A stretch of 64,000 nt of DNA from positions 62,001 to 126,000 of the forward strand of contig DYJC01000004.1 in NCBI GenBank assembly GCA_020723305.1, read 5' to 3'. The notes beneath the pieces were generated by a model that was given only the letters and a program-made list of their open reading frames with translations, made no database searches and was not told where the DNA came from. The first letter of the stretch is position 1. The number at the start of each line of letters is the position of its first letter. Below, in pieces: positions 1 to 64,000 of the stretch. A program made the position numbers and the translations under genes. This DNA is from Desulfosudis oleivorans. Its GTDB lineage: Bacteria; Desulfobacterota; Desulfobacteria; Desulfobacterales; SURF-7.

Positions 1-1722
1 TTTTCCGGCAACCTGTTTATGCTTTTTTTCATTTCCAGGATCATAAAAACAGAAATAGATCTGCCTGCCATCCGGGTGTTCTGCAGCAATATCAATAGTG
101 GGAAAATTCTTGTCATGAGAATGCAACGCTTCCGGCCGGATCTCCCTGTCTGCTTCAGACCAATCAAACTGATTTGGTTCTGCAAAAACAATCCTATACC
201 CGTCTTTTGCAAGGATTGTCTCCAGCAAGATCAGACATAATCTGTTGTATGCCTTCTGATTTTCCGATGCTTCAGATAAAAGTCTTACCATCGCTGACTG
301 GATAGGATGGGGAAATTGTGTTTCATGAAGAGAAACCGCTTTTGTATTTTTATCGGAAGGCTCCGGGCCTGGCCTTCTGTTGTTTCGGCGGGTCCGGACA
401 AGAAAGCCATATTTTTCAGCCTCTGTTTTTCCCTGTTTCTTTTTCCGGCAAGGAATCAGACTTTTTACCGATTCCAACTCCTGCAATTCATATCCAGCCG
501 CAGAAGACCTATCCTGCAAAGCCTCCCAGGTCTCTTTTTTTGAAGCACGATAGGAAAGAATGATCCGGCAGGAATCATCCGTGCTTGCCGCTATCTTTTC
601 CAGCAGTTTTTGAAACGGTTCAAGATTATCCTCAATGGATTGTAATTCTGTATTCCAGAACCGTTTTTGATCCACTCCTTTACGCAGCCAGGCTCCCTGA
701 AATTCAGAAGCAGACAGACAAATGCCTGCCTGATCCCCAGGCGGATCCAAAAAAACATGGGTAATTTTCGGCCTCTGTGGGAATGGAAATTCCAGGCAAT
801 CTGAATGGATGATGGTTACATGGTCATCCGTATCCTCGAAAGCCTTTATTGAATCCGAAAACCGAACAAAAGACAATAATGCGTTTGTTGTTTTTTTGTT
901 CTGCATCCACTGTTCAAATTGATCTTTAAATGCTTTCCAGACGTTCACTTCCAATGAAACAGAAGCTTTTCGAATTCCCGGAATCTCTGCATCTGATATT
1001 GGATTGGATGAATTTCCGGATATCCCTTGTGTGATACATTGAAACAAAGTGGAAATGAAAACAGATTGAAAAAACTCCCGGCTTTTTTTCATGGAAATGC
1101 TGTTGATTCCATGAAACAGGTCAGCCAGAGATGCCAGATTCCGCTGTGTAAACTGGTCATGGATATAATATGAATTTTTGCTTCCCGTGCCTTGAATTTT
1201 TTTCCTGGGGAACCAGTTTTCAGGCGATGTTCTGGACTGTGTAATCTGCCGTCTGACCTGTGAATCGGTTAATCGCTCTGTCCCTTTGAATCCGCAATTG
1301 ATGCAGGCTGCCTGAACCGCATCCGGACGGATTTCATCTTCCCTGCCCTCTGTACTTTTCCAAATTAACTGCTCAAACCCGATCTTTTTACCGCATCCAG
1401 GGCATAAAATGGTGTATCGATCACAGATTCTGTCTGCAACAGCTTCCCGGACGCTTTGAAACTCTTCTCTTAAAGCAAACAGCCCCATTGGCTGAAGCAG
1501 AACCCGTGTCAATAAAACAGCCATTGGGTTCAGATCTCCGGCAACAACCCGGGCACCTTGCTGCAAGGCAACAAGCGCCGGTATACCGGCTCCGCAAAAA
1601 GGATCCAGAACAAGATCACCGGTTTTTACATCTGAAAAAAGCAGATCCAGAACACTGGTTTGACTTTGTTCCCAATATGGAAGGGAACAGGATAAATGAT
1701 CCGATACTCTTTTTTTTCCCAT
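1..1722 (-). CDS. Zn-ribbon DNA methyltransferase, 3' end cut by window edge
   Basis: This minus-strand frame is open for 574 codons from an ATG at 1722 to base 1, so the C-terminus lies outside the window. About residues 41-47 read DPFCGAG, the S-adenosylmethionine-binding motif I of N6-adenine/N4-cytosine DNA methyltransferases. It is followed by a GDLNP-type second strand near residue 62. Two CxxC pairs (CPGC near residue 107, CINC near 140) form a probable zinc ribbon, as in the Zn-ribbon methylases of the DUF1156/COG1743 type. A following QFTQRNLASL stretch also fits that family. The probable catalytic motif IV reads DPPGDQ, whereas the family usually has DPPY, so activity is uncertain. 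The product could be a modification enzyme of a restriction or anti-phage system, but its downstream partner genes are not visible. The family call is fairly safe; the target base is unknown. Confidence 0.75.
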   Translation of the reverse strand, partial: MGKKRVSDHLSCSLPYWEQSQTSVLDLLFSDVKTGDLVLDPFCGAGIPALVALQQGARVVAGDLNPMAVLLTRVLLQPMGLFALREEFQSVREAVADRICDRYTILCPGCGKKIGFEQLIWKSTEGREDEIRPDAVQAACINCGFKGTERLTDSQVRRQITQSRTSPENWFPRKKIQGTGSKNSYYIHDQFTQRNLASLADLFHGINSISMKKSREFFQSVFISTLFQCITQGISGNSSNPISDAEIPGIRKASVSLEVNVWKAFKDQFEQWMQNKKTTNALLSFVRFSDSIKAFEDTDDHVTIIHSDCLEFPFPQRPKITHVFLDPPGDQAGICLSASEFQGAWLRKGVDQKRFWNTELQSIEDNLEPFQKLLEKIAASTDDSCRIILSYRASKKETWEALQDRSSAAGYELQELESVKSLIPCRKKKQGKTEAEKYGFLVRTRRNNRRPGPEPSDKNTKAVSLHETQFPHPIQSAMVRLLSEASENQKAYNRLCLILLETILAKDGYRIVFAEPNQFDWSEADREIRPEALHSHDKNFPTIDIAAEHPDGRQIYFCFYDPGNEKKHKQVAGK

Positions 1723-2178
1723 AATATATCCAACGAAAAAAACATCTTACGTTTTATGAACAAATCACAAATAATCCATAAATCCTGTCCAATCGCACGC
1801 ATAATGAGTCAATATCCGAAATAAATCAACCATATGTTGTGAATATTTGTGCCAAATCCATAACCAACTGAAATCAAAAAAAAATACAATACGTTATTGA
1901 TATCAAAAAAAAATCAGGAACCAGGATAAGACATCCTGAATCCGGAAAGATACAACCGGAACTTCGGAAACCCTTCTTCTCTCTTGTATTGACCCTTTAC
2001 GTTTCTCCGGTTTTCTGTCATAATTAGTTCATCAAATGGGCATTCTTTTCGTTTTGCAAATAACACGCAACATGGTTCACTGAATCCCAGCTGATATTCC
2101 TGCTGTTCTTCCGATAGCCCGGACTTTGATCCAAAATATCCAAATCAATGAATCAATTAAAGAGGGAGCTTTGAATTT
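1723..2178. other. Divergent intergenic region, AT-rich
   Basis: This 456-base gap lies between the divergent methyltransferase and histidine kinase genes. It has runs of A, including two copies of ATCAAAAAAAAAT around 1873-1915, and a plausible plus-strand promoter listed separately. No open frame with coding character was seen. Confidence 0.6.
1996..2024 (+). promoter_or_regulatory. Candidate sigma-70 promoter for the histidine kinase
   Basis: TTTACG (1996-2001), a 17-base spacer and CATAAT (2019-2024) match the -35 and -10 consensus at 4/6 and 5/6 positions. The site is about 155 bases upstream of the kinase start. Read by eye only. Confidence 0.35.
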
Positions 2179-4839
2179 ATGAAGGGTTCGTACACCATTG
2201 GGCAGAAGATATGGTTCAGCCTGAGTATTTTGATTCTGGGATATCTTTTCTCGATGCTCCTGGGTTTCTTCCTTGGCCAAAAAACAGAGTCACGTCTTTC
2301 AAATGTAGCGGAAATTCATTTTCCCAGCGCCCAAAAAAGCAAAATGGCTGTCACCGGGTTTAAGGAGCAAATCCGTCTCTACCAAGATGCCGTCATGATG
2401 GGCGAAACCTCCTTACTAGATGTTGCCGACGACAAGGCCAAAACAGTTGAAAATCTACTTCAACAGATAGCAGATATTCAAAAAAAGAATGGCATGCCGA
2501 ACATTGATATCCTGGAAATGCTGCGACTTCTGAAAGATTTTAACTTGGCGGCCAAGCCGATCTACACCCAAATGAGCAAGCATCCCGATGCCATGGCTGA
2601 AAAAGCGCTGGAATTCCAACACCGGACGAACACGATCCAGAACCACCTGGAACAATTATCAACCCAATATTCCGATGACCTCAAGGACGTCCTGTCCAAG
2701 GTCAGGTTGATCAGCCGACAGCAACGCTATTTGAACCTGTTCATTTTTATAGGTGTAGTGATTTGCGCAGTAACCCTGATTACCTTCATCATTGCCCGTT
2801 CGATTACCGGGCCCCTTCAAAAGACCCTGATGCTGGAAAAAGTTGCTGAACAATTTGCCGATGGTATTGCCGTAACCGGCTTGGACGGAAAGATCATCTT
2901 CTTAAATAAAGCCTGGGCGGATATTCATGGATACACTCCGGATGAAGTAAAGGATCAAAGAATGGATTCTTTTTATACAGCCGCCCAGATGAAAGATGAA
3001 CTTGCTCCTTTTGAAGATGTGGTCCGCCAAATAGGATTCAACGCCGACGAAGTAGGCCATAAGCGAAAAGATGACACTCTTTTTCCCGCCTTCATGACCG
3101 CCGCCCAGATGCTTGATGCCAAAGGCCGGATTTTTGGATGGGTATATTCCGTCAAGGATATAACGCACCAGAAGCACAACGAAGAGGCGTTGAGACGCGC
3201 AAAATTGGCCGCGGAGGAGGCCAACGTGGCTAAAAGCCTTTTCCTTGCCAACATGAGCCATGAAATCCGCACCCCCTTAAACGGTGTCATGGGAGTGCTG
3301 AATCTGCTGCTTGCCACCAAGCTGGATAATGAGCAACTGGACCTGGTTGGTATCGGAAAACGAAGCGCGGACAGCCTGCTCACGGTTATTACGGACATTC
3401 TCGATTTCTCCAAGATTGAAGCCGGCAAGCTGGATATGGAGACTCTGAATTTCGACCTTCGCAACACATTAGAGGAAGTAGTTGAACTGCCGGCGCTCAA
3501 GGCGCATGAAAAAGGATTGGAGTTTACTTATGTGATTGACTCGGCGATTCCTACCCTGCTGAAAGGCGATCCAGGACGTCTTCGGCAGATTATTCTGAAC
3601 CTGACCAACAATGCCATGAAATTCACCCAAAAGGGAGAGATCTTCCTGAAGGTCCGGCTGGAAAATGAGACCGAAACGGATGCAAAATTACGCTTTGAAG
3701 TAAAAGATACCGGCATCGGTATTGCCGAAGATAAGTGCGCGCTCGTTTTCAGAGCCTTTGAACAGAGCGATGCTTCAACCACTCGTAATTATGGCGGCAC
3801 CGGATTGGGATTAAGCATTTCCAAAAAGCTATGCGAACTGATGCATGGGGAAATCGGCGTGGAGAGTGAATTAGGCAAAGGGTCAACTTTCTGGTTTACG
3901 GCTGTTTTTGAAAAACAACTCCAACCCCGGGAAAAGATGCCGGACACACCGGATTCGGTTCGCGGCAAGCGTTTTCTGCTGGTAGATGACAACCAAACCA
4001 ATCTTGATATTCTCAGCGGTTATTTAGCGGCCTGGGGATGCTTTTCCGACATGGCCCGGTCCGGCGAAGTGGCGTTGTCCCTCCTCCATGCTGTTGCCAA
4101 AGTCGATGCGCCCTATGATGCCATAATTGTCGATATGCTTATGCCCGCAATGGACGGGGCCGAATTGGGCAAACGGATCAAAAACGATCCGCTTCTTACA
4201 GAAACAAAAATGATCATGCTTACATCCATGGGTATGCGGGGGGAAGCAGCCCGGATGGAGAAAATCGGATTTGCCGCGTATTTAACAAAACCGATCCGCA
4301 GATCCCAGTTCTTCGATTGCCTTGTAACCGTGTTCAGTCAGCAACCGGCCAAAACATCAATAAAAAAGCAGTCACTGATTACCAAACACTCCCTTTCGGA
4401 AGAGCAGCGGAAAAAAACACGAGTTCTGGTGGTGGATGACAATTTGATCAACCAGAAATTGGCCAAACGGATGGTTGAAAAATTCGGCTTTACAGCAGAT
4501 ATCGCGTCCGATGGAAAAGAAGCAGTTGCGGCGTTGGAGAAATTCAAGTACAATCTTGTCCTGATGGATGTCCAAATGCCAATAATGGATGGGTTTACAG
4601 CCACCGGTATCATCCGGAACCCGGACTCCAGGGTGCTCGATCACGATATTCCCATCATCGCATTAACGGCCAATGCCATGAAAGGCGATCGCGATAAATG
4701 TCTTGAAGCGGGGATGAACGGTTATATCTCCAAGCCCATTCAGCCGCAGGAATTGATGACCGCCATCGAGTCCTATGCAAAAATATCTGGGGACAGCCCG
4801 CACCTTCCAATAGATAATCCAGGGATTGAGTTGGGATGA
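2179..4839 (+). CDS. Hybrid sensor histidine kinase with two receiver domains
   Basis: This 886-residue inner-membrane signalling protein has two membrane segments (about 12-33 and 186-206) enclosing a helical periplasmic sensor region of about 150 residues. A PAS domain follows (about 222-330), then a HisKA dimerisation domain with the phospho-accepting histidine at 361 in [12 protein letters not shown]. Next is an ATPase domain with an N-box near 473, DTGIGI near 510 and GGTGLGLS near 536. Two receiver domains follow, with likely phospho-aspartates in [10 protein letters not shown] (about 650) and [10 protein letters not shown] (about 796). There is no Hpt domain, so a separate phosphotransferase would be needed to pass the signal on. 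The start is backed by an AGAGGGAG ribosome site 10-14 bases upstream. The gene stands alone, and no cognate regulator is adjacent. The signal is unknown. Confidence 0.93.
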
Positions 4840-4989
4840 TCCAAAACAGACAGGAGAATTGAGGCTACTAAACTCAAAGAGGAAGAAGGCATACCCGTAG
4901 AAGAATGGCAACCAAGATGGTGACACACTGGTCTATGGTTTAAGCCTTTTCGGATTTAGCTGATTCCGATTCTGAAACTGGAAACGACT

Positions 4990-5979
4990 TTAAAAAACTA
5001 TTTTTTCTCCGACCTTCAGGTCATGATACCTGTCCTGGAATGCTTTTCTGAACTGTTCGATACTCCAGTCAGAGCTGTCGTGCGGAGACAAGGCAACAAA
5101 TTCTGGATTAACCCGCCTGATAGCCGCAATCGCGAGACTCACATCATCCTCCCGGATCCCTTTCCACGGTAGTTTATGACTTCCGACAAGATTCTGGATA
5201 TTGATCGGCCCCAGCATCATTCTGCCGTTCCGGACAGGGTAATGCAACCCACCGATAATACCATAAATCGGGTCATCAAATAGAGCCTGGGTTCTCTCAA
5301 CGATCCTCTCGATTGTCTGATGCCCGCAACCGATGATCAGAACGATCCCTTTGTTCTTCACTTTTATCGCCAGACTGTTTTCAAGGGTGTATCCCAGAAC
5401 AAAAAGATTCCTGGGTATGCTTCCAATGCTCACGATTCCATCTGCTAATATCTTCGGCTGATTGACAACCTGCACTTTCGGACCGGGGTTCCAGGGTGAT
5501 GGTGAAATTTCAACTGGAGAATAAACCGCTATCTCTGGAAGTTCTACCGGCCCTTGAGAAATACTGAAGCATTTGTTTTTCTGTTCCTGCATTCCACCGA
5601 TATGATCCAGATGCCGATGGGAGAAAAAAATAAAATCCGGATCTTTCAAGGAAACACCCAGTTGGTTGCTGTTGTGCAGCAAAGGAGATGGATGCTCTTT
5701 TTTTTTATTGAATCCAACGTCCATCAATATCTTTGTATCATCTGCCTGAATCAGGTAGGAAACCCCTGGTTCTGTTTTCAAGGCAGGGTCGTCTGTGTAA
5801 AAGTCAACCAATGGCAGTATGGAGAGACTTTTTACCGATCCAGTTGATATTTTTTCAATTTGAAAACCCTGTAATTCTTTTTCGACCCTTTTGTTTCCGG
5901 TTGTCAATTGAATCCACTTCAGAAAAAAGATCAGGCATATAATCCCGGTCAGAGCAACTATTGCATATAGAAATGGCAT
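4990..5979 (-). CDS. Membrane-anchored metallo-beta-lactamase-fold hydrolase
   Basis: This 329-residue protein begins with a single membrane anchor (about 3-22) and then has a metallo-beta-lactamase fold. The metal-binding signature is SHRHLDH (H121, H123, D125, H126). Further likely ligands are H220 in GCGH and H246 in GGLHY. The GCGHQTIERI stretch resembles the COG1237 group, which includes a putative methanopterin-pathway dihydropterin phosphate synthase. That name describes the family and is not a tested activity here. A good AGGAGT ribosome site precedes the ATG. It converges with the histidine kinase and lies just downstream of the phosphoesterase on the same strand. Substrate unknown. 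Confidence 0.8.
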   Translation of the reverse strand: MPFLYAIVALTGIICLIFFLKWIQLTTGNKRVEKELQGFQIEKISTGSVKSLSILPLVDFYTDDPALKTEPGVSYLIQADDTKILMDVGFNKKKEHPSPLLHNSNQLGVSLKDPDFIFFSHRHLDHIGGMQEQKNKCFSISQGPVELPEIAVYSPVEISPSPWNPGPKVQVVNQPKILADGIVSIGSIPRNLFVLGYTLENSLAIKVKNKGIVLIIGCGHQTIERIVERTQALFDDPIYGIIGGLHYPVRNGRMMLGPINIQNLVGSHKLPWKGIREDDVSLAIAAIRRVNPEFVALSPHDSSDWSIEQFRKAFQDRYHDLKVGEKIVF

Positions 5980-6101
5980 ATCGTACTCCTTTTTCAGAAA
6001 GAAAACGTTTGATTAATGCCTCTTTTTTACTACTTTTGCAGATCGAAAAAAAAAGATTACAGAATAGGCATTGGTCACTGACATCCATTTGCCGGATGAC
6101 C

Positions 6102-6701
6102 TTAAATCTCCCAGAAAATACCTTTGGGACCGGCATTCACAACGGTTGTGTTTCCTATCTTTGCATGACTTCCTGCACTTTCATGAATATGTCCGCAGAC
6201 ACATAATAATGGATTCTTTTCAAGGATTGTTTCCCGAATCGCCTGGCTCCCGAAACTTTGACCGGAAGAAGATATATCTACCGCTCCTTTTGGCGGGGAA
6301 TGAGTGACCAGTATACATTTCTGAGGAGATTCGGAAAGCAGCTTTGTCGCTTCCTGTTCTGTAAAATCATAGCTCCAATCGCCAAAAGGGGTTACAGGAA
6401 TGCCACCGCCGACACCATAAAATTGAACCCCCAGCAATTCAATCCCGCTTCCGTGAAGCACTGTGGCATTCTCCCATCCCTGACAAGCGTTTTCAAGCTC
6501 TTCCCGGCTTTCGCTGTTGCCAGGTACCAGGATTGTGGGTTTCTGAATCTCCCTGAATGCATCAATGGTTTCCCGGAGCCCTTTTCGAACCAGTCCGAAA
6601 TCACCGGCGCCGATAACCACATCCACAGATGAGGATTTTCGGACCAATTCTCTGCAATGCTTTATACTGCAATGAACATCACTGAATAACAGCAGCTTCA
6701 T
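6102..6701 (-). CDS. Calcineurin-like metallophosphoesterase
   Basis: This is a small 199-residue cytoplasmic phosphoesterase. The family metal-binding motifs appear in order: DVH at 8-10, GAGDFG at 31-36, GNSES at 61-65 (the usual form is GNHE), H134 in THSPP, and GHIH at 170-173. The size fits the YfcE/MJ0936-like single-domain phosphodiesterases. It has no signal peptide. An AGAGGTGAT ribosome site lies directly upstream of the ATG. It sits 122 bases upstream of the metallo-beta-lactamase-fold gene on the same strand, and the two may be cotranscribed. The natural substrate cannot be read from sequence. Confidence 0.85.
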   Translation of the reverse strand: MKLLLFSDVHCSIKHCRELVRKSSSVDVVIGAGDFGLVRKGLRETIDAFREIQKPTILVPGNSESREELENACQGWENATVLHGSGIELLGVQFYGVGGGIPVTPFGDWSYDFTEQEATKLLSESPQKCILVTHSPPKGAVDISSSGQSFGSQAIRETILEKNPLLCVCGHIHESAGSHAKIGNTTVVNAGPKGIFWEI

Positions 6702-6797
6702 ATCACCTCTCTCGATTCATCTATCGAATTTCGATAATCTCCTGTAATAAGCAATTTTTCGTAAAACAATTTCTACTATCGATCATAGATCTATGAG

Positions 6798-9700
6798 TCA
6801 CCCGGAATACTTCTCTTTCAATTGAAAAAACTGTTTTGTGTTTCTGATGTTTGACAGATCCTGATCCGTACTGATCCGATTCCAATCATTGTATCCTTTT
6901 TGAATTGCATTATTCAGCCAGTCGATTGAGTCTTCAATTCGATTCTGTTTTGAATACAGACAGGCAATATTGTAATAAATGGATGGCTGAAATGGCTGGA
7001 TCTCTATCATTTTTTTAAAATATTCGATTGATTTGCCGTACTCATTTTGTAATGAATATATAAATGCCAGACTATTCAGCGCATTAATGAAATCCGGTTT
7101 AATGGACAGGGCTTTATTGTTGAATAATATGGCATTCTGGAAATCTCCCATTTTCATATATACAGTTGCAAGTGAATAATAGGGCAAATGGTCGTTGGGA
7201 TTATTCTCTGCCTTTTTTTTAAGGCCTGTTAGTAACAAATCAAATTTCGATAAAATGGTTTTCGTTTTTTTTAGAAAATCGGATGCCTGTGGATCCGATG
7301 GATTGATTTGCAGCACCTTTTCGAAATGAGTGGCAGCAGACAGGAATCTTTGCTGTTTGAATAAAAGATACCCCATATTAAAAAGTGCAGAGGCATTTTC
7401 CGGATCGAACTTTATCGTTTCTGCAAAATACTTCAATGCGTCATCATTCATATTGTTATTCAGGCAATGAAAACCCATGTAGTAATAAAGAGACGCTTTA
7501 TCATCATAAGATGAGTTTTCTGCAACCGTAAGATGAGCACGTATACAGGCATTTCGGATTTCCGGATCACTGATAAATGAAAAATCCGGAAGCGGAAATT
7601 TCCTGCAATATTCTATCAGATATTCCTCAACCCGTTTCTTTTGCATCTGTGACATATTGGGGATAGCATCCATCTTGGGAAAAGTAATCTGAAAGGAAAG
7701 AAGATAGGCAAGGTAATCGATTCGTTTGTTGATATCGGAAAAATTTTCTCCAAGTTTGATTTTCGTCTCTTCCCTCAACCACGATCTTTGCTGAATGATA
7801 CCTGCAATTTCATTATTTGAATCAAGTGCATACAGCAGTTTGGGAGCGGAATATTCAAGAAGAGGAAAATTATCGGTATTCACATTCCCGCTGTCAAACA
7901 ATTTTGAAAGATCTTCACTCAGGATATGATGATAAATAAGGCTGCTGTCCGAAAACTGCATATTGGTTGACTTCCCGGCATACTGAAAATTCTTTTTTGC
8001 GATTTCCGGATTCAGATTGTAATCATCCGCAAAACCGACCAGAAGAAAGTCCGGACCGATCTCCCGGGGATGGGTTGATGCGATCAGACTGTTCGGGAAA
8101 ACTTTTGAAAATGTTCTGCCGACTAACTGGAAGGTTGGCCAATCCATCTGATAGGAGTGGAGCCATTGAACATATATCCCATTTGTTTTCAGCCGGTTTT
8201 TGGCAAGCTCCATGAATTCTTGAGTAAAAAGTGAGGCAAGACCGGCCATCCAAGGATTGGATGGTTCCGATATGATCACATCATACAATTGGTCAGACAA
8301 TTCAAGGTGCGCGCGGCCATCCTGAATAATCAGATTTGTTTTCGGATTTTTAAGAAGATTATTGTTCCAAGGGATAAAAAAATTGCTCGCATCAATCACC
8401 TGCTGATTGATTTCAATCGTATCCAGTCTGTCTACCGGATAGTGCAGGATCTCTCCGGAAGTGATCCCGCTGGCCAATCCCAGCACCAGGACATCTTTTG
8501 CGTCCGGATGAAAAAGCATGGGAAAATGCGCCAGCAGAACCTGAGTAAACATATCCCTTTGTGAGCTGGATGCATCCGCCTTTCCACTGTTATACAGCGA
8601 GTATATTCTCTCCCCGAATATATCCGGTTCCGACTTCATCACGGTTGTAAACCCACCGATTCCATCCCCGAAGTAAACCAGTTCATTCTTTTCTTCTGAA
8701 GACATCCTTTGGGTTCCAAAAAAAAGAGCCTCCATCCAACCGATATTTTTTTTATCCAGGTTTAAAGACCGATGATATTTCCCGGTGGACAGCATTCTTC
8801 GATCCCAATTCGGGTAAATCGTTATCAGAAACATTCCGGTAAGACTGAAAACAAACAGAGGAATCCATTTTTTTTCATTTCCGATTCCGCTTTTGAAAAA
8901 AAGAATACTTGCAATCAGGGGAACGAACAGTTGAATCACAGACACAAAACGAATGCTGTTCTCTTTTCCCAAAATCGGTATCAGGATAAAACCGGCACTG
9001 AATGATCCCAGAACAGCCCCTATTGTATTGATGGCATATGCAGAGCCTATGGTTTGTCCTGCATTTTCCAGCGATCGCGTACAGATTTTTCCAACCAGGG
9101 GAAAGGTCGCGCCCAGGCAGAAGGTTGGAATAAACATGAAAACAAATAAAACAGTTCCCTTAACAATCTGCAGAACGGTAAAACTGTCTTTGAAGTGAAA
9201 GATCAGTTTTGAAAAAAAGATCTGGCTGTTCCCCATCAACTGACTCAAGAGAAGTGCGGATATGGCTGCGAAAATCTGCGTCAACAGCAATAAATAGATA
9301 CAGTCATTCACTCTGTCCGCCAATCTCCCGAAAAAAAGACTCCCCAGGGCAAGACAGGTGATAAAAGTAACCAGTACAATCGTGAACGAATAGGTTGTCG
9401 GACCGATAATGATACCGAGCAGCTTGATCCAGATTACTTCATAGGCCATTGCTGAAAATCCGGATATGGCAAAAATCACCAGAGCTAAAATGACCGACTG
9501 CTTTTCTCCTTCATACAGAAAACCCCGCTCTCCTGAAACAGGAGAGGGAAAAGGATTTTTGATTTCATCATCTGCATGTTCACGGCCTTCGGTCAGTCTG
9601 TTTTTTCTCGCAAAAATCAGACAGACCGCTCCGATAGACGAGTTGAGAAAAACAGCTGTTAGCAATGCCCCGCGGACACCCAGCAGGTCAATCAGCCAGA

Positions 9701-10268
9701 ATCCGCATATCAAGGAACCAAAAGCCGCTCCAATGGTATTTAATCCATACAGACGCCCGATGTTTGTTCCGGTTCTATCCACATTGGTGATAAAAAACCG
9801 GCAGAGAACCGGAAGTGTCGCACCCATGCATGTCACCGGAATAATCAAAAGAATGAAGCAACCAAAAAACGTGATCAGATTATACATCCGGAAATAGGAG
9901 TATACTTGATTATACAGCAGAGAAAACAGTGGTTTCGATAAAATCAGCAGCAGCGGGAATAGGAGTCCGTATAGGGCAATGATCAGTTCAAGTCCGCCAT
10001 AAATCTGAACAAGGGTTAAAGGACTTCTGATTTTATCAATTTTTTTACCCGCAAGGTAGCTACCCAATCCAAGACCGCCCATAAAAACAGTCAACACAAT
10101 ACTTACTGAAAAAGGTGCACTTCCGATTACTTTTACAATCAGTCTTGTCCACAGAATCTCGTAAATAAGCCCTGTAAAACCTGAAATAAAAAAACAGGAG
10201 AGAAGCAGCGGGAAAAAAAATGAAAAGGGTTTTGTTTCTCCATCGTGCGTTTTAACTGCTGTTTCCAT
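6798..10268 (-). CDS. Fused double membrane domain, spermidine-synthase-like domain and TPR repeats
   Basis: This is a very large inner-membrane protein of about 1156 residues. The N-terminus carries two related membrane blocks of about six to seven helices each (about 15-225 and 255-490). Each opens with a similar signature: SGFTGLIYEILWTRL in the first and SGFSAMAYEVIWIKL in the second. A Rossmann methyltransferase-fold domain resembling spermidine synthase follows (about 540-800), with VLGLASG near 595, DTIEIN near 618 and SEPSNPWM near 670. The C-terminal quarter (about 915-1155) is tetratricopeptide repeats. Membrane/SpeE-like fusions are a recognised family, often of unproven activity. 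The start is the ATG at 10268, because GAGGA lies 6 bases upstream and the longer frame begins with TTG. True polyamine synthesis is uncertain. Confidence 0.85.
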   Translation of the reverse strand: METAVKTHDGETKPFSFFFPLLLSCFFISGFTGLIYEILWTRLIVKVIGSAPFSVSIVLTVFMGGLGLGSYLAGKKIDKIRSPLTLVQIYGGLELIIALYGLLFPLLLILSKPLFSLLYNQVYSYFRMYNLITFFGCFILLIIPVTCMGATLPVLCRFFITNVDRTGTNIGRLYGLNTIGAAFGSLICGFWLIDLLGVRGALLTAVFLNSSIGAVCLIFARKNRLTEGREHADDEIKNPFPSPVSGERGFLYEGEKQSVILALVIFAISGFSAMAYEVIWIKLLGIIIGPTTYSFTIVLVTFITCLALGSLFFGRLADRVNDCIYLLLLTQIFAAISALLLSQLMGNSQIFFSKLIFHFKDSFTVLQIVKGTVLFVFMFIPTFCLGATFPLVGKICTRSLENAGQTIGSAYAINTIGAVLGSFSAGFILIPILGKENSIRFVSVIQLFVPLIASILFFKSGIGNEKKWIPLFVFSLTGMFLITIYPNWDRRMLSTGKYHRSLNLDKKNIGWMEALFFGTQRMSSEEKNELVYFGDGIGGFTTVMKSEPDIFGERIYSLYNSGKADASSSQRDMFTQVLLAHFPMLFHPDAKDVLVLGLASGITSGEILHYPVDRLDTIEINQQVIDASNFFIPWNNNLLKNPKTNLIIQDGRAHLELSDQLYDVIISEPSNPWMAGLASLFTQEFMELAKNRLKTNGIYVQWLHSYQMDWPTFQLVGRTFSKVFPNSLIASTHPREIGPDFLLVGFADDYNLNPEIAKKNFQYAGKSTNMQFSDSSLIYHHILSEDLSKLFDSGNVNTDNFPLLEYSAPKLLYALDSNNEIAGIIQQRSWLREETKIKLGENFSDINKRIDYLAYLLSFQITFPKMDAIPNMSQMQKKRVEEYLIEYCRKFPLPDFSFISDPEIRNACIRAHLTVAENSSYDDKASLYYYMGFHCLNNNMNDDALKYFAETIKFDPENASALFNMGYLLFKQQRFLSAATHFEKVLQINPSDPQASDFLKKTKTILSKFDLLLTGLKKKAENNPNDHLPYYSLATVYMKMGDFQNAILFNNKALSIKPDFINALNSLAFIYSLQNEYGKSIEYFKKMIEIQPFQPSIYYNIACLYSKQNRIEDSIDWLNNAIQKGYNDWNRISTDQDLSNIRNTKQFFQLKEKYSG

Positions 10269-10433
10269 ACAAATCCTCAATGAATATCTTGTGAATCACA
10301 ACTGTCTAAATGGCTGTTTAACCGTCTGTATAAAATAGAATACGACAATATTCAACAACTTACTTTTTTTATTAATTGTAATTGGCTCGGATTTTAATTC
10401 AGTTGGAAAGATGAAAAGGGAAAGGGTCTATGA

Positions 10434-11201
10434 CTAATCAAAAACTTTAGCATCCTCTTTATAAAGCAATATGCTGATTCTTCTGTTTTTAGAGTCAAAG
10501 GGATCTGTATTTTTTAAAGGTTTTTCAGATGCATAGCCGGAGACCCTTTTGATACGATTGGAGGCTATCCCGACTTGATTCATAATTCGCCTGACTGTAG
10601 AGGCCCTTTCAACAGAGAGTTCCCAATTTGTATATTGATCGCTGCTATACCGTACCGCATCGGTGTGACCTTCAATGGCGATTTTATTCTTAAGGTCTTT
10701 GATTCCGATCCCGATTTCCGATATTATTTTTTTCCCTATTTCTGTGGGAGCTGCGCTGCCCGAATCAAACAGCGCTTTGTTTTCCTTATGCGTGGCCTCG
10801 ATTCGCACCCCTAGCTCGAATACCTCAACAATAATCTGATCTTTCAACTCTTTCAGTTTTTCTTCAACATGCTCATTCACAATCATTGCAACTTCTTCAT
10901 CGCTAGTGGTATCCCCTATGGTTGCGCTTTGGTGTTCCGGGGGAATCTGCTCAGTTGTTCCTGGCACATCGGATACGCCTTGAGAATCGAACAAACTGAA
11001 TTCCTTGAAATATCCGGATAAATGTTCCTTCTGTTCCTTGGAAGCCGCAGACATGAGCCACATCAATAAAAAAAAGGCCATCATCGCCGTAACAAAGTCG
11101 GCAAAGGCGACTTTCCAGCTTCCTCCATGATGTCCGCCATGCCCGCCTTTGTTTACTTTTTTAATGATGATGCTCTTTTTCTCTTTTTCTTCTTTGCTCA
11201 T
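10434..11201 (-). CDS. motB: Flagellar motor stator protein MotB
   Basis: This 255-residue stator subunit has a lysine- and histidine-rich cytoplasmic N-terminus. A single membrane helix (about 33-52) carries the proton-binding aspartate D35 in FADFVTAMMAFF. A C-terminal OmpA-like peptidoglycan-binding domain (about 135-250) includes IAIEGHTDA and a downstream NRRISI. It anchors the stator to the cell wall while ion flow through the MotA/MotB pair drives flagellar rotation. It overlaps motA by four bases, which implies translational coupling. No other flagellar genes are in the window, so this is an isolated motAB pair. Confidence 0.95.
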   Translation of the reverse strand: MSKEEKEKKSIIIKKVNKGGHGGHHGGSWKVAFADFVTAMMAFFLLMWLMSAASKEQKEHLSGYFKEFSLFDSQGVSDVPGTTEQIPPEHQSATIGDTTSDEEVAMIVNEHVEEKLKELKDQIIVEVFELGVRIEATHKENKALFDSGSAAPTEIGKKIISEIGIGIKDLKNKIAIEGHTDAVRYSSDQYTNWELSVERASTVRRIMNQVGIASNRIKRVSGYASEKPLKNTDPFDSKNRRISILLYKEDAKVFD

Positions 11202-12055
11202 TTCTTTTCACCTTTTATGGCACCTTCCAATTCGATAAACGAAGGCCGTTCATGCTCAGGAATCGCTCTTCTGGCTGCTTCCACAACCAGGGATGGATGC
11301 CAGGTGTGTGAGAAAGCGATCAAAGCGGTTTTAATGACATGAAAAATAATCGCATTATCATGATTCAGTTTTTCCAAAAGGGAGGCCATGGGGCCGAGAA
11401 AACCATAGCAACCAAGGATCCCCAGAAAAGTTCCTACCAGAGCGGCACCGATGCTGTGCCCCAGGACTTCCGGTGGTTCATTGATTTTACCCATCGTGAT
11501 AACAATCCCCAGAACAGCCGCAACAATTCCAAGGCCCGGCAGCGAATCCGCCACAGAGGTTATTGCCTTGGGATAGGACTCTTCATCCATATGAAGGGCC
11601 TCCAGATCGATCTCCATCAAACTTTCAAACACATGAGGCTCCGGTGTCGTAGCGATATAAATCTTCAGATTATCGCAGATAAAATTCAGTATTTCATGAT
11701 GTTTGATGATATTCGGGAATTTTTCAAAAACTTTGCTTTTCTCCGGACTATTGATGTGCTCCTCTAAACTGATCAGACCATCTTTTCTTGCCATCATGAA
11801 CAGCTCATTGAAAAGCAGCAACACCTCGAGATATTCTTTTTTTGTTCTGGTTTTGCCTGTAAATACATGGCCAATTCTTTTCAGCGTTCCGATAGCTGTT
11901 TTTTGGGGATTGGCTATCAGGAAAGAACCCAGTGCCGCTCCGCCGATGATAACCAATTCAGCCGGCTGAAACAGAACAGAGAGGTTACCCTTCTCCATAA
12001 GATAACCACCTATTATCATTCCAATAACGACAACAATCCCAATAATGGCAAACAT
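11198..12055 (-). CDS. motA: Flagellar motor stator protein MotA
   Basis: This 285-residue inner-membrane stator protein has four membrane helices: two near the N-terminus (about 3-20 and 30-48) and two in the second half (about 165-185 and 195-220). A cytoplasmic loop between them is the part that contacts the rotor in this family. PGLGIVAAVLGIVITMG and the following GAALVGTFLGILG are typical of MotA/ExbB-type channel helices. An AAGGA ribosome site lies about 10 bases upstream. It is the first gene of motAB. Confidence 0.95.
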   Translation of the reverse strand: MFAIIGIVVVIGMIIGGYLMEKGNLSVLFQPAELVIIGGAALGSFLIANPQKTAIGTLKRIGHVFTGKTRTKKEYLEVLLLFNELFMMARKDGLISLEEHINSPEKSKVFEKFPNIIKHHEILNFICDNLKIYIATTPEPHVFESLMEIDLEALHMDEESYPKAITSVADSLPGLGIVAAVLGIVITMGKINEPPEVLGHSIGAALVGTFLGILGCYGFLGPMASLLEKLNHDNAIIFHVIKTALIAFSHTWHPSLVVEAARRAIPEHERPSFIELEGAIKGEKK

Positions 12056-12380
12056 GGTGTTGAATTTCCTTTTGATTACGTTTGGTTTTCAGGGTTGATT
12101 TGACGAAAATTAGCTTTGAAGCAAAATACTTGATCCAATTTATGGACATTATGACATTTTCTTCACAAAAAAGAAAGCAAGAAAATGAATGTTTGACAAC
12201 CAAATGAAATTATTTATATAAGAGCCAATTTCAATTGACTTCCGGATTACCATTTTTTATGATCAGCCTGCTCATTCGGACAAGTTCAACCGGAAGCGCA
12301 TCTTGACCCGGGGTTATGATTAGAAGATATTTGTAAGGCTCGTGTTTTTCTTTTCCACTCGAATCAATAGGAGGCTCTGA
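12056..12380. other. Divergent intergenic region between motA and the LolA-like gene
   Basis: This 325-base non-coding gap must hold promoters for motAB (leftward) and the LolA-like gene (rightward). The motA-proximal half is AT-rich. A candidate rightward promoter is listed separately. No flagellar sigma-28 consensus was recognised. Confidence 0.5.
12303..12331 (+). promoter_or_regulatory. Candidate promoter for the LolA-like gene
   Basis: TTGACC (12303-12308), a 17-base spacer and GATATT (12326-12331), about 50 bases before the start codon. The -10 is weak (4/6). Confidence 0.3.
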
Positions 12381-13124
12381 ATGGTTTTGAGACGTTCGAT
12401 TCTTGTTATCGCATTTACGGTTCTTTTTTATGTTCAATCCGCATTCGCATTGACCGGCAGGGAAATCATGGACAAATCGGATGCTTTGCCCGAATCAAAA
12501 ACTGCCCAGAGCAAGGTACTGATGTTTATTCATAATGCTGACAGCCGGATTGAAAAGGAATTCGAAATCCTGTCCAAAAAATACCCTGATGATGAAAACA
12601 AAACCCTGATCTCTTTCATCCGTCCCACCAAGATCAAACTTCTCACACATGCCCATAAAATCCAGGATGACGATCAATGGCTGCGCCTCTCTTCAGGAAA
12701 AGCCAAACGAATCGCACAGGCAGATAAAGGCAAACCCTTTGTCAACAGCCATTACTACTATGAAGACCTCTCGGACCGGGATATTGATGACTTTGACTAT
12801 CAATATACCGGGGACGACAAGGCCGTGGGCGTGGACTGCTACAAGGTTGAAGCAATCAAGAAAAAGAACCGGGTCTATTCCAAGACCATTCTCTATGTGC
12901 GTAAATCGGATTATTATATCGTTCGCATCGACTTCTATAAAAAAGAAAAATTCCTCAAGTTCCTCGAAAATAAGGACGTTCGGACTGTTGACGGAATCCT
13001 GACGCCGTTTCATGTGGTGATGTCCCTGGCTGACGGCCAAGGCAATACCGAACTCAAGGTCCAGTCCGTGGAATACAATAAGGACGTAAAGGACAGTGAC
13101 TTAAGCAAAGAAGCCTTGAGGTAA
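12381..13124 (+). CDS. LolA-like outer-membrane lipoprotein-sorting protein
   Basis: This 247-residue protein has a Sec signal peptide (about 1-23, ending SAFA). The mature part resembles the LolA-like group (PF17131 type) found beside RND or MmpL-like transporters: repeated beta-strand stretches, a DDQWLRLSSGKAKRI segment and a KTILYVRKSDYYIVRIDFY segment. The family is thought to bind lipids or lipoproteins in the periplasm. The ribosome site is AGGAGG seven bases upstream. It converges with the lipoprotein gene at 13136 with only 11 bases between stops. Functional association with the DUF1302-like porin opposite is suggested by how often these families co-occur, not by shared transcription. 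Confidence 0.78.
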   Translation: MVLRRSILVIAFTVLFYVQSAFALTGREIMDKSDALPESKTAQSKVLMFIHNADSRIEKEFEILSKKYPDDENKTLISFIRPTKIKLLTHAHKIQDDDQWLRLSSGKAKRIAQADKGKPFVNSHYYYEDLSDRDIDDFDYQYTGDDKAVGVDCYKVEAIKKKNRVYSKTILYVRKSDYYIVRIDFYKKEKFLKFLENKDVRTVDGILTPFHVVMSLADGQGNTELKVQSVEYNKDVKDSDLSKEALR

Positions 13125-13135
13125 TGCAGGCGTTA

Positions 13136-13987
13136 TCACACTTTCTTGCCTGAAAAAAGGACGGTCCGGTCAAGGAGGTGAGGGCCGTCCGTTACATTCA
13201 CGGTTTTCGGAAAATAGTAATACCTGAAAAACCAGATGGACTGCCCGTAAAACCCAACATTTTCTCCGGTATCCGGAATACCATTGCGGTCCACATCCAG
13301 CCAGGCCAGAATAAAAACATTTTCAATCGGTGCATCATATCCATAGGGAAGGATGGGCATTTCATACTCCAGGTTGGATTCACCCTTGTCCATTTGCCGG
13401 TAACCGACAATGGCGGACGGATTCAAGGTCGAGAAATCCGAAGACACAAACTCCCCGGCATAGGCGATAAGGATCAGATTTCCCGTATCATCCCCCTTTA
13501 CCGTTCCCGCAACCTCAGCTTGAAAATTAAAAATTTCCCGGTCAATATGAATATTTATATCGCCGGTTTCCCCTTCCTGAAGTTTCAGACCAGCGGAAAG
13601 AGTGGTTGCATTGACGTAGATGCCGATAAAATCTCCTGGATCAGGATATGGCAGACCCTGACGGTAGTTCATATCCACAAAAGCCGCCAGCATTACCGTA
13701 TCCCCGGCTGTCAGACCTTTATCGGTAAGGTCGATATGGAAGGTCAGCTGGTCATGATCGACAGGGATGTATGCGATCATAGTGCCCATGGGATCCGTCT
13801 GAATCCGATTCAGCTCCCCCACCCGGATCACCGCAACCAGTATGGGCTTGTCCGGATGATCCATGATGGCTTGTCCGCTGACGGTTCCGGACAGAGAAAG
13901 AGATGGCGGTGCCGACGGTTCTCCGCAGCCGGTTATGCTTGCTGCCATGATAATCACCAGCAGTTTCATGGCATATCTAATATTCAT
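13136..13987 (-). CDS. Predicted lipoprotein, function unknown
   Basis: This 283-residue protein has a short signal sequence and a lipobox ending ITGC near residue 21, so it is probably a periplasm-facing lipoprotein. The mature region is beta-rich with two halves that look alike, each beginning with a GTVSG- or GTVKG-like strand and a line about value or transport. This suggests two immunoglobulin- or carboxypeptidase-regulatory-like modules. A DVDRNGIPDTGENVGFYG stretch resembles a calcium-binding aspartate loop. Its start overlaps the end of the porin gene by 11 bases and GGGAGC precedes the ATG, so the two are cotranscribed. I do not recognise a named family. Confidence 0.7.
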   Translation of the reverse strand: MNIRYAMKLLVIIMAASITGCGEPSAPPSLSLSGTVSGQAIMDHPDKPILVAVIRVGELNRIQTDPMGTMIAYIPVDHDQLTFHIDLTDKGLTAGDTVMLAAFVDMNYRQGLPYPDPGDFIGIYVNATTLSAGLKLQEGETGDINIHIDREIFNFQAEVAGTVKGDDTGNLILIAYAGEFVSSDFSTLNPSAIVGYRQMDKGESNLEYEMPILPYGYDAPIENVFILAWLDVDRNGIPDTGENVGFYGQSIWFFRYYYFPKTVNVTDGPHLLDRTVLFSGKKV

Positions 13988-15593
13988 AACGAACGCTCCC
14001 GATCAGGATATCATTATCCCTGTAATAATAAAACATGGGCTCCAGCAGCCCCTGATTATCTGTTTTGCCGTCAATGGCAGCATAAGAGAGTTCGATCAGC
14101 CAACCGTTTTGAAAATCATAACCGACCTTGGGCCAGAAAACCGAGCTGTTGCTGCGCGTATCAAAAAGGGCCTTAATGGACACAGGGATATGTCCCTGGT
14201 AATAGGTATCTTCCAGCTTGCAACTGATGATATCGGTCAGATAAGCCTGATACACATCCTCTTCGAAAAATTTGGATTGATACCACTCAAAGGTGAAAAC
14301 GGTTTCGCCTTCGTGGGATTCGATGAGTCTGGTCAGGGGAATGAAATAATTGAAGCCGACTGCATAGGCAAAATATTGTGATTTGCGGCACTCGAATGGG
14401 AATGTGATCTGCTGTAGCTGGTTCATATTCTGCTCAACCAGATTGCGCTTGTCCGGAGAATAGGCCAGTTCGAACTGAACCACAAAATCATTGATCGTAG
14501 CGGAAAAATCAGCCCCCAGCATGTTGACGACAAAATATTGTGGATCCAGCTGAAGCGACAGTTTTTGGTTGGGCGTCATGGAAACCGCAACCGGCCTGAA
14601 AATCGCGTCACGATCCGGACCATGGTAAGCGCTGAAGGAAAAATCCGCGCCGCGATAGCTGGAGGAAAGACGGGTGCCTGCTCCCACGTTCTCCATTTCC
14701 ACGGGCATGCCGTCGGTTTCCAGGAATTCTGCCGTATATAAATCTTTCTGGATGTTGAGATACCAAAAATTCCCGCTGGGTGCCAGGAGCATGGGAACGT
14801 GTACCGGCATGAAGACCGTCTCCAGGGTGTAATTATCCATGAACAGCATGGCGGAAAGGGAAGGCACGCTGGATTTATCTTCGTCGTCATCCCTGAAAAT
14901 GAATTCCCGGTAATCCAGGGCATTGAAGTAGGAGGTGGGGTTAAAGACATCGGCCGTACCCCAGGCATAAATCTGATTGCCCAGGCGGAAACGGATTTTT
15001 TCAGCGCTGAGGTTCAGATAGAGTTCCCTGAAATCGATTTCATAATGTTCTCCGGACAAACGCAGATTACGCTCCACCCGGGTTTCATCAGCGTACCGAT
15101 ATGTTTCGCCGATGTCATTGTTGAAAAATGTGGGTGTAAGATAAAAATTGGTGACGGAGAAAAGATATTGGTTTTCCGTTCCATAGTTGAGTTCCAGCCG
15201 GTTTCTCAGTTCATTTTTCTGGTTTGCATCTGAAAAATCCTGATCCGTATCAGTGCTGAAGATGGACTCCCATTCAATAAAGCCATTATAGGTAAATTCA
15301 AGTGCACCATCTTCAGGGGTTTCTTCTGCCGAACCTTCCGCATCTGCGACATCTTCCGCTTCCGGGGTGATTTCAGATGGGTTATCCTCTGTTTCAACCG
15401 GAGCGGAATCCGGTTCGATTTCTGCGGTTTCCGCGCGGTTACTCTCTGTTTTGGTGATTTCCGCCCCTGTTGCATGGCAGAGGGGAAGGGGGCCGGTTGA
15501 AAACCATTGAAAGCATAACACTCCCCAAACAATGCAGCCTGCAAGCAAAGGCTGCCGATTTTTCAGCAATTGTCTTATAAAGAAAAAAATCAT
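13977..15593 (-). CDS. DUF1302-type outer-membrane beta-barrel protein
   Basis: This protein of about 538 residues has an N-terminal signal region followed by a long acidic, low-complexity linker rich in Glu, Ala and Pro (about 45-100). The rest is a beta-barrel-like body with alternating aromatic strands and a closing aromatic-rich strand ending in tyrosine, which fits outer-membrane insertion. ELYLNLSAEKIRFRLGNQIYAWG and the following NPTSYFN are typical of the DUF1302 family, usually found beside LolA-like proteins. The start at 15593 is chosen because AAAGGAG lies about 11 bases upstream; the longer frame begins with TTG at 15617. It is cotranscribed with the downstream lipoprotein. Probable role: channel or surface protein for a hydrophobic substrate (inference). 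Confidence 0.78.
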   Translation of the reverse strand: MIFFFIRQLLKNRQPLLAGCIVWGVLCFQWFSTGPLPLCHATGAEITKTESNRAETAEIEPDSAPVETEDNPSEITPEAEDVADAEGSAEETPEDGALEFTYNGFIEWESIFSTDTDQDFSDANQKNELRNRLELNYGTENQYLFSVTNFYLTPTFFNNDIGETYRYADETRVERNLRLSGEHYEIDFRELYLNLSAEKIRFRLGNQIYAWGTADVFNPTSYFNALDYREFIFRDDDEDKSSVPSLSAMLFMDNYTLETVFMPVHVPMLLAPSGNFWYLNIQKDLYTAEFLETDGMPVEMENVGAGTRLSSSYRGADFSFSAYHGPDRDAIFRPVAVSMTPNQKLSLQLDPQYFVVNMLGADFSATINDFVVQFELAYSPDKRNLVEQNMNQLQQITFPFECRKSQYFAYAVGFNYFIPLTRLIESHEGETVFTFEWYQSKFFEEDVYQAYLTDIISCKLEDTYYQGHIPVSIKALFDTRSNSSVFWPKVGYDFQNGWLIELSYAAIDGKTDNQGLLEPMFYYYRDNDILIGSVRYEY

Positions 15594-15835
15594 GGGAATG
15601 CCGGCTCCTTTCATCAAAACGTCATAGCAGAGAGATTATATCAGACCACTGGTTCCCCCATCAATCGAAATCATGGTATCTCACCAGGGGCTTGATATAT
15701 ACCCGATAAATCCGAAAATAATAATAAAAACAACGGTTACGTAACATTTCTTTGCCGGATGTGTCAATGATCTGGTCACGCGGCAAAACCAGCTCAAAAT
15801 CTGTCTGAACCGCATTATGATTTTCGATAGATCCG

Positions 15836-16957
15836 CTAATCCAGACGTTTTTTCAAACGTAAGGTGGCAAGAGCGAAAACAACTACCCCGATTCCAACCA
15901 TAGCCAGATATTGAGGCCAGAGAACATCGATCCCCACACCTTTTAAAAAAATCCCCCGGATGATGACCAGAAAATAACGCATGGGATTCAGATAGGTGAT
16001 CCACTGCACAAAAACCGGCATGTTGCGGATGGGGAATACAAAGCCGGAAAGCATGAAAAAGGGAAGCATGAAAAAAAAGGTGGTCATCATAGCCTGCTGC
16101 TGGGTTGCTGCGATTGTTGAAATAAACAAGCCGGTACCGAGGGTGCTCAAAAGAAAGAAGCAGGAAGCAATAAAAAGCAGAAAGATACTTCCCCTGAAGG
16201 GAACATCGAACCAGAACTTGGCAAAGGTCGTGACCACTGCCATCTGACCAATCGCAATGATGATATAGGGGATGGTTTTACCAAGGATCAGTTCCCGGCC
16301 TTTGATCGGAGTCACAATGAGCTGCTCCATGGTACCCGCCTCCTTTTCCTTGATGATGGCCATCGAGGTCAGGATGAGCGAAATCAGCATGATCAGAAAG
16401 GCAACGATTCCCGGCACAAAAAAATTCTGGCTGTCCAGGTTCGGATTATACCAGGCCCTCAGCCGGGCATCGATTCTAGCATAATCCATTCTGACCGAAT
16501 AGATCTCCTTGATGAGATTTTGATTATACCGGTTCAGGATCTGCATCAGATACATGATTCTGATGGAAGCCATGTTGCTCATGCTTCCGTCGACCAGAAT
16601 CTGAATTGCTGCGCTCTCCCCTTTTCGGATCGTGGCTGAAAAACCAGGCGGGATATTGATGGCAAGATCCGCTTTCCTCATCAGAAGCAGTTCTGTAAGC
16701 TCTTTTTCATCCGAAACATGATGATCGATCTGAAATATCCGGCTGCCGGTTAACGCATCGGTAAAATTCCGGCTTTGACTGGTATGATCCTGGTCAAATA
16801 ACGCCACCCGGATGAGTTTGATATCGTAATTGACGACATAACCGAATAAAAGCAGTTGAATGATCGGCATGACAAAAAGCACGGGCCGGTTCTTCTTGTC
16901 CCTGAAAAGCTGGAAAAACTCCTTACGCGCAAGCTCTCTGATTCTGAGAAAATTCAT
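15836..16957 (-). CDS. ABC-2 type transporter permease (YbhR-like)
   Basis: This 373-residue permease has one N-terminal membrane helix, a periplasmic domain of about 140 residues, and five helices toward the C-terminus (about 175-370). This is the layout of drug-export permeases of the YbhR/YhhJ type. The EKEAGTMEQLIVTPI cytoplasmic stretch is the family coupling-helix signature. It is the last gene of the export operon, starting three bases after the partner permease. The two permeases presumably form a heterodimer driven by the two ATPases upstream. Confidence 0.9.
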   Translation of the reverse strand: MNFLRIRELARKEFFQLFRDKKNRPVLFVMPIIQLLLFGYVVNYDIKLIRVALFDQDHTSQSRNFTDALTGSRIFQIDHHVSDEKELTELLLMRKADLAINIPPGFSATIRKGESAAIQILVDGSMSNMASIRIMYLMQILNRYNQNLIKEIYSVRMDYARIDARLRAWYNPNLDSQNFFVPGIVAFLIMLISLILTSMAIIKEKEAGTMEQLIVTPIKGRELILGKTIPYIIIAIGQMAVVTTFAKFWFDVPFRGSIFLLFIASCFFLLSTLGTGLFISTIAATQQQAMMTTFFFMLPFFMLSGFVFPIRNMPVFVQWITYLNPMRYFLVIIRGIFLKGVGIDVLWPQYLAMVGIGVVVFALATLRLKKRLD

Positions 16958-16960
16958 CTG

Positions 16961-18094
16961 CTACAGCCCCTCCTTTTTGAGCAGCCTTATGTTCAGAGCA
17001 AAAAGTACGGCAAGCATAATGAAAAGCACCAGAAAATCCTGCCAGAAATGAGTCAATGTGAGATTCCGCAAATAGATCCCGCTTAAAATATTGATATAGT
17101 ATTTGGCCGGCACGATATTGGTGACATATTGAAGCGCGTTTGGCATATTGATAATCGGAAAAACAAAATTAGACAGCATCAATGAAGGCAGATAGGTGAT
17201 CAGGATTGCCGTCTGATTTGCGACAAGTTGAGATTTAACACCGTTTGAGATAAAAAGACCCAAAAAAACCGCTACCAGAATATATAAGGAAGATGCCAAA
17301 AGCATCAGCCAGAAGCTCGCCTTCATCACCACGTCAAACAAGACCTGTCCCATTAAAACCGCGATTAAAACATCGGTCAGGGTGATGAAAAAATAGGGGA
17401 TTGCCTTGCCGATCAGAAACTCGGAGCCGCTTAAAGGAAGAGATTTGATGGTCTCCATGGTGCCGTTTTCATATTCACGGGCAATGATGAGTGAAGTCAG
17501 CATGGCCCCCACGATCATGATAATGATCGCCGTGATGCCCGGAACGATAAAGTTACGGCTGACCAGCTCTTCATTGAACCAGACCCGGATACGGCCGTCA
17601 ACCGGGGTGTTGATTTTCGTCCGTCCCTCACGGTTTAAAAACTCAAGCAAAAGCTGCTGATTTTCTCGATCAACGAAACCGGTGATATACCCCTTTACAA
17701 TACCGGCGAAATTCGGATCGCTGCCATCGATTATAATCTGGATCAGCGCCTTACGATCCGCCTTGATTGTGCTTGCAAAGCCGGGCGGGATCACCACCGC
17801 CAGCGAAGCAGAACCGTGATCCAGAATATCCGTCATTTCAATGGTGTTTGCAAGGTGAGCCTTTATGGAAAAATAGGATGATGCATCCAGTTCCCTGATC
17901 AGATCCCGGCTTTCTCTTGTCTTGTCCTGATCCAGGACAACCATTTCGATGTCATCCACATCCAGACTCAAGGCATAGCCAAAAAGCAGGATCAGGAGCA
18001 AAGGAATGGCAAAAGCCAGATATAGGCTTCGAAAATCCCGGATCACATGCAGAAATTCTTTGCGCATGACTGCTTCGATGTTCCGGATCTTCAA
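16961..18094 (-). CDS. ABC-2 type transporter permease (YbhS-like)
   Basis: This 377-residue partner permease has the same topology as its neighbour: an N-terminal helix (about 27-45), a large periplasmic domain, and a C-terminal helix bundle. The coupling signature is AREYENGTMETIKSLP. The frame opens at a TTG at 18094 that overlaps the ATPase stop and follows a GGGGGC ribosome-site-like stretch; an in-frame ATG at 18067 is the alternative. The four-base overlap with the ATPase gene suggests translational coupling. Together with the other permease it would form the membrane channel of a YbhFSR-like exporter. Confidence 0.9.
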   Translation of the reverse strand: MKIRNIEAVMRKEFLHVIRDFRSLYLAFAIPLLLILLFGYALSLDVDDIEMVVLDQDKTRESRDLIRELDASSYFSIKAHLANTIEMTDILDHGSASLAVVIPPGFASTIKADRKALIQIIIDGSDPNFAGIVKGYITGFVDRENQQLLLEFLNREGRTKINTPVDGRIRVWFNEELVSRNFIVPGITAIIIMIVGAMLTSLIIAREYENGTMETIKSLPLSGSEFLIGKAIPYFFITLTDVLIAVLMGQVLFDVVMKASFWLMLLASSLYILVAVFLGLFISNGVKSQLVANQTAILITYLPSLMLSNFVFPIINMPNALQYVTNIVPAKYYINILSGIYLRNLTLTHFWQDFLVLFIMLAVLFALNIRLLKKEGL

Positions 18095-18846
18095 TCAAGC
18101 CCCCTTCTCATCAGGGCTACAAAAGCATCATGCAGCGTAGCTGATTCCCGGCCCGGCAGGATATCCCGGATGATTCCGTCAGGACTCCCGGTAGCCACGA
18201 TTTTCCCCTGGTTGATCATCACAATCCGTTCACAAAAACGCGCCTCATCCATATAATGGGTCGTTACAAAAACCGTTACACCCTCTTTTGCAAGTTCGCT
18301 GATCAACCCCCAGAAATGCCTCCTGGTGATCGGATCAACTCCTGATGTGGGTTCATCCAGAAAAACAATCCTGGGCCCATGCAGCAAGGCGCATCCCAAA
18401 GCCAGGCGCTGGCGCAAACCCTGCGGAAGATCTTTGACAAGTCTTTTCTTAAACTCAGACAGCCGCGTCATTTGAAGAATATAATCCATGCGTTCTTTCC
18501 ATTGATCACGCGGCACATTATATATCCCTAAATAAAACCGGATATTTTCAAAGGGCGTCAGGTCTTCATAAAGCGAAAACTTCTGGGACATATAGCCAAT
18601 GGACTGTTTTACCGCTTCCGGATCTTTGTTGATGTCGTATCCGGCAACATAACCTGTACCGCCGGAAGGCTGTAAAATTCCGCAGAGCATGCGGATCGTG
18701 GTAGACTTTCCGGAACCGTTCGGCCCCAGAAAGCCGAAGATCTCGCCCTTGGCCACGGAAAAAGAGATTTTGCTGACCGCTTGAAAAGCGCCAAAGCGTT
18801 TTTCAAGGTTTTCGACAAAGATCGCTTCAGCAGGCAGATGTTTCAC
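18091..18846 (-). CDS. ABC transporter ATP-binding protein, second subunit
   Basis: This 251-residue nucleotide-binding domain has Walker A GPNGSGKST (about 42-50), a Q-loop in YMSQKFSLYEDLT, Walker B RIVFLDEPTSGVD and the H-loop in VTTHYMDEA. The signature motif reads LPQGLRQRLALG in place of the usual LSGGQ form, a deviation seen in one site of some asymmetric exporters. In Escherichia coli YbhF both ATPase halves are one polypeptide; here they are separate genes in the same order. It follows the other ATPase directly. Confidence 0.92.
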   Translation of the reverse strand: MKHLPAEAIFVENLEKRFGAFQAVSKISFSVAKGEIFGFLGPNGSGKSTTIRMLCGILQPSGGTGYVAGYDINKDPEAVKQSIGYMSQKFSLYEDLTPFENIRFYLGIYNVPRDQWKERMDYILQMTRLSEFKKRLVKDLPQGLRQRLALGCALLHGPRIVFLDEPTSGVDPITRRHFWGLISELAKEGVTVFVTTHYMDEARFCERIVMINQGKIVATGSPDGIIRDILPGRESATLHDAFVALMRRGLD

Positions 18847-19596
18847 TTATGTCAACTCCTGGTCAACTTCCCTGATTCGACTGATCATGGCTTCTTCAAG
18901 GTTGGCAAACGATGCGGAAATTTTTTCAGGAGTCGAAAAATCAATCAGCTTTGACTGATGCATCAATCCCAGGGTATCACATTTTTCGCCTTCATCCAGA
19001 TAGGCGGTTGCAACCAGAATCGTCATACCGTTTTTTTTCATATCCGCCAGTATCTCCCAGAATTCCTGTCTGGATACAGGGTCCACACCGTTTGTCGGCT
19101 CATCCAGGATCAGAATTTCCGGCTCATGCGCCAGCACACATGCAAGACCAAGCTTTTGTTTCATCCCGCCGGAAAGATTACCCGCCAACCTATCCTTGAA
19201 AGGCAGAAGGTTCGAAAAACCCAGATAACGATCCTGGCGTTTCTTTCGCTCCTTGCCGTGGATGCCGAACACATCCATAAAAAACTGGATATTCTCTTCC
19301 ACCGTAAGATCCTGATAAAGCCCGAAACGTTGAGGCATATAGCCGATCAGATGTTTAATCTGTTTTTTGTCTCTTTGAACATCAAGTCCGTTTATAAAGA
19401 TCTTTCCTGTGCTTGGGGGGATCATGGTTGCAATGGCCCTGAGCAGGGTGGTCTTGCCTGCGCCGTCCGACCCCACCAGACCGAACATTTCCCCTCTTTT
19501 GATTGAAATGGAAATTTCGCTGACCGCCTGGATTTTGCCGAAATGCATGGAAACATTTTCAACAAGCACGGCAATGTCGTTATTTAAAATAGGCAT
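18847..19596 (-). CDS. ABC transporter ATP-binding protein, first subunit
   Basis: This 249-residue nucleotide-binding domain has Walker A GSDGAGKTT (about 38-46), Q-loop YMPQRFGLYQDLT, canonical signature LSGGMKQKLGLA and Walker B ILILDEPTNGVD. The usual H-loop histidine is replaced: the position after strand six reads VATAYLDEG, with A-Y where THYMDEA is expected. With its neighbour it makes a pair in which one subunit has a good signature but no H-loop histidine and the other the reverse. This fits an asymmetric heterodimer. It overlaps the adaptor gene by 17 bases. Confidence 0.92.
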   Translation of the reverse strand: MPILNNDIAVLVENVSMHFGKIQAVSEISISIKRGEMFGLVGSDGAGKTTLLRAIATMIPPSTGKIFINGLDVQRDKKQIKHLIGYMPQRFGLYQDLTVEENIQFFMDVFGIHGKERKKRQDRYLGFSNLLPFKDRLAGNLSGGMKQKLGLACVLAHEPEILILDEPTNGVDPVSRQEFWEILADMKKNGMTILVATAYLDEGEKCDTLGLMHQSKLIDFSTPEKISASFANLEEAMISRIREVDQELT

Positions 19597-20590
19597 CCGC
19601 AGGCATCCCGGACTTCAGTTGATACTCATTATTTTGTATTGAAACCTTTACCAGGTAAACCAGTTTCACCCTTTCCTTATGCGTCTCGATGGTTTTGGGC
19701 GTAAATTCAGATTCAGGAGAGATAAATGCGACCTTCCCCTTGAAAACTTTATCGGGGAAGGTATCTACTTTCACATCAACCTCCTGCCCTGGAATGACCT
19801 TGCCGATTTCCGTCTCCGCCACAAAAATTTTCAGATCGACACGGGATAAATCCGCCAGACTCAATACTTCACGGCCGGGAGTCACGACTTCACCAGGCTC
19901 TACATTCCGGCTCACAATAATGCCTTTCATAGGGGCCTTTAATTTTGCATACCGAAGTTGAATTGCTGTCTGTTCAAGAGCGGACATGGCGGCATCGATT
20001 TTCGACTGTGCGGAATGGATATCCTTTGAAGCAGCATCAATTTTATCCAGATTGCTTATAGCCTGCGTCAATGCAGCCGTAGCTTCTTTATATCCGGATT
20101 CGGCATTTTCATAGGCAAGACGCACCGTATCCCATTCTTTTTCCGTAGCAACACCCTTCTTGTAAAGTTCGGCATATCGGTCATAATTTTTTTTGGCATC
20201 GGCCATGACATTCCGTGTAATGCTCAAACCCGCCTTGGCTCTTTCCACTTCGGCCGGAACGGATGTTTTATACATTTCAAAAACGATTTCAACCTGCTCT
20301 TTGTTCTTTTGCGACAAATCAAGATTGGCTTTGGCCTGGATCATACGAGATTCCAATTCCGAGGCATCCAGTTCGGCCAGCAATTGATCTCTTTCAACCG
20401 TTTCCCCCTCACGGACCAGGACATTTGCCACCTTGCCGCCGATCTGAAAAGCAAGGTCGGCCTTTGTCGCTTCAATACTCCCTGAGTAGTAAAGCGCCTT
20501 GTTCTGATTCTTTTGCTGTCCGTAATAAACCATTGTCCCGACACCTGCCAACAGCACAAAAAAAATGATCAATACAATACGTTTTTTCAA
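19580..20590 (-). CDS. HlyD-family periplasmic adaptor (YbhG-like)
   Basis: This 336-residue membrane-fusion protein has an N-terminal membrane anchor (about 4-22), a biotinyl-lipoyl-like half motif (AFQIGGKVANVLVREGETV, about 46-64), a long alpha-helical hairpin (about 75-205), the second lipoyl half (APMKGIIVSRNVEPGEVV) and a beta-barrel domain. The start is TTG at 20590, supported by a GGGGGGAG ribosome site five bases upstream. It bridges the inner-membrane ABC complex to the TolC-type channel encoded just upstream, 14 bases away. Confidence 0.92.
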   Translation of the reverse strand: MKKRIVLIIFFVLLAGVGTMVYYGQQKNQNKALYYSGSIEATKADLAFQIGGKVANVLVREGETVERDQLLAELDASELESRMIQAKANLDLSQKNKEQVEIVFEMYKTSVPAEVERAKAGLSITRNVMADAKKNYDRYAELYKKGVATEKEWDTVRLAYENAESGYKEATAALTQAISNLDKIDAASKDIHSAQSKIDAAMSALEQTAIQLRYAKLKAPMKGIIVSRNVEPGEVVTPGREVLSLADLSRVDLKIFVAETEIGKVIPGQEVDVKVDTFPDKVFKGKVAFISPESEFTPKTIETHKERVKLVYLVKVSIQNNEYQLKSGMPADAYFK

Positions 20591-20604
20591 AACTCCCCCC
20601 TCTT

Positions 20605-21984
20605 TTATTTTTCTTCTGTGCCAAGCGCTCTTTCAAGTCCGGCAAAGCTGATGTGGCTGTCACAAAGCGAGTTGACATATCCGGATTGGGCCTTCGTGAG
20701 CAGGGACTGCGCGTCCAATACATCGGTTGAGGTCGAAAGCCGCTCCTGATATCGCTCACTGCTGATCCTGTAATTTTCTTCCGCCTGTTTTACAGCGGTT
20801 TCATCCGCCTCAATCTGTTTTTCAGCCTCCTTCAGCTCATGCCAGGCCACCTTCACCTCGAGTATGACCTGATCATGGATCAGCTTGATGGAATTGTCTA
20901 TCTGCGAAACCCTTGCATTGCCGGCCTCGACCCTGTATTTTGTTTTTCCCCATTCAAAAAAATTCCAGTTTACTGCGCCCCCCACATACCAACTCTGATC
21001 ATCTTTGTATGGACTGCCTGAAACATCCGGGCCATCCCCGAATCGCTCAAAATGACCGATAAGGTTCACTGTCGGATAATATTCACTTTCCGCCACAAGC
21101 TTCATCTTCTGCATATATTTCTTTCTCATCTCATACACTTTAATCTCAGGACGGTTCAGAAGCGCGATTTTCAGACATTCTTCGATCTGCTTATCAAAAG
21201 CAAATTTTTGAAGCTGGTCTTCGATTTCAAAATCTGCATTGATATCCCGGCGCAGCAATGTGTTGAAATTCGCCTTGGCGATTTCAACCGCGTTTTCCGC
21301 CTTCAGCAGATTTTTCTGGCCGTTGATCAATTCAACCTCAGCTCTGAGCAGATCGTTCTGCGGAATCATATGGACATCATAAAAACCCTGAGCTGTCGCC
21401 CGATGCGCTTCAAGCTGTTTCAGGGACTGCCTTGCGACATCCAGCGTTCGCCTTGCTTTAATGACATTCAGATAGGCAACCTTGACCTCCTTGACAACAT
21501 CCAGAACCCGGACGCGTTCCTCGATCTTTGTTGCTTCCTCGGAAATCTCGCTGGCACGGTAATTTTCAAGAATTGCACCACCGGCAAATACCGGCTGCCT
21601 GACCTCAAACGCCCAGGTGTAATTATCTTTCGTACCTGTAGCCATGGTGCTGGGGGGGATCAGCGGCGGCACTCCTGAAAAAGTAAAGGATGGCGCATCA
21701 TTCAACCGGGTATACCCGTAGGAGGTGCTGAACTTTGGAAGAAACCCTGTATAGGCTTCCTTTTTTGCGGCAACGGCGGCCCTGACTTCCTGTTTTGCCG
21801 AATCAACGGTCGCACTTTGCTTGAGCGCAATCGCAATGCTTTCCTCAATGGTTATGATCGATGTACTTTCCTGGGCATATGCCTGAGAAAATCCCTGAGT
21901 AAAAACAGGTATGGTGTAAATCAAGAACAGAGATAAAAAAAATATAAAAACATTGTATTGGTGTACGCTCTTTTTATAAGTCAT
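20605..21984 (-). CDS. TolC-family outer-membrane efflux channel
   Basis: This channel of about 459 residues has a signal peptide ending near SQAYAQ and the duplicated helical-hairpin plus beta-strand plan of TolC proteins. Long coiled helices run about 120-260 and 320-440, with LLRAEVELINGQKNLLKAE in the first repeat and STDVLDAQSLLTKAQSGYV in the second. The start at 21984 is chosen because GAAGGG lies about four bases upstream; an ATG 12 bases earlier has no ribosome site. It is second in the operon after the TetR regulator and provides the outer-membrane exit. Confidence 0.92.
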   Translation of the reverse strand: MTYKKSVHQYNVFIFFLSLFLIYTIPVFTQGFSQAYAQESTSIITIEESIAIALKQSATVDSAKQEVRAAVAAKKEAYTGFLPKFSTSYGYTRLNDAPSFTFSGVPPLIPPSTMATGTKDNYTWAFEVRQPVFAGGAILENYRASEISEEATKIEERVRVLDVVKEVKVAYLNVIKARRTLDVARQSLKQLEAHRATAQGFYDVHMIPQNDLLRAEVELINGQKNLLKAENAVEIAKANFNTLLRRDINADFEIEDQLQKFAFDKQIEECLKIALLNRPEIKVYEMRKKYMQKMKLVAESEYYPTVNLIGHFERFGDGPDVSGSPYKDDQSWYVGGAVNWNFFEWGKTKYRVEAGNARVSQIDNSIKLIHDQVILEVKVAWHELKEAEKQIEADETAVKQAEENYRISSERYQERLSTSTDVLDAQSLLTKAQSGYVNSLCDSHISFAGLERALGTEEK

Positions 21985-22017
21985 AATTCCCTTCATCTTT
22001 TATGAGTTCAATGATTC

Positions 22018-22650
22018 CTATTCTTTTCTTTCCTGTTGGATTGACCGCAGGACAAGCTTCTCAAACTCTTCGACTGCAATTTTCGCATCCGGCACTTTTA
22101 TCCCTTTTGGAAAGGCAAACCTTGCCCGAAGCGGACCGGAGATGGAAAGAAAACCAAATACACCCAGCGTCATCATGTGAATGATGACCGGAATGGTTTC
22201 AATAAAAGTACCTTTCTCACTGCCTTCCTGTAATATGCCGGATATGATCTTCAATATCCGGATGATATCCTGAATCGCAGGCTCGGTGTAGTTTTTCCCG
22301 CCGGAGATCAGTTCCCTTAAAATCAGTTTTGGAATTTTTGGATTTTCCTCTACAATGCCTGCAATATTCCGGATATAGGTTACCAGTTTTTCTTCCGGTG
22401 TGGCTGCCTCCAAGATATTTTTCGTGATAGATTCCGCTGCATGATGAATGATCTGATGAATGACTTCCGAGTACAACGCCTCTTTCCCGCCGATATGATA
22501 ATAGAGCATGGCCTTGTTGATGCCTGCCCTTTTGGCAATCTCATCAATCCGGGCGCCTTCGAGGCCTGACTCGGAAAATACATCAAGCGCTGCGGCCAGA
22601 ATCCGATCGATTGTCTCACCCTGTTTTTCTTTACAATCCGTATTTGACAT
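22018..22650 (-). CDS. TetR/AcrR-family repressor (CecR-like) of the export operon
   Basis: This 210-residue regulator has an N-terminal helix-turn-helix (about 14-60; DEIAKRAGINKAMLYYHIGGKE is the recognition region) and a C-terminal ligand domain of the CecR/YbiH size. It is the first gene of the leftward operon regulator-tolC-hlyD-ABC-ABC-permease-permease, the same content as the E. coli ybiH-ybhGFSR locus. A near-perfect 21-base-arm palindrome lies 31 bases upstream of the start and is the obvious operator, so the operon is probably autoregulated and induced by an exported compound. Confidence 0.92.
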   Translation of the reverse strand: MSNTDCKEKQGETIDRILAAALDVFSESGLEGARIDEIAKRAGINKAMLYYHIGGKEALYSEVIHQIIHHAAESITKNILEAATPEEKLVTYIRNIAGIVEENPKIPKLILRELISGGKNYTEPAIQDIIRILKIISGILQEGSEKGTFIETIPVIIHMMTLGVFGFLSISGPLRARFAFPKGIKVPDAKIAVEEFEKLVLRSIQQERKE

Positions 22651-22680
22651 TCAATACCCCGGAAAAAATTCAATCCAAAA

Positions 22681-22729
22681 AATAGGTTAACCAACCATTT
22701 AGTTTTAATAAATGGTTGGTTAATCTATT
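22681..22729. promoter_or_regulatory. Palindromic TetR-type operator
   Basis: Two 21-base arms (22681-22701 and 22709-22729) are reverse complements with one mismatch, separated by seven bases. The core is ACCAACCATTTA and its complement. It sits just before the TetR gene and next to a minus-strand TTGACC (22740-22745). Binding here would block the operon promoter. Confidence 0.8.
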
Positions 22730-22801
22730 TTACAGAATCGGTCAAGTTTTTTTTTAAAATTTTTTAAGAAGTATTGACACACAATTGCTCTTTCCATTTA
22801 C

Positions 22802-22825
22802 CCGGGTTTAAAACCGGGTTTAAAA
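22802..22825. repeat. Tandem 12-base repeat, two copies
   Basis: CCGGGTTTAAAA occurs twice with no gap in the 338-base divergent spacer between the TetR gene and the symporter gene. Each copy is partly palindromic. The role is unknown; an activator or repressor site for the symporter gene is possible. The rest of the spacer is AT-rich and non-coding. Confidence 0.5.
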
Positions 22826-22988
22826 AATGCAATGTCTTTTGAATCCGGATCTGGCCACCAAAATAGATCTTGACATTGGCTTATATTTTTGACATTCCAA
22901 AACATACCGGCTGGTTTGTTTTTATAAATTCGGAATTTTTTCGATTCTGATTTGTTTACCATTTCATGAGAACAGGAGGAGATAAGCC

Positions 22989-23900
22989 ATGTTGCAGTTT
23001 GGAGCTGTAGAAAAGGTGTTGTTGCCCATCATGCTGGCCGCCATCATGCTTGGAATGGGGCTGGGTCTGACCGCCAAAGATTTCAGACGCATTCTGGAAA
23101 CTCCTTTTCAGGTGATGCTGGGAAGCTTCGGCCACTTTGTGATCATGCCGATTGCGGCATTCTGCGTTGTCATCCTGTTGAACCTCCCCTATGAACTGGC
23201 TTTAGGCGTCATGCTCGTAGGCTCCTGTCCTAGCGGTGCGACTTCCAACCTGATTAACTACCTGGCAAAAGGGGATGTTGCTCTTGCCGTTACCATAACA
23301 ACCCTGTCAACATTGATCTGTCCGGTGTTCACACCTCTGATTCTTTCCCTGTTTACTTCTGTAATGAATGTGCCGGGAAACGAAATCAGCATATCCTTTA
23401 TCGAAATGATCAAACTGGTCGTCGTAATTATCGCCATCCCGATCAGTCTTGGAATGACCATACGGCATTATTCTGAAAAATTTTCCAAGGCCATTGAAAA
23501 GCCGTATAAAATTTTTTCCATTCTTTTCCTGGTCTTTGTGATCTGTTTTGTCATATATAAAAATAGAGCAGATATGTTGAACACCCTTACCCTTGTTGGA
23601 GCGGCTGTCATGCTTCATAATGTTCTGGCATTGGTTCTCGGATATTTCATCCCAAAAGCCCTGCGTATCCCGGAAATACAGTCACGGACCATCTCGATCG
23701 AAATGGCAATTCAGAACACCACCCTCGGTATGACCATTGCCGTGACTTTCTTCTCACAAATGCCGGCAGTCGCTCTGCCGTCGGCTGTTTTCAGCCTCTG
23801 GATGTATATGACAGGACTGACCATGGCTTACATATGGTCACGCCGGTTGCCGGCTTCACCTTTACTTGACGGCAATCCCTTGCCGGTGGGAGCGGAGTAA
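22989..23900 (+). CDS. Bile acid:sodium symporter (BASS) family transporter
   Basis: This 303-residue integral membrane protein has about nine to ten hydrophobic helices. It has the BASS-family features GSCPSGATSNLINYLAKGDVA (about 78-98) and IEMAIQNTTLGMTIA (about 236-250), which form the crossover substrate and sodium sites in this fold. An AGGAGGAGAT ribosome site precedes the ATG. Bacterial members move bile acids, pantoate, other carboxylates or metalloid oxyanions; the substrate cannot be told from the sequence. It is a single gene, divergent from the TetR operon. Confidence 0.9.
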   Translation: MLQFGAVEKVLLPIMLAAIMLGMGLGLTAKDFRRILETPFQVMLGSFGHFVIMPIAAFCVVILLNLPYELALGVMLVGSCPSGATSNLINYLAKGDVALAVTITTLSTLICPVFTPLILSLFTSVMNVPGNEISISFIEMIKLVVVIIAIPISLGMTIRHYSEKFSKAIEKPYKIFSILFLVFVICFVIYKNRADMLNTLTLVGAAVMLHNVLALVLGYFIPKALRIPEIQSRTISIEMAIQNTTLGMTIAVTFFSQMPAVALPSAVFSLWMYMTGLTMAYIWSRRLPASPLLDGNPLPVGAE

Positions 23901-23918
23901 CGGCCTGCAATAATATTA

Positions 23919-26870
23919 CTATGTGAGATTCTCCTGTTTGATTGCTATACTTTTGATCAATTCATGTGCGATATTGTAACTTTGGATGCGCATCATGCTT
24001 TCCTGGGCGTTTCCATAACTGAAAAGATTGATACTGCCGTACCACACGATTTTTTGATCCATGACGGCAAATTTTTGATGAATATTGGATCTGAATACCA
24101 CATGAATCGAATGGGTTTTCAATAGATCGAGAGTACTTTCCAGGGCTGATTGATCCTCCGGTTTGAAATCCGCTAACGGACGGGTTACGATTATCACCCT
24201 GACGTGCCTTGCCATTGCCGGACGTAAATGCTGAATCATCTGAACTGTACGCCTTTTCCGGATAAACGGACTAACGATGATGATCTCTTTTTGTGCTCCA
24301 ACGATATCCTGATTGAAAACCGGTAAAAAATTATTCTTGTCAAAAATAATTTCCACCGGCGCTGACGGAATGTCATCACCTTTGGTTTTGTATCCCATGG
24401 AAGCATAGCCATTCAGCCGCTTCTGGTACATTCTTTCCAGCATTTTTATCTGGATATCCACGTAATCATAGATCCGCACCTCCTTTTTATCCCGGAACAA
24501 CCGGTGAAGCCTGCCTGCATATTGCTGCAACGTTCCTTTCCAGGATATCGGCATGGTGAGAAAAAGCGTATCAAGCCGGGGCTCATCAAAACCTTCCCCG
24601 ATGAAATGACCCGTTGCTACCAGAACAAGATGCTTGTCATCCGGTGTTTCGGCAATACGATGGAAAAGTTCCCGCGTTGTTTTGGCACCCATGCCGCCTG
24701 TCAACGTCACGACATCCGGAACCTCTTTTTGAATTTTCTCTGTCAATAACTCCACATGAGCGGTTCGCAGGGACAACACGAGGCAATTTCTTCCGCGCCG
24801 ATAATTGGCCACCACATCTTCCACAATCTGCTGATTGCGCATTTCATTATCCACCATCGCCGCATATACATCCTGGATGGATACATCCTTTTCATCAAGA
24901 TATAGCGGAATCCGCAGGGAGGTAAAACGGGGAAGGATATAGTGTTCAAAAGGTCTTTTTCCCGCTTGCTTTTTAGCATCATCGCGATACCGAATCGAGC
25001 CGCAATGCATAAAAAGGATGGGTTGGTGTCCATCTTTCCGCGTCGGTGTCGCGGTAAGACCGTAAATATATTTCGCTGTTGCGGTTTTTAAAATGTTTTC
25101 ATAACTGAAAGCGGATGCATGATGGCATTCATCGGCAATGATCATTCCGTAATTCCGGACACACTCCTTGACTTCACCCTGTCGGCTGAGCGATTGTATT
25201 ACCGCGATGTCCACGATTCCGCTCGGCGCGTTTTTCCCCGCCCCCATTTGACCCACCAGGCTGATCTGTTTCTTTCTCCCGCGCTTTTTAGCCGCATCCG
25301 GTTCCGGTTCCGGCAGACGCTCATGGATGGTCAGGAATTGCTCCAGCTTTTCCTTCCATAGGGACAATAAATTGACTTTATCCACCAGAATGAGGGTGTT
25401 CACCTTCCTCTCGGCCATCAGACAAATGGCCACGACGGTTTTGCCAAAGGCGGTTGTCCCGGACAGAATCCCGGTATCATGCGGCAACAGGTGTTCGAGG
25501 GCCAGGATCTGCTCCTCGCGTAACTCCCCTTTGAACGCCACATCGATTTTTCTTCCGCAATTGGTTTTATCGATAAACCGCACTTCGATCCCGATTTGCG
25601 CCAGTTCATCGGACAGCTCCGGCTCGCATCCCCGTGGCAAACAAAGGAATTCATTGGTTTCATCCGCACAAGAGATCACCCGGTCAAGTCCATAGGTGGA
25701 CAAACGCATGGCTTCGTGCTTGTAAAACATCGGGTTTTTAAAAGATGCCAAGCGTTTCAGCCGGTTCAGCGCCCGTTGGGAAATGTGGGCCTTGGGGATG
25801 AAAAGCATATTGGCCCGCACGATCTCCATACGTTGCGGAAAGTCGGTTTTCTGCAATTCAATTTTGGGGGGTGGGGGTTCCCATGGCTTCCGGCCTTCCT
25901 CGTCTTCTTCCGCAATGGTCAAAACTCCCAGTTCATTTCCGGGGGAAAGCGCCGAGATGAAATTTTGCACGCGATCTTCAGAAATTTTTTTCAGCCCGGA
26001 TAGAAACACCCATTGATCATCATAGGATTGAAAATTTTCGTCAATAAATTCGCTGTTGCCTTTTTCCCTGGCCTCTTTTTGCAGCGGCAAGGCAATTAGA
26101 TTTCCCAGTCCGCCTTTGGGAAGGGTGTCTTGGCTTGGAAACAGCCGGTCATAAGATTTGAATTGGATTTCATGCCTTCTATTCATGGAGCAAGTCAGCA
26201 AAGCGGTACCGAATTTCCTTGCCAGTATGGCGGATATCCGGTCTTCAAAAAAAAACCAGACATGTCCACCTCTCCCGGACCGGGAACGTTCCACTGCGAA
26301 CGGAATCGCAAATTCATTGCAGACGTTCCGTACTGTTGAGATATCATCGCGCCAGGTTCCTTCATCAAAATCCATGGCCAGAAAACAGCAGGTTTCATCC
26401 GGCAACATGGGATAAACGCCCGCGATGATTTTTCCACGCAGATGATTTTCAATGACGTTCTCATCCAATTCTGCATAGGATTTGTTGGTGCATTTGGCGC
26501 AGGAAATTTTGGGCTTGCTGCATACCCCCTCCCGCCATTGATTCAGGCAAACGGGTTGATACCCGGAGGTATCTTTGGTTTTGTTCTCCCAGCGCTTTGC
26601 ATACACATCCTGCCGGCCTTTGAAGAGCGACATGAACAATCTGATTTTTGAAATTGAATCGGATGCGTTATGAATTTCCGGTAGCAAGCAGTTGTCTGTC
26701 ACCTCACCGCAAAAGAAACCTTCATCCGGCATGATTGAGGAGTTGTTCTTTGCCTGAGAAACCGTTTGCATTGATGCAAGCTGGTCTTTCAGCCGCTTAT
26801 TTTCCTCTGTTAAATCCGCCACCTCACGCATTAGAGAAGTATATTTTTCTAGGAGTTCGTTATCATCCAT
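23919..26870 (-). CDS. Primase-helicase-PLD fusion protein (TOTE-type conflict protein)
   Basis: This 983-residue protein has an N-terminal coiled coil (about 3-40), a cysteine knuckle (C108, C117, C124, C127) and an archaeo-eukaryotic primase-like domain. The primase has a DFD metal motif at 167-169 and H203 in SGRGGHVW. A superfamily 2 helicase follows, with Walker A-like GTTAFGKT near 470-477, DECH near 578, GLTATPTR near 600 and QQYAGRLHR near 800. The C-terminus is a phospholipase-D-like nuclease half (HQK...D near 929-936, GSIN near 943). The primase/helicase architecture is the one databases call the TOTE conflict system. It lies 37 bases downstream of an AAA ATPase gene on the same strand. 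A role in defence or mobile-element conflict is inferred. Confidence 0.85.
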   Translation of the reverse strand: MDDNELLEKYTSLMREVADLTEENKRLKDQLASMQTVSQAKNNSSIMPDEGFFCGEVTDNCLLPEIHNASDSISKIRLFMSLFKGRQDVYAKRWENKTKDTSGYQPVCLNQWREGVCSKPKISCAKCTNKSYAELDENVIENHLRGKIIAGVYPMLPDETCCFLAMDFDEGTWRDDISTVRNVCNEFAIPFAVERSRSGRGGHVWFFFEDRISAILARKFGTALLTCSMNRRHEIQFKSYDRLFPSQDTLPKGGLGNLIALPLQKEAREKGNSEFIDENFQSYDDQWVFLSGLKKISEDRVQNFISALSPGNELGVLTIAEEDEEGRKPWEPPPPKIELQKTDFPQRMEIVRANMLFIPKAHISQRALNRLKRLASFKNPMFYKHEAMRLSTYGLDRVISCADETNEFLCLPRGCEPELSDELAQIGIEVRFIDKTNCGRKIDVAFKGELREEQILALEHLLPHDTGILSGTTAFGKTVVAICLMAERKVNTLILVDKVNLLSLWKEKLEQFLTIHERLPEPEPDAAKKRGRKKQISLVGQMGAGKNAPSGIVDIAVIQSLSRQGEVKECVRNYGMIIADECHHASAFSYENILKTATAKYIYGLTATPTRKDGHQPILFMHCGSIRYRDDAKKQAGKRPFEHYILPRFTSLRIPLYLDEKDVSIQDVYAAMVDNEMRNQQIVEDVVANYRRGRNCLVLSLRTAHVELLTEKIQKEVPDVVTLTGGMGAKTTRELFHRIAETPDDKHLVLVATGHFIGEGFDEPRLDTLFLTMPISWKGTLQQYAGRLHRLFRDKKEVRIYDYVDIQIKMLERMYQKRLNGYASMGYKTKGDDIPSAPVEIIFDKNNFLPVFNQDIVGAQKEIIIVSPFIRKRRTVQMIQHLRPAMARHVRVIIVTRPLADFKPEDQSALESTLDLLKTHSIHVVFRSNIHQKFAVMDQKIVWYGSINLFSYGNAQESMMRIQSYNIAHELIKSIAIKQENLT

Positions 26871-26907
26871 ATTTTTTCATAGGCCTGTCTGAAATCGGGA
26901 GTGCCGG

Positions 26908-28134
26908 TCATTGAACATCGTTGTTCTCCTTTTGTCTTAAAATATATTTCCCTATCAACGGAACAGCAAATGAATATTTACCATGTCTATTCTTATATAC
27001 TAGGCCTGCGTTACTAAGCGTGACAAGCATCTGGTTCACATGGCTATTGCTAAATCCTTTTTCAATCTCTTTTTTTGAATGTTCAACAATTTCTTGCACT
27101 GTGAACTCTGAATCACAATTTTCTAACGTTGCTATTACATATAGTAGCTCCCTTTGCCTATCGGTAGCTCTGGCCCACCTGCCGGCAAAAAAATCAGTAT
27201 CCAGTTTTCGCACAATTCCATCAACTGGAATGCTAAGGTCTTCTCCTCTACCGTCTAGTTGAATTATCAAATCATAAACTTCTTTACATATAAATTGAAT
27301 AAAATAAGGATATCCACCAGACAGATTGATAATATTGTCTATCGATTTTTCAGAAAGTTTAACGGGACACTCATCATTTTCAATAGGCTTTATGATAGCC
27401 TCCCTGCTATCCTCTGAATTTAGCTTATCAAGAAAAACGACCCTAAACATTCTCTCAGCATATGTTCTCGCTTCCACTAGTTTAGGGAATAATGTTGGTA
27501 GTCCTGTAAGAATCAGCATAAAAGGGATGTTCTGTCGTTGAATAGATTGAAAGACATCCAGCAATAAAGACAATGGATATTGCTCTTTATTAGCATTGTC
27601 AGACATGGTTTGTGCTTCGTCATAAGCAAAAATAAGCCCGCGCGCTCCAAAATTTTTTAAAAATTCCCAAGCCGTTTGTAATGTGGATTTTAACTTGTCT
27701 GAAATCAAACCAGGGGTTGTATTAAAAATATCTAATAGTACGTTATAGTTAAGCTTTTCCTGTACTCCTATTTTTGTTCCTGTAAAACCGGGTTGTTGTT
27801 TTTCATACTGACTAATGGGAAAGTTAGATGTTACAAGAGATAAATCCGTTAGTATCCTTTTCGATAGCATTTCCTCGCTGACACTCGTGGATTCAGAAAG
27901 ATCAGTACTTGTCCACAGCCATTTATTTTTAAATGCTAATGGTTTCAGGGTTTCCAATAAAACTGTTTTTCCGACACCACGAAGTCCCGTAAGAATCATA
28001 TTTTCCAAAATGACATCTTGTCTCAGTAATTTTAGATATTCATTCGTTTCTTCATGCCTTCCTGCAAGATATGGGGGCATGTGACCAGCACCCGGACGGA
28101 ATGGGTTTATAATTTCGCAATTTTTGGTCATCAT
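26908..28134 (-). CDS. AAA+ ATPase with C-terminal winged helix
   Basis: This 408-residue ATPase has Walker A GLRGVGKT at 50-57 and Walker B LIFAYDEAQT near 168-177. An arginine-finger-like region follows and the C-terminus is a winged-helix-like segment (about 300-400; SHVNQMLVTLSNAGLVYK). The overall plan resembles Orc/Cdc6-like and archaeal-ATPase-type AAA proteins common on mobile elements. The gene is clearly more AT-rich than its neighbours, which suggests transfer. It leads a two-gene operon with the primase-helicase-PLD protein and has its own strong promoter. A GGAGG ribosome site lies six to nine bases before tandem ATGs. It may sense or load the partner enzyme on DNA (inference). 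Confidence 0.8.
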   Translation of the reverse strand: MMTKNCEIINPFRPGAGHMPPYLAGRHEETNEYLKLLRQDVILENMILTGLRGVGKTVLLETLKPLAFKNKWLWTSTDLSESTSVSEEMLSKRILTDLSLVTSNFPISQYEKQQPGFTGTKIGVQEKLNYNVLLDIFNTTPGLISDKLKSTLQTAWEFLKNFGARGLIFAYDEAQTMSDNANKEQYPLSLLLDVFQSIQRQNIPFMLILTGLPTLFPKLVEARTYAERMFRVVFLDKLNSEDSREAIIKPIENDECPVKLSEKSIDNIINLSGGYPYFIQFICKEVYDLIIQLDGRGEDLSIPVDGIVRKLDTDFFAGRWARATDRQRELLYVIATLENCDSEFTVQEIVEHSKKEIEKGFSNSHVNQMLVTLSNAGLVYKNRHGKYSFAVPLIGKYILRQKENNDVQ

Positions 28135-28150
28135 TTTCCACCTCCTTAAC

Positions 28151-28177
28151 TATAAATTTATATTTATGAATAAATAT
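28151..28177. promoter_or_regulatory. AT-rich palindromes in the AAA operon leader
   Basis: TATAAATTTATA (28151-28162) is a perfect palindrome. ATATTTAT and ATAAATAT (28160-28167, 28170-28177) form a second one that overlaps the promoter -10. They are candidate operator sites for autoregulation, though simple AT-richness could also produce them. Confidence 0.4.
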
Positions 28178-28203
28178 ATAAATAATTATAAATTTATTGT
28201 CAA
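28175..28203 (-). promoter_or_regulatory. Strong sigma-70-like promoter for the AAA/primase-helicase operon
   Basis: On the minus strand, TTGACA (28198-28203), a 17-base spacer and TATATA (28175-28180) are close to consensus, 41 bases upstream of the AAA start. Confidence 0.65.
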
Positions 28204-28351
28204 TAATAAAATAATAAATTTTTATTACCAGATATAAATATCGAAATAAATAGAGGCGGGATTCTTTTCTTGTTATCTGATGAAAGGCGGCGGGGGTTGT
28301 TTTGTAACGACTGTTGTCTATGACACGAAGTAAGTATCCAAATTATGGTTT

Positions 28352-28393
28352 CCGGCTTTCGCCGGAATGACGGGCAGTATTATTACCGTCATT
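28352..28393. repeat. Double hairpin downstream of the RND-TolC gene
   Basis: CCGGC/GCCGG (28352-28356, 28361-28365) is followed at once by AATGACGG/CCGTCATT (28366-28373, 28386-28393), both perfect. The text resembles the dispersed 'cgccggaatgacgg' repeats common in such genomes and may help end transcription or protect mRNA. Nothing else was seen in 28204-28472. Confidence 0.55.
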
Positions 28394-28472
28394 CCTGACT
28401 TTGATCCAGCTTTAACTACATGTCCTGGCCCGTTTCAGGATATTGTTTCAAAAAATTGTATGGCAAATTATT

Positions 28473-31400
28473 TCATCTGGTCTCCGGAGAGAGAGGAAGG
28501 GTTCCCATCACCCATTGGAAGGTTACCCTGGCAACCAGATAATCCCGCCGCGCTTTGGCCAGATTTGCCTTGGCCTGTTTAAGAGACAACTGGGCATCCT
28601 GGACATCCGAAGTGGTTTTGACACCCCAGACAAATCCTTTTTCCGCCATATCCGAAAGCCGTTCCGCCTGGGTCACGACTCCGCTGAGCGCTTTCAGAAT
28701 TTCGCCGGATTCTTTCAGTGCGCTGACGGATTCCGATGCCTGAAGCCGGATATTGTCCTTTAACTTTTCCGACTGAAGCCGGAGTGTATGAAGTTCACTT
28801 TTGCTCTGGGCTACCTTGCCTCTGGTCCTAAGTCCGTCAAAAAACGGAAAGGTCAACACAACGGCTCCGGATGCCAGCTCTCCGTCCGCGCTGCTCTCTT
28901 CGATGGTCAGATCCTGCCATCCATAGGATGCCTGAAGGTCGATACGCGGCTTGTCCTGGGCATTGTATACTGTTACCACTTCCTCCTGCATTCCGATTTT
29001 ATGTTGCAGTTCGGAAAGCTCGGGGCGATTCTTAATTGCCGCATCTGCCGCGGCATGAACATCCTCTAAAGGATCGATTTCCGCCTCCAGGACTCCCTGG
29101 ATCTCAAAATCTTTTCCTTCCAGCCCCAGAAGAATTCCCAGACGCTCTTTGGAGATGATCAATAAATTTTCCGTCTGAATCACTTCCGGACGGGCATTCC
29201 CTACGGCCACATCCGCAGAAAGCGTATCGTAATCCGTGGCCGTGCCCGCAGCATATTTGCGCCGGGCTTCGTCCAGATGGCGGATCTTCTGCTCCATGTT
29301 CTGACTCGCAATGGTTTTCAACTCCCTTGCCAGCAACACATCATAAAACGCGGTGCTGACATCCCTCGCAACCGCCTGCCGGTACATCTTCATCTGATCA
29401 TCCGCTGTTTTCAAGCCGATTTCCGCAGCCCGAATCGCGGCACCGATCTGCCCCCATGTATAGAGCGGTTGATTGAGGGTGATCTGTGCGCCATAGGCTC
29501 TTTGGGAAATCGGATAATCTGCGGACAACGCCCGCTGTGTTTCATCCCGGCCCATCATTCCGGTTCCGATAAAACTCAGTTTGGGAAGTGCTGCCGCACG
29601 TTCTTCCACATACCGTCCCTCAACCAGATTGCGGTATTCCATCGCCATCTTGAGGTCTTTGTTTTTCTCTGCCGCCAGTTTCAGGGCTTCATCCAGACAG
29701 ATGACCCGGAGATCGGAAGCGAATACCGGACCGGCGTTCAGAAGCAGGGTCAACAGGATAAATACCGCTATGACGGAATGGACCGCTGCAGCATGACCTG
29801 ACTTCTTCCCTACCCATTTGCGATGGGCCCAGGCCCCGAAATCATCCAAAAAGGTGTACATGACCGGAACAACCAGCAATGTCAACAAGGTCGAGGTGAT
29901 CAATCCTCCGATAACCGCCCTGCCCATGGGAGCACGCATTTCCGCTCCGGCCCCAAGACCCAATGCCAAGGGCAGCATTCCGAAGATCATTGCAAGGGTG
30001 GTCATCATGATCGGCCGCAGCCGGGTACGTCCGGCAGTAATAACAGCTTCCCGGCGGTTCATTCCGCCAGCCCGGAGAATTTTACTGTAGTCCACCAGCA
30101 GAATCGCATTTTTGGTTACCAGTCCCATGAGCATGATCAATCCGATCAGGGATATGATATTGATGGCATCTCCGGTAAGCCAGAGCATGGCCGCCATTCC
30201 GACGATGGAAAGGGGCAGTGAGAACATGATGGCAAACGGTTCAATAAAGGATTCAAACTGCGCTGCCAGAATCAGGTATACGAAAACCACAGCCATAATC
30301 AAGGCTTCCGCCATGTACATGAAGGATTCCACCATATCTTCCGCCTCACCGGAGAATCCAAGATGATAGCCGTGATCCATATGAACTTCTTCTCCAATGC
30401 GCTTGATTTCCTTCATGGCTGTTCCCATGTCAAGATCTTCGAGGTTTGCTGAAATCTTTACTTCCCGGATCAGATCCCTTCGATTGATCTCGGAAGGAGT
30501 GGCGCCGATGACATAGGTGACCAGATCCCCCAACTGAATCAGGGAAGAGGAAGCACCGGCCCTCCTCACGGCCAGACGCAGCTTCTCCACCTGGGATGGG
30601 TCCTGCCGCAATTCTTCCGGCAGCCTTACCCGGACATTGACCGCATCTCCGTCTTCATCCTCATACGTGGTGGAGGCTTCTCCTCCTACCATTGCACCGA
30701 CCGTCCGGACAATATCTCCGGTGGTAACACCCGCGTCCGTAGCCCGCTCGCGATTGACAATCAGACAGAATTCGGGTGTATCGTCCTCCATGGTGACTTC
30801 CAGATCGATCACACCCTGAATTTTATACAATTCTTTTTTCATCCGGGCAGCATATTTTTTTAACAGATCGATCTCCTCGCCCCGGATGCTGAATTCCATC
30901 TTCTTGGCTCCATGAAGTCGTCCGGCTTCAATCACCGAAAACTGGATTCCCGGTATGTTCTCCAAATTCTTGCGGATATCACTTTGAACCTGCATCTGGG
31001 ATCGACTGCGTTCTTTTTTGTCTTTAAGCTTCACATAAACCAATCCGTCCCGAACGGTTCCGGAATCTCCTGCGCCGATGGTGGAGTAGGTGTGCTGGAT
31101 TTCAGGATAGGATCGCAGCAATTCCAGAACGGATTTGATCCGCAATTGTGTTTCATCAAATGACGCATCCGGGGCGGTTTTCAGAATAATCTGGAACTCA
31201 GCCCGGTCATAGTCCTGCAAGAAAGAGGACGGCAGGGATTTAAAGATAAAAATCCCTCCAAAGAAAACGATTGCTGCAATTAGCAGCACGGTTTTGCGAT
31301 GATCCAGAGACCACTCGATCATGCCCCGGTACCGGTCCGCGCTTCGATCAAATGCATCATTGAATATATCCAGCATCCGTGCAATAAAATGCCGCTTTCC

Positions 31401-32888
31401 TTTCCGCTCGATATCCGGGTCATACCATCGTGAGGACATCATCGGATCCAGGGTAAATGAAACCAGCAGGGATACCAGTACCGCAAAAGTCACGGTGATT
31501 CCGAACTGGAAAAAAAACCGCCCTACAATTCCTTTCATGAACGCCACCGGCACAAAAACCGCCACAATCGAAAAGGTGGTCGCCAATACCGCCAGCCCGA
31601 TTTCGCTTGTTCCATCCCGTGACGCCTGAAAATGATCCTTGCCCATCTCCAGATGGCGCACGATGTTTTCCCGCACCACAATCGCATCGTCAATCAGCAT
31701 ACCGATGGCCAGAGAGAGTGCCATCAGGGTCATGATATTGAGCGACATGTTCATGAAGTTCATTACGACAAACGAAGAAATGACGGAAATAGGCAGGGTC
31801 AGACCGGTGATGACCGTGGATCTCCAGGAGTTCAAAAACATGAAAACAATAAGGATCGTCAGAATCCCTCCCTCAATCATGGTTTTCTGAACATCATGCA
31901 CGGAGTCGCGAATCATGACGGAACCATCCCGCACCACCTCAATGGTGACTCCCGGCGGCATCTCCTTCTGCAGGCCGGCGATGATTTTTTTGACTGTATC
32001 CACCACCTCCACGGTGTTGGCTCCGGATTGTTTCAGAATATTCAGACCCACCGCCGGAACACCGTTGACCAGCGCCAGGGTACGTTGTTCCTCGATTCCA
32101 TCTTTGACATCCGCCACTTCCGACAATTTTATCGGACGATTGTTGCTTTCACCGATCACCATGGTCTTGAACTGCTCTACCATGTCGGGCTTGCCGGATA
32201 CGCGCAAGGGGTATTCGGAATTACCGCGCTTGAGCCTTCCTAAAGGAGTGTTGACATTCTCAGACTGTAACCCGGCAATCACCTGATCCACGCCCATTCC
32301 AAGGGCTTCAAGCCTTGCAGGATCGATATTCACGCTGACTTCGCGTTTTAACAAACCAACCAGATCCACTTTGCCGACTCCGGAAATGCTCTCCAGCCGC
32401 CTTTTAACCTTTTTTTCAACCAGTGTTGAGAGGTCTCTGGGGGGAAGTTTGTCTGAACGCACGCCCAGTGAGATAATCGGCATGGCGGCAAAATCAAGTT
32501 TCTGGATAATCGGCTCTTCTACGGTTTCCGGAAGATCTCCCCGGATACCGTTAATTTTGGCACGCACATCCTGGGCCGCGTCATTCACCCGGATTTCCAG
32601 CCGGAATTCCACAACCACGGTGGATACGCTTTCCCGTGAAACCGACATGACGTGCTTGACACCGGAAATGGGGTTGACTGCTTCTTCAATCCGCTTGGTT
32701 ACTTCTCGCTCTACTGTCTCCGGAGAAGCCCCTTCATATTTGGTCACAATTGAAACCACCGGAATTTCCACATCCGGATACATATCCACGGACAATCGCC
32801 GGTATGAAAAAATACCCAAGGTCACCAAAGCAAGCATCAGCACAGTAGCGAACACGGGTCGTTTAATGGAAAGATCGGATAAAAGCAT
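28473..32888 (-). CDS. RND efflux permease fused in frame to a TolC-type channel
   Basis: This 1471-residue protein is unusual. Residues 1 to about 1020 are a complete resistance-nodulation-division pump: twelve membrane helices, two large periplasmic loops, and the proton-relay pair in LIDDAIVV near 405. From about 1032 to 1055 comes a hydrophobic stretch ending AGPVFA, which looks exactly like a Sec signal peptide. Residues 1056-1471 are a full TolC-type channel with two repeats. No stop codon, and no in-frame ATG or GTG with a ribosome site, separates the two parts. The channel may be released by signal peptidase after synthesis, or stay tethered. The adaptor gene lies three bases upstream, so one operon encodes a whole tripartite pump. 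The substrate is unknown; the permease looks MdtBC/HAE1-like. Confidence 0.88.
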   Translation of the reverse strand: MLLSDLSIKRPVFATVLMLALVTLGIFSYRRLSVDMYPDVEIPVVSIVTKYEGASPETVEREVTKRIEEAVNPISGVKHVMSVSRESVSTVVVEFRLEIRVNDAAQDVRAKINGIRGDLPETVEEPIIQKLDFAAMPIISLGVRSDKLPPRDLSTLVEKKVKRRLESISGVGKVDLVGLLKREVSVNIDPARLEALGMGVDQVIAGLQSENVNTPLGRLKRGNSEYPLRVSGKPDMVEQFKTMVIGESNNRPIKLSEVADVKDGIEEQRTLALVNGVPAVGLNILKQSGANTVEVVDTVKKIIAGLQKEMPPGVTIEVVRDGSVMIRDSVHDVQKTMIEGGILTILIVFMFLNSWRSTVITGLTLPISVISSFVVMNFMNMSLNIMTLMALSLAIGMLIDDAIVVRENIVRHLEMGKDHFQASRDGTSEIGLAVLATTFSIVAVFVPVAFMKGIVGRFFFQFGITVTFAVLVSLLVSFTLDPMMSSRWYDPDIERKGKRHFIARMLDIFNDAFDRSADRYRGMIEWSLDHRKTVLLIAAIVFFGGIFIFKSLPSSFLQDYDRAEFQIILKTAPDASFDETQLRIKSVLELLRSYPEIQHTYSTIGAGDSGTVRDGLVYVKLKDKKERSRSQMQVQSDIRKNLENIPGIQFSVIEAGRLHGAKKMEFSIRGEEIDLLKKYAARMKKELYKIQGVIDLEVTMEDDTPEFCLIVNRERATDAGVTTGDIVRTVGAMVGGEASTTYEDEDGDAVNVRVRLPEELRQDPSQVEKLRLAVRRAGASSSLIQLGDLVTYVIGATPSEINRRDLIREVKISANLEDLDMGTAMKEIKRIGEEVHMDHGYHLGFSGEAEDMVESFMYMAEALIMAVVFVYLILAAQFESFIEPFAIMFSLPLSIVGMAAMLWLTGDAINIISLIGLIMLMGLVTKNAILLVDYSKILRAGGMNRREAVITAGRTRLRPIMMTTLAMIFGMLPLALGLGAGAEMRAPMGRAVIGGLITSTLLTLLVVPVMYTFLDDFGAWAHRKWVGKKSGHAAAVHSVIAVFILLTLLLNAGPVFASDLRVICLDEALKLAAEKNKDLKMAMEYRNLVEGRYVEERAAALPKLSFIGTGMMGRDETQRALSADYPISQRAYGAQITLNQPLYTWGQIGAAIRAAEIGLKTADDQMKMYRQAVARDVSTAFYDVLLARELKTIASQNMEQKIRHLDEARRKYAAGTATDYDTLSADVAVGNARPEVIQTENLLIISKERLGILLGLEGKDFEIQGVLEAEIDPLEDVHAAADAAIKNRPELSELQHKIGMQEEVVTVYNAQDKPRIDLQASYGWQDLTIEESSADGELASGAVVLTFPFFDGLRTRGKVAQSKSELHTLRLQSEKLKDNIRLQASESVSALKESGEILKALSGVVTQAERLSDMAEKGFVWGVKTTSDVQDAQLSLKQAKANLAKARRDYLVARVTFQWVMGTLPLSPETR

Positions 32889-32891
32889 GCG

Positions 32892-34040
32892 CTATTTCCC
32901 TCCATTGTTTTTGACTTTATCGCCTTCTTGTATATTGAATCCTCCGTGACAGATCACCTCTTCGCCTTCGGATAAACCCGAAGAGATTTCCATCATCTCC
33001 CCGCTTGCCTCACCAACACTGACCATACACCGTTTGGCAACGCCTTTATCCACTAAAAGAAGTTCAGCTTTCCGGGTATTCACATCCCAGTTGAGAAGCG
33101 CATTCCGAGGAACCGTTGCCACGCCTTTGCGTTCACCAATGATGATCTTACCTTCTACAAACAGCCCGCCTTTTAATACTTCCGGATTGTTGGGAACCTC
33201 TGCAATCACTTTGACGGAGCGATCCGTCTCATTAATTACCGGGTTGATATACATCAGCTTGCCTGTAAAGGTTTCTCCCGGAAAAGCATCGGTAGTGAAT
33301 CGCAATTCCAGTTCCGGTTTTAAAAAACGGATAAATTTAGAGGGTACGGTGACGGTCAGATCCAGGATGCGATTGTCCACAACCCGGAACAAGGGTTTGT
33401 CTGTTGCCAGATCGCCCACGCTGATATACCTCTCTGCAACGATTCCGTCTATGGGTGATTCAATCACTGTTTTGGAAAAACGAACCTTGGCTTGCTCAAA
33501 CTCTTGTTCCGCTGCACTCAGCATAGCCTGAACCGATGATTGCCTGGCGATGGCTGCCTCTTTTTCCGTACCTGCCTCATCCACGCTTTGCTGGGTGGCC
33601 AGACCGGAACCCTTGAGATTGAGGATACGATCATATTCACGTTCGGCCCTCTGAACCGCAACTCTGGCTTGCAGGAGATTTGCCTTTTCCATTTCAACAG
33701 CAGCTCCGGCTTTACTCACCATGAATTCCGGTTCACGGGTATCCAGACTTGCCAGTTTGTCCCCTTTTTTTACCCGCACCCATTCGGTTACATATACTTT
33801 TTTCACGACCCCGTTGTATTCCGCCCGGACATCTGTTTGAAATTTAGGAGAAAGGGTGCCTACGACATCCACGGTTTCAGAAATGTCGGTGAGGGTCACC
33901 TTCATGGTCTCCACGGCTACCGGCGGACGGTCCGTAGAAACCGGTTTATTTTCAGCCTGCGTCTGATCATTTTTCATCAGACTTGCGAAGAAGACCAAAC
34001 CCGACAGAACGATTACACCAAAGATTCTTGATTTACGCAT
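32892..34040 (-). CDS. RND efflux periplasmic adaptor subunit
   Basis: This 382-residue membrane-fusion protein has an N-terminal membrane segment (about 7-24), lipoyl halves around VRAEYNGVVKKVYV and SPIDGIVAERYIS, a helical hairpin between them (about 110-170), then barrel and membrane-proximal domains. It is the first gene of the operon with the fused RND-TolC protein, three bases apart. It links the inner-membrane pump to the channel. A near-consensus promoter with an internal palindrome lies about 145 bases upstream. Confidence 0.92.
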   Translation of the reverse strand: MRKSRIFGVIVLSGLVFFASLMKNDQTQAENKPVSTDRPPVAVETMKVTLTDISETVDVVGTLSPKFQTDVRAEYNGVVKKVYVTEWVRVKKGDKLASLDTREPEFMVSKAGAAVEMEKANLLQARVAVQRAEREYDRILNLKGSGLATQQSVDEAGTEKEAAIARQSSVQAMLSAAEQEFEQAKVRFSKTVIESPIDGIVAERYISVGDLATDKPLFRVVDNRILDLTVTVPSKFIRFLKPELELRFTTDAFPGETFTGKLMYINPVINETDRSVKVIAEVPNNPEVLKGGLFVEGKIIIGERKGVATVPRNALLNWDVNTRKAELLLVDKGVAKRCMVSVGEASGEMMEISSGLSEGEEVICHGGFNIQEGDKVKNNGGK

Positions 34041-34183
34041 ACCGTTACCCCTGAGCTAAAATTGTCTCTTTTTTGCGGCTTTGTTTCAAACAGAGCGAAT
34101 ATGGAAAAAGATCGTTCCGAACCGCTTCTTTATTTTTTAAGGCTTTCATCGCAACCAGACCAACTATTTCAAAAGATCCGGGC

Positions 34184-34212
34184 ATAATATGAACTTAGAT
34201 TCATATTGTCAA
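34184..34212 (-). promoter_or_regulatory. Sigma-70 promoter for the RND efflux operon
   Basis: On the minus strand, TTGACA (34207-34212), a 17-base spacer and TATTAT (34184-34189) form a near-consensus promoter. Confidence 0.7.
34187..34208. promoter_or_regulatory. Operator-like palindrome inside the RND promoter
   Basis: AATATGAA (34187-34194) and TTCATATT (34201-34208) are perfect inverted arms around CTTAGA, filling the spacer between -35 and -10. This is the position expected for a repressor or a MerR-type activator, but no regulator gene is adjacent. Confidence 0.6.
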
Positions 34213-34431
34213 ATGGAATCATTATTTTTTCTCGTATTGACTTTAATATCAAAAAATTCAATATGGTTGCTTGGTAAATAAAACTTACCTCAACCAAACC
34301 CTTTTCTACATTTTCCGGAATTTTTTGATGGTTGACACCATGGTACTTTTTCCACCATGCTGTTCAATGATTTTAAGGGTGGTAAAATGAAGGGAATTTA
34401 TTTTTGAAACAACCCGGGAATACCGTCATAT
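34213..34431. other. Non-coding spacer between two minus-strand genes
   Basis: It contains CATGGT/ACCATG inverted arms (about 34338-34356) and no open frame. It may carry the end of the transcript that begins at 35241. Confidence 0.4.
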
Positions 34432-35241
34432 TTACAGTTTTTCTTTTCCGGCATCATGCAGATTCAGTTCAGGATACAGCTTTTCAACACACTCCGGACA
34501 GATACTATGGCTGAACTCCGCCTCGGAACGATCCCGGATATATAACTCAATCTGGTTCCAGTATCCCTTATCATCCCGTATTTTTTTGCAGGATGCGCAA
34601 ATCGGCAAAAAGCCTCTTAATGTTTTTACCTCGGACAAAGCCCTGCGAAGCTCCTGAATCAATTTCCCCTGTTCTTCTTCATGTATTTTAATGTTAAAGG
34701 TAAAAAGAAAAATAACCAAAAGCAGCCCAAGAAAAACAGTTAAAATCGATGTAAGATACAATACCCGGTTCACTTCCTGAGACAGTTGGATATAGGGTAC
34801 AGGAGATTCTACAATCTCACATACAAAAAAAAGTATGATGGCAGCAAGGCTCAATAGCAGTTTGTCGATCCGGTTGCCATACTCAAATACCAGAAAAACC
34901 AGGGCTGGAATGGAAAAGTAGTAAAAATGAAACCCTGAATATTTGGTGTATATTCCCAATGTCAGGATTGCCACATGAAGCATGTGCACGGAAAAAATCC
35001 AGACTTTTGCCAGACGGTATTTTCGCCGAAAAGTTAAAAAAAAGGTAAACAGGTAGGACAGGATTGCGACGATATTAATCATCATCGGTATCATTGCACT
35101 GGAGAGAATATAAAAAACCAGATACAGAAATGAAACAGATGCGGTAATGACCGACAGCACGTTCAAAATCCGGATTCTGCGGGCATCGTTTTCTTGTAAT
35201 CCCTCTGTTCCGATATTCATGATCTGAAATCCGGATTTCAT
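34432..35241 (-). CDS. Membrane protein with C-terminal CxxC-KKIRDD motif
   Basis: This protein of about 269 residues has about six membrane helices (about 25-195), a short coiled coil (about 200-225) and a cytoplasmic tail LPICASCKKIRDDKGYW plus a later CPEC. That tail often ends PAS/GGDEF or histidine-kinase-type sensors in deltaproteobacteria. The four cysteines could bind a metal or act as a redox switch. Here no catalytic domain follows, so the protein resembles a sensor module alone. The start at 35241 has GGAGGG six bases upstream; the longer frame from 35265 lacks one. Function unknown. Confidence 0.7.
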   Translation of the reverse strand: MKSGFQIMNIGTEGLQENDARRIRILNVLSVITASVSFLYLVFYILSSAMIPMMINIVAILSYLFTFFLTFRRKYRLAKVWIFSVHMLHVAILTLGIYTKYSGFHFYYFSIPALVFLVFEYGNRIDKLLLSLAAIILFFVCEIVESPVPYIQLSQEVNRVLYLTSILTVFLGLLLVIFLFTFNIKIHEEEQGKLIQELRRALSEVKTLRGFLPICASCKKIRDDKGYWNQIELYIRDRSEAEFSHSICPECVEKLYPELNLHDAGKEKL

Positions 35242-35347
35242 CGATTCCCTCCTTCCATACAACATACTGTATATACTTGTATATTTTCTTTTACCATAAA
35301 AATAAATGGCTTGAAAGTTAATGACCGGCGGTTTTGATGATGTCGAA

Positions 35348-36127
35348 CTATCGACCGGAAAAAACAGGCAGCCGCTTTTCCATCATCGCTGCCACTGCCT
35401 CTGAGGAATCCGCACTTTTGATGCACAGGCTCTGATTGTAGGCTTCAAAATCAAGGGTTGCCGTTAAATCGGAGGCAAGGCTGTTGTTGATCGATTTTTT
35501 TGCCATGGCCATGGCGATAGGCGCCCTTTTGGCGAGTTTCCCGGAAAATTCCATTACCGAGACCATCAGACCCGCATCCGGAAAAACCCGATTGATCATC
35601 CCGATTTCAAGACCTCTTTGTGCGGTAAACCGGTCACCGGTCAGGATCAATTCCTTGGCAACAGACGGCCCCACCAGCCTGGTAAGCCGGAAAGTTCCAC
35701 CAAGGTCCGGGATCATACCCACATTGGTGTAGGCCATTGAAAAAACGGCACTCTGGGCGGAAAAAATAAAATCCGCAGCCAGGGCAATATCGCAACCGTT
35801 TCCAAGGGCATAGCCGTTCACCGCTGCAATCACCGGGATATTCAGATTTTCAAAAGCAAAGGTCGCCTGAACCTTTTTCATCATGGTCATGAATTCAATC
35901 TGGCTGAGTTCAGTCAACGCCTTTGCATAGGAAAGATCAATGCCGGAACAGAAGGAGTTATCCACACCGGTGATGACCAGAACCCTTGCCCGGGTATCGC
36001 TTTTCACGGTTTCAATCGCAAGCGATAACTCATCATAGGTTTTACGATCCAGCGCATTTTTAAACTTCGGCCGGTTGATGGTCAGAACGGCTATATGATT
36101 TTCCGTATGCAGAAGGATGTTTTCCAT
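35348..36127 (-). CDS. Enoyl-CoA hydratase/isomerase family protein
   Basis: This 259-residue crotonase-fold protein has an oxyanion-hole stretch GYALGNGCDIALAADF (about 106-121) and CSGIDLSYAKAL near 60. The two glutamates used by true hydratases are not conserved: one position has aspartate (GNGCDIA) and the other has no glutamate (AYTNVGMIPDLGG). The PDLGG aspartate resembles isomerase-like members such as PaaG-type enzymes. An isomerase or other crotonase activity is therefore more likely than hydration (inference). It lies downstream of the CAP lipoprotein gene on the same strand with a 32-base gap. Confidence 0.88.
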   Translation of the reverse strand: MENILLHTENHIAVLTINRPKFKNALDRKTYDELSLAIETVKSDTRARVLVITGVDNSFCSGIDLSYAKALTELSQIEFMTMMKKVQATFAFENLNIPVIAAVNGYALGNGCDIALAADFIFSAQSAVFSMAYTNVGMIPDLGGTFRLTRLVGPSVAKELILTGDRFTAQRGLEIGMINRVFPDAGLMVSVMEFSGKLAKRAPIAMAMAKKSINNSLASDLTATLDFEAYNQSLCIKSADSSEAVAAMMEKRLPVFSGR

Positions 36128-36159
36128 TACGATAGCCCTGTTGTTGATTCAATGCCGGT

Positions 36160-36705
36160 TTATTGCCGGATGAATATCTGCGTAAAATAATAGACGCCAT
36201 CCTCATCCTGGGCCACACCAATACCGGTCAGGTTGTAATCGCCCTCGATGTTGGCCAGATGTCCGGGACTGTTGAGCCAGCCATCTACAGCCGTAGTCAC
36301 CGGATCCGAATAATTGTTACTGGCGACGTTCTCAGCCGCATATTCATAGGAAATGGTTTCTGCAATTCCATCCACCCGGTCATCAAACCCATCATGACCA
36401 AAATCAACGGCTCCGGCGGCCATATTCAGGCTGTGGGTTCTGCAATAATCCGCAATGGTTTCATTCCAACGCAAGAGCGATAAGAACTGAGATTGCCGGT
36501 ATTCATTGATCTGAAGAAGAACATCCTGTTCCATTTCATAGAGTTCGTCCTGAGACTCGGAGCCACCTGATCTAGAGCTGAAAGTATCGCCGTCACCAGA
36601 GCAACCGGCAGCACCAAACAACAGGATGCAGCATAATAATCCGATGAAACAACATCGCCATTGATCTTTAAGTAATGGTTCCGGCCTATTGATTTTTGGT
36701 ATCAT
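36160..36705 (-). CDS. CAP-domain (SCP-like) lipoprotein
   Basis: This protein of about 181 residues has a lipoprotein signal peptide with lipobox AAGC. After a short Ser/Gly/Glu linker, a CAP/SCP domain spans about 55-180: RWNETIADYCRTHSLNMA, HDGFDDR, AENVASN, GWLNSPGHLANI and a final GVYYFTQIF strand. The histidines and glutamates of the family cavity are present. Bacterial CAP proteins are extracellular with varied roles. The start at 36705 has AAGGA eight bases upstream; the longer frame starts with TTG. Confidence 0.85.
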   Translation of the reverse strand: MIPKINRPEPLLKDQWRCCFIGLLCCILLFGAAGCSGDGDTFSSRSGGSESQDELYEMEQDVLLQINEYRQSQFLSLLRWNETIADYCRTHSLNMAAGAVDFGHDGFDDRVDGIAETISYEYAAENVASNNYSDPVTTAVDGWLNSPGHLANIEGDYNLTGIGVAQDEDGVYYFTQIFIRQ

Positions 36706-36771
36706 TTTTGTATCCTTGCACAATCTCTATTGTTAATTCGATTTTTTGAACAATTATATCAGAAAGGGTGC

Positions 36772-36930
36772 TCATGATACAGTTATTTTTTGACCTGAGG
36801 TTCTCGTGCCATAACTCCTCTTGGCTCCAGATTGTTCTAAAACCCATGCACCAATATCAGCATTTCTGGTTTCATGGGTTATCATTCTGCCTTCATGGCG
36901 ACCGGGTCTGTGAATTGTGAAGGACGACAT
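36772..36930 (-). CDS. Possible small ORF, 52 residues
   Basis: This short frame encodes a basic, polar peptide (start MSSFTIHRPGRHEGRM) with no membrane segment. Its AGGA lies only about three bases before the ATG, and no family is recognised. It could be a small protein or a gene remnant. Confidence 0.25.
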   Translation of the reverse strand: MSSFTIHRPGRHEGRMITHETRNADIGAWVLEQSGAKRSYGTRTSGQKITVS

Positions 36931-36996
36931 ATCCTGGCTTTCCAGTCACCGCTCATCGATCGATTTTTGAATTTATTCAGCATTTAAACTCTCCAA

Positions 36997-37059
36997 ATCA
37001 GGCAATGACCTCGTAGGGGCAACCCCCTGTGGTTGCCCTTCTTCGCGTGGTTGCCGCGT
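36997..37059. repeat. REP-like 63-base repeat, copy A
   Basis: This copy matches 37988-38050 over 63 bases with one mismatch. It contains the hairpin GGGCAACC (37017-37024) / GGTTGCCC (37031-37038). It lies in the spacer beyond the 141-residue gene. The rest of 36931-37158 shows no feature. Confidence 0.75.
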
Positions 37060-37158
37060 GTTTTTGCAGCCTTGGGGATTGATAAATTAGGATTTGCGAG
37101 TTCCTGCTCAATTTTTTTCTGGAATCCTTTGCTCAATAAAAATAGCAGCCCATCCATT

Positions 37159-37584
37159 TCAATCAGTAAGGTAAATCGCAGAAATATCGAAGGCTTCTCC
37201 GAGTGTTCCATGCCAACTTCCGTTGGCAAAGATGCAAGGTTCGTACTTTTCATGACTATATGTATAGAATGCCATTGACCAACGATCCACGTTCCCGAAA
37301 TAGCGGAGACGGCATAAATGCGTAGGGGTATTCCGCAATCGTTCAAGAAACTCCTCACGAGATTCACCAAAGAGGTTAGGGTTATATTCTTCAGGCATAT
37401 AAGGCTCTCTGTACGCGTCAATATAGCAGAACTGCCCGCGGAACCGAACGTCAATCCGGTTGTATTTTCCAGCATAGTGTTTCTCGGCATGATCCTCTAT
37501 GAGTAGGCGAATCCTCGGCTGTATTTTCTGCGGGATTGTAACACCACCTGATTGAGGATTGTATACCCATATTTTTCTTGGCAT
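37159..37584 (-). CDS. Conserved-looking hypothetical protein, 141 residues
   Basis: This soluble protein has no signal peptide. It is rich in Arg, Tyr and Trp, starts MPRKIWVYNPQSGG and contains YIDAYREPYMPE and ERLRNTPTHLCRLRYFG. The ribosome site GGAGGAGAAGGA lies about eight bases upstream, which strongly supports the frame over an overlapping 168-codon frame. I do not recognise the family; similar short proteins occur among mobile-element passengers, and a REP copy lies just downstream. Confidence 0.6.
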   Translation of the reverse strand: MPRKIWVYNPQSGGVTIPQKIQPRIRLLIEDHAEKHYAGKYNRIDVRFRGQFCYIDAYREPYMPEEYNPNLFGESREEFLERLRNTPTHLCRLRYFGNVDRWSMAFYTYSHEKYEPCIFANGSWHGTLGEAFDISAIYLTD

Positions 37585-37768
37585 CTGTATTTTCCTTCTC
37601 CTCCTATGTCAAATATTTTAAAGTGATGGGCACGCAAGCCAGCCTTTCCGGAAAAGCAGCCTCGTGACTTCGCGCCCCTCTTCACTCCATGATTAAAATC
37701 TTGGACTCTGTTTAAAAATTATGCATAAAAAGCCTTGCCTTCTCTGATTGCTTCCAATGCTTACGATT

Positions 37769-38380
37769 TCAACTATGCACGGATTGCTGTTCATAATATT
37801 TATCCTCATACCAGCTCAGTGGATTATTCACAATATAGTCAGATATTTTAAAGTATGATCTTTCATCCCGGATAATATGTTCAAAATAATTTCGTTGCCA
37901 TAATTTTTTGTTAAACCGAGGCCATCCATAATTTGCAACCCCATCAGCATATTGTTTTGTTGTCAATGTTTTAAATCGATGAACAATATCAGGCAATGAC
38001 CTCGTAGGGGCAACCCCCTGTGGTTGCCCTTCTTCACGTGGTTGCCGCGTATTATTGTCAACATGTGGAAAAGGGCAGGCACAGGGGCCTGCCCTTACGG
38101 GATCGTTATTTGACAGAATTTGAATGATACCATGAATATGGTTGGGCATGACAATTAGTTCATGAACATCAAATCCTTGATAATACGCTGGTATGTCATC
38201 CCACGCTTTTTTTACTATGTTGCCGGCAGGATTTAATGTTATTGCATCGTTTTGGATTTCACCAAACAAGCATAAACGATTTTGGATACAAATAGTAATA
38301 AAATATAATCCTGCGCAGGAGTAATCATAATTTTTTAGCCGGATTGAACGTCGGTGATGCATATCAGGTATGTATTGCAT
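37769..38380 (-). CDS. REP-associated tyrosine transposase (RAYT, IS200-like)
   Basis: This Y1-transposase-fold protein of about 203 residues shows the RAYT text RRSIRLKNYDYS, YFITICIQ, and HELIVMPNHIHGII carrying the HUH-like His-x-His. The C-terminal LWQRNYFEHIIRDERSY holds the nucleophile tyrosine. RAYTs move or maintain REP palindromes in the host genome. The start at 38380 has AGGA five bases upstream. Remarkably, residues about 95-130 are encoded by two REP palindromes (38071-38096 and 37988-38050) with the frame kept open, so the variable loop of the protein is itself REP-derived. Matching REPs are found elsewhere in the window. Confidence 0.85.
   Translation of the reverse strand: MQYIPDMHHRRSIRLKNYDYSCAGLYFITICIQNRLCLFGEIQNDAITLNPAGNIVKKAWDDIPAYYQGFDVHELIVMPNHIHGIIQILSNNDPVRAGPCACPFPHVDNNTRQPREEGQPQGVAPTRSLPDIVHRFKTLTTKQYADGVANYGWPRFNKKLWQRNYFEHIIRDERSYFKISDYIVNNPLSWYEDKYYEQQSVHS
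37988..38050. repeat. REP-like 63-base repeat, copy B, inside the transposase gene
   Basis: The partner of 36997-37059 (one mismatch, A at 38036). Hairpin GGGCAACC (38008-38015) / GGTTGCCC (38022-38029). Confidence 0.8.
38071..38096. repeat. REP-like hairpin of a second type, inside the transposase gene
   Basis: Perfect ten-base arms AAGGGCAGGC and GCCTGCCCTT with a six-base loop, translated in frame as part of the transposase. Confidence 0.75.
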
Positions 38381-38853
38381 TTTTTCCTGATGCGGGTTCC
38401 TTGTCAAAGCGATGATTCCGGGCAACCCCGGCATTAACTCCTGATAGTACCATATTATTCTGCTCTAACCATTCATTCACAGGTACCTTTTTCCCTGATA
38501 ATCAATATCAAAAAAAATTCCAGCCACTTTTCTCTGTTTCAATTCTAACCTTGAAGTTTTTGTTACCATGAAAATAAAATATCGCCTGCAATCTCTTGTC
38601 ACTCCCGGTCATCATTTCATTTTGAGCTATCAATGTCAAGCAAATTAGATATGTTATCACGATAGAGTATCGGTCTGGATAATTCACAATTCATCGTAGC
38701 GTTTGCGAAATTCTGGTCTGGATTGAATATTTACACCCCCCCTGGCCCTCCTCAAAATGGGAGTATAAAGAAATTCGTGTAATGAGTTCATGAGAAGAAT
38801 TTGTAAAAAAAACTCAGGAAATAATATAGGATGAACTGAAAAAACGCCGCGCC
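38381..38853. other. Non-coding spacer
   Basis: No coding frame was seen. It carries a C-rich/G-rich dispersed-repeat-like stretch near 38727-38767 (CCCCCCCTGG ... CCTCAAAATGGGAG), similar in style to the hairpin at 46777. Confidence 0.4.
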
Positions 38854-39264
38854 TCAATCCACAGCGCCAATATCAGGCATCTCATCTTTGCCGATATTCA
38901 GAAATGATGCGCACTCTTCCTTTTCTGTAGAAATCAGAAGGGAGATGTTGTTGAATTCAGAGGTTACCTTTTGAACCATGGATAAGGAATCGATGAATTC
39001 CGGACCTACCAGAACCGCAATCCGGACAGGGACATCTTTGGGTTTCATTGAAAAATAAACCCTCATGGATTCCATATATGCGTTCATATTGAGATAATTT
39101 TTTTCAAGTAAAGACAGATTCACAAAGCTGTTGTAAGAGGAGTACTTACCGTCTTTTTCAAAATAGATTTTGGTCAATATGCTTGAGGCATATGCAAAGT
39201 CCAACTCTGCCGGGCAATTGATGATCAGCAATCGTTTGTCTTCTATGACCTGAAACTTGTACAT
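38854..39264 (-). CDS. STAS/SpoIIAA-like small protein
   Basis: This 136-residue cytoplasmic protein has an alternating strand/helix pattern (VIEDKRLLIINCPAELDF, FVNLSLLEKN, VRIAVLVGPEF, ISLLISTEKEECASFLNI). It resembles the SpoIIAA-like/STAS-related proteins with a conserved strand-helix core. No serine or other active site could be assigned. It stands alone and divergent from the methyltransferase gene. Function unknown. Confidence 0.55.
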   Translation of the reverse strand: MYKFQVIEDKRLLIINCPAELDFAYASSILTKIYFEKDGKYSSYNSFVNLSLLEKNYLNMNAYMESMRVYFSMKPKDVPVRIAVLVGPEFIDSLSMVQKVTSEFNNISLLISTEKEECASFLNIGKDEMPDIGAVD

Positions 39265-39486
39265 ACCGGATCTTTCACCTCAAACCTTTATTGACATAAT
39301 TCTTTTTATCGATTGTCCATTCCATATATTAGCCGGAAAGGATCGTCAATCATTTATTCATTGTCCGGAAACAGATAATTGAAGGCTGTCGGATGAATAG
39401 GCAATCGAACATCCTTGCAATCCGGTTCATTTTTGATTATCAGAAAGATACTGGTTTGTTCATATTACTTTAAAAAGACTCTCTGC

Positions 39487-40431
39487 ATGAAAAAATGGTT
39501 ACAGAATAAACTCTCCTGCCCGGAATGCCTCTATACGGAATCCCGGCTGGAACTGGAAATACAAACAGAACAGTCAGATGACGTGATCGAAGGGCAACTG
39601 ACATGCGCCACCTGCGGAAGAAGTTATCCCATTCAAAGAGGCATTGCCATCCTGTTGCCCGAAAAATCATTGCCCATCCTGACGGAAAGCAGGGGCTACA
39701 ATTCAAGGGGAATGCTTTCCTCCTATCTGTGGAGTCATTATAGCGATCTGCTCCATGATCCCGATGCCACAGATGCCTACAAGGTATGGTCTTCCTGTTT
39801 CCGGAATACGGATGGCGGTTGTGCACTGGATATCGGCTGCTCCGTGGGCAGACTATCCTTTGAAATGACCAGGACGCACAAGCAAGTGATTGGAATGGAC
39901 ACCTCCATCTCCTTTATCCGGAAAGCCAGGGAGTTGATGAACCGCAAACATCTTGAATTTGATATGATCATCGAAGGAATGATGACAAAAAAGCAGTCCT
40001 GCGTTTTTGACAATGGCTGGAATTACCGGAATCTGGATTTTATTGTGGCCGATGCACTGGCCCTTCCTTTTCCCCAAAATACCTTTTCAACCGTTGCATC
40101 CGTGAATATACTGGAAAAGGTTCCCGACCCCATGCTGCATCTGTTGGGTGTCAACCGGGTTCTGAATGATCGAAATGCGATGTTTCTCTTTTCCGATCCC
40201 TTTTCCTGGGACGAAGCTTTTATAGACCCGGAACGCTGGCTGAGCGGAAAAACAGAAGGCAGATATGCCTGCCGAGGCACGGAAACCATGATCCGGATTT
40301 TTTCAGGAGAAGACGGAATATTTGATCCACCCCTGAACGTAATTACAAAGCAGGATGTTTCCTGGAAAATACGGAAAACCGAAAACCTGTGGGAACATAT
40401 CCACTCACAGATGTTGATCGGCAAGAGGTAG
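39487..40431 (+). CDS. SAM-dependent methyltransferase with N-terminal Zn-ribbon
   Basis: This protein of about 314 residues has an N-terminal Trm112-like zinc ribbon (CPEC near 11-14, CATC near 42-45, then GRSYPIQRGIAILLP). A class I methyltransferase domain follows with motif I ALDIGCSVGRLSF (about 115-127) and the acidic motif II VIGMDTS. The later LDFIVADALALPF and the VNRVLN motif fit the Methyltransf_11 type. The ATG at 39487 is preferred because the longer frame starts with TTG. The stop is seven bases before the molybdopterin oxidoreductase, implying cotranscription. The substrate is unknown. Confidence 0.85.
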   Translation: MKKWLQNKLSCPECLYTESRLELEIQTEQSDDVIEGQLTCATCGRSYPIQRGIAILLPEKSLPILTESRGYNSRGMLSSYLWSHYSDLLHDPDATDAYKVWSSCFRNTDGGCALDIGCSVGRLSFEMTRTHKQVIGMDTSISFIRKARELMNRKHLEFDMIIEGMMTKKQSCVFDNGWNYRNLDFIVADALALPFPQNTFSTVASVNILEKVPDPMLHLLGVNRVLNDRNAMFLFSDPFSWDEAFIDPERWLSGKTEGRYACRGTETMIRIFSGEDGIFDPPLNVITKQDVSWKIRKTENLWEHIHSQMLIGKR

Positions 40432-40438
40432 CATTCCC

Positions 40439-42649
40439 ATGACGAACAAAAAATTTGGAATATGCGGATTGTGCTTTCACAGCCCTGGCTGCGGCGTCAT
40501 TATTTCCTTTGATGAGCAAAACAGGATCGACCGTCTGGAACCGGACCCGGACGCACCGGCTGGAAAAATTTTATGTCCCATTGCCGGAAGTGCAAAGGAT
40601 ATTGTTTATGGGGATCAAAGGCTTACCCGTCCCTTAAAAAGAGTCGGCCCCAAGGGAACCCATGCGTTTGAGCCCGTTTCCTGGGATGAGGCCTATGATA
40701 TCATTGTCCGGAAGCTCAATGAATTTAAAGACAAACACGGCCCTGAAACCGTCGGGATTTACACCGGCACCGGCACATATGAAAGATCCTTTAAAGATAT
40801 TTTTCAGCTAAAAGGCTCGGAAATCTATCTGGCATCCAATGTTCTTTTCCCGTTCGGTTCACCCAATGCCTTTGGTGTCGGCGCCCCATGCTACACCGCC
40901 ATCGGTGTTCTATCGCCAAAACTGACCATGGGATGCCTGCATATGGATATGTTTTCCGATATAGACAATTCCGATCTGATTCTGGTCTGGGGAACCGATC
41001 CCTCTACTTCTACGCCTCCGGAAATGTTTCAGCGGCTGAAGACTGCCGCAGAAGAAGGTGCCGAGATCATTGTGATCGATCCCCGGAAAACCAGGGTGGC
41101 GGATCTGGAAGGCAGCCAGTGGATCACCATCCGGCCTGGTTCTGACGGAGCCTTGGCCTTGGGATTATCCCATATTCTGATCCGGGATCACCGGTATGAC
41201 AAAAATTTTATCGAGAACTGGACTCTTGGCTTTAATGAGTTTGCAGATTATGTAAAAACCTTTACACCTGAATATGTATCCTCTGTCACAACCATACCGG
41301 AAAAAACGATCGAATATCTGGCAGAGAACATTGCAGAGGCGGATGGCGCAAGCTATGTGATGTACACCGGCCTGGAATATACCAAAAGCGGCGTCCAGAA
41401 TATCCGGGCGGTAATGGTGCTCTGGGCGCTGGCCGGACAACTGGATGTGGAAGGAGGCCGGTGCTTCCTGAGAAGGGAAAACCGTTTCCCGCTGCCAACA
41501 AACAGGCAGATTGAAACACCCGGGTTTGAAAAGTCCATTGGCAAGGGTAAATTCCCGGTGTACGCTCATTTCTGCGGAGGAGAACCCCATGCCGGCCTTC
41601 TTCCAAAATCGATCATCGACGGAGATCCATACAGAATCAGGGCGATGATCATCCAGGGCGCATCGATCATAACCTCCTGGCCGGATTCTCAGGTGTGGGA
41701 AAGAGCCTTGGAAACCCTGGAGTTTCTGGTATGCATTGACTTGCAACTCACAAGGGATGCAGCGTATGCGGATCTTATCCTGCCGGCCACAACCGCGTTT
41801 GAACAGGAATCCTACTGCTACTACGGAAACTGCCTGCGGCTGCGGGAGAAAATGATCGAACCAGTGGGTGAATCAAAACCAAACCGTCAAATCCTGACGG
41901 AACTGGCAGACCGGCTCGGATACGGCCATCTGTATCCGCAGACCCGGGAAGAACTTCTGAACTATATCCTGAGCGAATCCGGCTTTACCATTGACGATCT
42001 GCAGAATGCCCATAAATATGTACTCCGAAAAGATACAGCGCCCATGGAATACCGGAAATGGGAAAAAGGACTTCTCCGTCTGGATGGAAAGCCCGGCTTT
42101 GAAACTCCTTCCGGTAAATTTGAGATCCGATCCACCGTTCTGGAGCAATACGGATACAGCGGTATTCCCCGATATGAAGAATCGGATGAAACCGCCATCA
42201 GCAATCCGGAATTGTTTGAAAAATTTCCCCTGGTTCTTGGAACCGGACCGTTTAAGCCGGACATGAAGTCCTGTCTGCGGGCCATTCCTGCTTTTATCAA
42301 ACGATACCCGTATCCTGCCGTTGAAATGAATCCGGCAGATGCGGAGGAGCGAGGCATTCACACAGGAGATGTGGTCAATATTAAAACCATCCGAGGCTCC
42401 GTGAAAATGAGGGCTTTTGTTACGGACAACATCATGAAAGGATTCGTATATGCGCCGGTCGGCGGCGGCGGCCCATTAGGAACGGATGAATGGAAAGAGG
42501 CCAATGTGAACATCATCACCGATCTTGCGCAGTTTGATGAGATATCCGGTTTTCCAGTCTACAAAACCTTGCTGTGCCAGATCAAAAAAAAGAGACGCAA
42601 ACGCCAGGGTATTGCTGTCCAGGATCCGACCCTGGGATGTGTAGGGTAG
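40439..42649 (+). CDS. Molybdopterin-dependent oxidoreductase with [4Fe-4S] cluster
   Basis: This 736-residue member of the COG0243 family has an N-terminal iron-sulfur motif with C9, C12, C18 and C46. Molybdopterin-binding domains follow (LVWGTDPSTSTPPEMFQRL near 182-200, VIDPRKTRVADLEG near 213-226) and a C-terminal dinucleotide-binding domain (about 600-730). A GAPCYTA cysteine near 150 lies where the metal ligand cysteine is expected. No Tat signal is present, so the enzyme is probably cytoplasmic. Such enzymes act on varied substrates, including thiols, aldehydes and acetylene. It lies between the methyltransferase and an acyl-CoA dehydrogenase in one cluster, so a role in acyl-CoA or sulfur-carbon metabolism is likely but unproven. 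Confidence 0.92.
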   Translation: MTNKKFGICGLCFHSPGCGVIISFDEQNRIDRLEPDPDAPAGKILCPIAGSAKDIVYGDQRLTRPLKRVGPKGTHAFEPVSWDEAYDIIVRKLNEFKDKHGPETVGIYTGTGTYERSFKDIFQLKGSEIYLASNVLFPFGSPNAFGVGAPCYTAIGVLSPKLTMGCLHMDMFSDIDNSDLILVWGTDPSTSTPPEMFQRLKTAAEEGAEIIVIDPRKTRVADLEGSQWITIRPGSDGALALGLSHILIRDHRYDKNFIENWTLGFNEFADYVKTFTPEYVSSVTTIPEKTIEYLAENIAEADGASYVMYTGLEYTKSGVQNIRAVMVLWALAGQLDVEGGRCFLRRENRFPLPTNRQIETPGFEKSIGKGKFPVYAHFCGGEPHAGLLPKSIIDGDPYRIRAMIIQGASIITSWPDSQVWERALETLEFLVCIDLQLTRDAAYADLILPATTAFEQESYCYYGNCLRLREKMIEPVGESKPNRQILTELADRLGYGHLYPQTREELLNYILSESGFTIDDLQNAHKYVLRKDTAPMEYRKWEKGLLRLDGKPGFETPSGKFEIRSTVLEQYGYSGIPRYEESDETAISNPELFEKFPLVLGTGPFKPDMKSCLRAIPAFIKRYPYPAVEMNPADAEERGIHTGDVVNIKTIRGSVKMRAFVTDNIMKGFVYAPVGGGGPLGTDEWKEANVNIITDLAQFDEISGFPVYKTLLCQIKKKRRKRQGIAVQDPTLGCVG

Positions 42650-42739
42650 CTGTTTTCTTTTACTTCTCAAAATTATCATTGTATTTCCGATTCCGGTTTT
42701 TTATAGTCATTCAAAACCAATCATAAACAAGGGGGGAAA

Positions 42740-44545
42740 ATGGCCGACAAATTTATCAGCATGCGAAACCTGAAATTCCTGCTGTATGATGTTTTTACGG
42801 TTGAAGAGCTTACCCGAGCGCCCTATTTCAATCAGCACAACCGGAAATCATGTGATTTGATTCTGGACGCAGCCCTGAAACTGGGCACCAAACTTCTCCG
42901 CCCTGTTTTTGAAGAGATGGATCGAATTCCCCCTGAGCTGAAAGACGGAACCGTAAAGGTTCACCCGAAAGTAGGAACCATTTTAAAGGAATTTGGAGAA
43001 AACGGCTGGATTTCCGCAAGCTTTCCCTATGAAAATGGCGGTGACCAGCTTCCTATGATTGTTTATAATGCATGCAATATGATTTTTGCTGCTGCCAATT
43101 ACTCCGGTAGTATATATGCGGGTCTAAGCGCCGGTTCTGTGAACCTGATTCTGAGTTTCGGAAACCAGTATCTGAAATCCACCTTTACGGTAAAAATGAT
43201 CAGCGGTCAATGGCAGGGAACCATGGCCCTTACCGAACCCCATGCAGGCAGCTCCCTTGCCGACATCACCACAACCGCTTTTCCCACAGAAGCCGGCCAT
43301 TACAGCCTCGAGGGGCAGAAGATCTTTATCTCGGCAGGAGATCATAATGGTGCTGAAAATGTGGTTCATCTGGCTCTGGCCAAAATTGAAGGCGCTCCCA
43401 AAGGCTCCAAAGGGATCTCCCTGTTTGTGGTTCCCAAAAAAAGAATTAATGCCAATGGCAGCCTCGAACCCAACGATGTGGTGGTTACCCAGATATTCCA
43501 CAAGCTGGGATACCGGGGCGCTCCGATAACGGAACTCAGTTTTGGAGATAAAAAGGACTGCCATGCCTATCTGGTAGGAGAACCCCACAAAGGACTTTCC
43601 TATATGTTCCAGATGATGAACGAAGCCAGGATCGGTGTTGGACTGGGTGCTGCATCCATTGCTTCTGCTGCCTACTATGCTGCCCTGGACTATACTCAGA
43701 ACCGGCTTCAGGGAAGAAAGCTCGACAATAAGGACCCGCAGACTCCTCAGATTCCCATTATAGAGCACCCGGATGTCAAACGCATGCTCCTGTTCCAGCG
43801 GTCTGTTGTTGAAGGGGCCATCTCCCTTCTCCTTCAATGCAGCCTTTATGAAGACATCCAGAAAATTTCCAATGAGAAGGACAGAGAGAAATATCATCTC
43901 CTCCTGGATCTGCTGACCCCGGTAGCCAAGACATTTCCATCTGAAATGGGAATTCTTTCCACAAGCATGGCCATTCAATGCTTTGGAGGATATGGTTATT
44001 GCGAGGATTTCCCGGTAGAGCAGCACTTTAGGGACATGCGAATCCATCCGATCCATGAAGGGACCACCGGCATCCAGGCCATGGACCTTCTGGGACGGAA
44101 AGTCATCATGAAAAACGGAAAAGCCTTCTTTCTTTTTCTAGAAGAGATCCGGAACCTGATCAAGCAGGCCAGTCTCTTTCCAGCTCTCCAGCCATTGTGT
44201 GACCGCCTGGAAAATGCACTTAAAACCCTTGAACAGGTTACCGGTCATCTGACAGCCCTTGCCATGGAAAAAGGAGCGGAGATCTTTCTGGCCGATGCAG
44301 CCCTGTACTTAGAGATGTTCGGCATCATCACCATCTCCTGGCAATGGCTTTTGCAGGCCCTGGCAATCCAAAAAATCAACCGGGAAAATGCATCCAGGGC
44401 AGAATCCCGGTTTATGGAGGGAAAGCTCCTCACCTGCCGCTACTATTTTGCCTATGAGCTGCCCAAAATAGAAGCCCTGGCCAAAAGGCTCATGGATAAT
44501 GATCCTATGACCGTATCCTTGGACAGCATGTTTTTTGAGGATTGA
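42740..44545 (+). CDS. Acyl-CoA dehydrogenase, DmdC-like
   Basis: This 601-residue flavoprotein matches the longer acyl-CoA dehydrogenase subfamily that includes 3-methylmercaptopropionyl-CoA dehydrogenase (DmdC). It has MALTEPHAGSSLADI (about 160-174) at the flavin site, an internal GGYGYCEDFPVEQHFRDMRI, HEGTTGIQAMDLLGRK with the likely catalytic glutamate near 441, and an extra C-terminal helical domain of about 130 residues. A GGGGGG ribosome site lies six bases before the ATG. It follows the molybdenum enzyme with a 90-base gap. It would oxidise an acyl-CoA to the enoyl-CoA with electron-transfer flavoprotein; the acyl chain is unknown. Confidence 0.92.
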   Translation: MADKFISMRNLKFLLYDVFTVEELTRAPYFNQHNRKSCDLILDAALKLGTKLLRPVFEEMDRIPPELKDGTVKVHPKVGTILKEFGENGWISASFPYENGGDQLPMIVYNACNMIFAAANYSGSIYAGLSAGSVNLILSFGNQYLKSTFTVKMISGQWQGTMALTEPHAGSSLADITTTAFPTEAGHYSLEGQKIFISAGDHNGAENVVHLALAKIEGAPKGSKGISLFVVPKKRINANGSLEPNDVVVTQIFHKLGYRGAPITELSFGDKKDCHAYLVGEPHKGLSYMFQMMNEARIGVGLGAASIASAAYYAALDYTQNRLQGRKLDNKDPQTPQIPIIEHPDVKRMLLFQRSVVEGAISLLLQCSLYEDIQKISNEKDREKYHLLLDLLTPVAKTFPSEMGILSTSMAIQCFGGYGYCEDFPVEQHFRDMRIHPIHEGTTGIQAMDLLGRKVIMKNGKAFFLFLEEIRNLIKQASLFPALQPLCDRLENALKTLEQVTGHLTALAMEKGAEIFLADAALYLEMFGIITISWQWLLQALAIQKINRENASRAESRFMEGKLLTCRYYFAYELPKIEALAKRLMDNDPMTVSLDSMFFED

Positions 44546-44691
44546 TGCGTGGTTTTCACTTTTTCATTTGATAACAGGTATTATAATGCAATGAATAAGA
44601 GCAACGTAATTACGGAATGGCACGTACCCAATAGAGCCATACACTACAAAATTTCAACATAATAACCCTGATTGTATTTTTAAATTAAATG

Positions 44692-45885
44692 CTAATAATA
44701 TTCATAGATTGTATATTCTGTTATTTTACTGCTTGCGTCATATCCTGAAAGCTTAATCACGTTCCCGGCAGCATCATATTCATTAGTGATATAACCTTGA
44801 AGCCCATCAACTTCATTATAAGATGAGTATTTAATCTGATTTCTATCAGAGTCATATTCATAAGTGTAATAATGTTGAAGCCCAAATCCTTCATGATAGT
44901 ATGAGACTTTAATCAAATTTCCATCAGAGTCATATTCATAAGTGTCATAATACAAAAGCTCAATAATAGCTGCATAATTTTGTGAGTATTTAATCTGAAT
45001 GACACTTGAGAGAAAAACTTGACCAGGAATACCATATTCCGATAGTTTAATCTGATTCCCATTAGAGTCATATTCATAAGTGATATTACGAAAAAGCTCA
45101 TTAGCTGCATTATATCGTGAGAATTTAATCAAATTTCCATCAGAGTCATATTCATTAGTACAAGAATACTGATGCTCATTAGCTGCATTATATCGTGAGA
45201 ATTTAATCAAATTTCCATTAGAGTCATATTCATAAGTTTTATAATATTGTGTACCCACATAAGAATAGTCATCAAAGCAAAGAACTCTACTTCCATCAGA
45301 GTTATATTCAAGGCCAATTTCAAGGCTATCTATTGAGCGTTTAATCAAATTTCCATCAAAGTCATATTCATAAGTGTCAAGATATTGAAGCTCATTTGCC
45401 GCATTATATAGTGAGAATTTAATCAAATTTCCATCAGAGTCATATTCAAAAGTTTTATAATCTTCAAGCTCATTAGCTTCATTATATGCTGAGGATTTAA
45501 TCTTATTTCCATCAGAGTTATATTCATAAGTTTCAGAATATTGATGCTCATTAGCTTCATTATATGCTGAGTAATTAATCTTATTTCCATTAGCATCATA
45601 TTCGTAAATTGCAGTATGTCCCGACTTATTAGCTTCATCATATTGTGAGGATTTAATTAAATTGTCATTATTGAGGTCGTATGATTTTATGTCGTACCTC
45701 AGTAATTCATCGGATGCATTATAGGTTGAACTTTTTACAGTTCTTACGGAAATAGATTGACTATTATCGATTGGTGCAGAGTTATCACTTCCACATCCAA
45801 GAATGCTTAAAAATGCAACGAATAACCATAAAGATTTTGTTGACGAAAAAAAAGACCATAATTTTTTTTTATAACGGTTAAACAT
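44692..45885 (-). CDS. YD-repeat lipoprotein
   Basis: This 397-residue protein has a basic N-terminus, one hydrophobic helix and a lipobox SILGC (near 31), so it is a predicted lipoprotein. After a short Ser/Asn linker the rest is about twelve imperfect repeats of about 23 residues, with consensus TYEYDSDGNLIKFSRYNAAN. This is the YD/RHS repeat pattern that builds extended beta-sheet shells and binds carbohydrate. The DNA repeats are visible at about 69-72-base spacing, and the gene is AT-rich compared with neighbours. Unlike RHS toxins it has no toxin-like C-terminal tip. A cell-surface binding role is inferred. Confidence 0.8.
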   Translation of the reverse strand: MFNRYKKKLWSFFSSTKSLWLFVAFLSILGCGSDNSAPIDNSQSISVRTVKSSTYNASDELLRYDIKSYDLNNDNLIKSSQYDEANKSGHTAIYEYDANGNKINYSAYNEANEHQYSETYEYNSDGNKIKSSAYNEANELEDYKTFEYDSDGNLIKFSLYNAANELQYLDTYEYDFDGNLIKRSIDSLEIGLEYNSDGSRVLCFDDYSYVGTQYYKTYEYDSNGNLIKFSRYNAANEHQYSCTNEYDSDGNLIKFSRYNAANELFRNITYEYDSNGNQIKLSEYGIPGQVFLSSVIQIKYSQNYAAIIELLYYDTYEYDSDGNLIKVSYYHEGFGLQHYYTYEYDSDRNQIKYSSYNEVDGLQGYITNEYDAAGNVIKLSGYDASSKITEYTIYEYY

Positions 45886-46036
45886 AATTCATATATTCCT
45901 TTAACAGTTCTTAATTTCGTATTTTAAACATATAGTATGACACTTTATATTTGCTATTATGGTATTTGTCAAGAAACCAAGTTACGATGATTTCGTACCC
46001 GGTGGTTTTCGGACCGTGCAAATTGTTTTTGCATCT

Positions 46037-46063
46037 GTAGGGGCAATCCCTTGTGGTTGCCCA
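46037..46063. repeat. REP-like palindrome in intergenic spacer
   Basis: GTAGGGGCAATCCC TTGT GGTTGCCC repeats the REP type of 36997, with GGGCAA/TTGCCC arms (46041-46046, 46057-46062). It lies between the YD-repeat gene and the antitoxin gene; the rest of 45886-46213 shows no feature. Confidence 0.6.
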
Positions 46064-46213
46064 TAATCATACATGGCAACGATAAAAAGGAGCAAGGGTC
46101 AACCCAAAAGGGCTTGAAAAGATCAAGGGGCAAGTCTTGAATCATGACAAATGATGTTTTGGCGATTTCAAACAAACCCAATTCAATCATAGCTTTCCAT
46201 TGCTGTCTTTTTT

Positions 46214-46282
46214 TTAACAGCTAAATTGATCCAATCCGTATCTGGAGCAGCCGGGCGGGCATATAATAAAATTTATCTTCAT
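46214..46282 (-). pseudogene. Possible remnant of a ParE-like toxin
   Basis: Eight bases after the antitoxin stop an ATG opens MKINFI, the usual first residues of RelE/ParE toxins paired with this antitoxin family. The frame then loses similarity and ends after 22 codons. This is weak evidence: the toxin is decayed or absent. Confidence 0.2.
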
Positions 46283-46289
46283 TTTCGTT

Positions 46290-46502
46290 CTACCTGTATT
46301 TTTGAAGAACCTTTTCTAAAGATATCGCTTTGATTTTTCCTTGATTATAAGCTTCAATCCTGTCTTCAGCCTCTTTTGCCCATAATTCATCAATTTCCAT
46401 ATCAGGCTGATCAAGACTGGAAATCAACTTGTCGATGAGTTGTGCTTTCTCGGATGGTCTGAGTGCTAATGCCTTTTTAATAATATTATCTGTGGTAATC
46501 AT
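46290..46502 (-). CDS. Addiction-module antitoxin component (PF09720 type)
   Basis: This 70-residue acidic protein has the pattern of the small addiction-module family: ALALRPSEKAQLIDKLISSLDQPDMEID, then a LWAKEAEDRIEAYNQGK segment. These are usually cotranscribed with a RelE/ParE-family toxin that follows within a few bases. Here no intact toxin follows, only a short possible remnant, so this antitoxin appears orphaned. The ATG is preceded by AAGGAG. It probably no longer has a partner in this locus, though it might neutralise a toxin encoded elsewhere. Confidence 0.75.
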   Translation of the reverse strand: MITTDNIIKKALALRPSEKAQLIDKLISSLDQPDMEIDELWAKEAEDRIEAYNQGKIKAISLEKVLQKYR

Positions 46503-46640
46503 TTTTTTCTCCTTAGAGATATCATGTAAGTTGATATTTCATATAATCACAATTTATTATTGCCGACAAGGGCTTATTAAAACTGACAGTTCCAGCATGA
46601 CGGGAAAAGGGATACGGATGTTTGCTTGAATTCCCGGATA

Positions 46641-46751
46641 GAGCGAAATGAATGATTTTATAGCGAAGTCGTTCACTGTCTGAATGGATTAGGGAAGACT
46701 CCCCTTATTCATGAGTTTGAACGACGAAGTCTTAAAATTATTCATGGAGCG
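46641..46751. repeat. Long imperfect inverted repeat
   Basis: Arms 46641-46675 and 46718-46751 are inverted complements at about 23 of 34 positions. Conserved blocks are ATGAAT, ATTTTA and GTCGTTCA, with a loop of about 42 bases. It could be a small mobile-element remnant or a folded RNA. Confidence 0.5.
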
Positions 46752-46776
46752 GTGGCCGTTTGTAAGACATCACACC

Positions 46777-46810
46777 CCCCTTTGATCCCCCCTCGAAAAA
46801 GGGGGGAATT
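46777..46810. repeat. CCCCCC/GGGGGG hairpin, dispersed repeat type
   Basis: CCCCCC (46787-46792), TCGAAAAA loop, GGGGGG (46801-46806). The surrounding text resembles a common genomic dispersed repeat. Confidence 0.55.
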
Positions 46811-46879
46811 GTTTTAGTGGACATAATTCATTTATAAACACTATCTCCTGATCCATTATCCTGAATGCGATTGCGCTGC

Positions 46880-46906
46880 ATCCCGCAGATCCCGCAGATC
46901 CCGCAG
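46880..46906. repeat. Three tandem copies of a 9-base unit
   Basis: ATCCCGCAG repeats three times without change. A short simple repeat that may vary in copy number between strains. Confidence 0.7.
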
Positions 46907-47133
46907 ATTCAACTTGACAAATTTCATACGATTCGATAAACGCTGTTTATCCATACAAACTGTGGTTTTATCCATAATATCTGAACAATAGTGAAAGTTG
47001 CCGGGCTGACTGGATAAGGTTGTCCGGCTTTGTATTTTACGGGTAACCGGCTGTATTGCAATGTTCGTTACTCAAAAAACCGGATCATTTTGTCCGGATG
47101 AAACAACTTTTTTCCAATGTGAAAGGAGGTTTT

Positions 47134-49347
47134 ATGCGAAGGATACTTTTCTTGTTATGCATGATCAGCATGGCTGTTTTATTACCCATGCAGGCTCTTG
47201 CAGTAGATGTGGCCAGTATTGAAAAGCCGACATCAATGCAGACACTCTATTTTGAACCGGTTGAGATCCTGGTTCAGTTTAAGGATGGAGCTGCTCCGAA
47301 AACATTTCGTGCAGTTCTCAATTTTTCCCATGACATCACCAACAGGTTTGTGCCGGTGGAAAACGGCATGAGAGCCCTTATCGATCCGGCAGACGGACTT
47401 CAGATCAAAAACCCGGGCGAATTCTTTCTTGCCGGTTTCAATTTTCTGACAACAACCACAAAGAATATGTCCGGCAGAAAAGATATTGATGCAAGGATCT
47501 TTCAGGTAAAAGAAGGGGGGGACGAAGATACTGTCATCACCACAATCCTTCAGACATCGGATCTCCATCACCATGGATACGGATATGGCCCCTTCCTGGA
47601 CTACTCACCGGATACCCTGAATGACGACAGTGTAACCGGCGGTTACGCAAGGATCGCAACCGTAATCAACCAGGTACGGGCCGAGCAGGCGGCAAAAGAT
47701 GTTCCGGTCATGCTGTTTGATTCCGGCGACTTCCTGATGGGAACCAACTACGACCTGACAGCAGCGAATCCCCTTGCCTTTAAATTCTTCACCATGATGG
47801 ACTATGATGCAATCACCCTTGGCAATCACGAGTTTGACTGGTCTCCGGCCGGTCTTGCCATGCTGCTGTCCAATGCTGTAAACAATGGTTTTAACGTGCC
47901 TGTCCTTGCAACCAATATGGTGACGGACAGTGGAAATCCGGCGGACAACGGACTGGAATATTTCTTATCCATCGGCAAGATTTCCGGCAAGAGTGTGATC
48001 GAGCTGGACAACGGTCTGAAAGTCGGGCTCCTGGGACTGATGGGCGAGGACGCGGATGAAAAGGCTCCGATCGCCCCGCCTGTGACATTCAACCATGATT
48101 ATGATTTTATTCAGAGTCAGGTGGATGAACTGAAAAACAGTGATGGCGCCCAGTTGATTGTTGCTCTTTCCCACTCCGGCGTCAGCAGTTCCGGAGAGGG
48201 CGATGATGCGAACCTGGCCAACGGCGTTGATGGAATCGACCTGATAGCATCCGGCCATGAGCATACAGCCACACACGAGGCATTTGATGAATCCGGAACA
48301 CTGATCTTTTCACCCGGCGAATATGGCGAATACGTAAGCCGGATGGATATTGCATACAGTATTTCCCAAGGCCGGATCGTGGATTCCAAATTCGCCCTGA
48401 TCCCGGTCGATGATTCCATCCCGGGTGATCCCTATGTTCAGGGTATGATTGAATTTTACAATGACAGTATCAATGCCGGTCTGTTCCCCGTCCTGGGCGT
48501 TACGCTTGGTTCTCCTATTTCCAAAACAGATTTCAGCCTGACCCTGCCGTCCTTGCAGGAATCCGGTCTCGGCAACCTGGTGGCGGATGCAAGTCGAACC
48601 ATCGCCAGCCAGTTGGCAGTCTATTCCGCTGACCCGACACCGTTTGCCTTTAGTGTCGTTCCGAGCGGAGTCATCCGTCACAACATCGATCCAGGTGAAA
48701 CCGGATATATCACCTTTGCGGATATCTATAACACACTGCCGCTCGGCATCTCACCGGATGCAACTCAACCACTTCCAGGCTATCCGCTCATGTCCGTATA
48801 CCTGACCGCGGGCGAGATCCGGAATGTTCTGGAAGCCGGTCTGACCCTGGCACCTCAGTTGGGTTCCGATTATTTCCTGAATTTTTCAGGGGTCCGGGTG
48901 GAGTATGATATCACAATGGCACCCTACCTGCAGGGAGTAACCAGTATAAACCTTTGCGGCAATGCCTTGCCCGCGCCATATGGCGATCAGGATCTTTTCT
49001 GCACCTCCTGTGATACGGAGCTGGATCTTGCCGGCACAGACCTGTACAGATGCGTTGTCGATCTGTATGCCATGCAGATGATGCACGTGATTACAACTGC
49101 GAGCGGCGGCAATCTGGTCATTGTTCCAAAACATGCAGACGGCAACCCCATTAACATGGGAAATCCGGCTGACTATATGCAATGCCGGATCGATGCAGAT
49201 CCTGCAAAAGCCGGTGTTCAGGAGCTGAAGGAATGGATACCTTTGTTGAAATTCCTTGGCAGCGTTTTCCCGGCTTCAGGAGCAGGAATACCGGAAACTG
49301 TCTATGGAGGCGAGGGTATTGCAATGGGACGTGTTGCCACTCCCTGA
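47134..49347 (+). CDS. Secreted bifunctional metallophosphatase/5'-nucleotidase
   Basis: This protein of about 737 residues has a signal peptide ending QALA (about 1-22) and a beta-rich N-terminal domain of about 110 residues. The metallophosphatase domain follows, with TSDLHHHG near 143, FDSGDFLMG near 196, LGNHEFDW near 228, SHSGVSSSG and SGHEHTATHE. A 5'-nucleotidase C-terminal domain spans about 470-720. Such enzymes dephosphorylate nucleotides outside the inner membrane. The metal site reads DLHHH, with an extra histidine compared with the usual DxHG. The ATG at 47134 has AAAGGAGG seven bases upstream, whereas the longer frame starts with TTG. The gene stands alone and is followed by a large hairpin. 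Confidence 0.9.
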   Translation: MRRILFLLCMISMAVLLPMQALAVDVASIEKPTSMQTLYFEPVEILVQFKDGAAPKTFRAVLNFSHDITNRFVPVENGMRALIDPADGLQIKNPGEFFLAGFNFLTTTTKNMSGRKDIDARIFQVKEGGDEDTVITTILQTSDLHHHGYGYGPFLDYSPDTLNDDSVTGGYARIATVINQVRAEQAAKDVPVMLFDSGDFLMGTNYDLTAANPLAFKFFTMMDYDAITLGNHEFDWSPAGLAMLLSNAVNNGFNVPVLATNMVTDSGNPADNGLEYFLSIGKISGKSVIELDNGLKVGLLGLMGEDADEKAPIAPPVTFNHDYDFIQSQVDELKNSDGAQLIVALSHSGVSSSGEGDDANLANGVDGIDLIASGHEHTATHEAFDESGTLIFSPGEYGEYVSRMDIAYSISQGRIVDSKFALIPVDDSIPGDPYVQGMIEFYNDSINAGLFPVLGVTLGSPISKTDFSLTLPSLQESGLGNLVADASRTIASQLAVYSADPTPFAFSVVPSGVIRHNIDPGETGYITFADIYNTLPLGISPDATQPLPGYPLMSVYLTAGEIRNVLEAGLTLAPQLGSDYFLNFSGVRVEYDITMAPYLQGVTSINLCGNALPAPYGDQDLFCTSCDTELDLAGTDLYRCVVDLYAMQMMHVITTASGGNLVIVPKHADGNPINMGNPADYMQCRIDADPAKAGVQELKEWIPLLKFLGSVFPASGAGIPETVYGGEGIAMGRVATP

Positions 49348-49387
49348 TTGGAATGAAGACAGGCCGAATGTGATTCCATTATAAAAA

Positions 49388-49424
49388 TGACAGGGGCAGT
49401 GTCCATACAGACCTGCCCCTGTCA
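49388..49424. terminator. Perfect 12-base-arm hairpin after the nucleotidase gene
   Basis: TGACAGGGGCAG (49388-49399) and CTGCCCCTGTCA (49413-49424) are exact inverted arms. No T-run follows, so this is not a classical intrinsic terminator, but it could stop transcription with a factor or stabilise mRNA. Confidence 0.5.
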
Positions 49425-49777
49425 CTCTTCATCAAAAATCCTTCTTGACAGAAAAAAAGAGGCTTCAGACAAACGCGCCTTTCTGATGAAAATGCCCCAG
49501 GGTTCACCCGCTCCTGATTTCTGGATAATATTCTGTAATAAAAAAATAATCCTCTCTTTTTTCCGGATATTCAGGTCAGAAATGAACCCCCTGGCAGGGT
49601 CAATTCAAACGTTTTTTACCCTCCTTATTTTCATAAAGAATGACCGCTTTTCATGACTTTTATTGAATTTATCTCAAAAAAAATTTATCATTGCCTTATG
49701 CGCAAAGGTTTTCACCACTGGGCATGACAAATTATTTGGTTTTTGGTTACAAATATTAGATAAAGGTCAATCGATCA
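49425..49777. other. Non-coding spacer before the hydrolase gene
   Basis: AT-rich in its second half (49600-49777), so it probably contains the promoter for the hydrolase/helicase genes. No -35/-10 pair was convincing and no coding frame was seen. Confidence 0.4.
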
Positions 49778-51514
49778 GTGAAAAAGAAGAATAAAAGTTT
49801 TTTGAAAAAAATCAGCACGCTGCCTGAAAAAGCTGTGCAGGCTTTGCTGAACGATATTCCCACCCGGCTTGTGAACAGCAGCTATAATGTATACAGCAAC
49901 CTGCAAAAAGGGCAGCTCAGCATGGGGCTGCCTGTATCCAGTCAGTTGATTGATACGCATCAGCGGCTTCAGGAACGGGCGGCTGCGAAACTGGCGCTGA
50001 CCCTGTATCACATCTTTATCAAAACAACCGATAAACGAATTCCCCGAAAAATGATCAAACATATTCTGCTGGAAGAACTGCATCGCAATCATCTGGTTCT
50101 GGCTGAAAATGTGATCATTTTAAACAGAGAGGAGCTTACCCGGCTGATCCTTACCCAATTCAAGATCAAAGAGATGTACCTGGAATCTGTCCTCAAAGAG
50201 GCATCACGCCGGATGATTCTACGGGAGACCCTTCAGGTGAAACAGCTGCCTGCCTATTTTGAAAGCAAAATTGATGAAAAAGAAGCCAATGGCCGGGGTG
50301 ATTATGAAACCGTCTTTTACCGTGACTATACGGATGAGGGAAAAGTGATCGGATTTCAACGGCTGGTTAGCATTGAGTCTGTTACCACGGCGGATAGCCG
50401 GCCGTCGGTTGTTCTGGTGCCTGGCTTTGCCAACAACAGCCGTTGCTATAATCTGAACAACCGCTATTCCATTGCCAAAGACCTCGCGGATATGGGATAC
50501 TGGACATACCTTTTCGATCCACGGGGGGTGGGCATCAATGAAGGGAAATTTGACCCCTATTACACCATAGACACCTTGATTGACCATGACCTTCCCACAG
50601 TGGTCAAGTTCATTTACAACCGCAGCAAAGGCAAACCCTCGATCCTGATTGGGCACAGCATGGGCGGAATCATTTCGGAAAATATGGTGCTGAACTGGAG
50701 CCTCAGAAAAAACCTGAATGATAACCAGCTACTGGATGAAGAGACCAAAAAACAACTGGATAAAATCCTTCCGAATGAAAAAGAGGCTGAATCCAATCTG
50801 TCCATGGTGAAAGGGATCATCACCCTGGGATCACCCAAATTTTTCAAGAAAAACACCCATCTGGTGTTTCCCTCTGGTTTATGGCTCAACCATTTTGCAC
50901 GCATGTTGCAGCTGCGGTATGTTCCGATAAAGGAAGTGTTCTGGCTCATCACTCAGCCTCCTATCCTGAAACAGCTCAATCGTTTCCTGTTGAATCACAA
51001 TTTCGGTAACTTGAATTTTATGGTCAACCCGGCCAACCATGAGGATGACAAGGATTTTGCCCAGCATTATCTGGCCAGAGCCATGGAGTCCGTACCCCTT
51101 GGTATGGGGTTTCAGATTCTCAAGGCCGTCTATAATGGAGAGGGTTTCAAACGCATGGATGCCACACGGCTGAACTATTCAAAACTTGTGGAATTTTTCC
51201 CGGCAGATATTCCGGTGTTCCATTTCTGGAGCACATCAGACCCGGTTTCAACCCCGAAAAATATAAAATACAGCAGGCTTTACCCCCACCGTTACAAACG
51301 CGTATACCGGATCGAGACCGTCGATGACCTGAAAAAGGTGGAGATCCTTCCTGAAAAAAGCCAGTTGATCGACTTTATCATTGCCGATACCAAACATTTG
51401 GATTTTCTGTATGGCAAAATGGCCAATGAGATCATCCAGCCGTTGATCATCAGAATTATCAATCAGGTGTGGGGAGAATGGACCTATGAAAAAAAGCCGG
51501 CAGATGCCGCATAA
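49778..51514 (+). CDS. Alpha/beta hydrolase (lipase/PHA-synthase-like fold)
   Basis: This 578-residue protein starts with GTG (an AAAGG lies about 11 bases upstream) and has a helical N-terminal region of about 170 residues. An alpha/beta hydrolase domain follows: oxyanion loop LVPGFANNSRCYN near 208-220, YLFDPRGVG near 245, nucleophile elbow GHSMGG near 290-295, a DPVS acid near 480 and a late KHLDF histidine near 540. The length and helical cap recall class III PHA synthase-like and phospholipase-like enzymes. No signal peptide is present. It ends 29 bases before the DEAD-box helicase gene. Substrate unknown. Confidence 0.85.
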   Translation: MKKKNKSFLKKISTLPEKAVQALLNDIPTRLVNSSYNVYSNLQKGQLSMGLPVSSQLIDTHQRLQERAAAKLALTLYHIFIKTTDKRIPRKMIKHILLEELHRNHLVLAENVIILNREELTRLILTQFKIKEMYLESVLKEASRRMILRETLQVKQLPAYFESKIDEKEANGRGDYETVFYRDYTDEGKVIGFQRLVSIESVTTADSRPSVVLVPGFANNSRCYNLNNRYSIAKDLADMGYWTYLFDPRGVGINEGKFDPYYTIDTLIDHDLPTVVKFIYNRSKGKPSILIGHSMGGIISENMVLNWSLRKNLNDNQLLDEETKKQLDKILPNEKEAESNLSMVKGIITLGSPKFFKKNTHLVFPSGLWLNHFARMLQLRYVPIKEVFWLITQPPILKQLNRFLLNHNFGNLNFMVNPANHEDDKDFAQHYLARAMESVPLGMGFQILKAVYNGEGFKRMDATRLNYSKLVEFFPADIPVFHFWSTSDPVSTPKNIKYSRLYPHRYKRVYRIETVDDLKKVEILPEKSQLIDFIIADTKHLDFLYGKMANEIIQPLIIRIINQVWGEWTYEKKPADAA

Positions 51515-51543
51515 CCGCAGTCAGAACTCCCAATTGAAGCGCC

Positions 51544-52785
51544 ATGAAATTTGATCAATATTATATTTCCGAAGATATTAAAATTAATCTTGCCGGACTA
51601 GGGTTTAAAAAACCTACGGATATTCAATTCAAATCCATCCCGTCCATACTCAAGGGAGAGGATGTGCTGGCCATTGCCCAGACCGGTACAGGAAAAACCC
51701 TTGCGTTTGCCATTCCGGTGATCGACAAAATCCACAGTTTCAAAACCAGCAAACGCACGATGGGGATTAAATGCCTCGTGATGGTTCCGACCAGAGAGCT
51801 GGCCATGCAGATTCATGATGTTTTTACCCGGTTGTCCCGGCATACCAAGGTAAGGACCTATGTGGTTTTTGGCGGGGTTGAGCAGGATGCCCAGATCAAA
51901 AAATTGCAGGCCGGCATTGATATCCTGATTGCTACCCCCGGACGGATGTTTGATCTGATTCACCAGGGACATATCAATATCAAGGGCATACACACCCTTG
52001 TGCTGGATGAGGCAGACCGGATGCTGGACAAGGGGTTTATCAAGGATATCCAGTCCGTCAAAAAAATGCTTCCGGAAAAGCATCAGACTCTTTTTTTCTC
52101 CGCAACCATCAACAAGGAGATCAAAAAACTTGCTTATTCGCAGGTGAAAAGCACGGCGATTCGTATCCAGATCTCCCCGGAAGATCCGGTTTCCAAAAAT
52201 GTCACCCACTTTGTGATCTATGTGGAGATGGATGACAAACGGTTTTTCCTGGAACGGTTTATCCAGGAACACCCGGACAGCAGAATGATTGTGTTTGTCC
52301 GGACCCGGGTCCGGGCGGAGCGAGTGGCCAAGGCCATGGAACGGGTGGGAATACCTGTTTTTTCCATCCATGGAGAAAAGGATCAGACCCTTCGAACCCA
52401 GGTTATGGAAGGATTTAAAAAAGGAGAGAGTCAAATCCTGATTGCAACAGATGTGAGCGCCAGGGGAATCGATATCCCGGATGTTCATTTTGTGATCAAC
52501 TATGATATGCCGGACGAACCGGAAAACTATGTTCACCGGATCGGCAGAACCGGAAGGGGGTTCAACAAGGGCACGGCCATCTCCTTTTGCAGCAAGGAGG
52601 AGAAGGAGAAGCTTGACACCATTCAGGGTCTGCTGAACAAGCAGATCGAAGAGATCAAGATCAGCAAAAAGGATTATGCCCGGACCATTGATCGTCCACC
52701 CGAGGAAGCAAACCTGGAAGATCTTATCCGGGCACACGAAGAGTGGGAGAAGAACAAGCGGAAGAAAAAGAAAAAAAAGGCGTAA
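51544..52785 (+). CDS. DEAD-box RNA helicase (RhlE-like)
   Basis: This 413-residue helicase has the full motif set: Q-motif TDIQFKSIPS, Walker A AQTGTGKT near 45, PTRELAMQ, DEADRMLD near 158, SAT near 188, ATDVSARGIDIPD near 302, and HRIGRTGR near 333. A lysine-rich tail ends the protein (KRKKKKKKA). Such proteins unwind RNA duplexes in ribosome assembly or cold response. It is on the same strand as, and close behind, the alpha/beta hydrolase and converges with a decayed second DEAD-box gene. A long antisense open frame (51598-52803) covers it but has no supported start. Confidence 0.95.
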   Translation: MKFDQYYISEDIKINLAGLGFKKPTDIQFKSIPSILKGEDVLAIAQTGTGKTLAFAIPVIDKIHSFKTSKRTMGIKCLVMVPTRELAMQIHDVFTRLSRHTKVRTYVVFGGVEQDAQIKKLQAGIDILIATPGRMFDLIHQGHINIKGIHTLVLDEADRMLDKGFIKDIQSVKKMLPEKHQTLFFSATINKEIKKLAYSQVKSTAIRIQISPEDPVSKNVTHFVIYVEMDDKRFFLERFIQEHPDSRMIVFVRTRVRAERVAKAMERVGIPVFSIHGEKDQTLRTQVMEGFKKGESQILIATDVSARGIDIPDVHFVINYDMPDEPENYVHRIGRTGRGFNKGTAISFCSKEEKEKLDTIQGLLNKQIEEIKISKKDYARTIDRPPEEANLEDLIRAHEEWEKNKRKKKKKKA

Positions 52786-52789
52786 CAAT

Positions 52790-52817
52790 TCGGGTACCCA
52801 CAAGGGGTACCCCTACG
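52790..52817. repeat. REP-like palindrome between convergent helicase genes
   Basis: CGGGTACCC ACAAG GGGTACCCC TACGG is, on the other strand, GTAGGGGTACCCCTTGTGGG, a variant of the REP core seen at 36997 and 46037. It lies at the meeting point of two gene ends and may act as a terminator hairpin. Confidence 0.55.
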
Positions 52818-53414
52818 GTTTTGTTTTCTTTCGTGGACGCTTTTTAGACTGGCTCATGACTTTTTTCTGTTTCTTGGCTGCCTTTTCCTTGAGTTCCCGC
52901 TTGGCGGCAACAATATCCGGATCATGATCGTGTTTGGGCTGAAATCCGGTCAGACGTTTGACCGGGATCTTCCGGTTCAGCAGCCGCTCAATTTCAACCA
53001 GCAAAGTCTGCTCCTGGTCGCACACCAGCGAAATAGCAACCCCTTTTTCTCCGGCGCGGCCGGTGCGGCCGATACGGTGCACATAATTTTCAGGAATTTC
53101 CGGTAAATCATAGTTCACAACCTGCGGAAGGCTGTGAATGTCCAGACCCCGTGCCGCCTGTTCGCGTGTGGGAACCAGAACCAGGGCATGGGGCTGCCTC
53201 TTTTTTTTCGCAGGTTGATCTTCACTCAGTATCTGAATGATGGGCAGGTTAAACGCCGCGGTCTTCGCCCTACCGGTCTGTGCAACAGCCAGAATGCCAT
53301 GCCCTTCCAGGATCACCGGAATCGCCCGGGTTTGAATGGGCGTGGGTTCGGTGTATTCCTGATCCGCCACAGCCTTCAACTGTTCGGACCGGATTCCTAA
53401 TTTTCAAAAGACAT
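52813..53414 (-). pseudogene. Decayed RhlE-type DEAD-box helicase
   Basis: Three lesions are visible. The original ATG (53412-53414, overlapping the stop of the YhcG gene as TAATG) reads MSFEN and then a stop; one missing base would restore [14 protein letters not shown] and join the frame open from 53379. The Walker A motif reads AQTGRAKT where AQTGTGKT is required. The text [15 protein letters not shown] joins motif Ia directly to motif V, so about 200 residues, including DEAD and SAT, are deleted. The lysine-rich tail and HRIGRTGR survive. The 188-codon residue is very unlikely to be an active helicase. Confidence 0.85.
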
Positions 53415-54517
53415 TATATTTCCTTCTCCTCCATTTCCCTTTCAATTTCCTCAATAGTCGGCAGACTGGACTTCAAGTCTTCAGGCAGGGAGTCTGTGAT
53501 TTGTTTTTCCCATTCGGCAACGCCGATTGGGTTTGTGTAGCCGGCAAGGGCATACTTGGCAAGGGTTTGATTTTTCTCCTTTACCAACAGCAAGCCAATG
53601 GTTTTTTGATCATCCGGATGGCGCATCAGGTCATCTACGATATTCATGTACATATTGAGCTGGCTGACGTGGCCTGCCTGAAATTTTCCGGCCTTGAGTT
53701 CTACCACCACATAGCACCGCAGTTTCAAATGATAAAAAAGCAGGTCAATATAGAAATCTTCTTCTTCCACCTCCATATGCACCTGTCTTCCGACAAAGGC
53801 AAACCCCTGGCCTAACTCTATCAAGAACTTTTCAAGGTGATCGATCAGTTTCTGTTCCAGCTCCGCCTCGCGTCGGGTATCAGCAGTTCCAAGGAAATCA
53901 AAAACATAGGGATCTTTGAAAACCTGATTGGCCATGTCGGAATCAGCGGGCGGGAGGGCAAGCTCGAAATTATTGGTAGTCTGGCCGACCCGCTCATGCA
54001 GACGAGTTTCAATCTGAAAAGCAAGAACGTTTCTGCTCCAACCATTCTCAACGGTTTTTCCGGCATACCACAGACGCAATTCAGGTTTCTTTACTTTTTC
54101 CAACAGGGCCAGATTATGATACCAGGTAATTTGTGCAAGCGCCCCTTGCACAATTTCCCGATCTGGCCAACTCTCTGAAAATTTACGCATATATTTCAGA
54201 TTGCGCGGAGAGAATCCACCCATATCCGGAAAGATTTCTTTTAGATCATGGGATAGCCGGTCAATGACCTTTGCCCCCCAGCCTTCACTATTCTGCTTTT
54301 GAAGAATCGCGTTTCCAATATCCCAATACATCATGACCAGGGCTGCATTTGCGGACAACAACGCCTTGAGCCGTTCCTGTTGGATACGATTTTTAATCTC
54401 TCCCAAAAATACTGAATAGTTATCCGGCATTTGATTCTCCGGAACAGGAACCGGCATTATCACTTCCTCACGGGATTTTAGATTTCGCTGCTTTCGTTGG
54501 TCCTTTTTTTGATTCAT
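53414..54517 (-). CDS. YhcG/DUF1016-family PD-(D/E)xK nuclease
   Basis: This 367-residue protein has an N-terminal DUF1016 region (about 25-180; MMYWDIGNAILQKQ, FSPRNLKYMRKFSESWP) and a C-terminal nuclease domain. The metal-binding signature is D255 in FYIDLLFYH and ExK near 271-273 in VVVELKAG, followed by AGHVSQLNMYMN. The family is common in defence islands and in restriction-related loci, and is thought to cleave DNA. Its stop codon overlaps the original start of the decayed helicase, so they were once coupled. It is the first member of the defence-rich stretch that runs to 63 kb. Confidence 0.88.
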   Translation of the reverse strand: MNQKKDQRKQRNLKSREEVIMPVPVPENQMPDNYSVFLGEIKNRIQQERLKALLSANAALVMMYWDIGNAILQKQNSEGWGAKVIDRLSHDLKEIFPDMGGFSPRNLKYMRKFSESWPDREIVQGALAQITWYHNLALLEKVKKPELRLWYAGKTVENGWSRNVLAFQIETRLHERVGQTTNNFELALPPADSDMANQVFKDPYVFDFLGTADTRREAELEQKLIDHLEKFLIELGQGFAFVGRQVHMEVEEEDFYIDLLFYHLKLRCYVVVELKAGKFQAGHVSQLNMYMNIVDDLMRHPDDQKTIGLLLVKEKNQTLAKYALAGYTNPIGVAEWEKQITDSLPEDLKSSLPTIEEIEREMEEKEI

Positions 54518-54663
54518 TTATACTTCACCCTATCTCCATCATCAATTCGTTATCTGCTAATCTTCCAGCCACAGGCAGTCGCCATATGACATTCCTTCAT
54601 CACAGAGGACGTTATAGTAGTTCCAAAGTTTTTGTACAATTGCAGAAGTATTCACAATATATC

Positions 54664-55518
54664 TCATTTATCCAAAATCCCAAATTTAAGATTTCTTAAT
54701 AGTTTCAGCGCTCTTTCATAATCTCTATCCGGCAGCCAGCGCGCTATCGCCTGAATTAGACGATCATTTCCAGCCGGAGCCGTATAAAGATCCAAGATCT
54801 CCAACACCGCTTGTTTTGTTTGCCGGCTCATGATTTTCATCATGTCACGACCTAACATTCTTGCACCTGCCATCTCAAAATCAAAATCCGCTGCCACTAT
54901 CAAGTCCGCATGTTGATCAAACATCCTTTCATCATTCCCCGCTTCCGGATAGGATGTTAACAAGGTGGCAATATCAACGGCATCTTTTGTGGGAAATTCA
55001 TTATGCCGATCATGCCATGCGATTAGCTTTAAGACAACCATCCCAGGCAAAGAGACAAAATGCACATCCAGTTTATCGGACAGATGCACAAGAATTGCAT
55101 CATGTAACGCATCCTGAAAACCGGTCACACTCATTTCAATGGACTGATCCGGCGGCCATTGAATCAACCCCGCCGGCGTCTCCACTGTCCCGAACGGAAT
55201 TAAATCTACAGGATTTCTATCTTTGAACCATAGGCGATGATAAACTTTGGGATCCGGCGTAAACGATTTGGTCAAGATCAAGGAATCTCTCAATTTGTCA
55301 TAATGAGCCCAGTCAACCACGGTAACGGCGATATCGATATCAAGAGTCGCCACACCGATGGGAATTTTATAATATTGTTCAAGAATCAAAATGCGGAACA
55401 GGGCGCCCACTACAAAGAAGTCCATATTCAGTTCTTTTGATTGATAACTGATCTCCGTCAGGCAAGCGATTGTTAACGGATCACAATTCTTCGATAAATC
55501 GATGGATGAATTTGTCAT
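54664..55518 (-). CDS. AbiEii-like nucleotidyltransferase toxin
   Basis: This 284-residue protein has the type IV toxin-antitoxin nucleotidyltransferase plan: VGALFRILIL near 37-46 and TLDIDIAV with D60 and D62 as metal ligands. A later LKLIAWHDRHNEFPTKDAVDIATLL (lysine and aspartate helix) follows. AbiEii toxins transfer nucleotides to tRNA or other targets and cause growth arrest or abortive infection. The usual R-x-S before the DxD is replaced by GVATLDID. The gene overlaps the antitoxin gene by 38 bases, typical of coupled AbiE pairs. Confidence 0.82.
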   Translation of the reverse strand: MTNSSIDLSKNCDPLTIACLTEISYQSKELNMDFFVVGALFRILILEQYYKIPIGVATLDIDIAVTVVDWAHYDKLRDSLILTKSFTPDPKVYHRLWFKDRNPVDLIPFGTVETPAGLIQWPPDQSIEMSVTGFQDALHDAILVHLSDKLDVHFVSLPGMVVLKLIAWHDRHNEFPTKDAVDIATLLTSYPEAGNDERMFDQHADLIVAADFDFEMAGARMLGRDMMKIMSRQTKQAVLEILDLYTAPAGNDRLIQAIARWLPDRDYERALKLLRNLKFGILDK

Positions 55519-56569
55519 AAATCATTCTTGCCGCTTCAATATTTCGGTCATTTCCGGTTGCAATAAGATCCGCATAGACGAGCAGCGGCGGTGCAATACC
55601 TTCATAATTCCATGGGCAATCAAACGCCCAGAATTTTTTCAATACTTCCACATTCCCGGTCACGTCTTTTGCTAATTGATGCGTTAAAAGGAATTGATTG
55701 ACTTCCTCAGTGGCGTACACGGTTATGGTTTCGGGCTTAAGGTAATCCATTAAAAAAGCGGCTGCTGACTCTGCGCCAAGCAGAGCATTTGTATTCCGCC
55801 AATCAATATTTTTCCACCATTCGGTTTTTTTTGTTCCATATTTTCCCAAATATAACCTGGGTCTGAGTTCTCTCGCATAATATTCAACCCACGTATCCAG
55901 AAGTTTTACCGTATTGATCAGTTTGCGACCATGCTTCCCTCTGTCAGCCAGATAATTCTGCTGTTTCAAATCGTTCATGACCCAGCCGACCGTTCCCTGG
56001 GCAACTTGGGTCGCTTTTACGATATCCCGGTACGGTGCTTTCACCAGTTCGGGCCTGCAAAGCAGCGCAAAAACAACCCGTAATCCAGTGGGCCGAAATG
56101 CCCGGCCCATCGTTTTTTTTTCCGGAACATCCAATTTTTTTCTGCCGGTGATGTAAATATATATAGGAGGGTTATTAATATATGCATTTCCCGCGGTATC
56201 CATAAATGCAATGCCCATTGTTTTCAAACGTTCTGACATCTGAGGATTTACATGCCGGGTAACCAGTATTCCGATTTCTTCAAAACGGCATATCCTCTCT
56301 GCTATATATCCCAGCGTTGCGTTGGTAAGCGTGCCTTTTATTTCGACATGATACTTTTTTATCTCTCCTCCGGGCGCATTGATCTGCACTAAGGCATCCG
56401 GTCGATTTTCTCCGGCAGGTTCAACTTCCAGTACCTGTAGATTGCATCCGGTTGTCTCTTCAAATGCCTGTTTTGCCGCATCCAGAATTAGCCTTTTGCC
56501 CGTGACACGGTGATTGATAATTTCCTTTGCTTTCATCTCTTTGGGTCCATAGGAACTATTCTTGTACAT
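55481..56569 (-). CDS. AbiEi-family antitoxin (type IV toxin-antitoxin)
   Basis: This 362-residue partner of the toxin gene has an N-terminal nuclease-like domain (about 20-150, with a VEIKGTLTNATLGYIA stretch reminiscent of a PD-(D/E)xK core) and a winged helix (about 165-225). The AbiEi-type C-terminal domain (about 240-360) includes WWKNIDWRNTNALLGAESAA. In known AbiE systems the antitoxin represses the operon by binding inverted repeats at the promoter. Here four TGTACA boxes lie over the start. The annotated ATG is inside the first box and lacks a ribosome site; an ATG at 56536 is the alternative start. The overlap with the toxin gene implies coupled translation. Confidence 0.85.
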   Translation of the reverse strand: MYKNSSYGPKEMKAKEIINHRVTGKRLILDAAKQAFEETTGCNLQVLEVEPAGENRPDALVQINAPGGEIKKYHVEIKGTLTNATLGYIAERICRFEEIGILVTRHVNPQMSERLKTMGIAFMDTAGNAYINNPPIYIYITGRKKLDVPEKKTMGRAFRPTGLRVVFALLCRPELVKAPYRDIVKATQVAQGTVGWVMNDLKQQNYLADRGKHGRKLINTVKLLDTWVEYYARELRPRLYLGKYGTKKTEWWKNIDWRNTNALLGAESAAAFLMDYLKPETITVYATEEVNQFLLTHQLAKDVTGNVEVLKKFWAFDCPWNYEGIAPPLLVYADLIATGNDRNIEAARMIYDKFIHRFIEEL

Positions 56570-56615
56570 TTTTTATCGTTGTACACGATTAATGTACAAA
56601 AGTAAATAGTGTACA
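56563..56615. promoter_or_regulatory. Four-box TGTACA operator/promoter of the AbiE pair
   Basis: TGTACA occurs at 56563-56568, 56580-56585, 56593-56598 and 56610-56615. The start-to-start spacings are 17, 13 and 17, giving a dyad centred at about 56589. On the minus strand TTTACT/TACAAC and TTGTAC/GATAAA pairs could be the promoter inside the boxes. It is probably bound by the AbiEi antitoxin. Confidence 0.7.
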
Positions 56616-56706
56616 TCGAAATGCCGAAAAATACCTTCACTCATTATAACATCGCTGGCGGTTTTGATACATTTCGCCCCCCCGTCCGCAAGTTACAAGA
56701 TGACTG

Positions 56707-57621
56707 TTACTCCTCTTCAAAATAATCAATATCGATTTTATAAAGCACAAAGTTCGCAACAGGAGTCACACCAAGTTGATGTTCCACCATCAGCTTGGCA
56801 AGCTGGTCACCATCGATCAAAATAATTCTTTTTTCAATTTTTCTGATGTATTCTTGGGCATCATTTGTAAATCTTGAGGTGGTAATAAGAACTCCTTTTT
56901 TGGCACGAAACCCTTCCAGACTTCCGGCAAAGGCCTGAACAACCGGTCGCCCAACACTGGCTTCCCATCGTTTTGCCTGAATACAAATCACATCCAGCCC
57001 CAAACGGTCCTCATTGATAATTCCGTCAATGCCGCCATCTCCTGAGCAACCGATTGTTCTGCCGGCATCTTCTCTCGAACCTCCATATCCCATTTTCACA
57101 AGTAGGTCGACAACCAGGCTCTCAAAAAACGCAGGCGGTGCTGATTTGATCCTTTCAAGAAGTTCTCCCTCAAACTGCTTCCGGATACTTTGGTGAACCC
57201 TTCCCAATAATTCTTCCGGGGTTTCATTTTCGGCTTCCGATTGTTGAGAATCATCTTCTACGAAATTTGAAGAATGCCGAACCGTATGGAATTCTACAAA
57301 TTCAGGATATTGTTTCAGGAATCTTACATTTAATTTTTCCGGTGGATTCTTCAAAATTTCTCGACCGCGATCCGTAATCCGGAATTTCCCCCGAGCCGGG
57401 GATTCAATAAAACCTGCTTTCTTTAAATAGGTTCTTGCCCAACCAATTCTGTTTTTATAAATGAGCTGTTTACCGGACGGCAACATTTCTGATCGATCTT
57501 CTTCAGAAAGCCCCAAATCATCTGCTAAAATTAAATATAGATCCGACAGGTTCTGCTCCTTTCCATTTCCTAAACGCTTTAAAAACGGCATAAACCATGT
57601 TTGGAAACCAGGTACTGACAT
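56707..57621 (-). CDS. mrr: Mrr-type restriction endonuclease
   Basis: This protein of about 304 residues is the size of E. coli Mrr. The N-terminal winged-helix domain (about 1-100) contains MLPSGKQLIYKNRIGWARTYLKKAGFIESP. The C-terminal PD-(D/E)xK-like catalytic domain (about 150-285) contains the catalytic aspartate in GDGGIDGII (about 192-200) and QAKRW (about 217-221). Mrr enzymes cut methylated or stress-exposed DNA. The ATG at 57621 is chosen because GAGGAG lies about nine bases upstream and MSVPGFQTWF aligns with the family start. A GTG at 57705, overlapping the upstream stop, is the alternative. It is the last gene of the four-gene operon. Confidence 0.9.
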   Translation of the reverse strand: MSVPGFQTWFMPFLKRLGNGKEQNLSDLYLILADDLGLSEEDRSEMLPSGKQLIYKNRIGWARTYLKKAGFIESPARGKFRITDRGREILKNPPEKLNVRFLKQYPEFVEFHTVRHSSNFVEDDSQQSEAENETPEELLGRVHQSIRKQFEGELLERIKSAPPAFFESLVVDLLVKMGYGGSREDAGRTIGCSGDGGIDGIINEDRLGLDVICIQAKRWEASVGRPVVQAFAGSLEGFRAKKGVLITTSRFTNDAQEYIRKIEKRIILIDGDQLAKLMVEHQLGVTPVANFVLYKIDIDYFEEE

Positions 57622-57701
57622 TATGTTCGCTCCTCTGCTGTGCTCGTATATATAATCAAAATAGTTCTTTTCAGATTTTACAGACTCCACAACGCCAGGC
57701 T

Positions 57702-59330
57702 TCACTGAAACATATGTAACTTTGTTTTATACTCTTCCATATGTTTCTTGAAGAAAGCTTTCCCAACACTTGTCGATTGATAGACTCCGGTTTGCTTCGT
57801 TATCAATCCAAGATTTGTTATCAATTGAATGTAGGTAAATATTTTATTACTGGTTCTATTCGGCTCCATGGACTTCAACAATTCAAATCCGGTTGGCTCG
57901 GCTTTTGTATATCTGAAAGTAAAATTGCCTGTCTGCATCCATTTTTCCTGGGAAACACCCAAATGAAGTTTTAAAGAGAAATTCTGAATAATTTTATTTA
58001 AAGCCATACTCACCGGCTGATCGCGCCACTTACTTATCATTTTGTCTATAAGATGAAACGAATGTTTGACACTATATGGTGGCCGATAATGCCAGTAATG
58101 AACCGCTTTCTGGCTTTTTAATTTTTTTAAATCTGAGAATCTGCAATACAAAAGTAGTAACAATATGATTGCACTGTGAACCAGATTATAATCAAAGGCT
58201 TTTTTCTTTTTAGAAAGGTTCTCGATTTGCATTGCAAGATCGGCTTCGTCAACTTTGTATCGATTACACATTTCTGAAACATTATTAATAAATTGTTCTA
58301 AAGTATCATCATTTTTGATAATTTTGGCAAACTGTTTCTCTTTGCTTTCATGGTACTGGAACCGGGAAAAGTTTTTAATCACATCTGCACTGAATTCATG
58401 AAAGTCACCTTTGTCGCTTTTAAATGAAGAAATATATTTACAGAAAGATGAAAGAATGGCCTCAATCGCGATCTGGTAATAGCGCCTGGCTTCAATAAGC
58501 ATCCAGCCCTCGGTATTATCGATGAGTGCTTTCGGTGGATCATAATCCCCTCTCCACAGGTTGATCAGCAAATCGTCAGGGTTTTTGATTTCGAGTTTTT
58601 GCACAGCGTCCAAAATAAACAATGTCGTATGAACCCGCTGTGATTTTTCACTGGAGACTTTGACCGGTCCGACACTCTGTTCAATGATTTCAATGAGCAC
58701 ATGCTGCTCTTCTTGGGGCATTATCTCCAGTGAAAACGCATCCTCCATCTCTTTCAACAGGCCCCATTTTATTTTTTCCGACTTCGGTGAGACCAGAAGG
58801 TTATATCCTTTATAATTCCTGATACTTTTATCAAAAATCTCAGAAAGTCTTTGGCCATACTTCAAAATAGAATACTCATGGCCATCTCTTCTTACGATAT
58901 TCAAAGAACCTATCGAAGGTGAATATTGCACAGCAGAATATGATGTGACTTTTCGCTCCCGGCTGTATATAGTAACCTCAGTATCAAAATCAAAATTTTT
59001 GATCTCATCAGCGGTATACGGTATTTTAGATATACCGGGCATGCCGGTTATATTCGGATTTCGGTGTTTATTGGATATTATCAACGCTGTCTCAAGCTTC
59101 ATCAAATACCACCAGGGATCTTCCCCTTTATTCCCCCTGCCTATATTCAGCTCAAGCATTTTAAAAGCCCATGCCCAAAACGAATAATATCGAACCATGC
59201 GGGTAGCATTTGTAAAAGACGGAAGGCACTTATCAGCCATATACTGCACAAAGGACTGTTGACCGAGAAAATCCCTTCCAGCCGGTTCTTCCTGCAAAAA
59301 CTTATTGGGAGCGGGAAAGCTATTGCCCAT
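57702..59330 (-). CDS. Unrecognised 542-residue protein of the Mrr/PLD operon
   Basis: This soluble protein has no signal or membrane segment. The N-terminus reads GQQSFVQYMADKCLPSFTNA followed by TRMVRYYSFWAWAFKMLE. The pattern (a conserved Arg-Tyr-Tyr-Ser-Phe with surrounding Trp) is one I associate with several uncharacterised defence-island proteins but cannot name. The middle is helical. The last 110 residues (about 430-540) look like a winged-helix with a TNLGLITKQTG wing and strong charge. It lies nine bases after the PLD gene, with AAGGA before its ATG, and ends at the Mrr gene. It may be the DNA- or partner-recognition subunit (inference). Confidence 0.65.
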   Translation of the reverse strand: MGNSFPAPNKFLQEEPAGRDFLGQQSFVQYMADKCLPSFTNATRMVRYYSFWAWAFKMLELNIGRGNKGEDPWWYLMKLETALIISNKHRNPNITGMPGISKIPYTADEIKNFDFDTEVTIYSRERKVTSYSAVQYSPSIGSLNIVRRDGHEYSILKYGQRLSEIFDKSIRNYKGYNLLVSPKSEKIKWGLLKEMEDAFSLEIMPQEEQHVLIEIIEQSVGPVKVSSEKSQRVHTTLFILDAVQKLEIKNPDDLLINLWRGDYDPPKALIDNTEGWMLIEARRYYQIAIEAILSSFCKYISSFKSDKGDFHEFSADVIKNFSRFQYHESKEKQFAKIIKNDDTLEQFINNVSEMCNRYKVDEADLAMQIENLSKKKKAFDYNLVHSAIILLLLLYCRFSDLKKLKSQKAVHYWHYRPPYSVKHSFHLIDKMISKWRDQPVSMALNKIIQNFSLKLHLGVSQEKWMQTGNFTFRYTKAEPTGFELLKSMEPNRTSNKIFTYIQLITNLGLITKQTGVYQSTSVGKAFFKKHMEEYKTKLHMFQ

Positions 59331-59339
59331 TAGAGTTCC

Positions 59340-62165
59340 TTAAATATCCATTGCCCATTCTTTATCTTGAGCCCTTTTAAAAACGTATTGTTCGTACTTA
59401 TCCTCCGGAATAACTATCACCTCACACCTTGGGCATTCGATTGTTTTATACTGCTTCAATCCTGTAAATACCTCTATGTTGAATTCATGACCACATTTTG
59501 GACAAAGGGCATACTGAAGTTTGTTTTTTAATTCAGATATTCCGACCACCCGATTCTTGTCATATATCTTTGGGTTGAAATGTTTACCCAGGTCATCTTT
59601 TCCATCCGCTAAACACTTATCCATCATGAATGAAGCAATTTTCTTCCTTTTTTCATGCTCCTCATATTTGTCTCGACCTGTCACATATGGTCGATCATAT
59701 CTTTCCAGCGCAATAGTATGATATTTTTGTGCCTGCTCCCAGTATAAAAATTTGATATGTTTCTTGTATTTCTCTCCAAGATCTTTCTGCTTTTCTTTAT
59801 ATCGGGTTATGTTTAATAACATCGTATCCAGTTCTTCAACATTGAATAATAGGTTGTTCCTTTCACTATTGAAACGACCCGAACTTTCTAAAAACACATG
59901 CATATTATTCTTTATCGTTTCCATACCAAACAGGTTATTAAGTTCTTCTACGGCGCAAAAAAATACTTTCTTATTCGCAAGCCGTTGCTCCAAATTTAAA
60001 TACCAAAATTCGATTAGACAGTTCGTCATTTCAGGCAAAAGTTCATTAACAGAAAGCGCCTCCTTGAGATAGTCTGTATCGAAACCGAATGTTTCTTTCA
60101 TTGTTGGATATTTTTCCCAGAACCATATGAGTATCGGGGCAATTTCATTTATATACTTTTGAATATTTGTAAAACTGTCTGAAAATTTTGACTGGGTCGC
60201 CATCTCTAAACGGATAAACCGAATAAACTTTAGGCAAAAAGCTATCATATTTAACAATGCCTCAAAACGTGACATACCTTCCTTTTTTATGTCTTCATTA
60301 CTGCTACGTAGACATTCATCAAAAATAGGTCCTACCTTTTTAGCAAAGATGGAACTCAAATCAGGTATCTGGTCTATAATTTCCTGCTTTCTTGATTCTG
60401 CCCTATCATCTTCCTGTGATTCATCTATCGTTTTTGACCTTTTCGCTTTCTTATCGTCCGGTTCTGCACTTGCGGGTACGCTGTCACCATTTTCTTCATT
60501 ATTGTCTTCATCCGTATCAATGTCGGTAAACCCTTTTTCTATTATTTTTTTTATGGCAGAACCCATATCAATCATATCGTATAAGCTGATCTCACCTTCA
60601 AAAATATTGATTTTTTCATCAACGCTGCGGATACCTGCAATGGTGGGAACCTGAAAAGAACCTGCTTTATCTTTTTTGGCTTTGACACGTTTTTCACCGC
60701 TTGGGCGATTAACAGATAAATAAGGGAGATTGGATGATATAAAATCAATTATCTCCAATGCCTGGTTCCACCCATCCGGGTTATTATTCTGCAATTGATT
60801 TATCGCCTGCTCCAGTTTACGGATTTTAGCCGATTTCTTCAGGTTATGCATCTGCATAACCCAAGCCCACCCTTTTTTTACAACAGGAGATTCAATACTT
60901 ATTTCGACCCGGAATGGATCATCACCGATGAGATCTTTAACCTCCGGGTCTATATAAAAATTGAATTCACTATTGTTCCCAAGGTGATGCAATTCAATTT
61001 CTACGTCCTCTCCATCCTTTATTAATATCTTTGCGGAAGCTTTCAAAATTGTCTCAGGAAATTTATCAACCGGAGTGATTGTGACGACATCATAATTGAT
61101 AACTGCACTGAAATATAAAACTCCGATATCTTTTTCCGGTTTCTTTTTAGGTGCGATAAATTTCCAATAATTTTTCTTTATCAGCTTTTTCGGATAGTAA
61201 ATGCGCCATAATGTTTCAGCATATTCTCTTGAAACATTTTTTCGCAATACACATGTTTCCCAGTTCCCATCCTTGGCAGAAGACATCAGACCCGGCCAGG
61301 TGCAATTCGCAGACCCGGTACAAGCATAAATAGTATTTTTTGCATACAATAAATATACTTTGGCGTGCATGAATCGTTTTGATTGCTCTTCGGGCTGCTC
61401 AGAATAGTAAATATTATAATGTCCGGGGATTTCTTCCAGGTTTACTTTTTCGTCATCCTTATTACACAATAATTCAATATCCGGGTTGCCAAACATTTCA
61501 GCAAAGCTTTTCAGTGCACCCATATTTTGATCATAATAAGGAGAAATTATTTTAATTTTTTGAATTTTTTCTGTTTGTTCTGCAAGCTGATGCGCGATGG
61601 AGTCTTTAAAATTGTGAAGAAAAGTCACGGGCGGATTGCTATTTATCGTGACGTTTTCCAAACAGCTTCTAAATTTCAGCAGATTATTCGTAAACTGACT
61701 GGCGTTAACCTGCCGTTCCAATTCATCCCAGAAGGTTCTCAGATTTTCTCTTGTTGATGTTCCCATCTCACCATGGTTATTTTTTTCAACCGCATCCATA
61801 TTTAAACACATTCCCGAGTAGGTGAAATTTGCACCTCCGACATACAGAAAAAAATCATTATGTTGACCAATAACCGCAAATATCTTGGGATGGAAAGCAT
61901 AGGGCTTATCATTAACTTGATAGAGATAATATTCCGTGCCAACTCCGCTTAACGAAAAAGCTTCATACGAAGATTCAGCTAACCCTGTGGATGACGATAC
62001 AATCGTTATTTTGGTATCAAAACTCTTTTTTAATTTCGTAAGAAGTTTTTGTTCTAAATATCCAAGCCCCAATGTATATGAACAAATCAGGAGCTCCTTT
62101 GGCTTGGTCTCCGTATATGCCTTAAATAAATTTACAGCGGCTATTTTATTTCCAAAATCTTGCAT
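59340..62165 (-). CDS. Large protein with two HKD (phospholipase-D-like) motifs and Zn-ribbon
   Basis: This 941-residue protein has a first HKD-type half with HPKIF near 92 and GGANFTYSG near 110. A second has HAKVYLLYAKN near 265 and GSANCTWPG near 285, so one protein can form the whole two-site active centre of a PLD nuclease. A beta-rich domain follows (about 340-460). Then comes an acidic linker of Asp/Glu/Asn (about 535-590), a long helical region (about 620-860) and a C-terminal zinc ribbon with CPKC near 885 and CPRC near 911. PLD-type nucleases cleave DNA or RNA without metal. No helicase is fused. It is the second gene of the operon, 64 bases after the HEPN/Zn-ribbon gene. The size and domain mix are unusual. 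Confidence 0.8.
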   Translation of the reverse strand: MQDFGNKIAAVNLFKAYTETKPKELLICSYTLGLGYLEQKLLTKLKKSFDTKITIVSSSTGLAESSYEAFSLSGVGTEYYLYQVNDKPYAFHPKIFAVIGQHNDFFLYVGGANFTYSGMCLNMDAVEKNNHGEMGTSTRENLRTFWDELERQVNASQFTNNLLKFRSCLENVTINSNPPVTFLHNFKDSIAHQLAEQTEKIQKIKIISPYYDQNMGALKSFAEMFGNPDIELLCNKDDEKVNLEEIPGHYNIYYSEQPEEQSKRFMHAKVYLLYAKNTIYACTGSANCTWPGLMSSAKDGNWETCVLRKNVSREYAETLWRIYYPKKLIKKNYWKFIAPKKKPEKDIGVLYFSAVINYDVVTITPVDKFPETILKASAKILIKDGEDVEIELHHLGNNSEFNFYIDPEVKDLIGDDPFRVEISIESPVVKKGWAWVMQMHNLKKSAKIRKLEQAINQLQNNNPDGWNQALEIIDFISSNLPYLSVNRPSGEKRVKAKKDKAGSFQVPTIAGIRSVDEKINIFEGEISLYDMIDMGSAIKKIIEKGFTDIDTDEDNNEENGDSVPASAEPDDKKAKRSKTIDESQEDDRAESRKQEIIDQIPDLSSIFAKKVGPIFDECLRSSNEDIKKEGMSRFEALLNMIAFCLKFIRFIRLEMATQSKFSDSFTNIQKYINEIAPILIWFWEKYPTMKETFGFDTDYLKEALSVNELLPEMTNCLIEFWYLNLEQRLANKKVFFCAVEELNNLFGMETIKNNMHVFLESSGRFNSERNNLLFNVEELDTMLLNITRYKEKQKDLGEKYKKHIKFLYWEQAQKYHTIALERYDRPYVTGRDKYEEHEKRKKIASFMMDKCLADGKDDLGKHFNPKIYDKNRVVGISELKNKLQYALCPKCGHEFNIEVFTGLKQYKTIECPRCEVIVIPEDKYEQYVFKRAQDKEWAMDI

Positions 62166-62229
62166 TACGGTTCCTGATGTTTAAAAATAGACATAGATCT
62201 TGATGAAAATGATACCCATCCAAAAACGA

Positions 62230-63096
62230 TTACCATTCTTGGGACGGAATCATCACCCCGCAGTGAAAACAGATCGCAGCAGGATCAGGTGGCGCTGTAC
62301 TACCATCTTCAAACTGGTATAACGCTTCATATTCACACTCGGGACATTCAAATATAAATGGATCATTCCATCTATCCTTTTCATGGTAACGATGATACCC
62401 TTCCTTAAGAATAATCCATTTTTCCATGGCTGATTTCCAATCCAGATCAGCTTTACAAAAAAGACATTCACAAGTTTCACCCTTAAGGATTAGTGCGTCC
62501 TGAAAGCATATTGGGCAATCGATGATAGTGTACGGGTATCGCTCCGCCTTTATTTTCCGTAATTCCGGCTGAATGGATTTGACTCTCTCAGAAATAAACC
62601 CTTCATGTGCAATCATCTTGTCTTTTATTTTTTCGAATAGTTTTTCCGCTGTATGATCACTATCTAAATCGATATGTGAAACAGTAAAATCCAAAATGAA
62701 CCCCCAGGCTGCAACCAGCCTGGATATTACCGCAGGCTTTGAAAGTGATATTTGGAAATGCTCCAATTTGTTCCGTTCATTTCGAATTGCATCCAGCACC
62801 TCGAAATGATCACCTATATCGATTTCACATTTTTCTTTTAACCTTTCTAATGCTTTATCAAATTTTACGGAATAGAATTCTCCAGAATGAAGTGCTTTCT
62901 TATTGGCCTTATTCATATTATGAAAAATCAAGGCCCAATCTTCATCCATCAACCTCTTTTTTAATAACAGTTCGATTCCGCTCCATAGATGGACAAGTCC
63001 ATATTTAATCTGTTTCTTGGATGGCTTTTTGCCTTGAAGCTGTTGGACAGCATCTAAAATGTAATCAAAGGCATTTTCGAGCAGATTAAAGTCCAT
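62230..63096 (-). CDS. HEPN-like protein with C-terminal zinc ribbons
   Basis: This 288-residue protein has a helical N-terminal half (about 1-165) that resembles HEPN domains: LVHLWSGIELLLKKRLMDEDW, then ERNKLEHF near 110, where R-x4-H matches the HEPN RNase active-site motif. The C-terminal half carries cysteine pairs: CPIC near 193, CECLFC near 206, CPEC near 250 and CFHC near 278. These suggest two or more zinc ribbons that could bind nucleic acid. It leads the four-gene operon (HEPN, PLD, unknown, Mrr). A minus-strand TATAAT (63181-63186) is a weak promoter candidate. A toxin-like RNA cleavage role is inferred. Confidence 0.75.
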   Translation of the reverse strand: MDFNLLENAFDYILDAVQQLQGKKPSKKQIKYGLVHLWSGIELLLKKRLMDEDWALIFHNMNKANKKALHSGEFYSVKFDKALERLKEKCEIDIGDHFEVLDAIRNERNKLEHFQISLSKPAVISRLVAAWGFILDFTVSHIDLDSDHTAEKLFEKIKDKMIAHEGFISERVKSIQPELRKIKAERYPYTIIDCPICFQDALILKGETCECLFCKADLDWKSAMEKWIILKEGYHRYHEKDRWNDPFIFECPECEYEALYQFEDGSTAPPDPAAICFHCGVMIPSQEW

Positions 63097-63280
63097 GGCT
63101 TTGTAATAAAAAATTTTCTTTGAATAAAGTTTTTTTTAGCGCTCGCGATAAACAATAACCAGTTAGTACAACAGTCCCATATTATAAGTTTCAATATCAG
63201 ATGCTTTCCCCGAGCTTAATATTGAATTTTTTACCTAACATCTTTATGGATACATCCTTTTCAGATCTGTCAAGATTTCA

Positions 63281-64000
63281 CTATATCGGCGTTGTCGGGA
63301 TTACCTTTTTCACGATCTTGCGGTCCAGTTTCATTTCCGGGTAGTCTTCTTTTTCATCCGGCCAGATTTTATAGAAATAGTTATACACCTGTGTCATCAT
63401 ATTCGGAGTGAGAAGGTTGGCAATTCCAACGGTCACACCCAGGCCGGTCATCTGCTTGCGGGGTTTTTTCAGCACAGCATCCACGAACATCTGTGCAGCA
63501 AATTCCGGACTGGCAGCGGGCATGTCTTTAAAGTCATTAGTGGGGGCAAGCATCCCGGTTCTCACCATGGGAAATTTGATGGAGGTGAAATAGATATTCC
63601 GATCCGTGAACTCGGCTGCCAGGGAATCACTGACCGCGTCCATGGCGCATTTGCTGGCTGCATAGGCGCCAAACCGGGGAGTGGGTGCTAGGGTTCCCAT
63701 GGTGGAGGAGTAAAGGATGTGTCCGCTTTTTCTTTGGATCATGGATGGAAGAAGGCCCAGTAGAATCCGGAGTGGGCCAAAGTAATTGGTCTGCATGGTG
63801 CGTTGAAAATCATGAAACCGGTCCAGAGATTTGCTGATGGATCTCCGGATGGAAAGCCCGGCATTGTTGAACAGGATGTCCACATAACCATACTGTTTCA
63901 AGATATGGTCAACCAGGGCATCGCATTCATTCAGGTTGGATATGTTGCAGGGAAACACTTCAACACTGCCGCCGTTCTTGTCTGCAATGGGGGCAATTTT
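63281..64000 (-). CDS. Short-chain dehydrogenase/reductase, 5' end cut by window edge
   Basis: The reading frame is open from base 64000 down to 63281, so the N-terminal nucleotide-binding glycine motif lies outside the window; 239 residues are visible. The visible part has VDILFNNAGLSIRRS (the NNAG strand), a serine in ILYSSTMGT and the active-site YAASK, all classical SDR features. The C-terminus is longer than simple SDRs (LLTPNMMTQVYNYFYKIWPDEK), as in acyl-reductase-associated members. It is on the minus strand, separate from the defence operon. The substrate is unknown. Confidence 0.88.
   Translation of the reverse strand, partial: KIAPIADKNGGSVEVFPCNISNLNECDALVDHILKQYGYVDILFNNAGLSIRRSISKSLDRFHDFQRTMQTNYFGPLRILLGLLPSMIQRKSGHILYSSTMGTLAPTPRFGAYAASKCAMDAVSDSLAAEFTDRNIYFTSIKFPMVRTGMLAPTNDFKDMPAASPEFAAQMFVDAVLKKPRKQMTGLGVTVGIANLLTPNMMTQVYNYFYKIWPDEKEDYPEMKLDRKIVKKVIPTTPI

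Follow-up and report, generated by a model that had tools for sequence, protein, structure and literature searches.

A primase–helicase–PLD fusion gene probably carried behind an exchangeable upstream gene in Desulfosudis oleivorans

Do a gene for an AAA-type ATPase and a gene for a primase–helicase–PLD fusion, lying side by side on one strand, form a fixed two-gene system? The question is raised by a 64-kb stretch of Desulfosudis oleivorans DNA (hereafter the window), for which the original prediction had proposed such a pairing as a defence or replication-conflict module. The two genes lie as that prediction had placed them, 37 bases apart and both on the minus strand, and the features are listed below (positions are those of the window).

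26908–28134, minus strand: AAA-type ATPase, 408 aa, ending in a winged helix; fills the upstream position in this genome (ORF and Pfam)
28135–28250, minus strand: AT-rich leader, 12.9% GC, with TTGACA-17-TATATA and inverted repeats (suggestive only)
26871–26907, minus strand: 37-bp gap between the genes (ORFs; DNA shared within the genus starts 17 bases before the start codon)
23919–26870, minus strand: AEP-SF2-PLD protein of the AEP-TOTE family, 983 aa (ORF and Pfam)
26766–26864, minus strand: N-terminal long helix, residues 3–35, probable coiled coil (model and consensus)
25962–26648, minus strand: AEP primase domain, residues 75–303, with D167, D169 and H203 (Pfam PF22548)
26490–26549, minus strand: four-cysteine motif C108, C117, C124 and C127 (conservation in aligned rows)
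25038–25526, minus strand: SF2 helicase first lobe, Walker A GKT476–478 and DECH 580–583 (ResIII)
24498–24824, minus strand: SF2 helicase second lobe (Pfam Helicase_C)
23952–24308, minus strand: PLD-like half nuclease with one HKD motif, H931, K933, D938 and G945 (PLDc_2)

The 983-aa protein matched AEP-TOTE (1.5e-101; 339.2 bits, above the curated cut-off of 27), ResIII (5.5e-19), Helicase_C (2.7e-6) and PLDc_2 (7.8e-11) in Pfam. Since there is a single HKD motif per chain, these matches point to a primase, an SF2 helicase and half of a PLD nuclease, in agreement with the fusion that had been predicted. The structure model was only fair (mean pLDDT 54.8) and was used for domain matches alone. 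The closest solved relative of the AEP domain was CAPP (7nqd, E 2.2e-10), with a fold match to 7p9j (E 7e-10, TMt 0.64), and the helicase part matched XPBII (6p4f, E 1.2e-15). Residues 1–30 were modelled as a helix with pLDDT 73–85 per block, and leucines in this helix were conserved in an 18-row consensus, suggesting a probable coiled coil through which the protein might dimerise.

Of the 91 loci, 78 gave aligned rows in which residue conservation was counted; for the PLD domain the count used the 55 rows over 850 aa. The aspartates of the primase DFD motif and the histidine, which are AEP catalytic residues and whose conservation had been set as a test beforehand, were retained almost without exception (D167 78/78, D169 77/78, H203 78/78). 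The same was true of the four cysteines (C108, C117 and C127 in 78/78, C124 in 77/78), possibly a zinc-binding knuckle, and of the helicase residues (GKT and DEC in all 78 rows, H583 in 76). PLD/HKD nucleases carry the motif HxK(x4)D(x6)GSxN, and this motif was present, with H931 and K933 each in 52/55 rows and D938 and G945 each in 53/55. Twenty-four relatives of the AEP-SF2-PLD protein were found; counting PLD-less relatives, 91 of the 389 genomes sampled from the class have a family member at E<=1e-100. The dN/dS ratio was 0.185 against the same-genus copy and 0.11–0.36 across 12 pairs, indicating that the large gene is under purifying selection. Viral carriage was considered and rejected: relatives of neither protein were found in viral_contigs (exact peptide patterns, which detect close relatives only), and none of 1231 phage records matching the large protein covered 80% of it, the best 20 covering the helicase part.

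The 408-aa protein is only weakly AAA-like. Its AAA_16 match (8.5e-6, 26.8 bits) falls below the curated 32.6 bits, and the other matches were ATPase_2 (0.0012) and MCM_C (0.013, a weak winged-helix match). It had been called Orc/Cdc6-like; the AAA part of that description stands, but the Orc/Cdc6 label is loose, as the orc1/cdc6 model TIGR02928 gave 11.9 bits (E 0.075), below its cut-off of 181.3. The single-sequence model was poor (mean pLDDT 39), with residues 321–400 readable at pLDDT 61–84 per block. As had been noted, this gene is lower in GC (36.7%) than the large gene (47.6%), with the window at 44.6%; its GC3 is 0.30 versus 0.53, and it was probably acquired. The start codon is preceded by AAGGAGGTGG. 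The predicted promoter with AT palindromes was there in outline, TTGACA at 28203–28198 followed by a 17-nt spacer and TATATA, and inverted repeats, which may arise by chance in DNA so AT-rich, lie in the leader. However, a promoter scan of 26700–28600, which gave 12 promoter-like sites versus 6.3 ± 2.9 in shuffles, does not list this site, and thus the promoter and palindrome claim is weak. The pattern TTGACA-16..18-TATA has three sites in the window, the AAA leader being one. The AAA gene may be co-expressed with the large gene.

An AAA homologue lay beside a large-gene homologue at one of 91 loci, the window itself. Upstream DNA was available for at least 1300 bp at 77 of these loci and at least 300 bp at 90, and the fixed pair was rejected, as the AAA homologue was found at 0/90 other loci, an outcome that had been named beforehand as refuting it. 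The same-genus locus L011 was collinear with the window on both sides (92.7% and 94.6% DNA identity), and had 476 unrelated bp in place of the window's 1607 bp with the AAA gene. Searches of this locus revealed no AAA homologue, and in its 476 bp no remnant gene and no recognisable scar. No empty site was obtained from two further genomes of the genus, G001 and G002: the G002 contig stops at the 3' end of the transporter gene described below, and neither genome matched the efflux-pump gene at E 1e-200. AAA-protein matches occurred in eight of 59 relatives, against 28/59 for the AEP-TOTE domain, and the best match outside its own genome was 1.3e-24. Relatives of the AAA protein on plasmids were 27.5–29.5% identical (best 30 of 103 records), and in the two records examined had no primase–helicase–PLD neighbour.

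In the window, the two genes are flanked by an RND efflux-pump gene on one side and a gene for an SBF-family transporter on the other. Ten ORFs in the surroundings were scanned; they were transport, regulatory and metabolic genes with one IS200-like match, and included no TPR, OB or cold-shock gene and no Cas family. The surroundings are not a defence island, and in this respect the predicted defence or conflict module found no support.

The relatives gave a different picture. A co-directional ORF ended within 100 bp upstream of the large gene at 37/91 loci. The gap was taken up to the point where the tblastn match begins, and at some loci that point lies several codons from the start codon. 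After four ORF artefacts were dropped, 24 of the 33 usable upstream genes belonged, whole or in pieces, to the toxin, antitoxin, Fic, AlbA, DUF4143 or restriction classes; the types seen were AbiE, DUF4143, Fic, AlbA, MNT(-HEPN), ParE-like and restriction. Since upstream neighbours elsewhere are so often toxin–antitoxin or restriction genes, the family has a conflict flavour, and this part of the predicted module stands. Downstream neighbours of the same loci served as control, and toxin–antitoxin-like genes made up 5/22 of the close co-directional ones (class partly assigned by eye). The loci are not independent, and with that proviso the upstream excess gave Fisher p 0.0004 with the four upstream ORFs and no downstream ORF dropped, 0.003 with all ORFs kept, and 0.006 with five short downstream ORFs dropped too. 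HMM matches were found at 46/91 loci upstream and 6/91 downstream, a biased contrast, since upstream genes were the source of most models.

The upstream modules differed in kind and in state. Both AbiEi and AbiEii were recognised at L013, L016, L027, L092 and L124, whereas at L017, L088, L089 and L090 AbiEi or its tail was present and AbiEii gave no match. At L078, L097, L098, L099 and L117, an HMM recognised a C-terminal piece of AbiEii directly before the start codon as a scar (weaker at L098, E 0.009 plus motif), and L020 had such a piece by motif only. A DUF4143 tail (E 0.003 plus motif) was seen at L095 and ParE-like fragments at L109; in the window, the DNA before the large gene contained no recognisable AbiE sequence. 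Some close pairs had DNA in common only from near the start codon: L013, with AbiE, and L014, with Fic, share 96.2% DNA identity from +53, and in L129/L132 and L080/L101 the homology spans the gene alone. Some close pairs kept a common upstream gene (L018/L034, L112/L119, L127/L128, L028/L014). Many loci are MAG contigs, and a chimeric join at a conserved gene could look like an exchange. The comparisons show that the upstream modules change from one close relative to another and that many of them have decayed; the recurring feature is a position and not a partner. Because the modules appear exchangeable in this way, the AAA gene is best read as a lineage-specific neighbour and not as a required component of the family.

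We therefore favour, with a probability of about 0.6, the reading that the large gene encodes a self-contained, conflict-type DNA-processing enzyme and that the gene in front of it is exchangeable. Judging from the intact motifs, forked, bubbled or single-stranded DNA would be where the XPB-like SF2 motor loads, priming or fill-in would fall to the PrimPol domain, and the single-HKD PLD would cut once two chains pair, perhaps via the N-terminal helix. The upstream module would be swapped among relatives, with the AAA/winged-helix ATPase as its occupant in the window. Against this reading are the transporter genes that flank the pair in the window in place of defence genes, the toxin–antitoxin-like genes among the downstream neighbours, the close pairs with a common upstream gene, the possible assembly joins in MAG contigs and the absence of a recognisable scar at L011. 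The large gene is also broken by a stop or frameshift at 13/91 loci, so that it does not survive everywhere itself. A bolder form of it, which we regard as possible but doubtful, is a plug-in immune architecture: a constant PrimPol–XPB–PLD effector whose upstream, co-directional position takes unrelated input or guard modules (type IV AbiE, DUF4143 ATPase, Fic, AlbA/Schlafen, MNT-HEPN, ParE-like, restriction enzymes, AAA/winged-helix ATPase), with breakpoints near the effector start codon, so that trigger or safeguard is swapped and the role of the effector stays the same. The titles and abstract openings searched, with many subscription papers outside their range, included none on a primase–helicase–PLD gene with exchangeable upstream modules and no tested function for the PLD-bearing form. 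An exchangeable neighbour raises the question of whether the constant effector works alone and whether its neighbours control it, guard it or share its address, and it cautions against naming two-gene defence systems from a single genome.

Could the protein instead be a DNA-repair enzyme that unwinds, nicks and patches in one chain, like archaeal XPB–Bax1 with a polymerase added, its neighbours being incidental? XPB helicases were the best sequence and fold matches, several of them solved with the Bax1 nuclease (target-normalised TM ~0.3, from a fair model), the PrimPol domain of CAPP came next, and purifying selection would also suit such a role. However, the family is patchy, a stop or frameshift breaks the large gene at 13/91 loci, one genome has two copies with 98.6% DNA identity (L089/L090), PLD-less relatives occur on plasmids (31 of 231 matched records with query coverage of 80% or more), and the upstream positions are rich in toxin–antitoxin genes. 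This is unlike a housekeeping repair gene, and we consider the repair reading rather unlikely.

Homology confined to the gene was seen in L129/L132 (+11 to +2468) and L080/L101 (−9 to +2929), as expected if the gene, being a mobile element in itself or a piece of such an element, moved alone and landed behind other genes. A PLD-less relative on a Gemmobacter plasmid adjoins three tyrosine-recombinase genes, recombinase-like ORFs lie downstream at L025 (by eye), and resolvases are two of the 33 upstream genes (L030, L031). Yet inspection by eye of the start and end flanks revealed no terminal repeats or common end motif, and rapid turnover of the flanks also leaves gene-only homology, which makes an element of this kind improbable. 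Nor do we give much credence to the upstream toxin–antitoxin and restriction modules being addiction guards that keep the effector in place, in the way that CreTA reportedly guards CRISPR-Cas (PMC9458426). Varied toxin modules at the same position would fit, but at L017, L078, L088–L090, L097–L099 and L117 the effector persists with its toxin gene lost or reduced, whereas strict addiction would predict the opposite.

A two-gene system dedicated to defence or replication conflict, in which the AAA protein senses or loads and the primase–helicase–PLD protein acts, draws on the co-directional genes, the short gap, AAGGAGGTGG before the AAA start codon and the plausible promoter, but is very unlikely in view of the 90 other loci, collinear L011, the distribution in the 59 relatives and the plasmid records described above. 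A complete TOTE conflict system can be dismissed as highly improbable, because the PF00352 search, whose control found TBP in four archaea and which a very divergent TBP could escape, gave no match in 59 genomes, the window's own and 58 relatives, 28 of them with the AEP-TOTE domain.

How does the protein compare with known systems? TOTE systems comprise TPR, OB, TBP and Effector (Aravind, Iyer et al. 2022, as given in the accessible part of PMC12458937). The protein shares the AEP-TOTE domain with them, so the predicted TOTE type holds at the level of the domain, but the 59 genomes gave no TBP match and the ten ORFs scanned around it included no TPR or OB gene, and membership of a TOTE system is unlikely. 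Among non-CRISPR CAPP_A homologues, the PrimPol–helicase architecture is the most prevalent and is typically found in mobile elements (Zabrady et al. 2021, PMC8211822, accessible part). The large protein resembles helicase-type CAPP_A in having a PrimPol domain followed by a helicase, and resembles CAPP in its AEP domain and in its match to the PADLOC CRISPR-associated PrimPol model (4e-89). It differs from CAPP_A in its fused PLD (the words 'PLD' and 'phospholipase' do not occur in the main text of PMC8211822) and from type A1 in scoring 90.8 bits against the NCBI equivalog PrimPol_Msp cut-off of 200. The ten ORFs scanned around it included no Cas family. As in archaeal XPB–Bax1, an XPB-like SF2 motor is coupled to a nuclease, but here a fused PLD half domain takes the place of Bax1, and a primase is added. 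The C-terminal domain also matches the PLD-like defence proteins MkoC (2.1e-13), DrmC (9.3e-7) and DpdK (0.006) in PADLOC, from which it differs in being the C-terminus of a primase–helicase. The primase–helicase–PLD family is a known, little studied and conflict-linked one. In its relatives, AbiEi–AbiEii type IV toxin–antitoxin genes, intact or decayed, fill the upstream position, and in the window an AAA ATPase stands in place of AbiE.

Two neighbouring minus-strand genes had been proposed in the original prediction as a fixed pair acting as a defence or replication-conflict module, and their coordinates bore out the predicted 37-base spacing:

28134..26908, minus strand, ORF for the 408-aa AAA protein, 37 bp from the large gene
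26870..23919, minus strand, ORF for the 983-aa large protein

The predicted fusion of primase, SF2 helicase and PLD was recovered in the large protein, which matched AEP-TOTE (1.5e-101), ResIII, Helicase_C and PLDc_2 (Pfam). Its top PADLOC model was CRISPR-associated PrimPol (4e-89), and the closest solved structures by sequence were the XPB-II helicase (1.2e-15) and CAPP, a CRISPR-associated PrimPol (2.2e-10). A predicted structure of fair quality (mean pLDDT 54.8) again recovered the XPB and CAPP folds, with target-normalised TM values of only ~0.3 for XPB and 0.64 for CAPP. The genome itself gave a single AEP-TOTE model match. The large protein is a genuine and well conserved representative of a family already known, and its architecture includes a PLD domain.

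After removal of seven duplicates, the comparison covered 91 distinct loci, of which one was the window, 24 came from one search and 66 from further ones; none was identical to another across a 600-base stretch of the large gene. The primase DFD and H203, whose lack of conservation had been named as evidence against the prediction, were retained among 78 aligned translated ORFs of >600 aa (13 shorter ORFs were excluded), with D167 in 78/78, D169 in 77/78 and H203 in 78/78. Four cysteines were kept in 77 or 78 of the 78 rows, and the helicase motifs Walker A GKT and DEC in all 78. For the PLD domain, rows of >850 aa retained H931 and K933 in 52/55 and D938 and G945 in 53/55. The dN/dS values were 0.11–0.36 across the 12 pairs computed (0.185 for the window against the same-genus copy), and the large gene is under purifying selection. 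FastTree analysis of the 78 rows gave a set of 58 (support 99), mostly PLD-bearing, and a second set of 19 (support 87), mostly shorter and PLD-less, with L085 separate on a long branch. The presence of the family is patchy: counting PLD-less relatives, it was present at E 1e-100 in 91 of 389 genomes, and the AEP-TOTE domain in 28 of 59 relatives. PLD-less relatives occurred on plasmids: of 231 matching records, 31 spanned 80% or more of the query, with the best rows stopping near residue 830. Three annotated tyrosine-recombinase genes in series adjoin a relative on a Gemmobacter plasmid (L036, 10510-13957), and ORFs in series beside another (L025, 4694-7947) resemble tyrosine recombinases by eye. 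One genome, G237, carries two large-gene copies ~77 kb apart (L089 and L090) with 98.6% DNA identity over 3.1 kb.

The protein of the AAA gene resembled AAA_16/ATPase_2 only weakly, had a winged helix at its C-terminal end, failed as Orc1/Cdc6 by the NCBI model despite its predicted Orc/Cdc6-like character, and matched solved structures at a best E of only 0.24. The gene's lower GC was as predicted (36.7%, GC3 0.30, against 47.6% and 0.53 for the large gene), and the genome held a single match to the AAA protein. The fixed pairing did not hold, an AAA homologue being detected at 1 of 91 loci, the window itself (tblastn, E 1e-5), with at least 300 bp of upstream DNA available in 90 loci and at least 1300 bp in 77. 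L011, a locus from the same genus, is collinear with the window (DNA identity 92.7% for a pump gene, 93.2% for the large gene and 94.6% for a transporter). The pump-to-large-gene interval is 1607 bp in the window, including the AAA gene, and 476 bp in L011, with no similarity detected between the two. L011 in turn has a DUF4143/AAA_14 ATPase gene (7543-8760, minus strand) that separates the large gene from the transporter; the window lacks this gene. Thus, within the genus, neighbours vary on both sides of a common large gene, and the AAA pairing is local. The pump gene (28473-32888, minus strand) is one 1471-aa ORF in which an RND pump of AcrB type (ACR_tran 4-1014) is joined to a channel domain of the outer membrane (OEP 1280-1457). 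L011 carries this fusion too; in the family relative G006 the open frame of the match is 1044 aa long. Elsewhere in the window, low-GC stretches lie at 45001-46000 (0.30) and 57001-63000 (0.37-0.40), and a Y1_Tnp match (IS200-like transposase family) at 37769-38434 (minus strand).

At 37 of the 91 loci the nearest upstream ORF ran in the same direction as the large gene and no more than 100 bp from it; at 51 it was farther away or on the opposite strand, and at three it was missing. Pfam on the 37 gave totals per family (the best 25 of 29 families) and no assignment by member; families were assigned per locus from sequences, our own models and single scans. Four were removed as artefacts (L118, the large gene's own 5' part; L120, L122 and L134, short and unsupported). 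The remaining 33 comprised AbiEi/AbiEii (10, part of them fragments), DUF4143 (4), two each of Fic, SLFN_AlbA_2, MNT nucleotidyltransferase, restriction enzymes (XhoI, XamI), resolvases and ParE-like proteins (Pfam E 0.002 and 0.006, below cut-off; one preceded by an Unstab_antitox gene), and seven others: the window's AAA, a ribonucleotide reductase, a subtilase, a sigma-54-activator-type protein, one without a Pfam match and two proteasome-like peptidases (Pfam Proteasome E 0.0011, below cut-off) encoded 30 bp 5' of the large gene (L112, 5355-6113, minus strand; L119, 1756-2508). Scanning 49 of the other 51 (leaving aside a 71-aa ORF and the pump of L011) gave, among the best 25 of 44 families, DUF4143 (4), N6_Mtase, Fic, AlbA_2 and PIN (2 each), and singles including RhuM, XhoI, AIPR and AbiEii. 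Downstream, 80 of 82 ORFs were scanned (one masked and one short were omitted); the best 25 of 87 families included Radical_SAM (4), AbiEii and HTH_3 (2 each), N6_Mtase and YhcG (1 each), and were otherwise mostly metabolic or transport. Five of the 22 close co-directional downstream ORFs (≤100 bp) were judged conflict-like, partly by eye. The upstream–downstream comparison gave Fisher p values of 0.0004, 0.003 or 0.006 depending on the ORFs dropped, with kinship of loci ignored. Thus conflict genes occur on both sides of the large gene, and more upstream.

Models built from the large-gene neighbours were used to seek scars at the upstream position. AbiEii was cut down to a C-terminal piece directly 5' of the start codon at L078, L097 and L117, and more weakly at L098 (E 0.009, plus motif); its middle was deleted at L099, and its tail kept at L020, by motif only. 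AbiEi, entire or as a tail, stood without an AbiEii match at L017, L088, L089 and L090, and both members of the AbiE pair were recognised at L013, L016, L027, L092 and L124. Other remnants were a DUF4143 tail (L095, E 0.003 plus motif), ParE-like fragments (L109), a peptidase fragment (L115) and, at L107, an AlbA tail flanked by a restriction gene on one side and the large gene on the other. Among 20 chosen locus pairs compared at the DNA level, shared DNA began near the start codon in L013 (AbiE)/L014 (Fic), which were 96.2% identical from +53, in L102/L126 (from 0) and in L110/L119 (from +10). In L129/L132 and L080/L101 homology covered the large gene, with nothing further detected, and upstream DNA was common to L018/L034, L112/L119, L127/L128, L028/L014 and L097/L099. 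Partner type changed at least 14 times on the tree among labelled rows. Assembly joins are unlikely to account for all of this, since L089/L090, L109 and L111-L115 lie in genomes of 1-3 contigs. Interruptions of the large gene, seen at 13 of the 91 loci, count against a simple account in which the effector always survives. The exchangeable upstream position is the interesting part, as a comparative-genomics result whose meaning is unproven; no description of it was found in the accessible literature, at the level of titles and abstracts and with limited coverage.

Motifs predicted to serve priming or polymerisation, ATP-driven translocation and phosphodiester cleavage are conserved in the large protein. 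The helicase may load onto DNA with forks or bubbles, while priming or copying would fall to the PrimPol domain and the PLD domain would cut as a dimer, the putative target being foreign DNA, invading or replicating. The main rival is a role in DNA repair, with which the likeness of the motor to XPB is consistent, XPB having a solved structure with Bax1 in which the two form a helicase-nuclease.

As to known systems, the large protein is a member of the AEP-TOTE domain family, and a TOTE system as such was not supported. TOTE denotes TPR, OB, TBP, Effector in the available text of PMC12458937, and a TBP match was found in 0 of 59 genomes (the control was positive in four archaea). The words 'PLD' and 'phospholipase' are absent from the main text, as far as accessible, of a paper on mobile-element primases (PMC5862659). 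The large protein resembles the helicase-type CAPP_A and its non-CRISPR homologues, as presented in the accessible part of PMC8211822.
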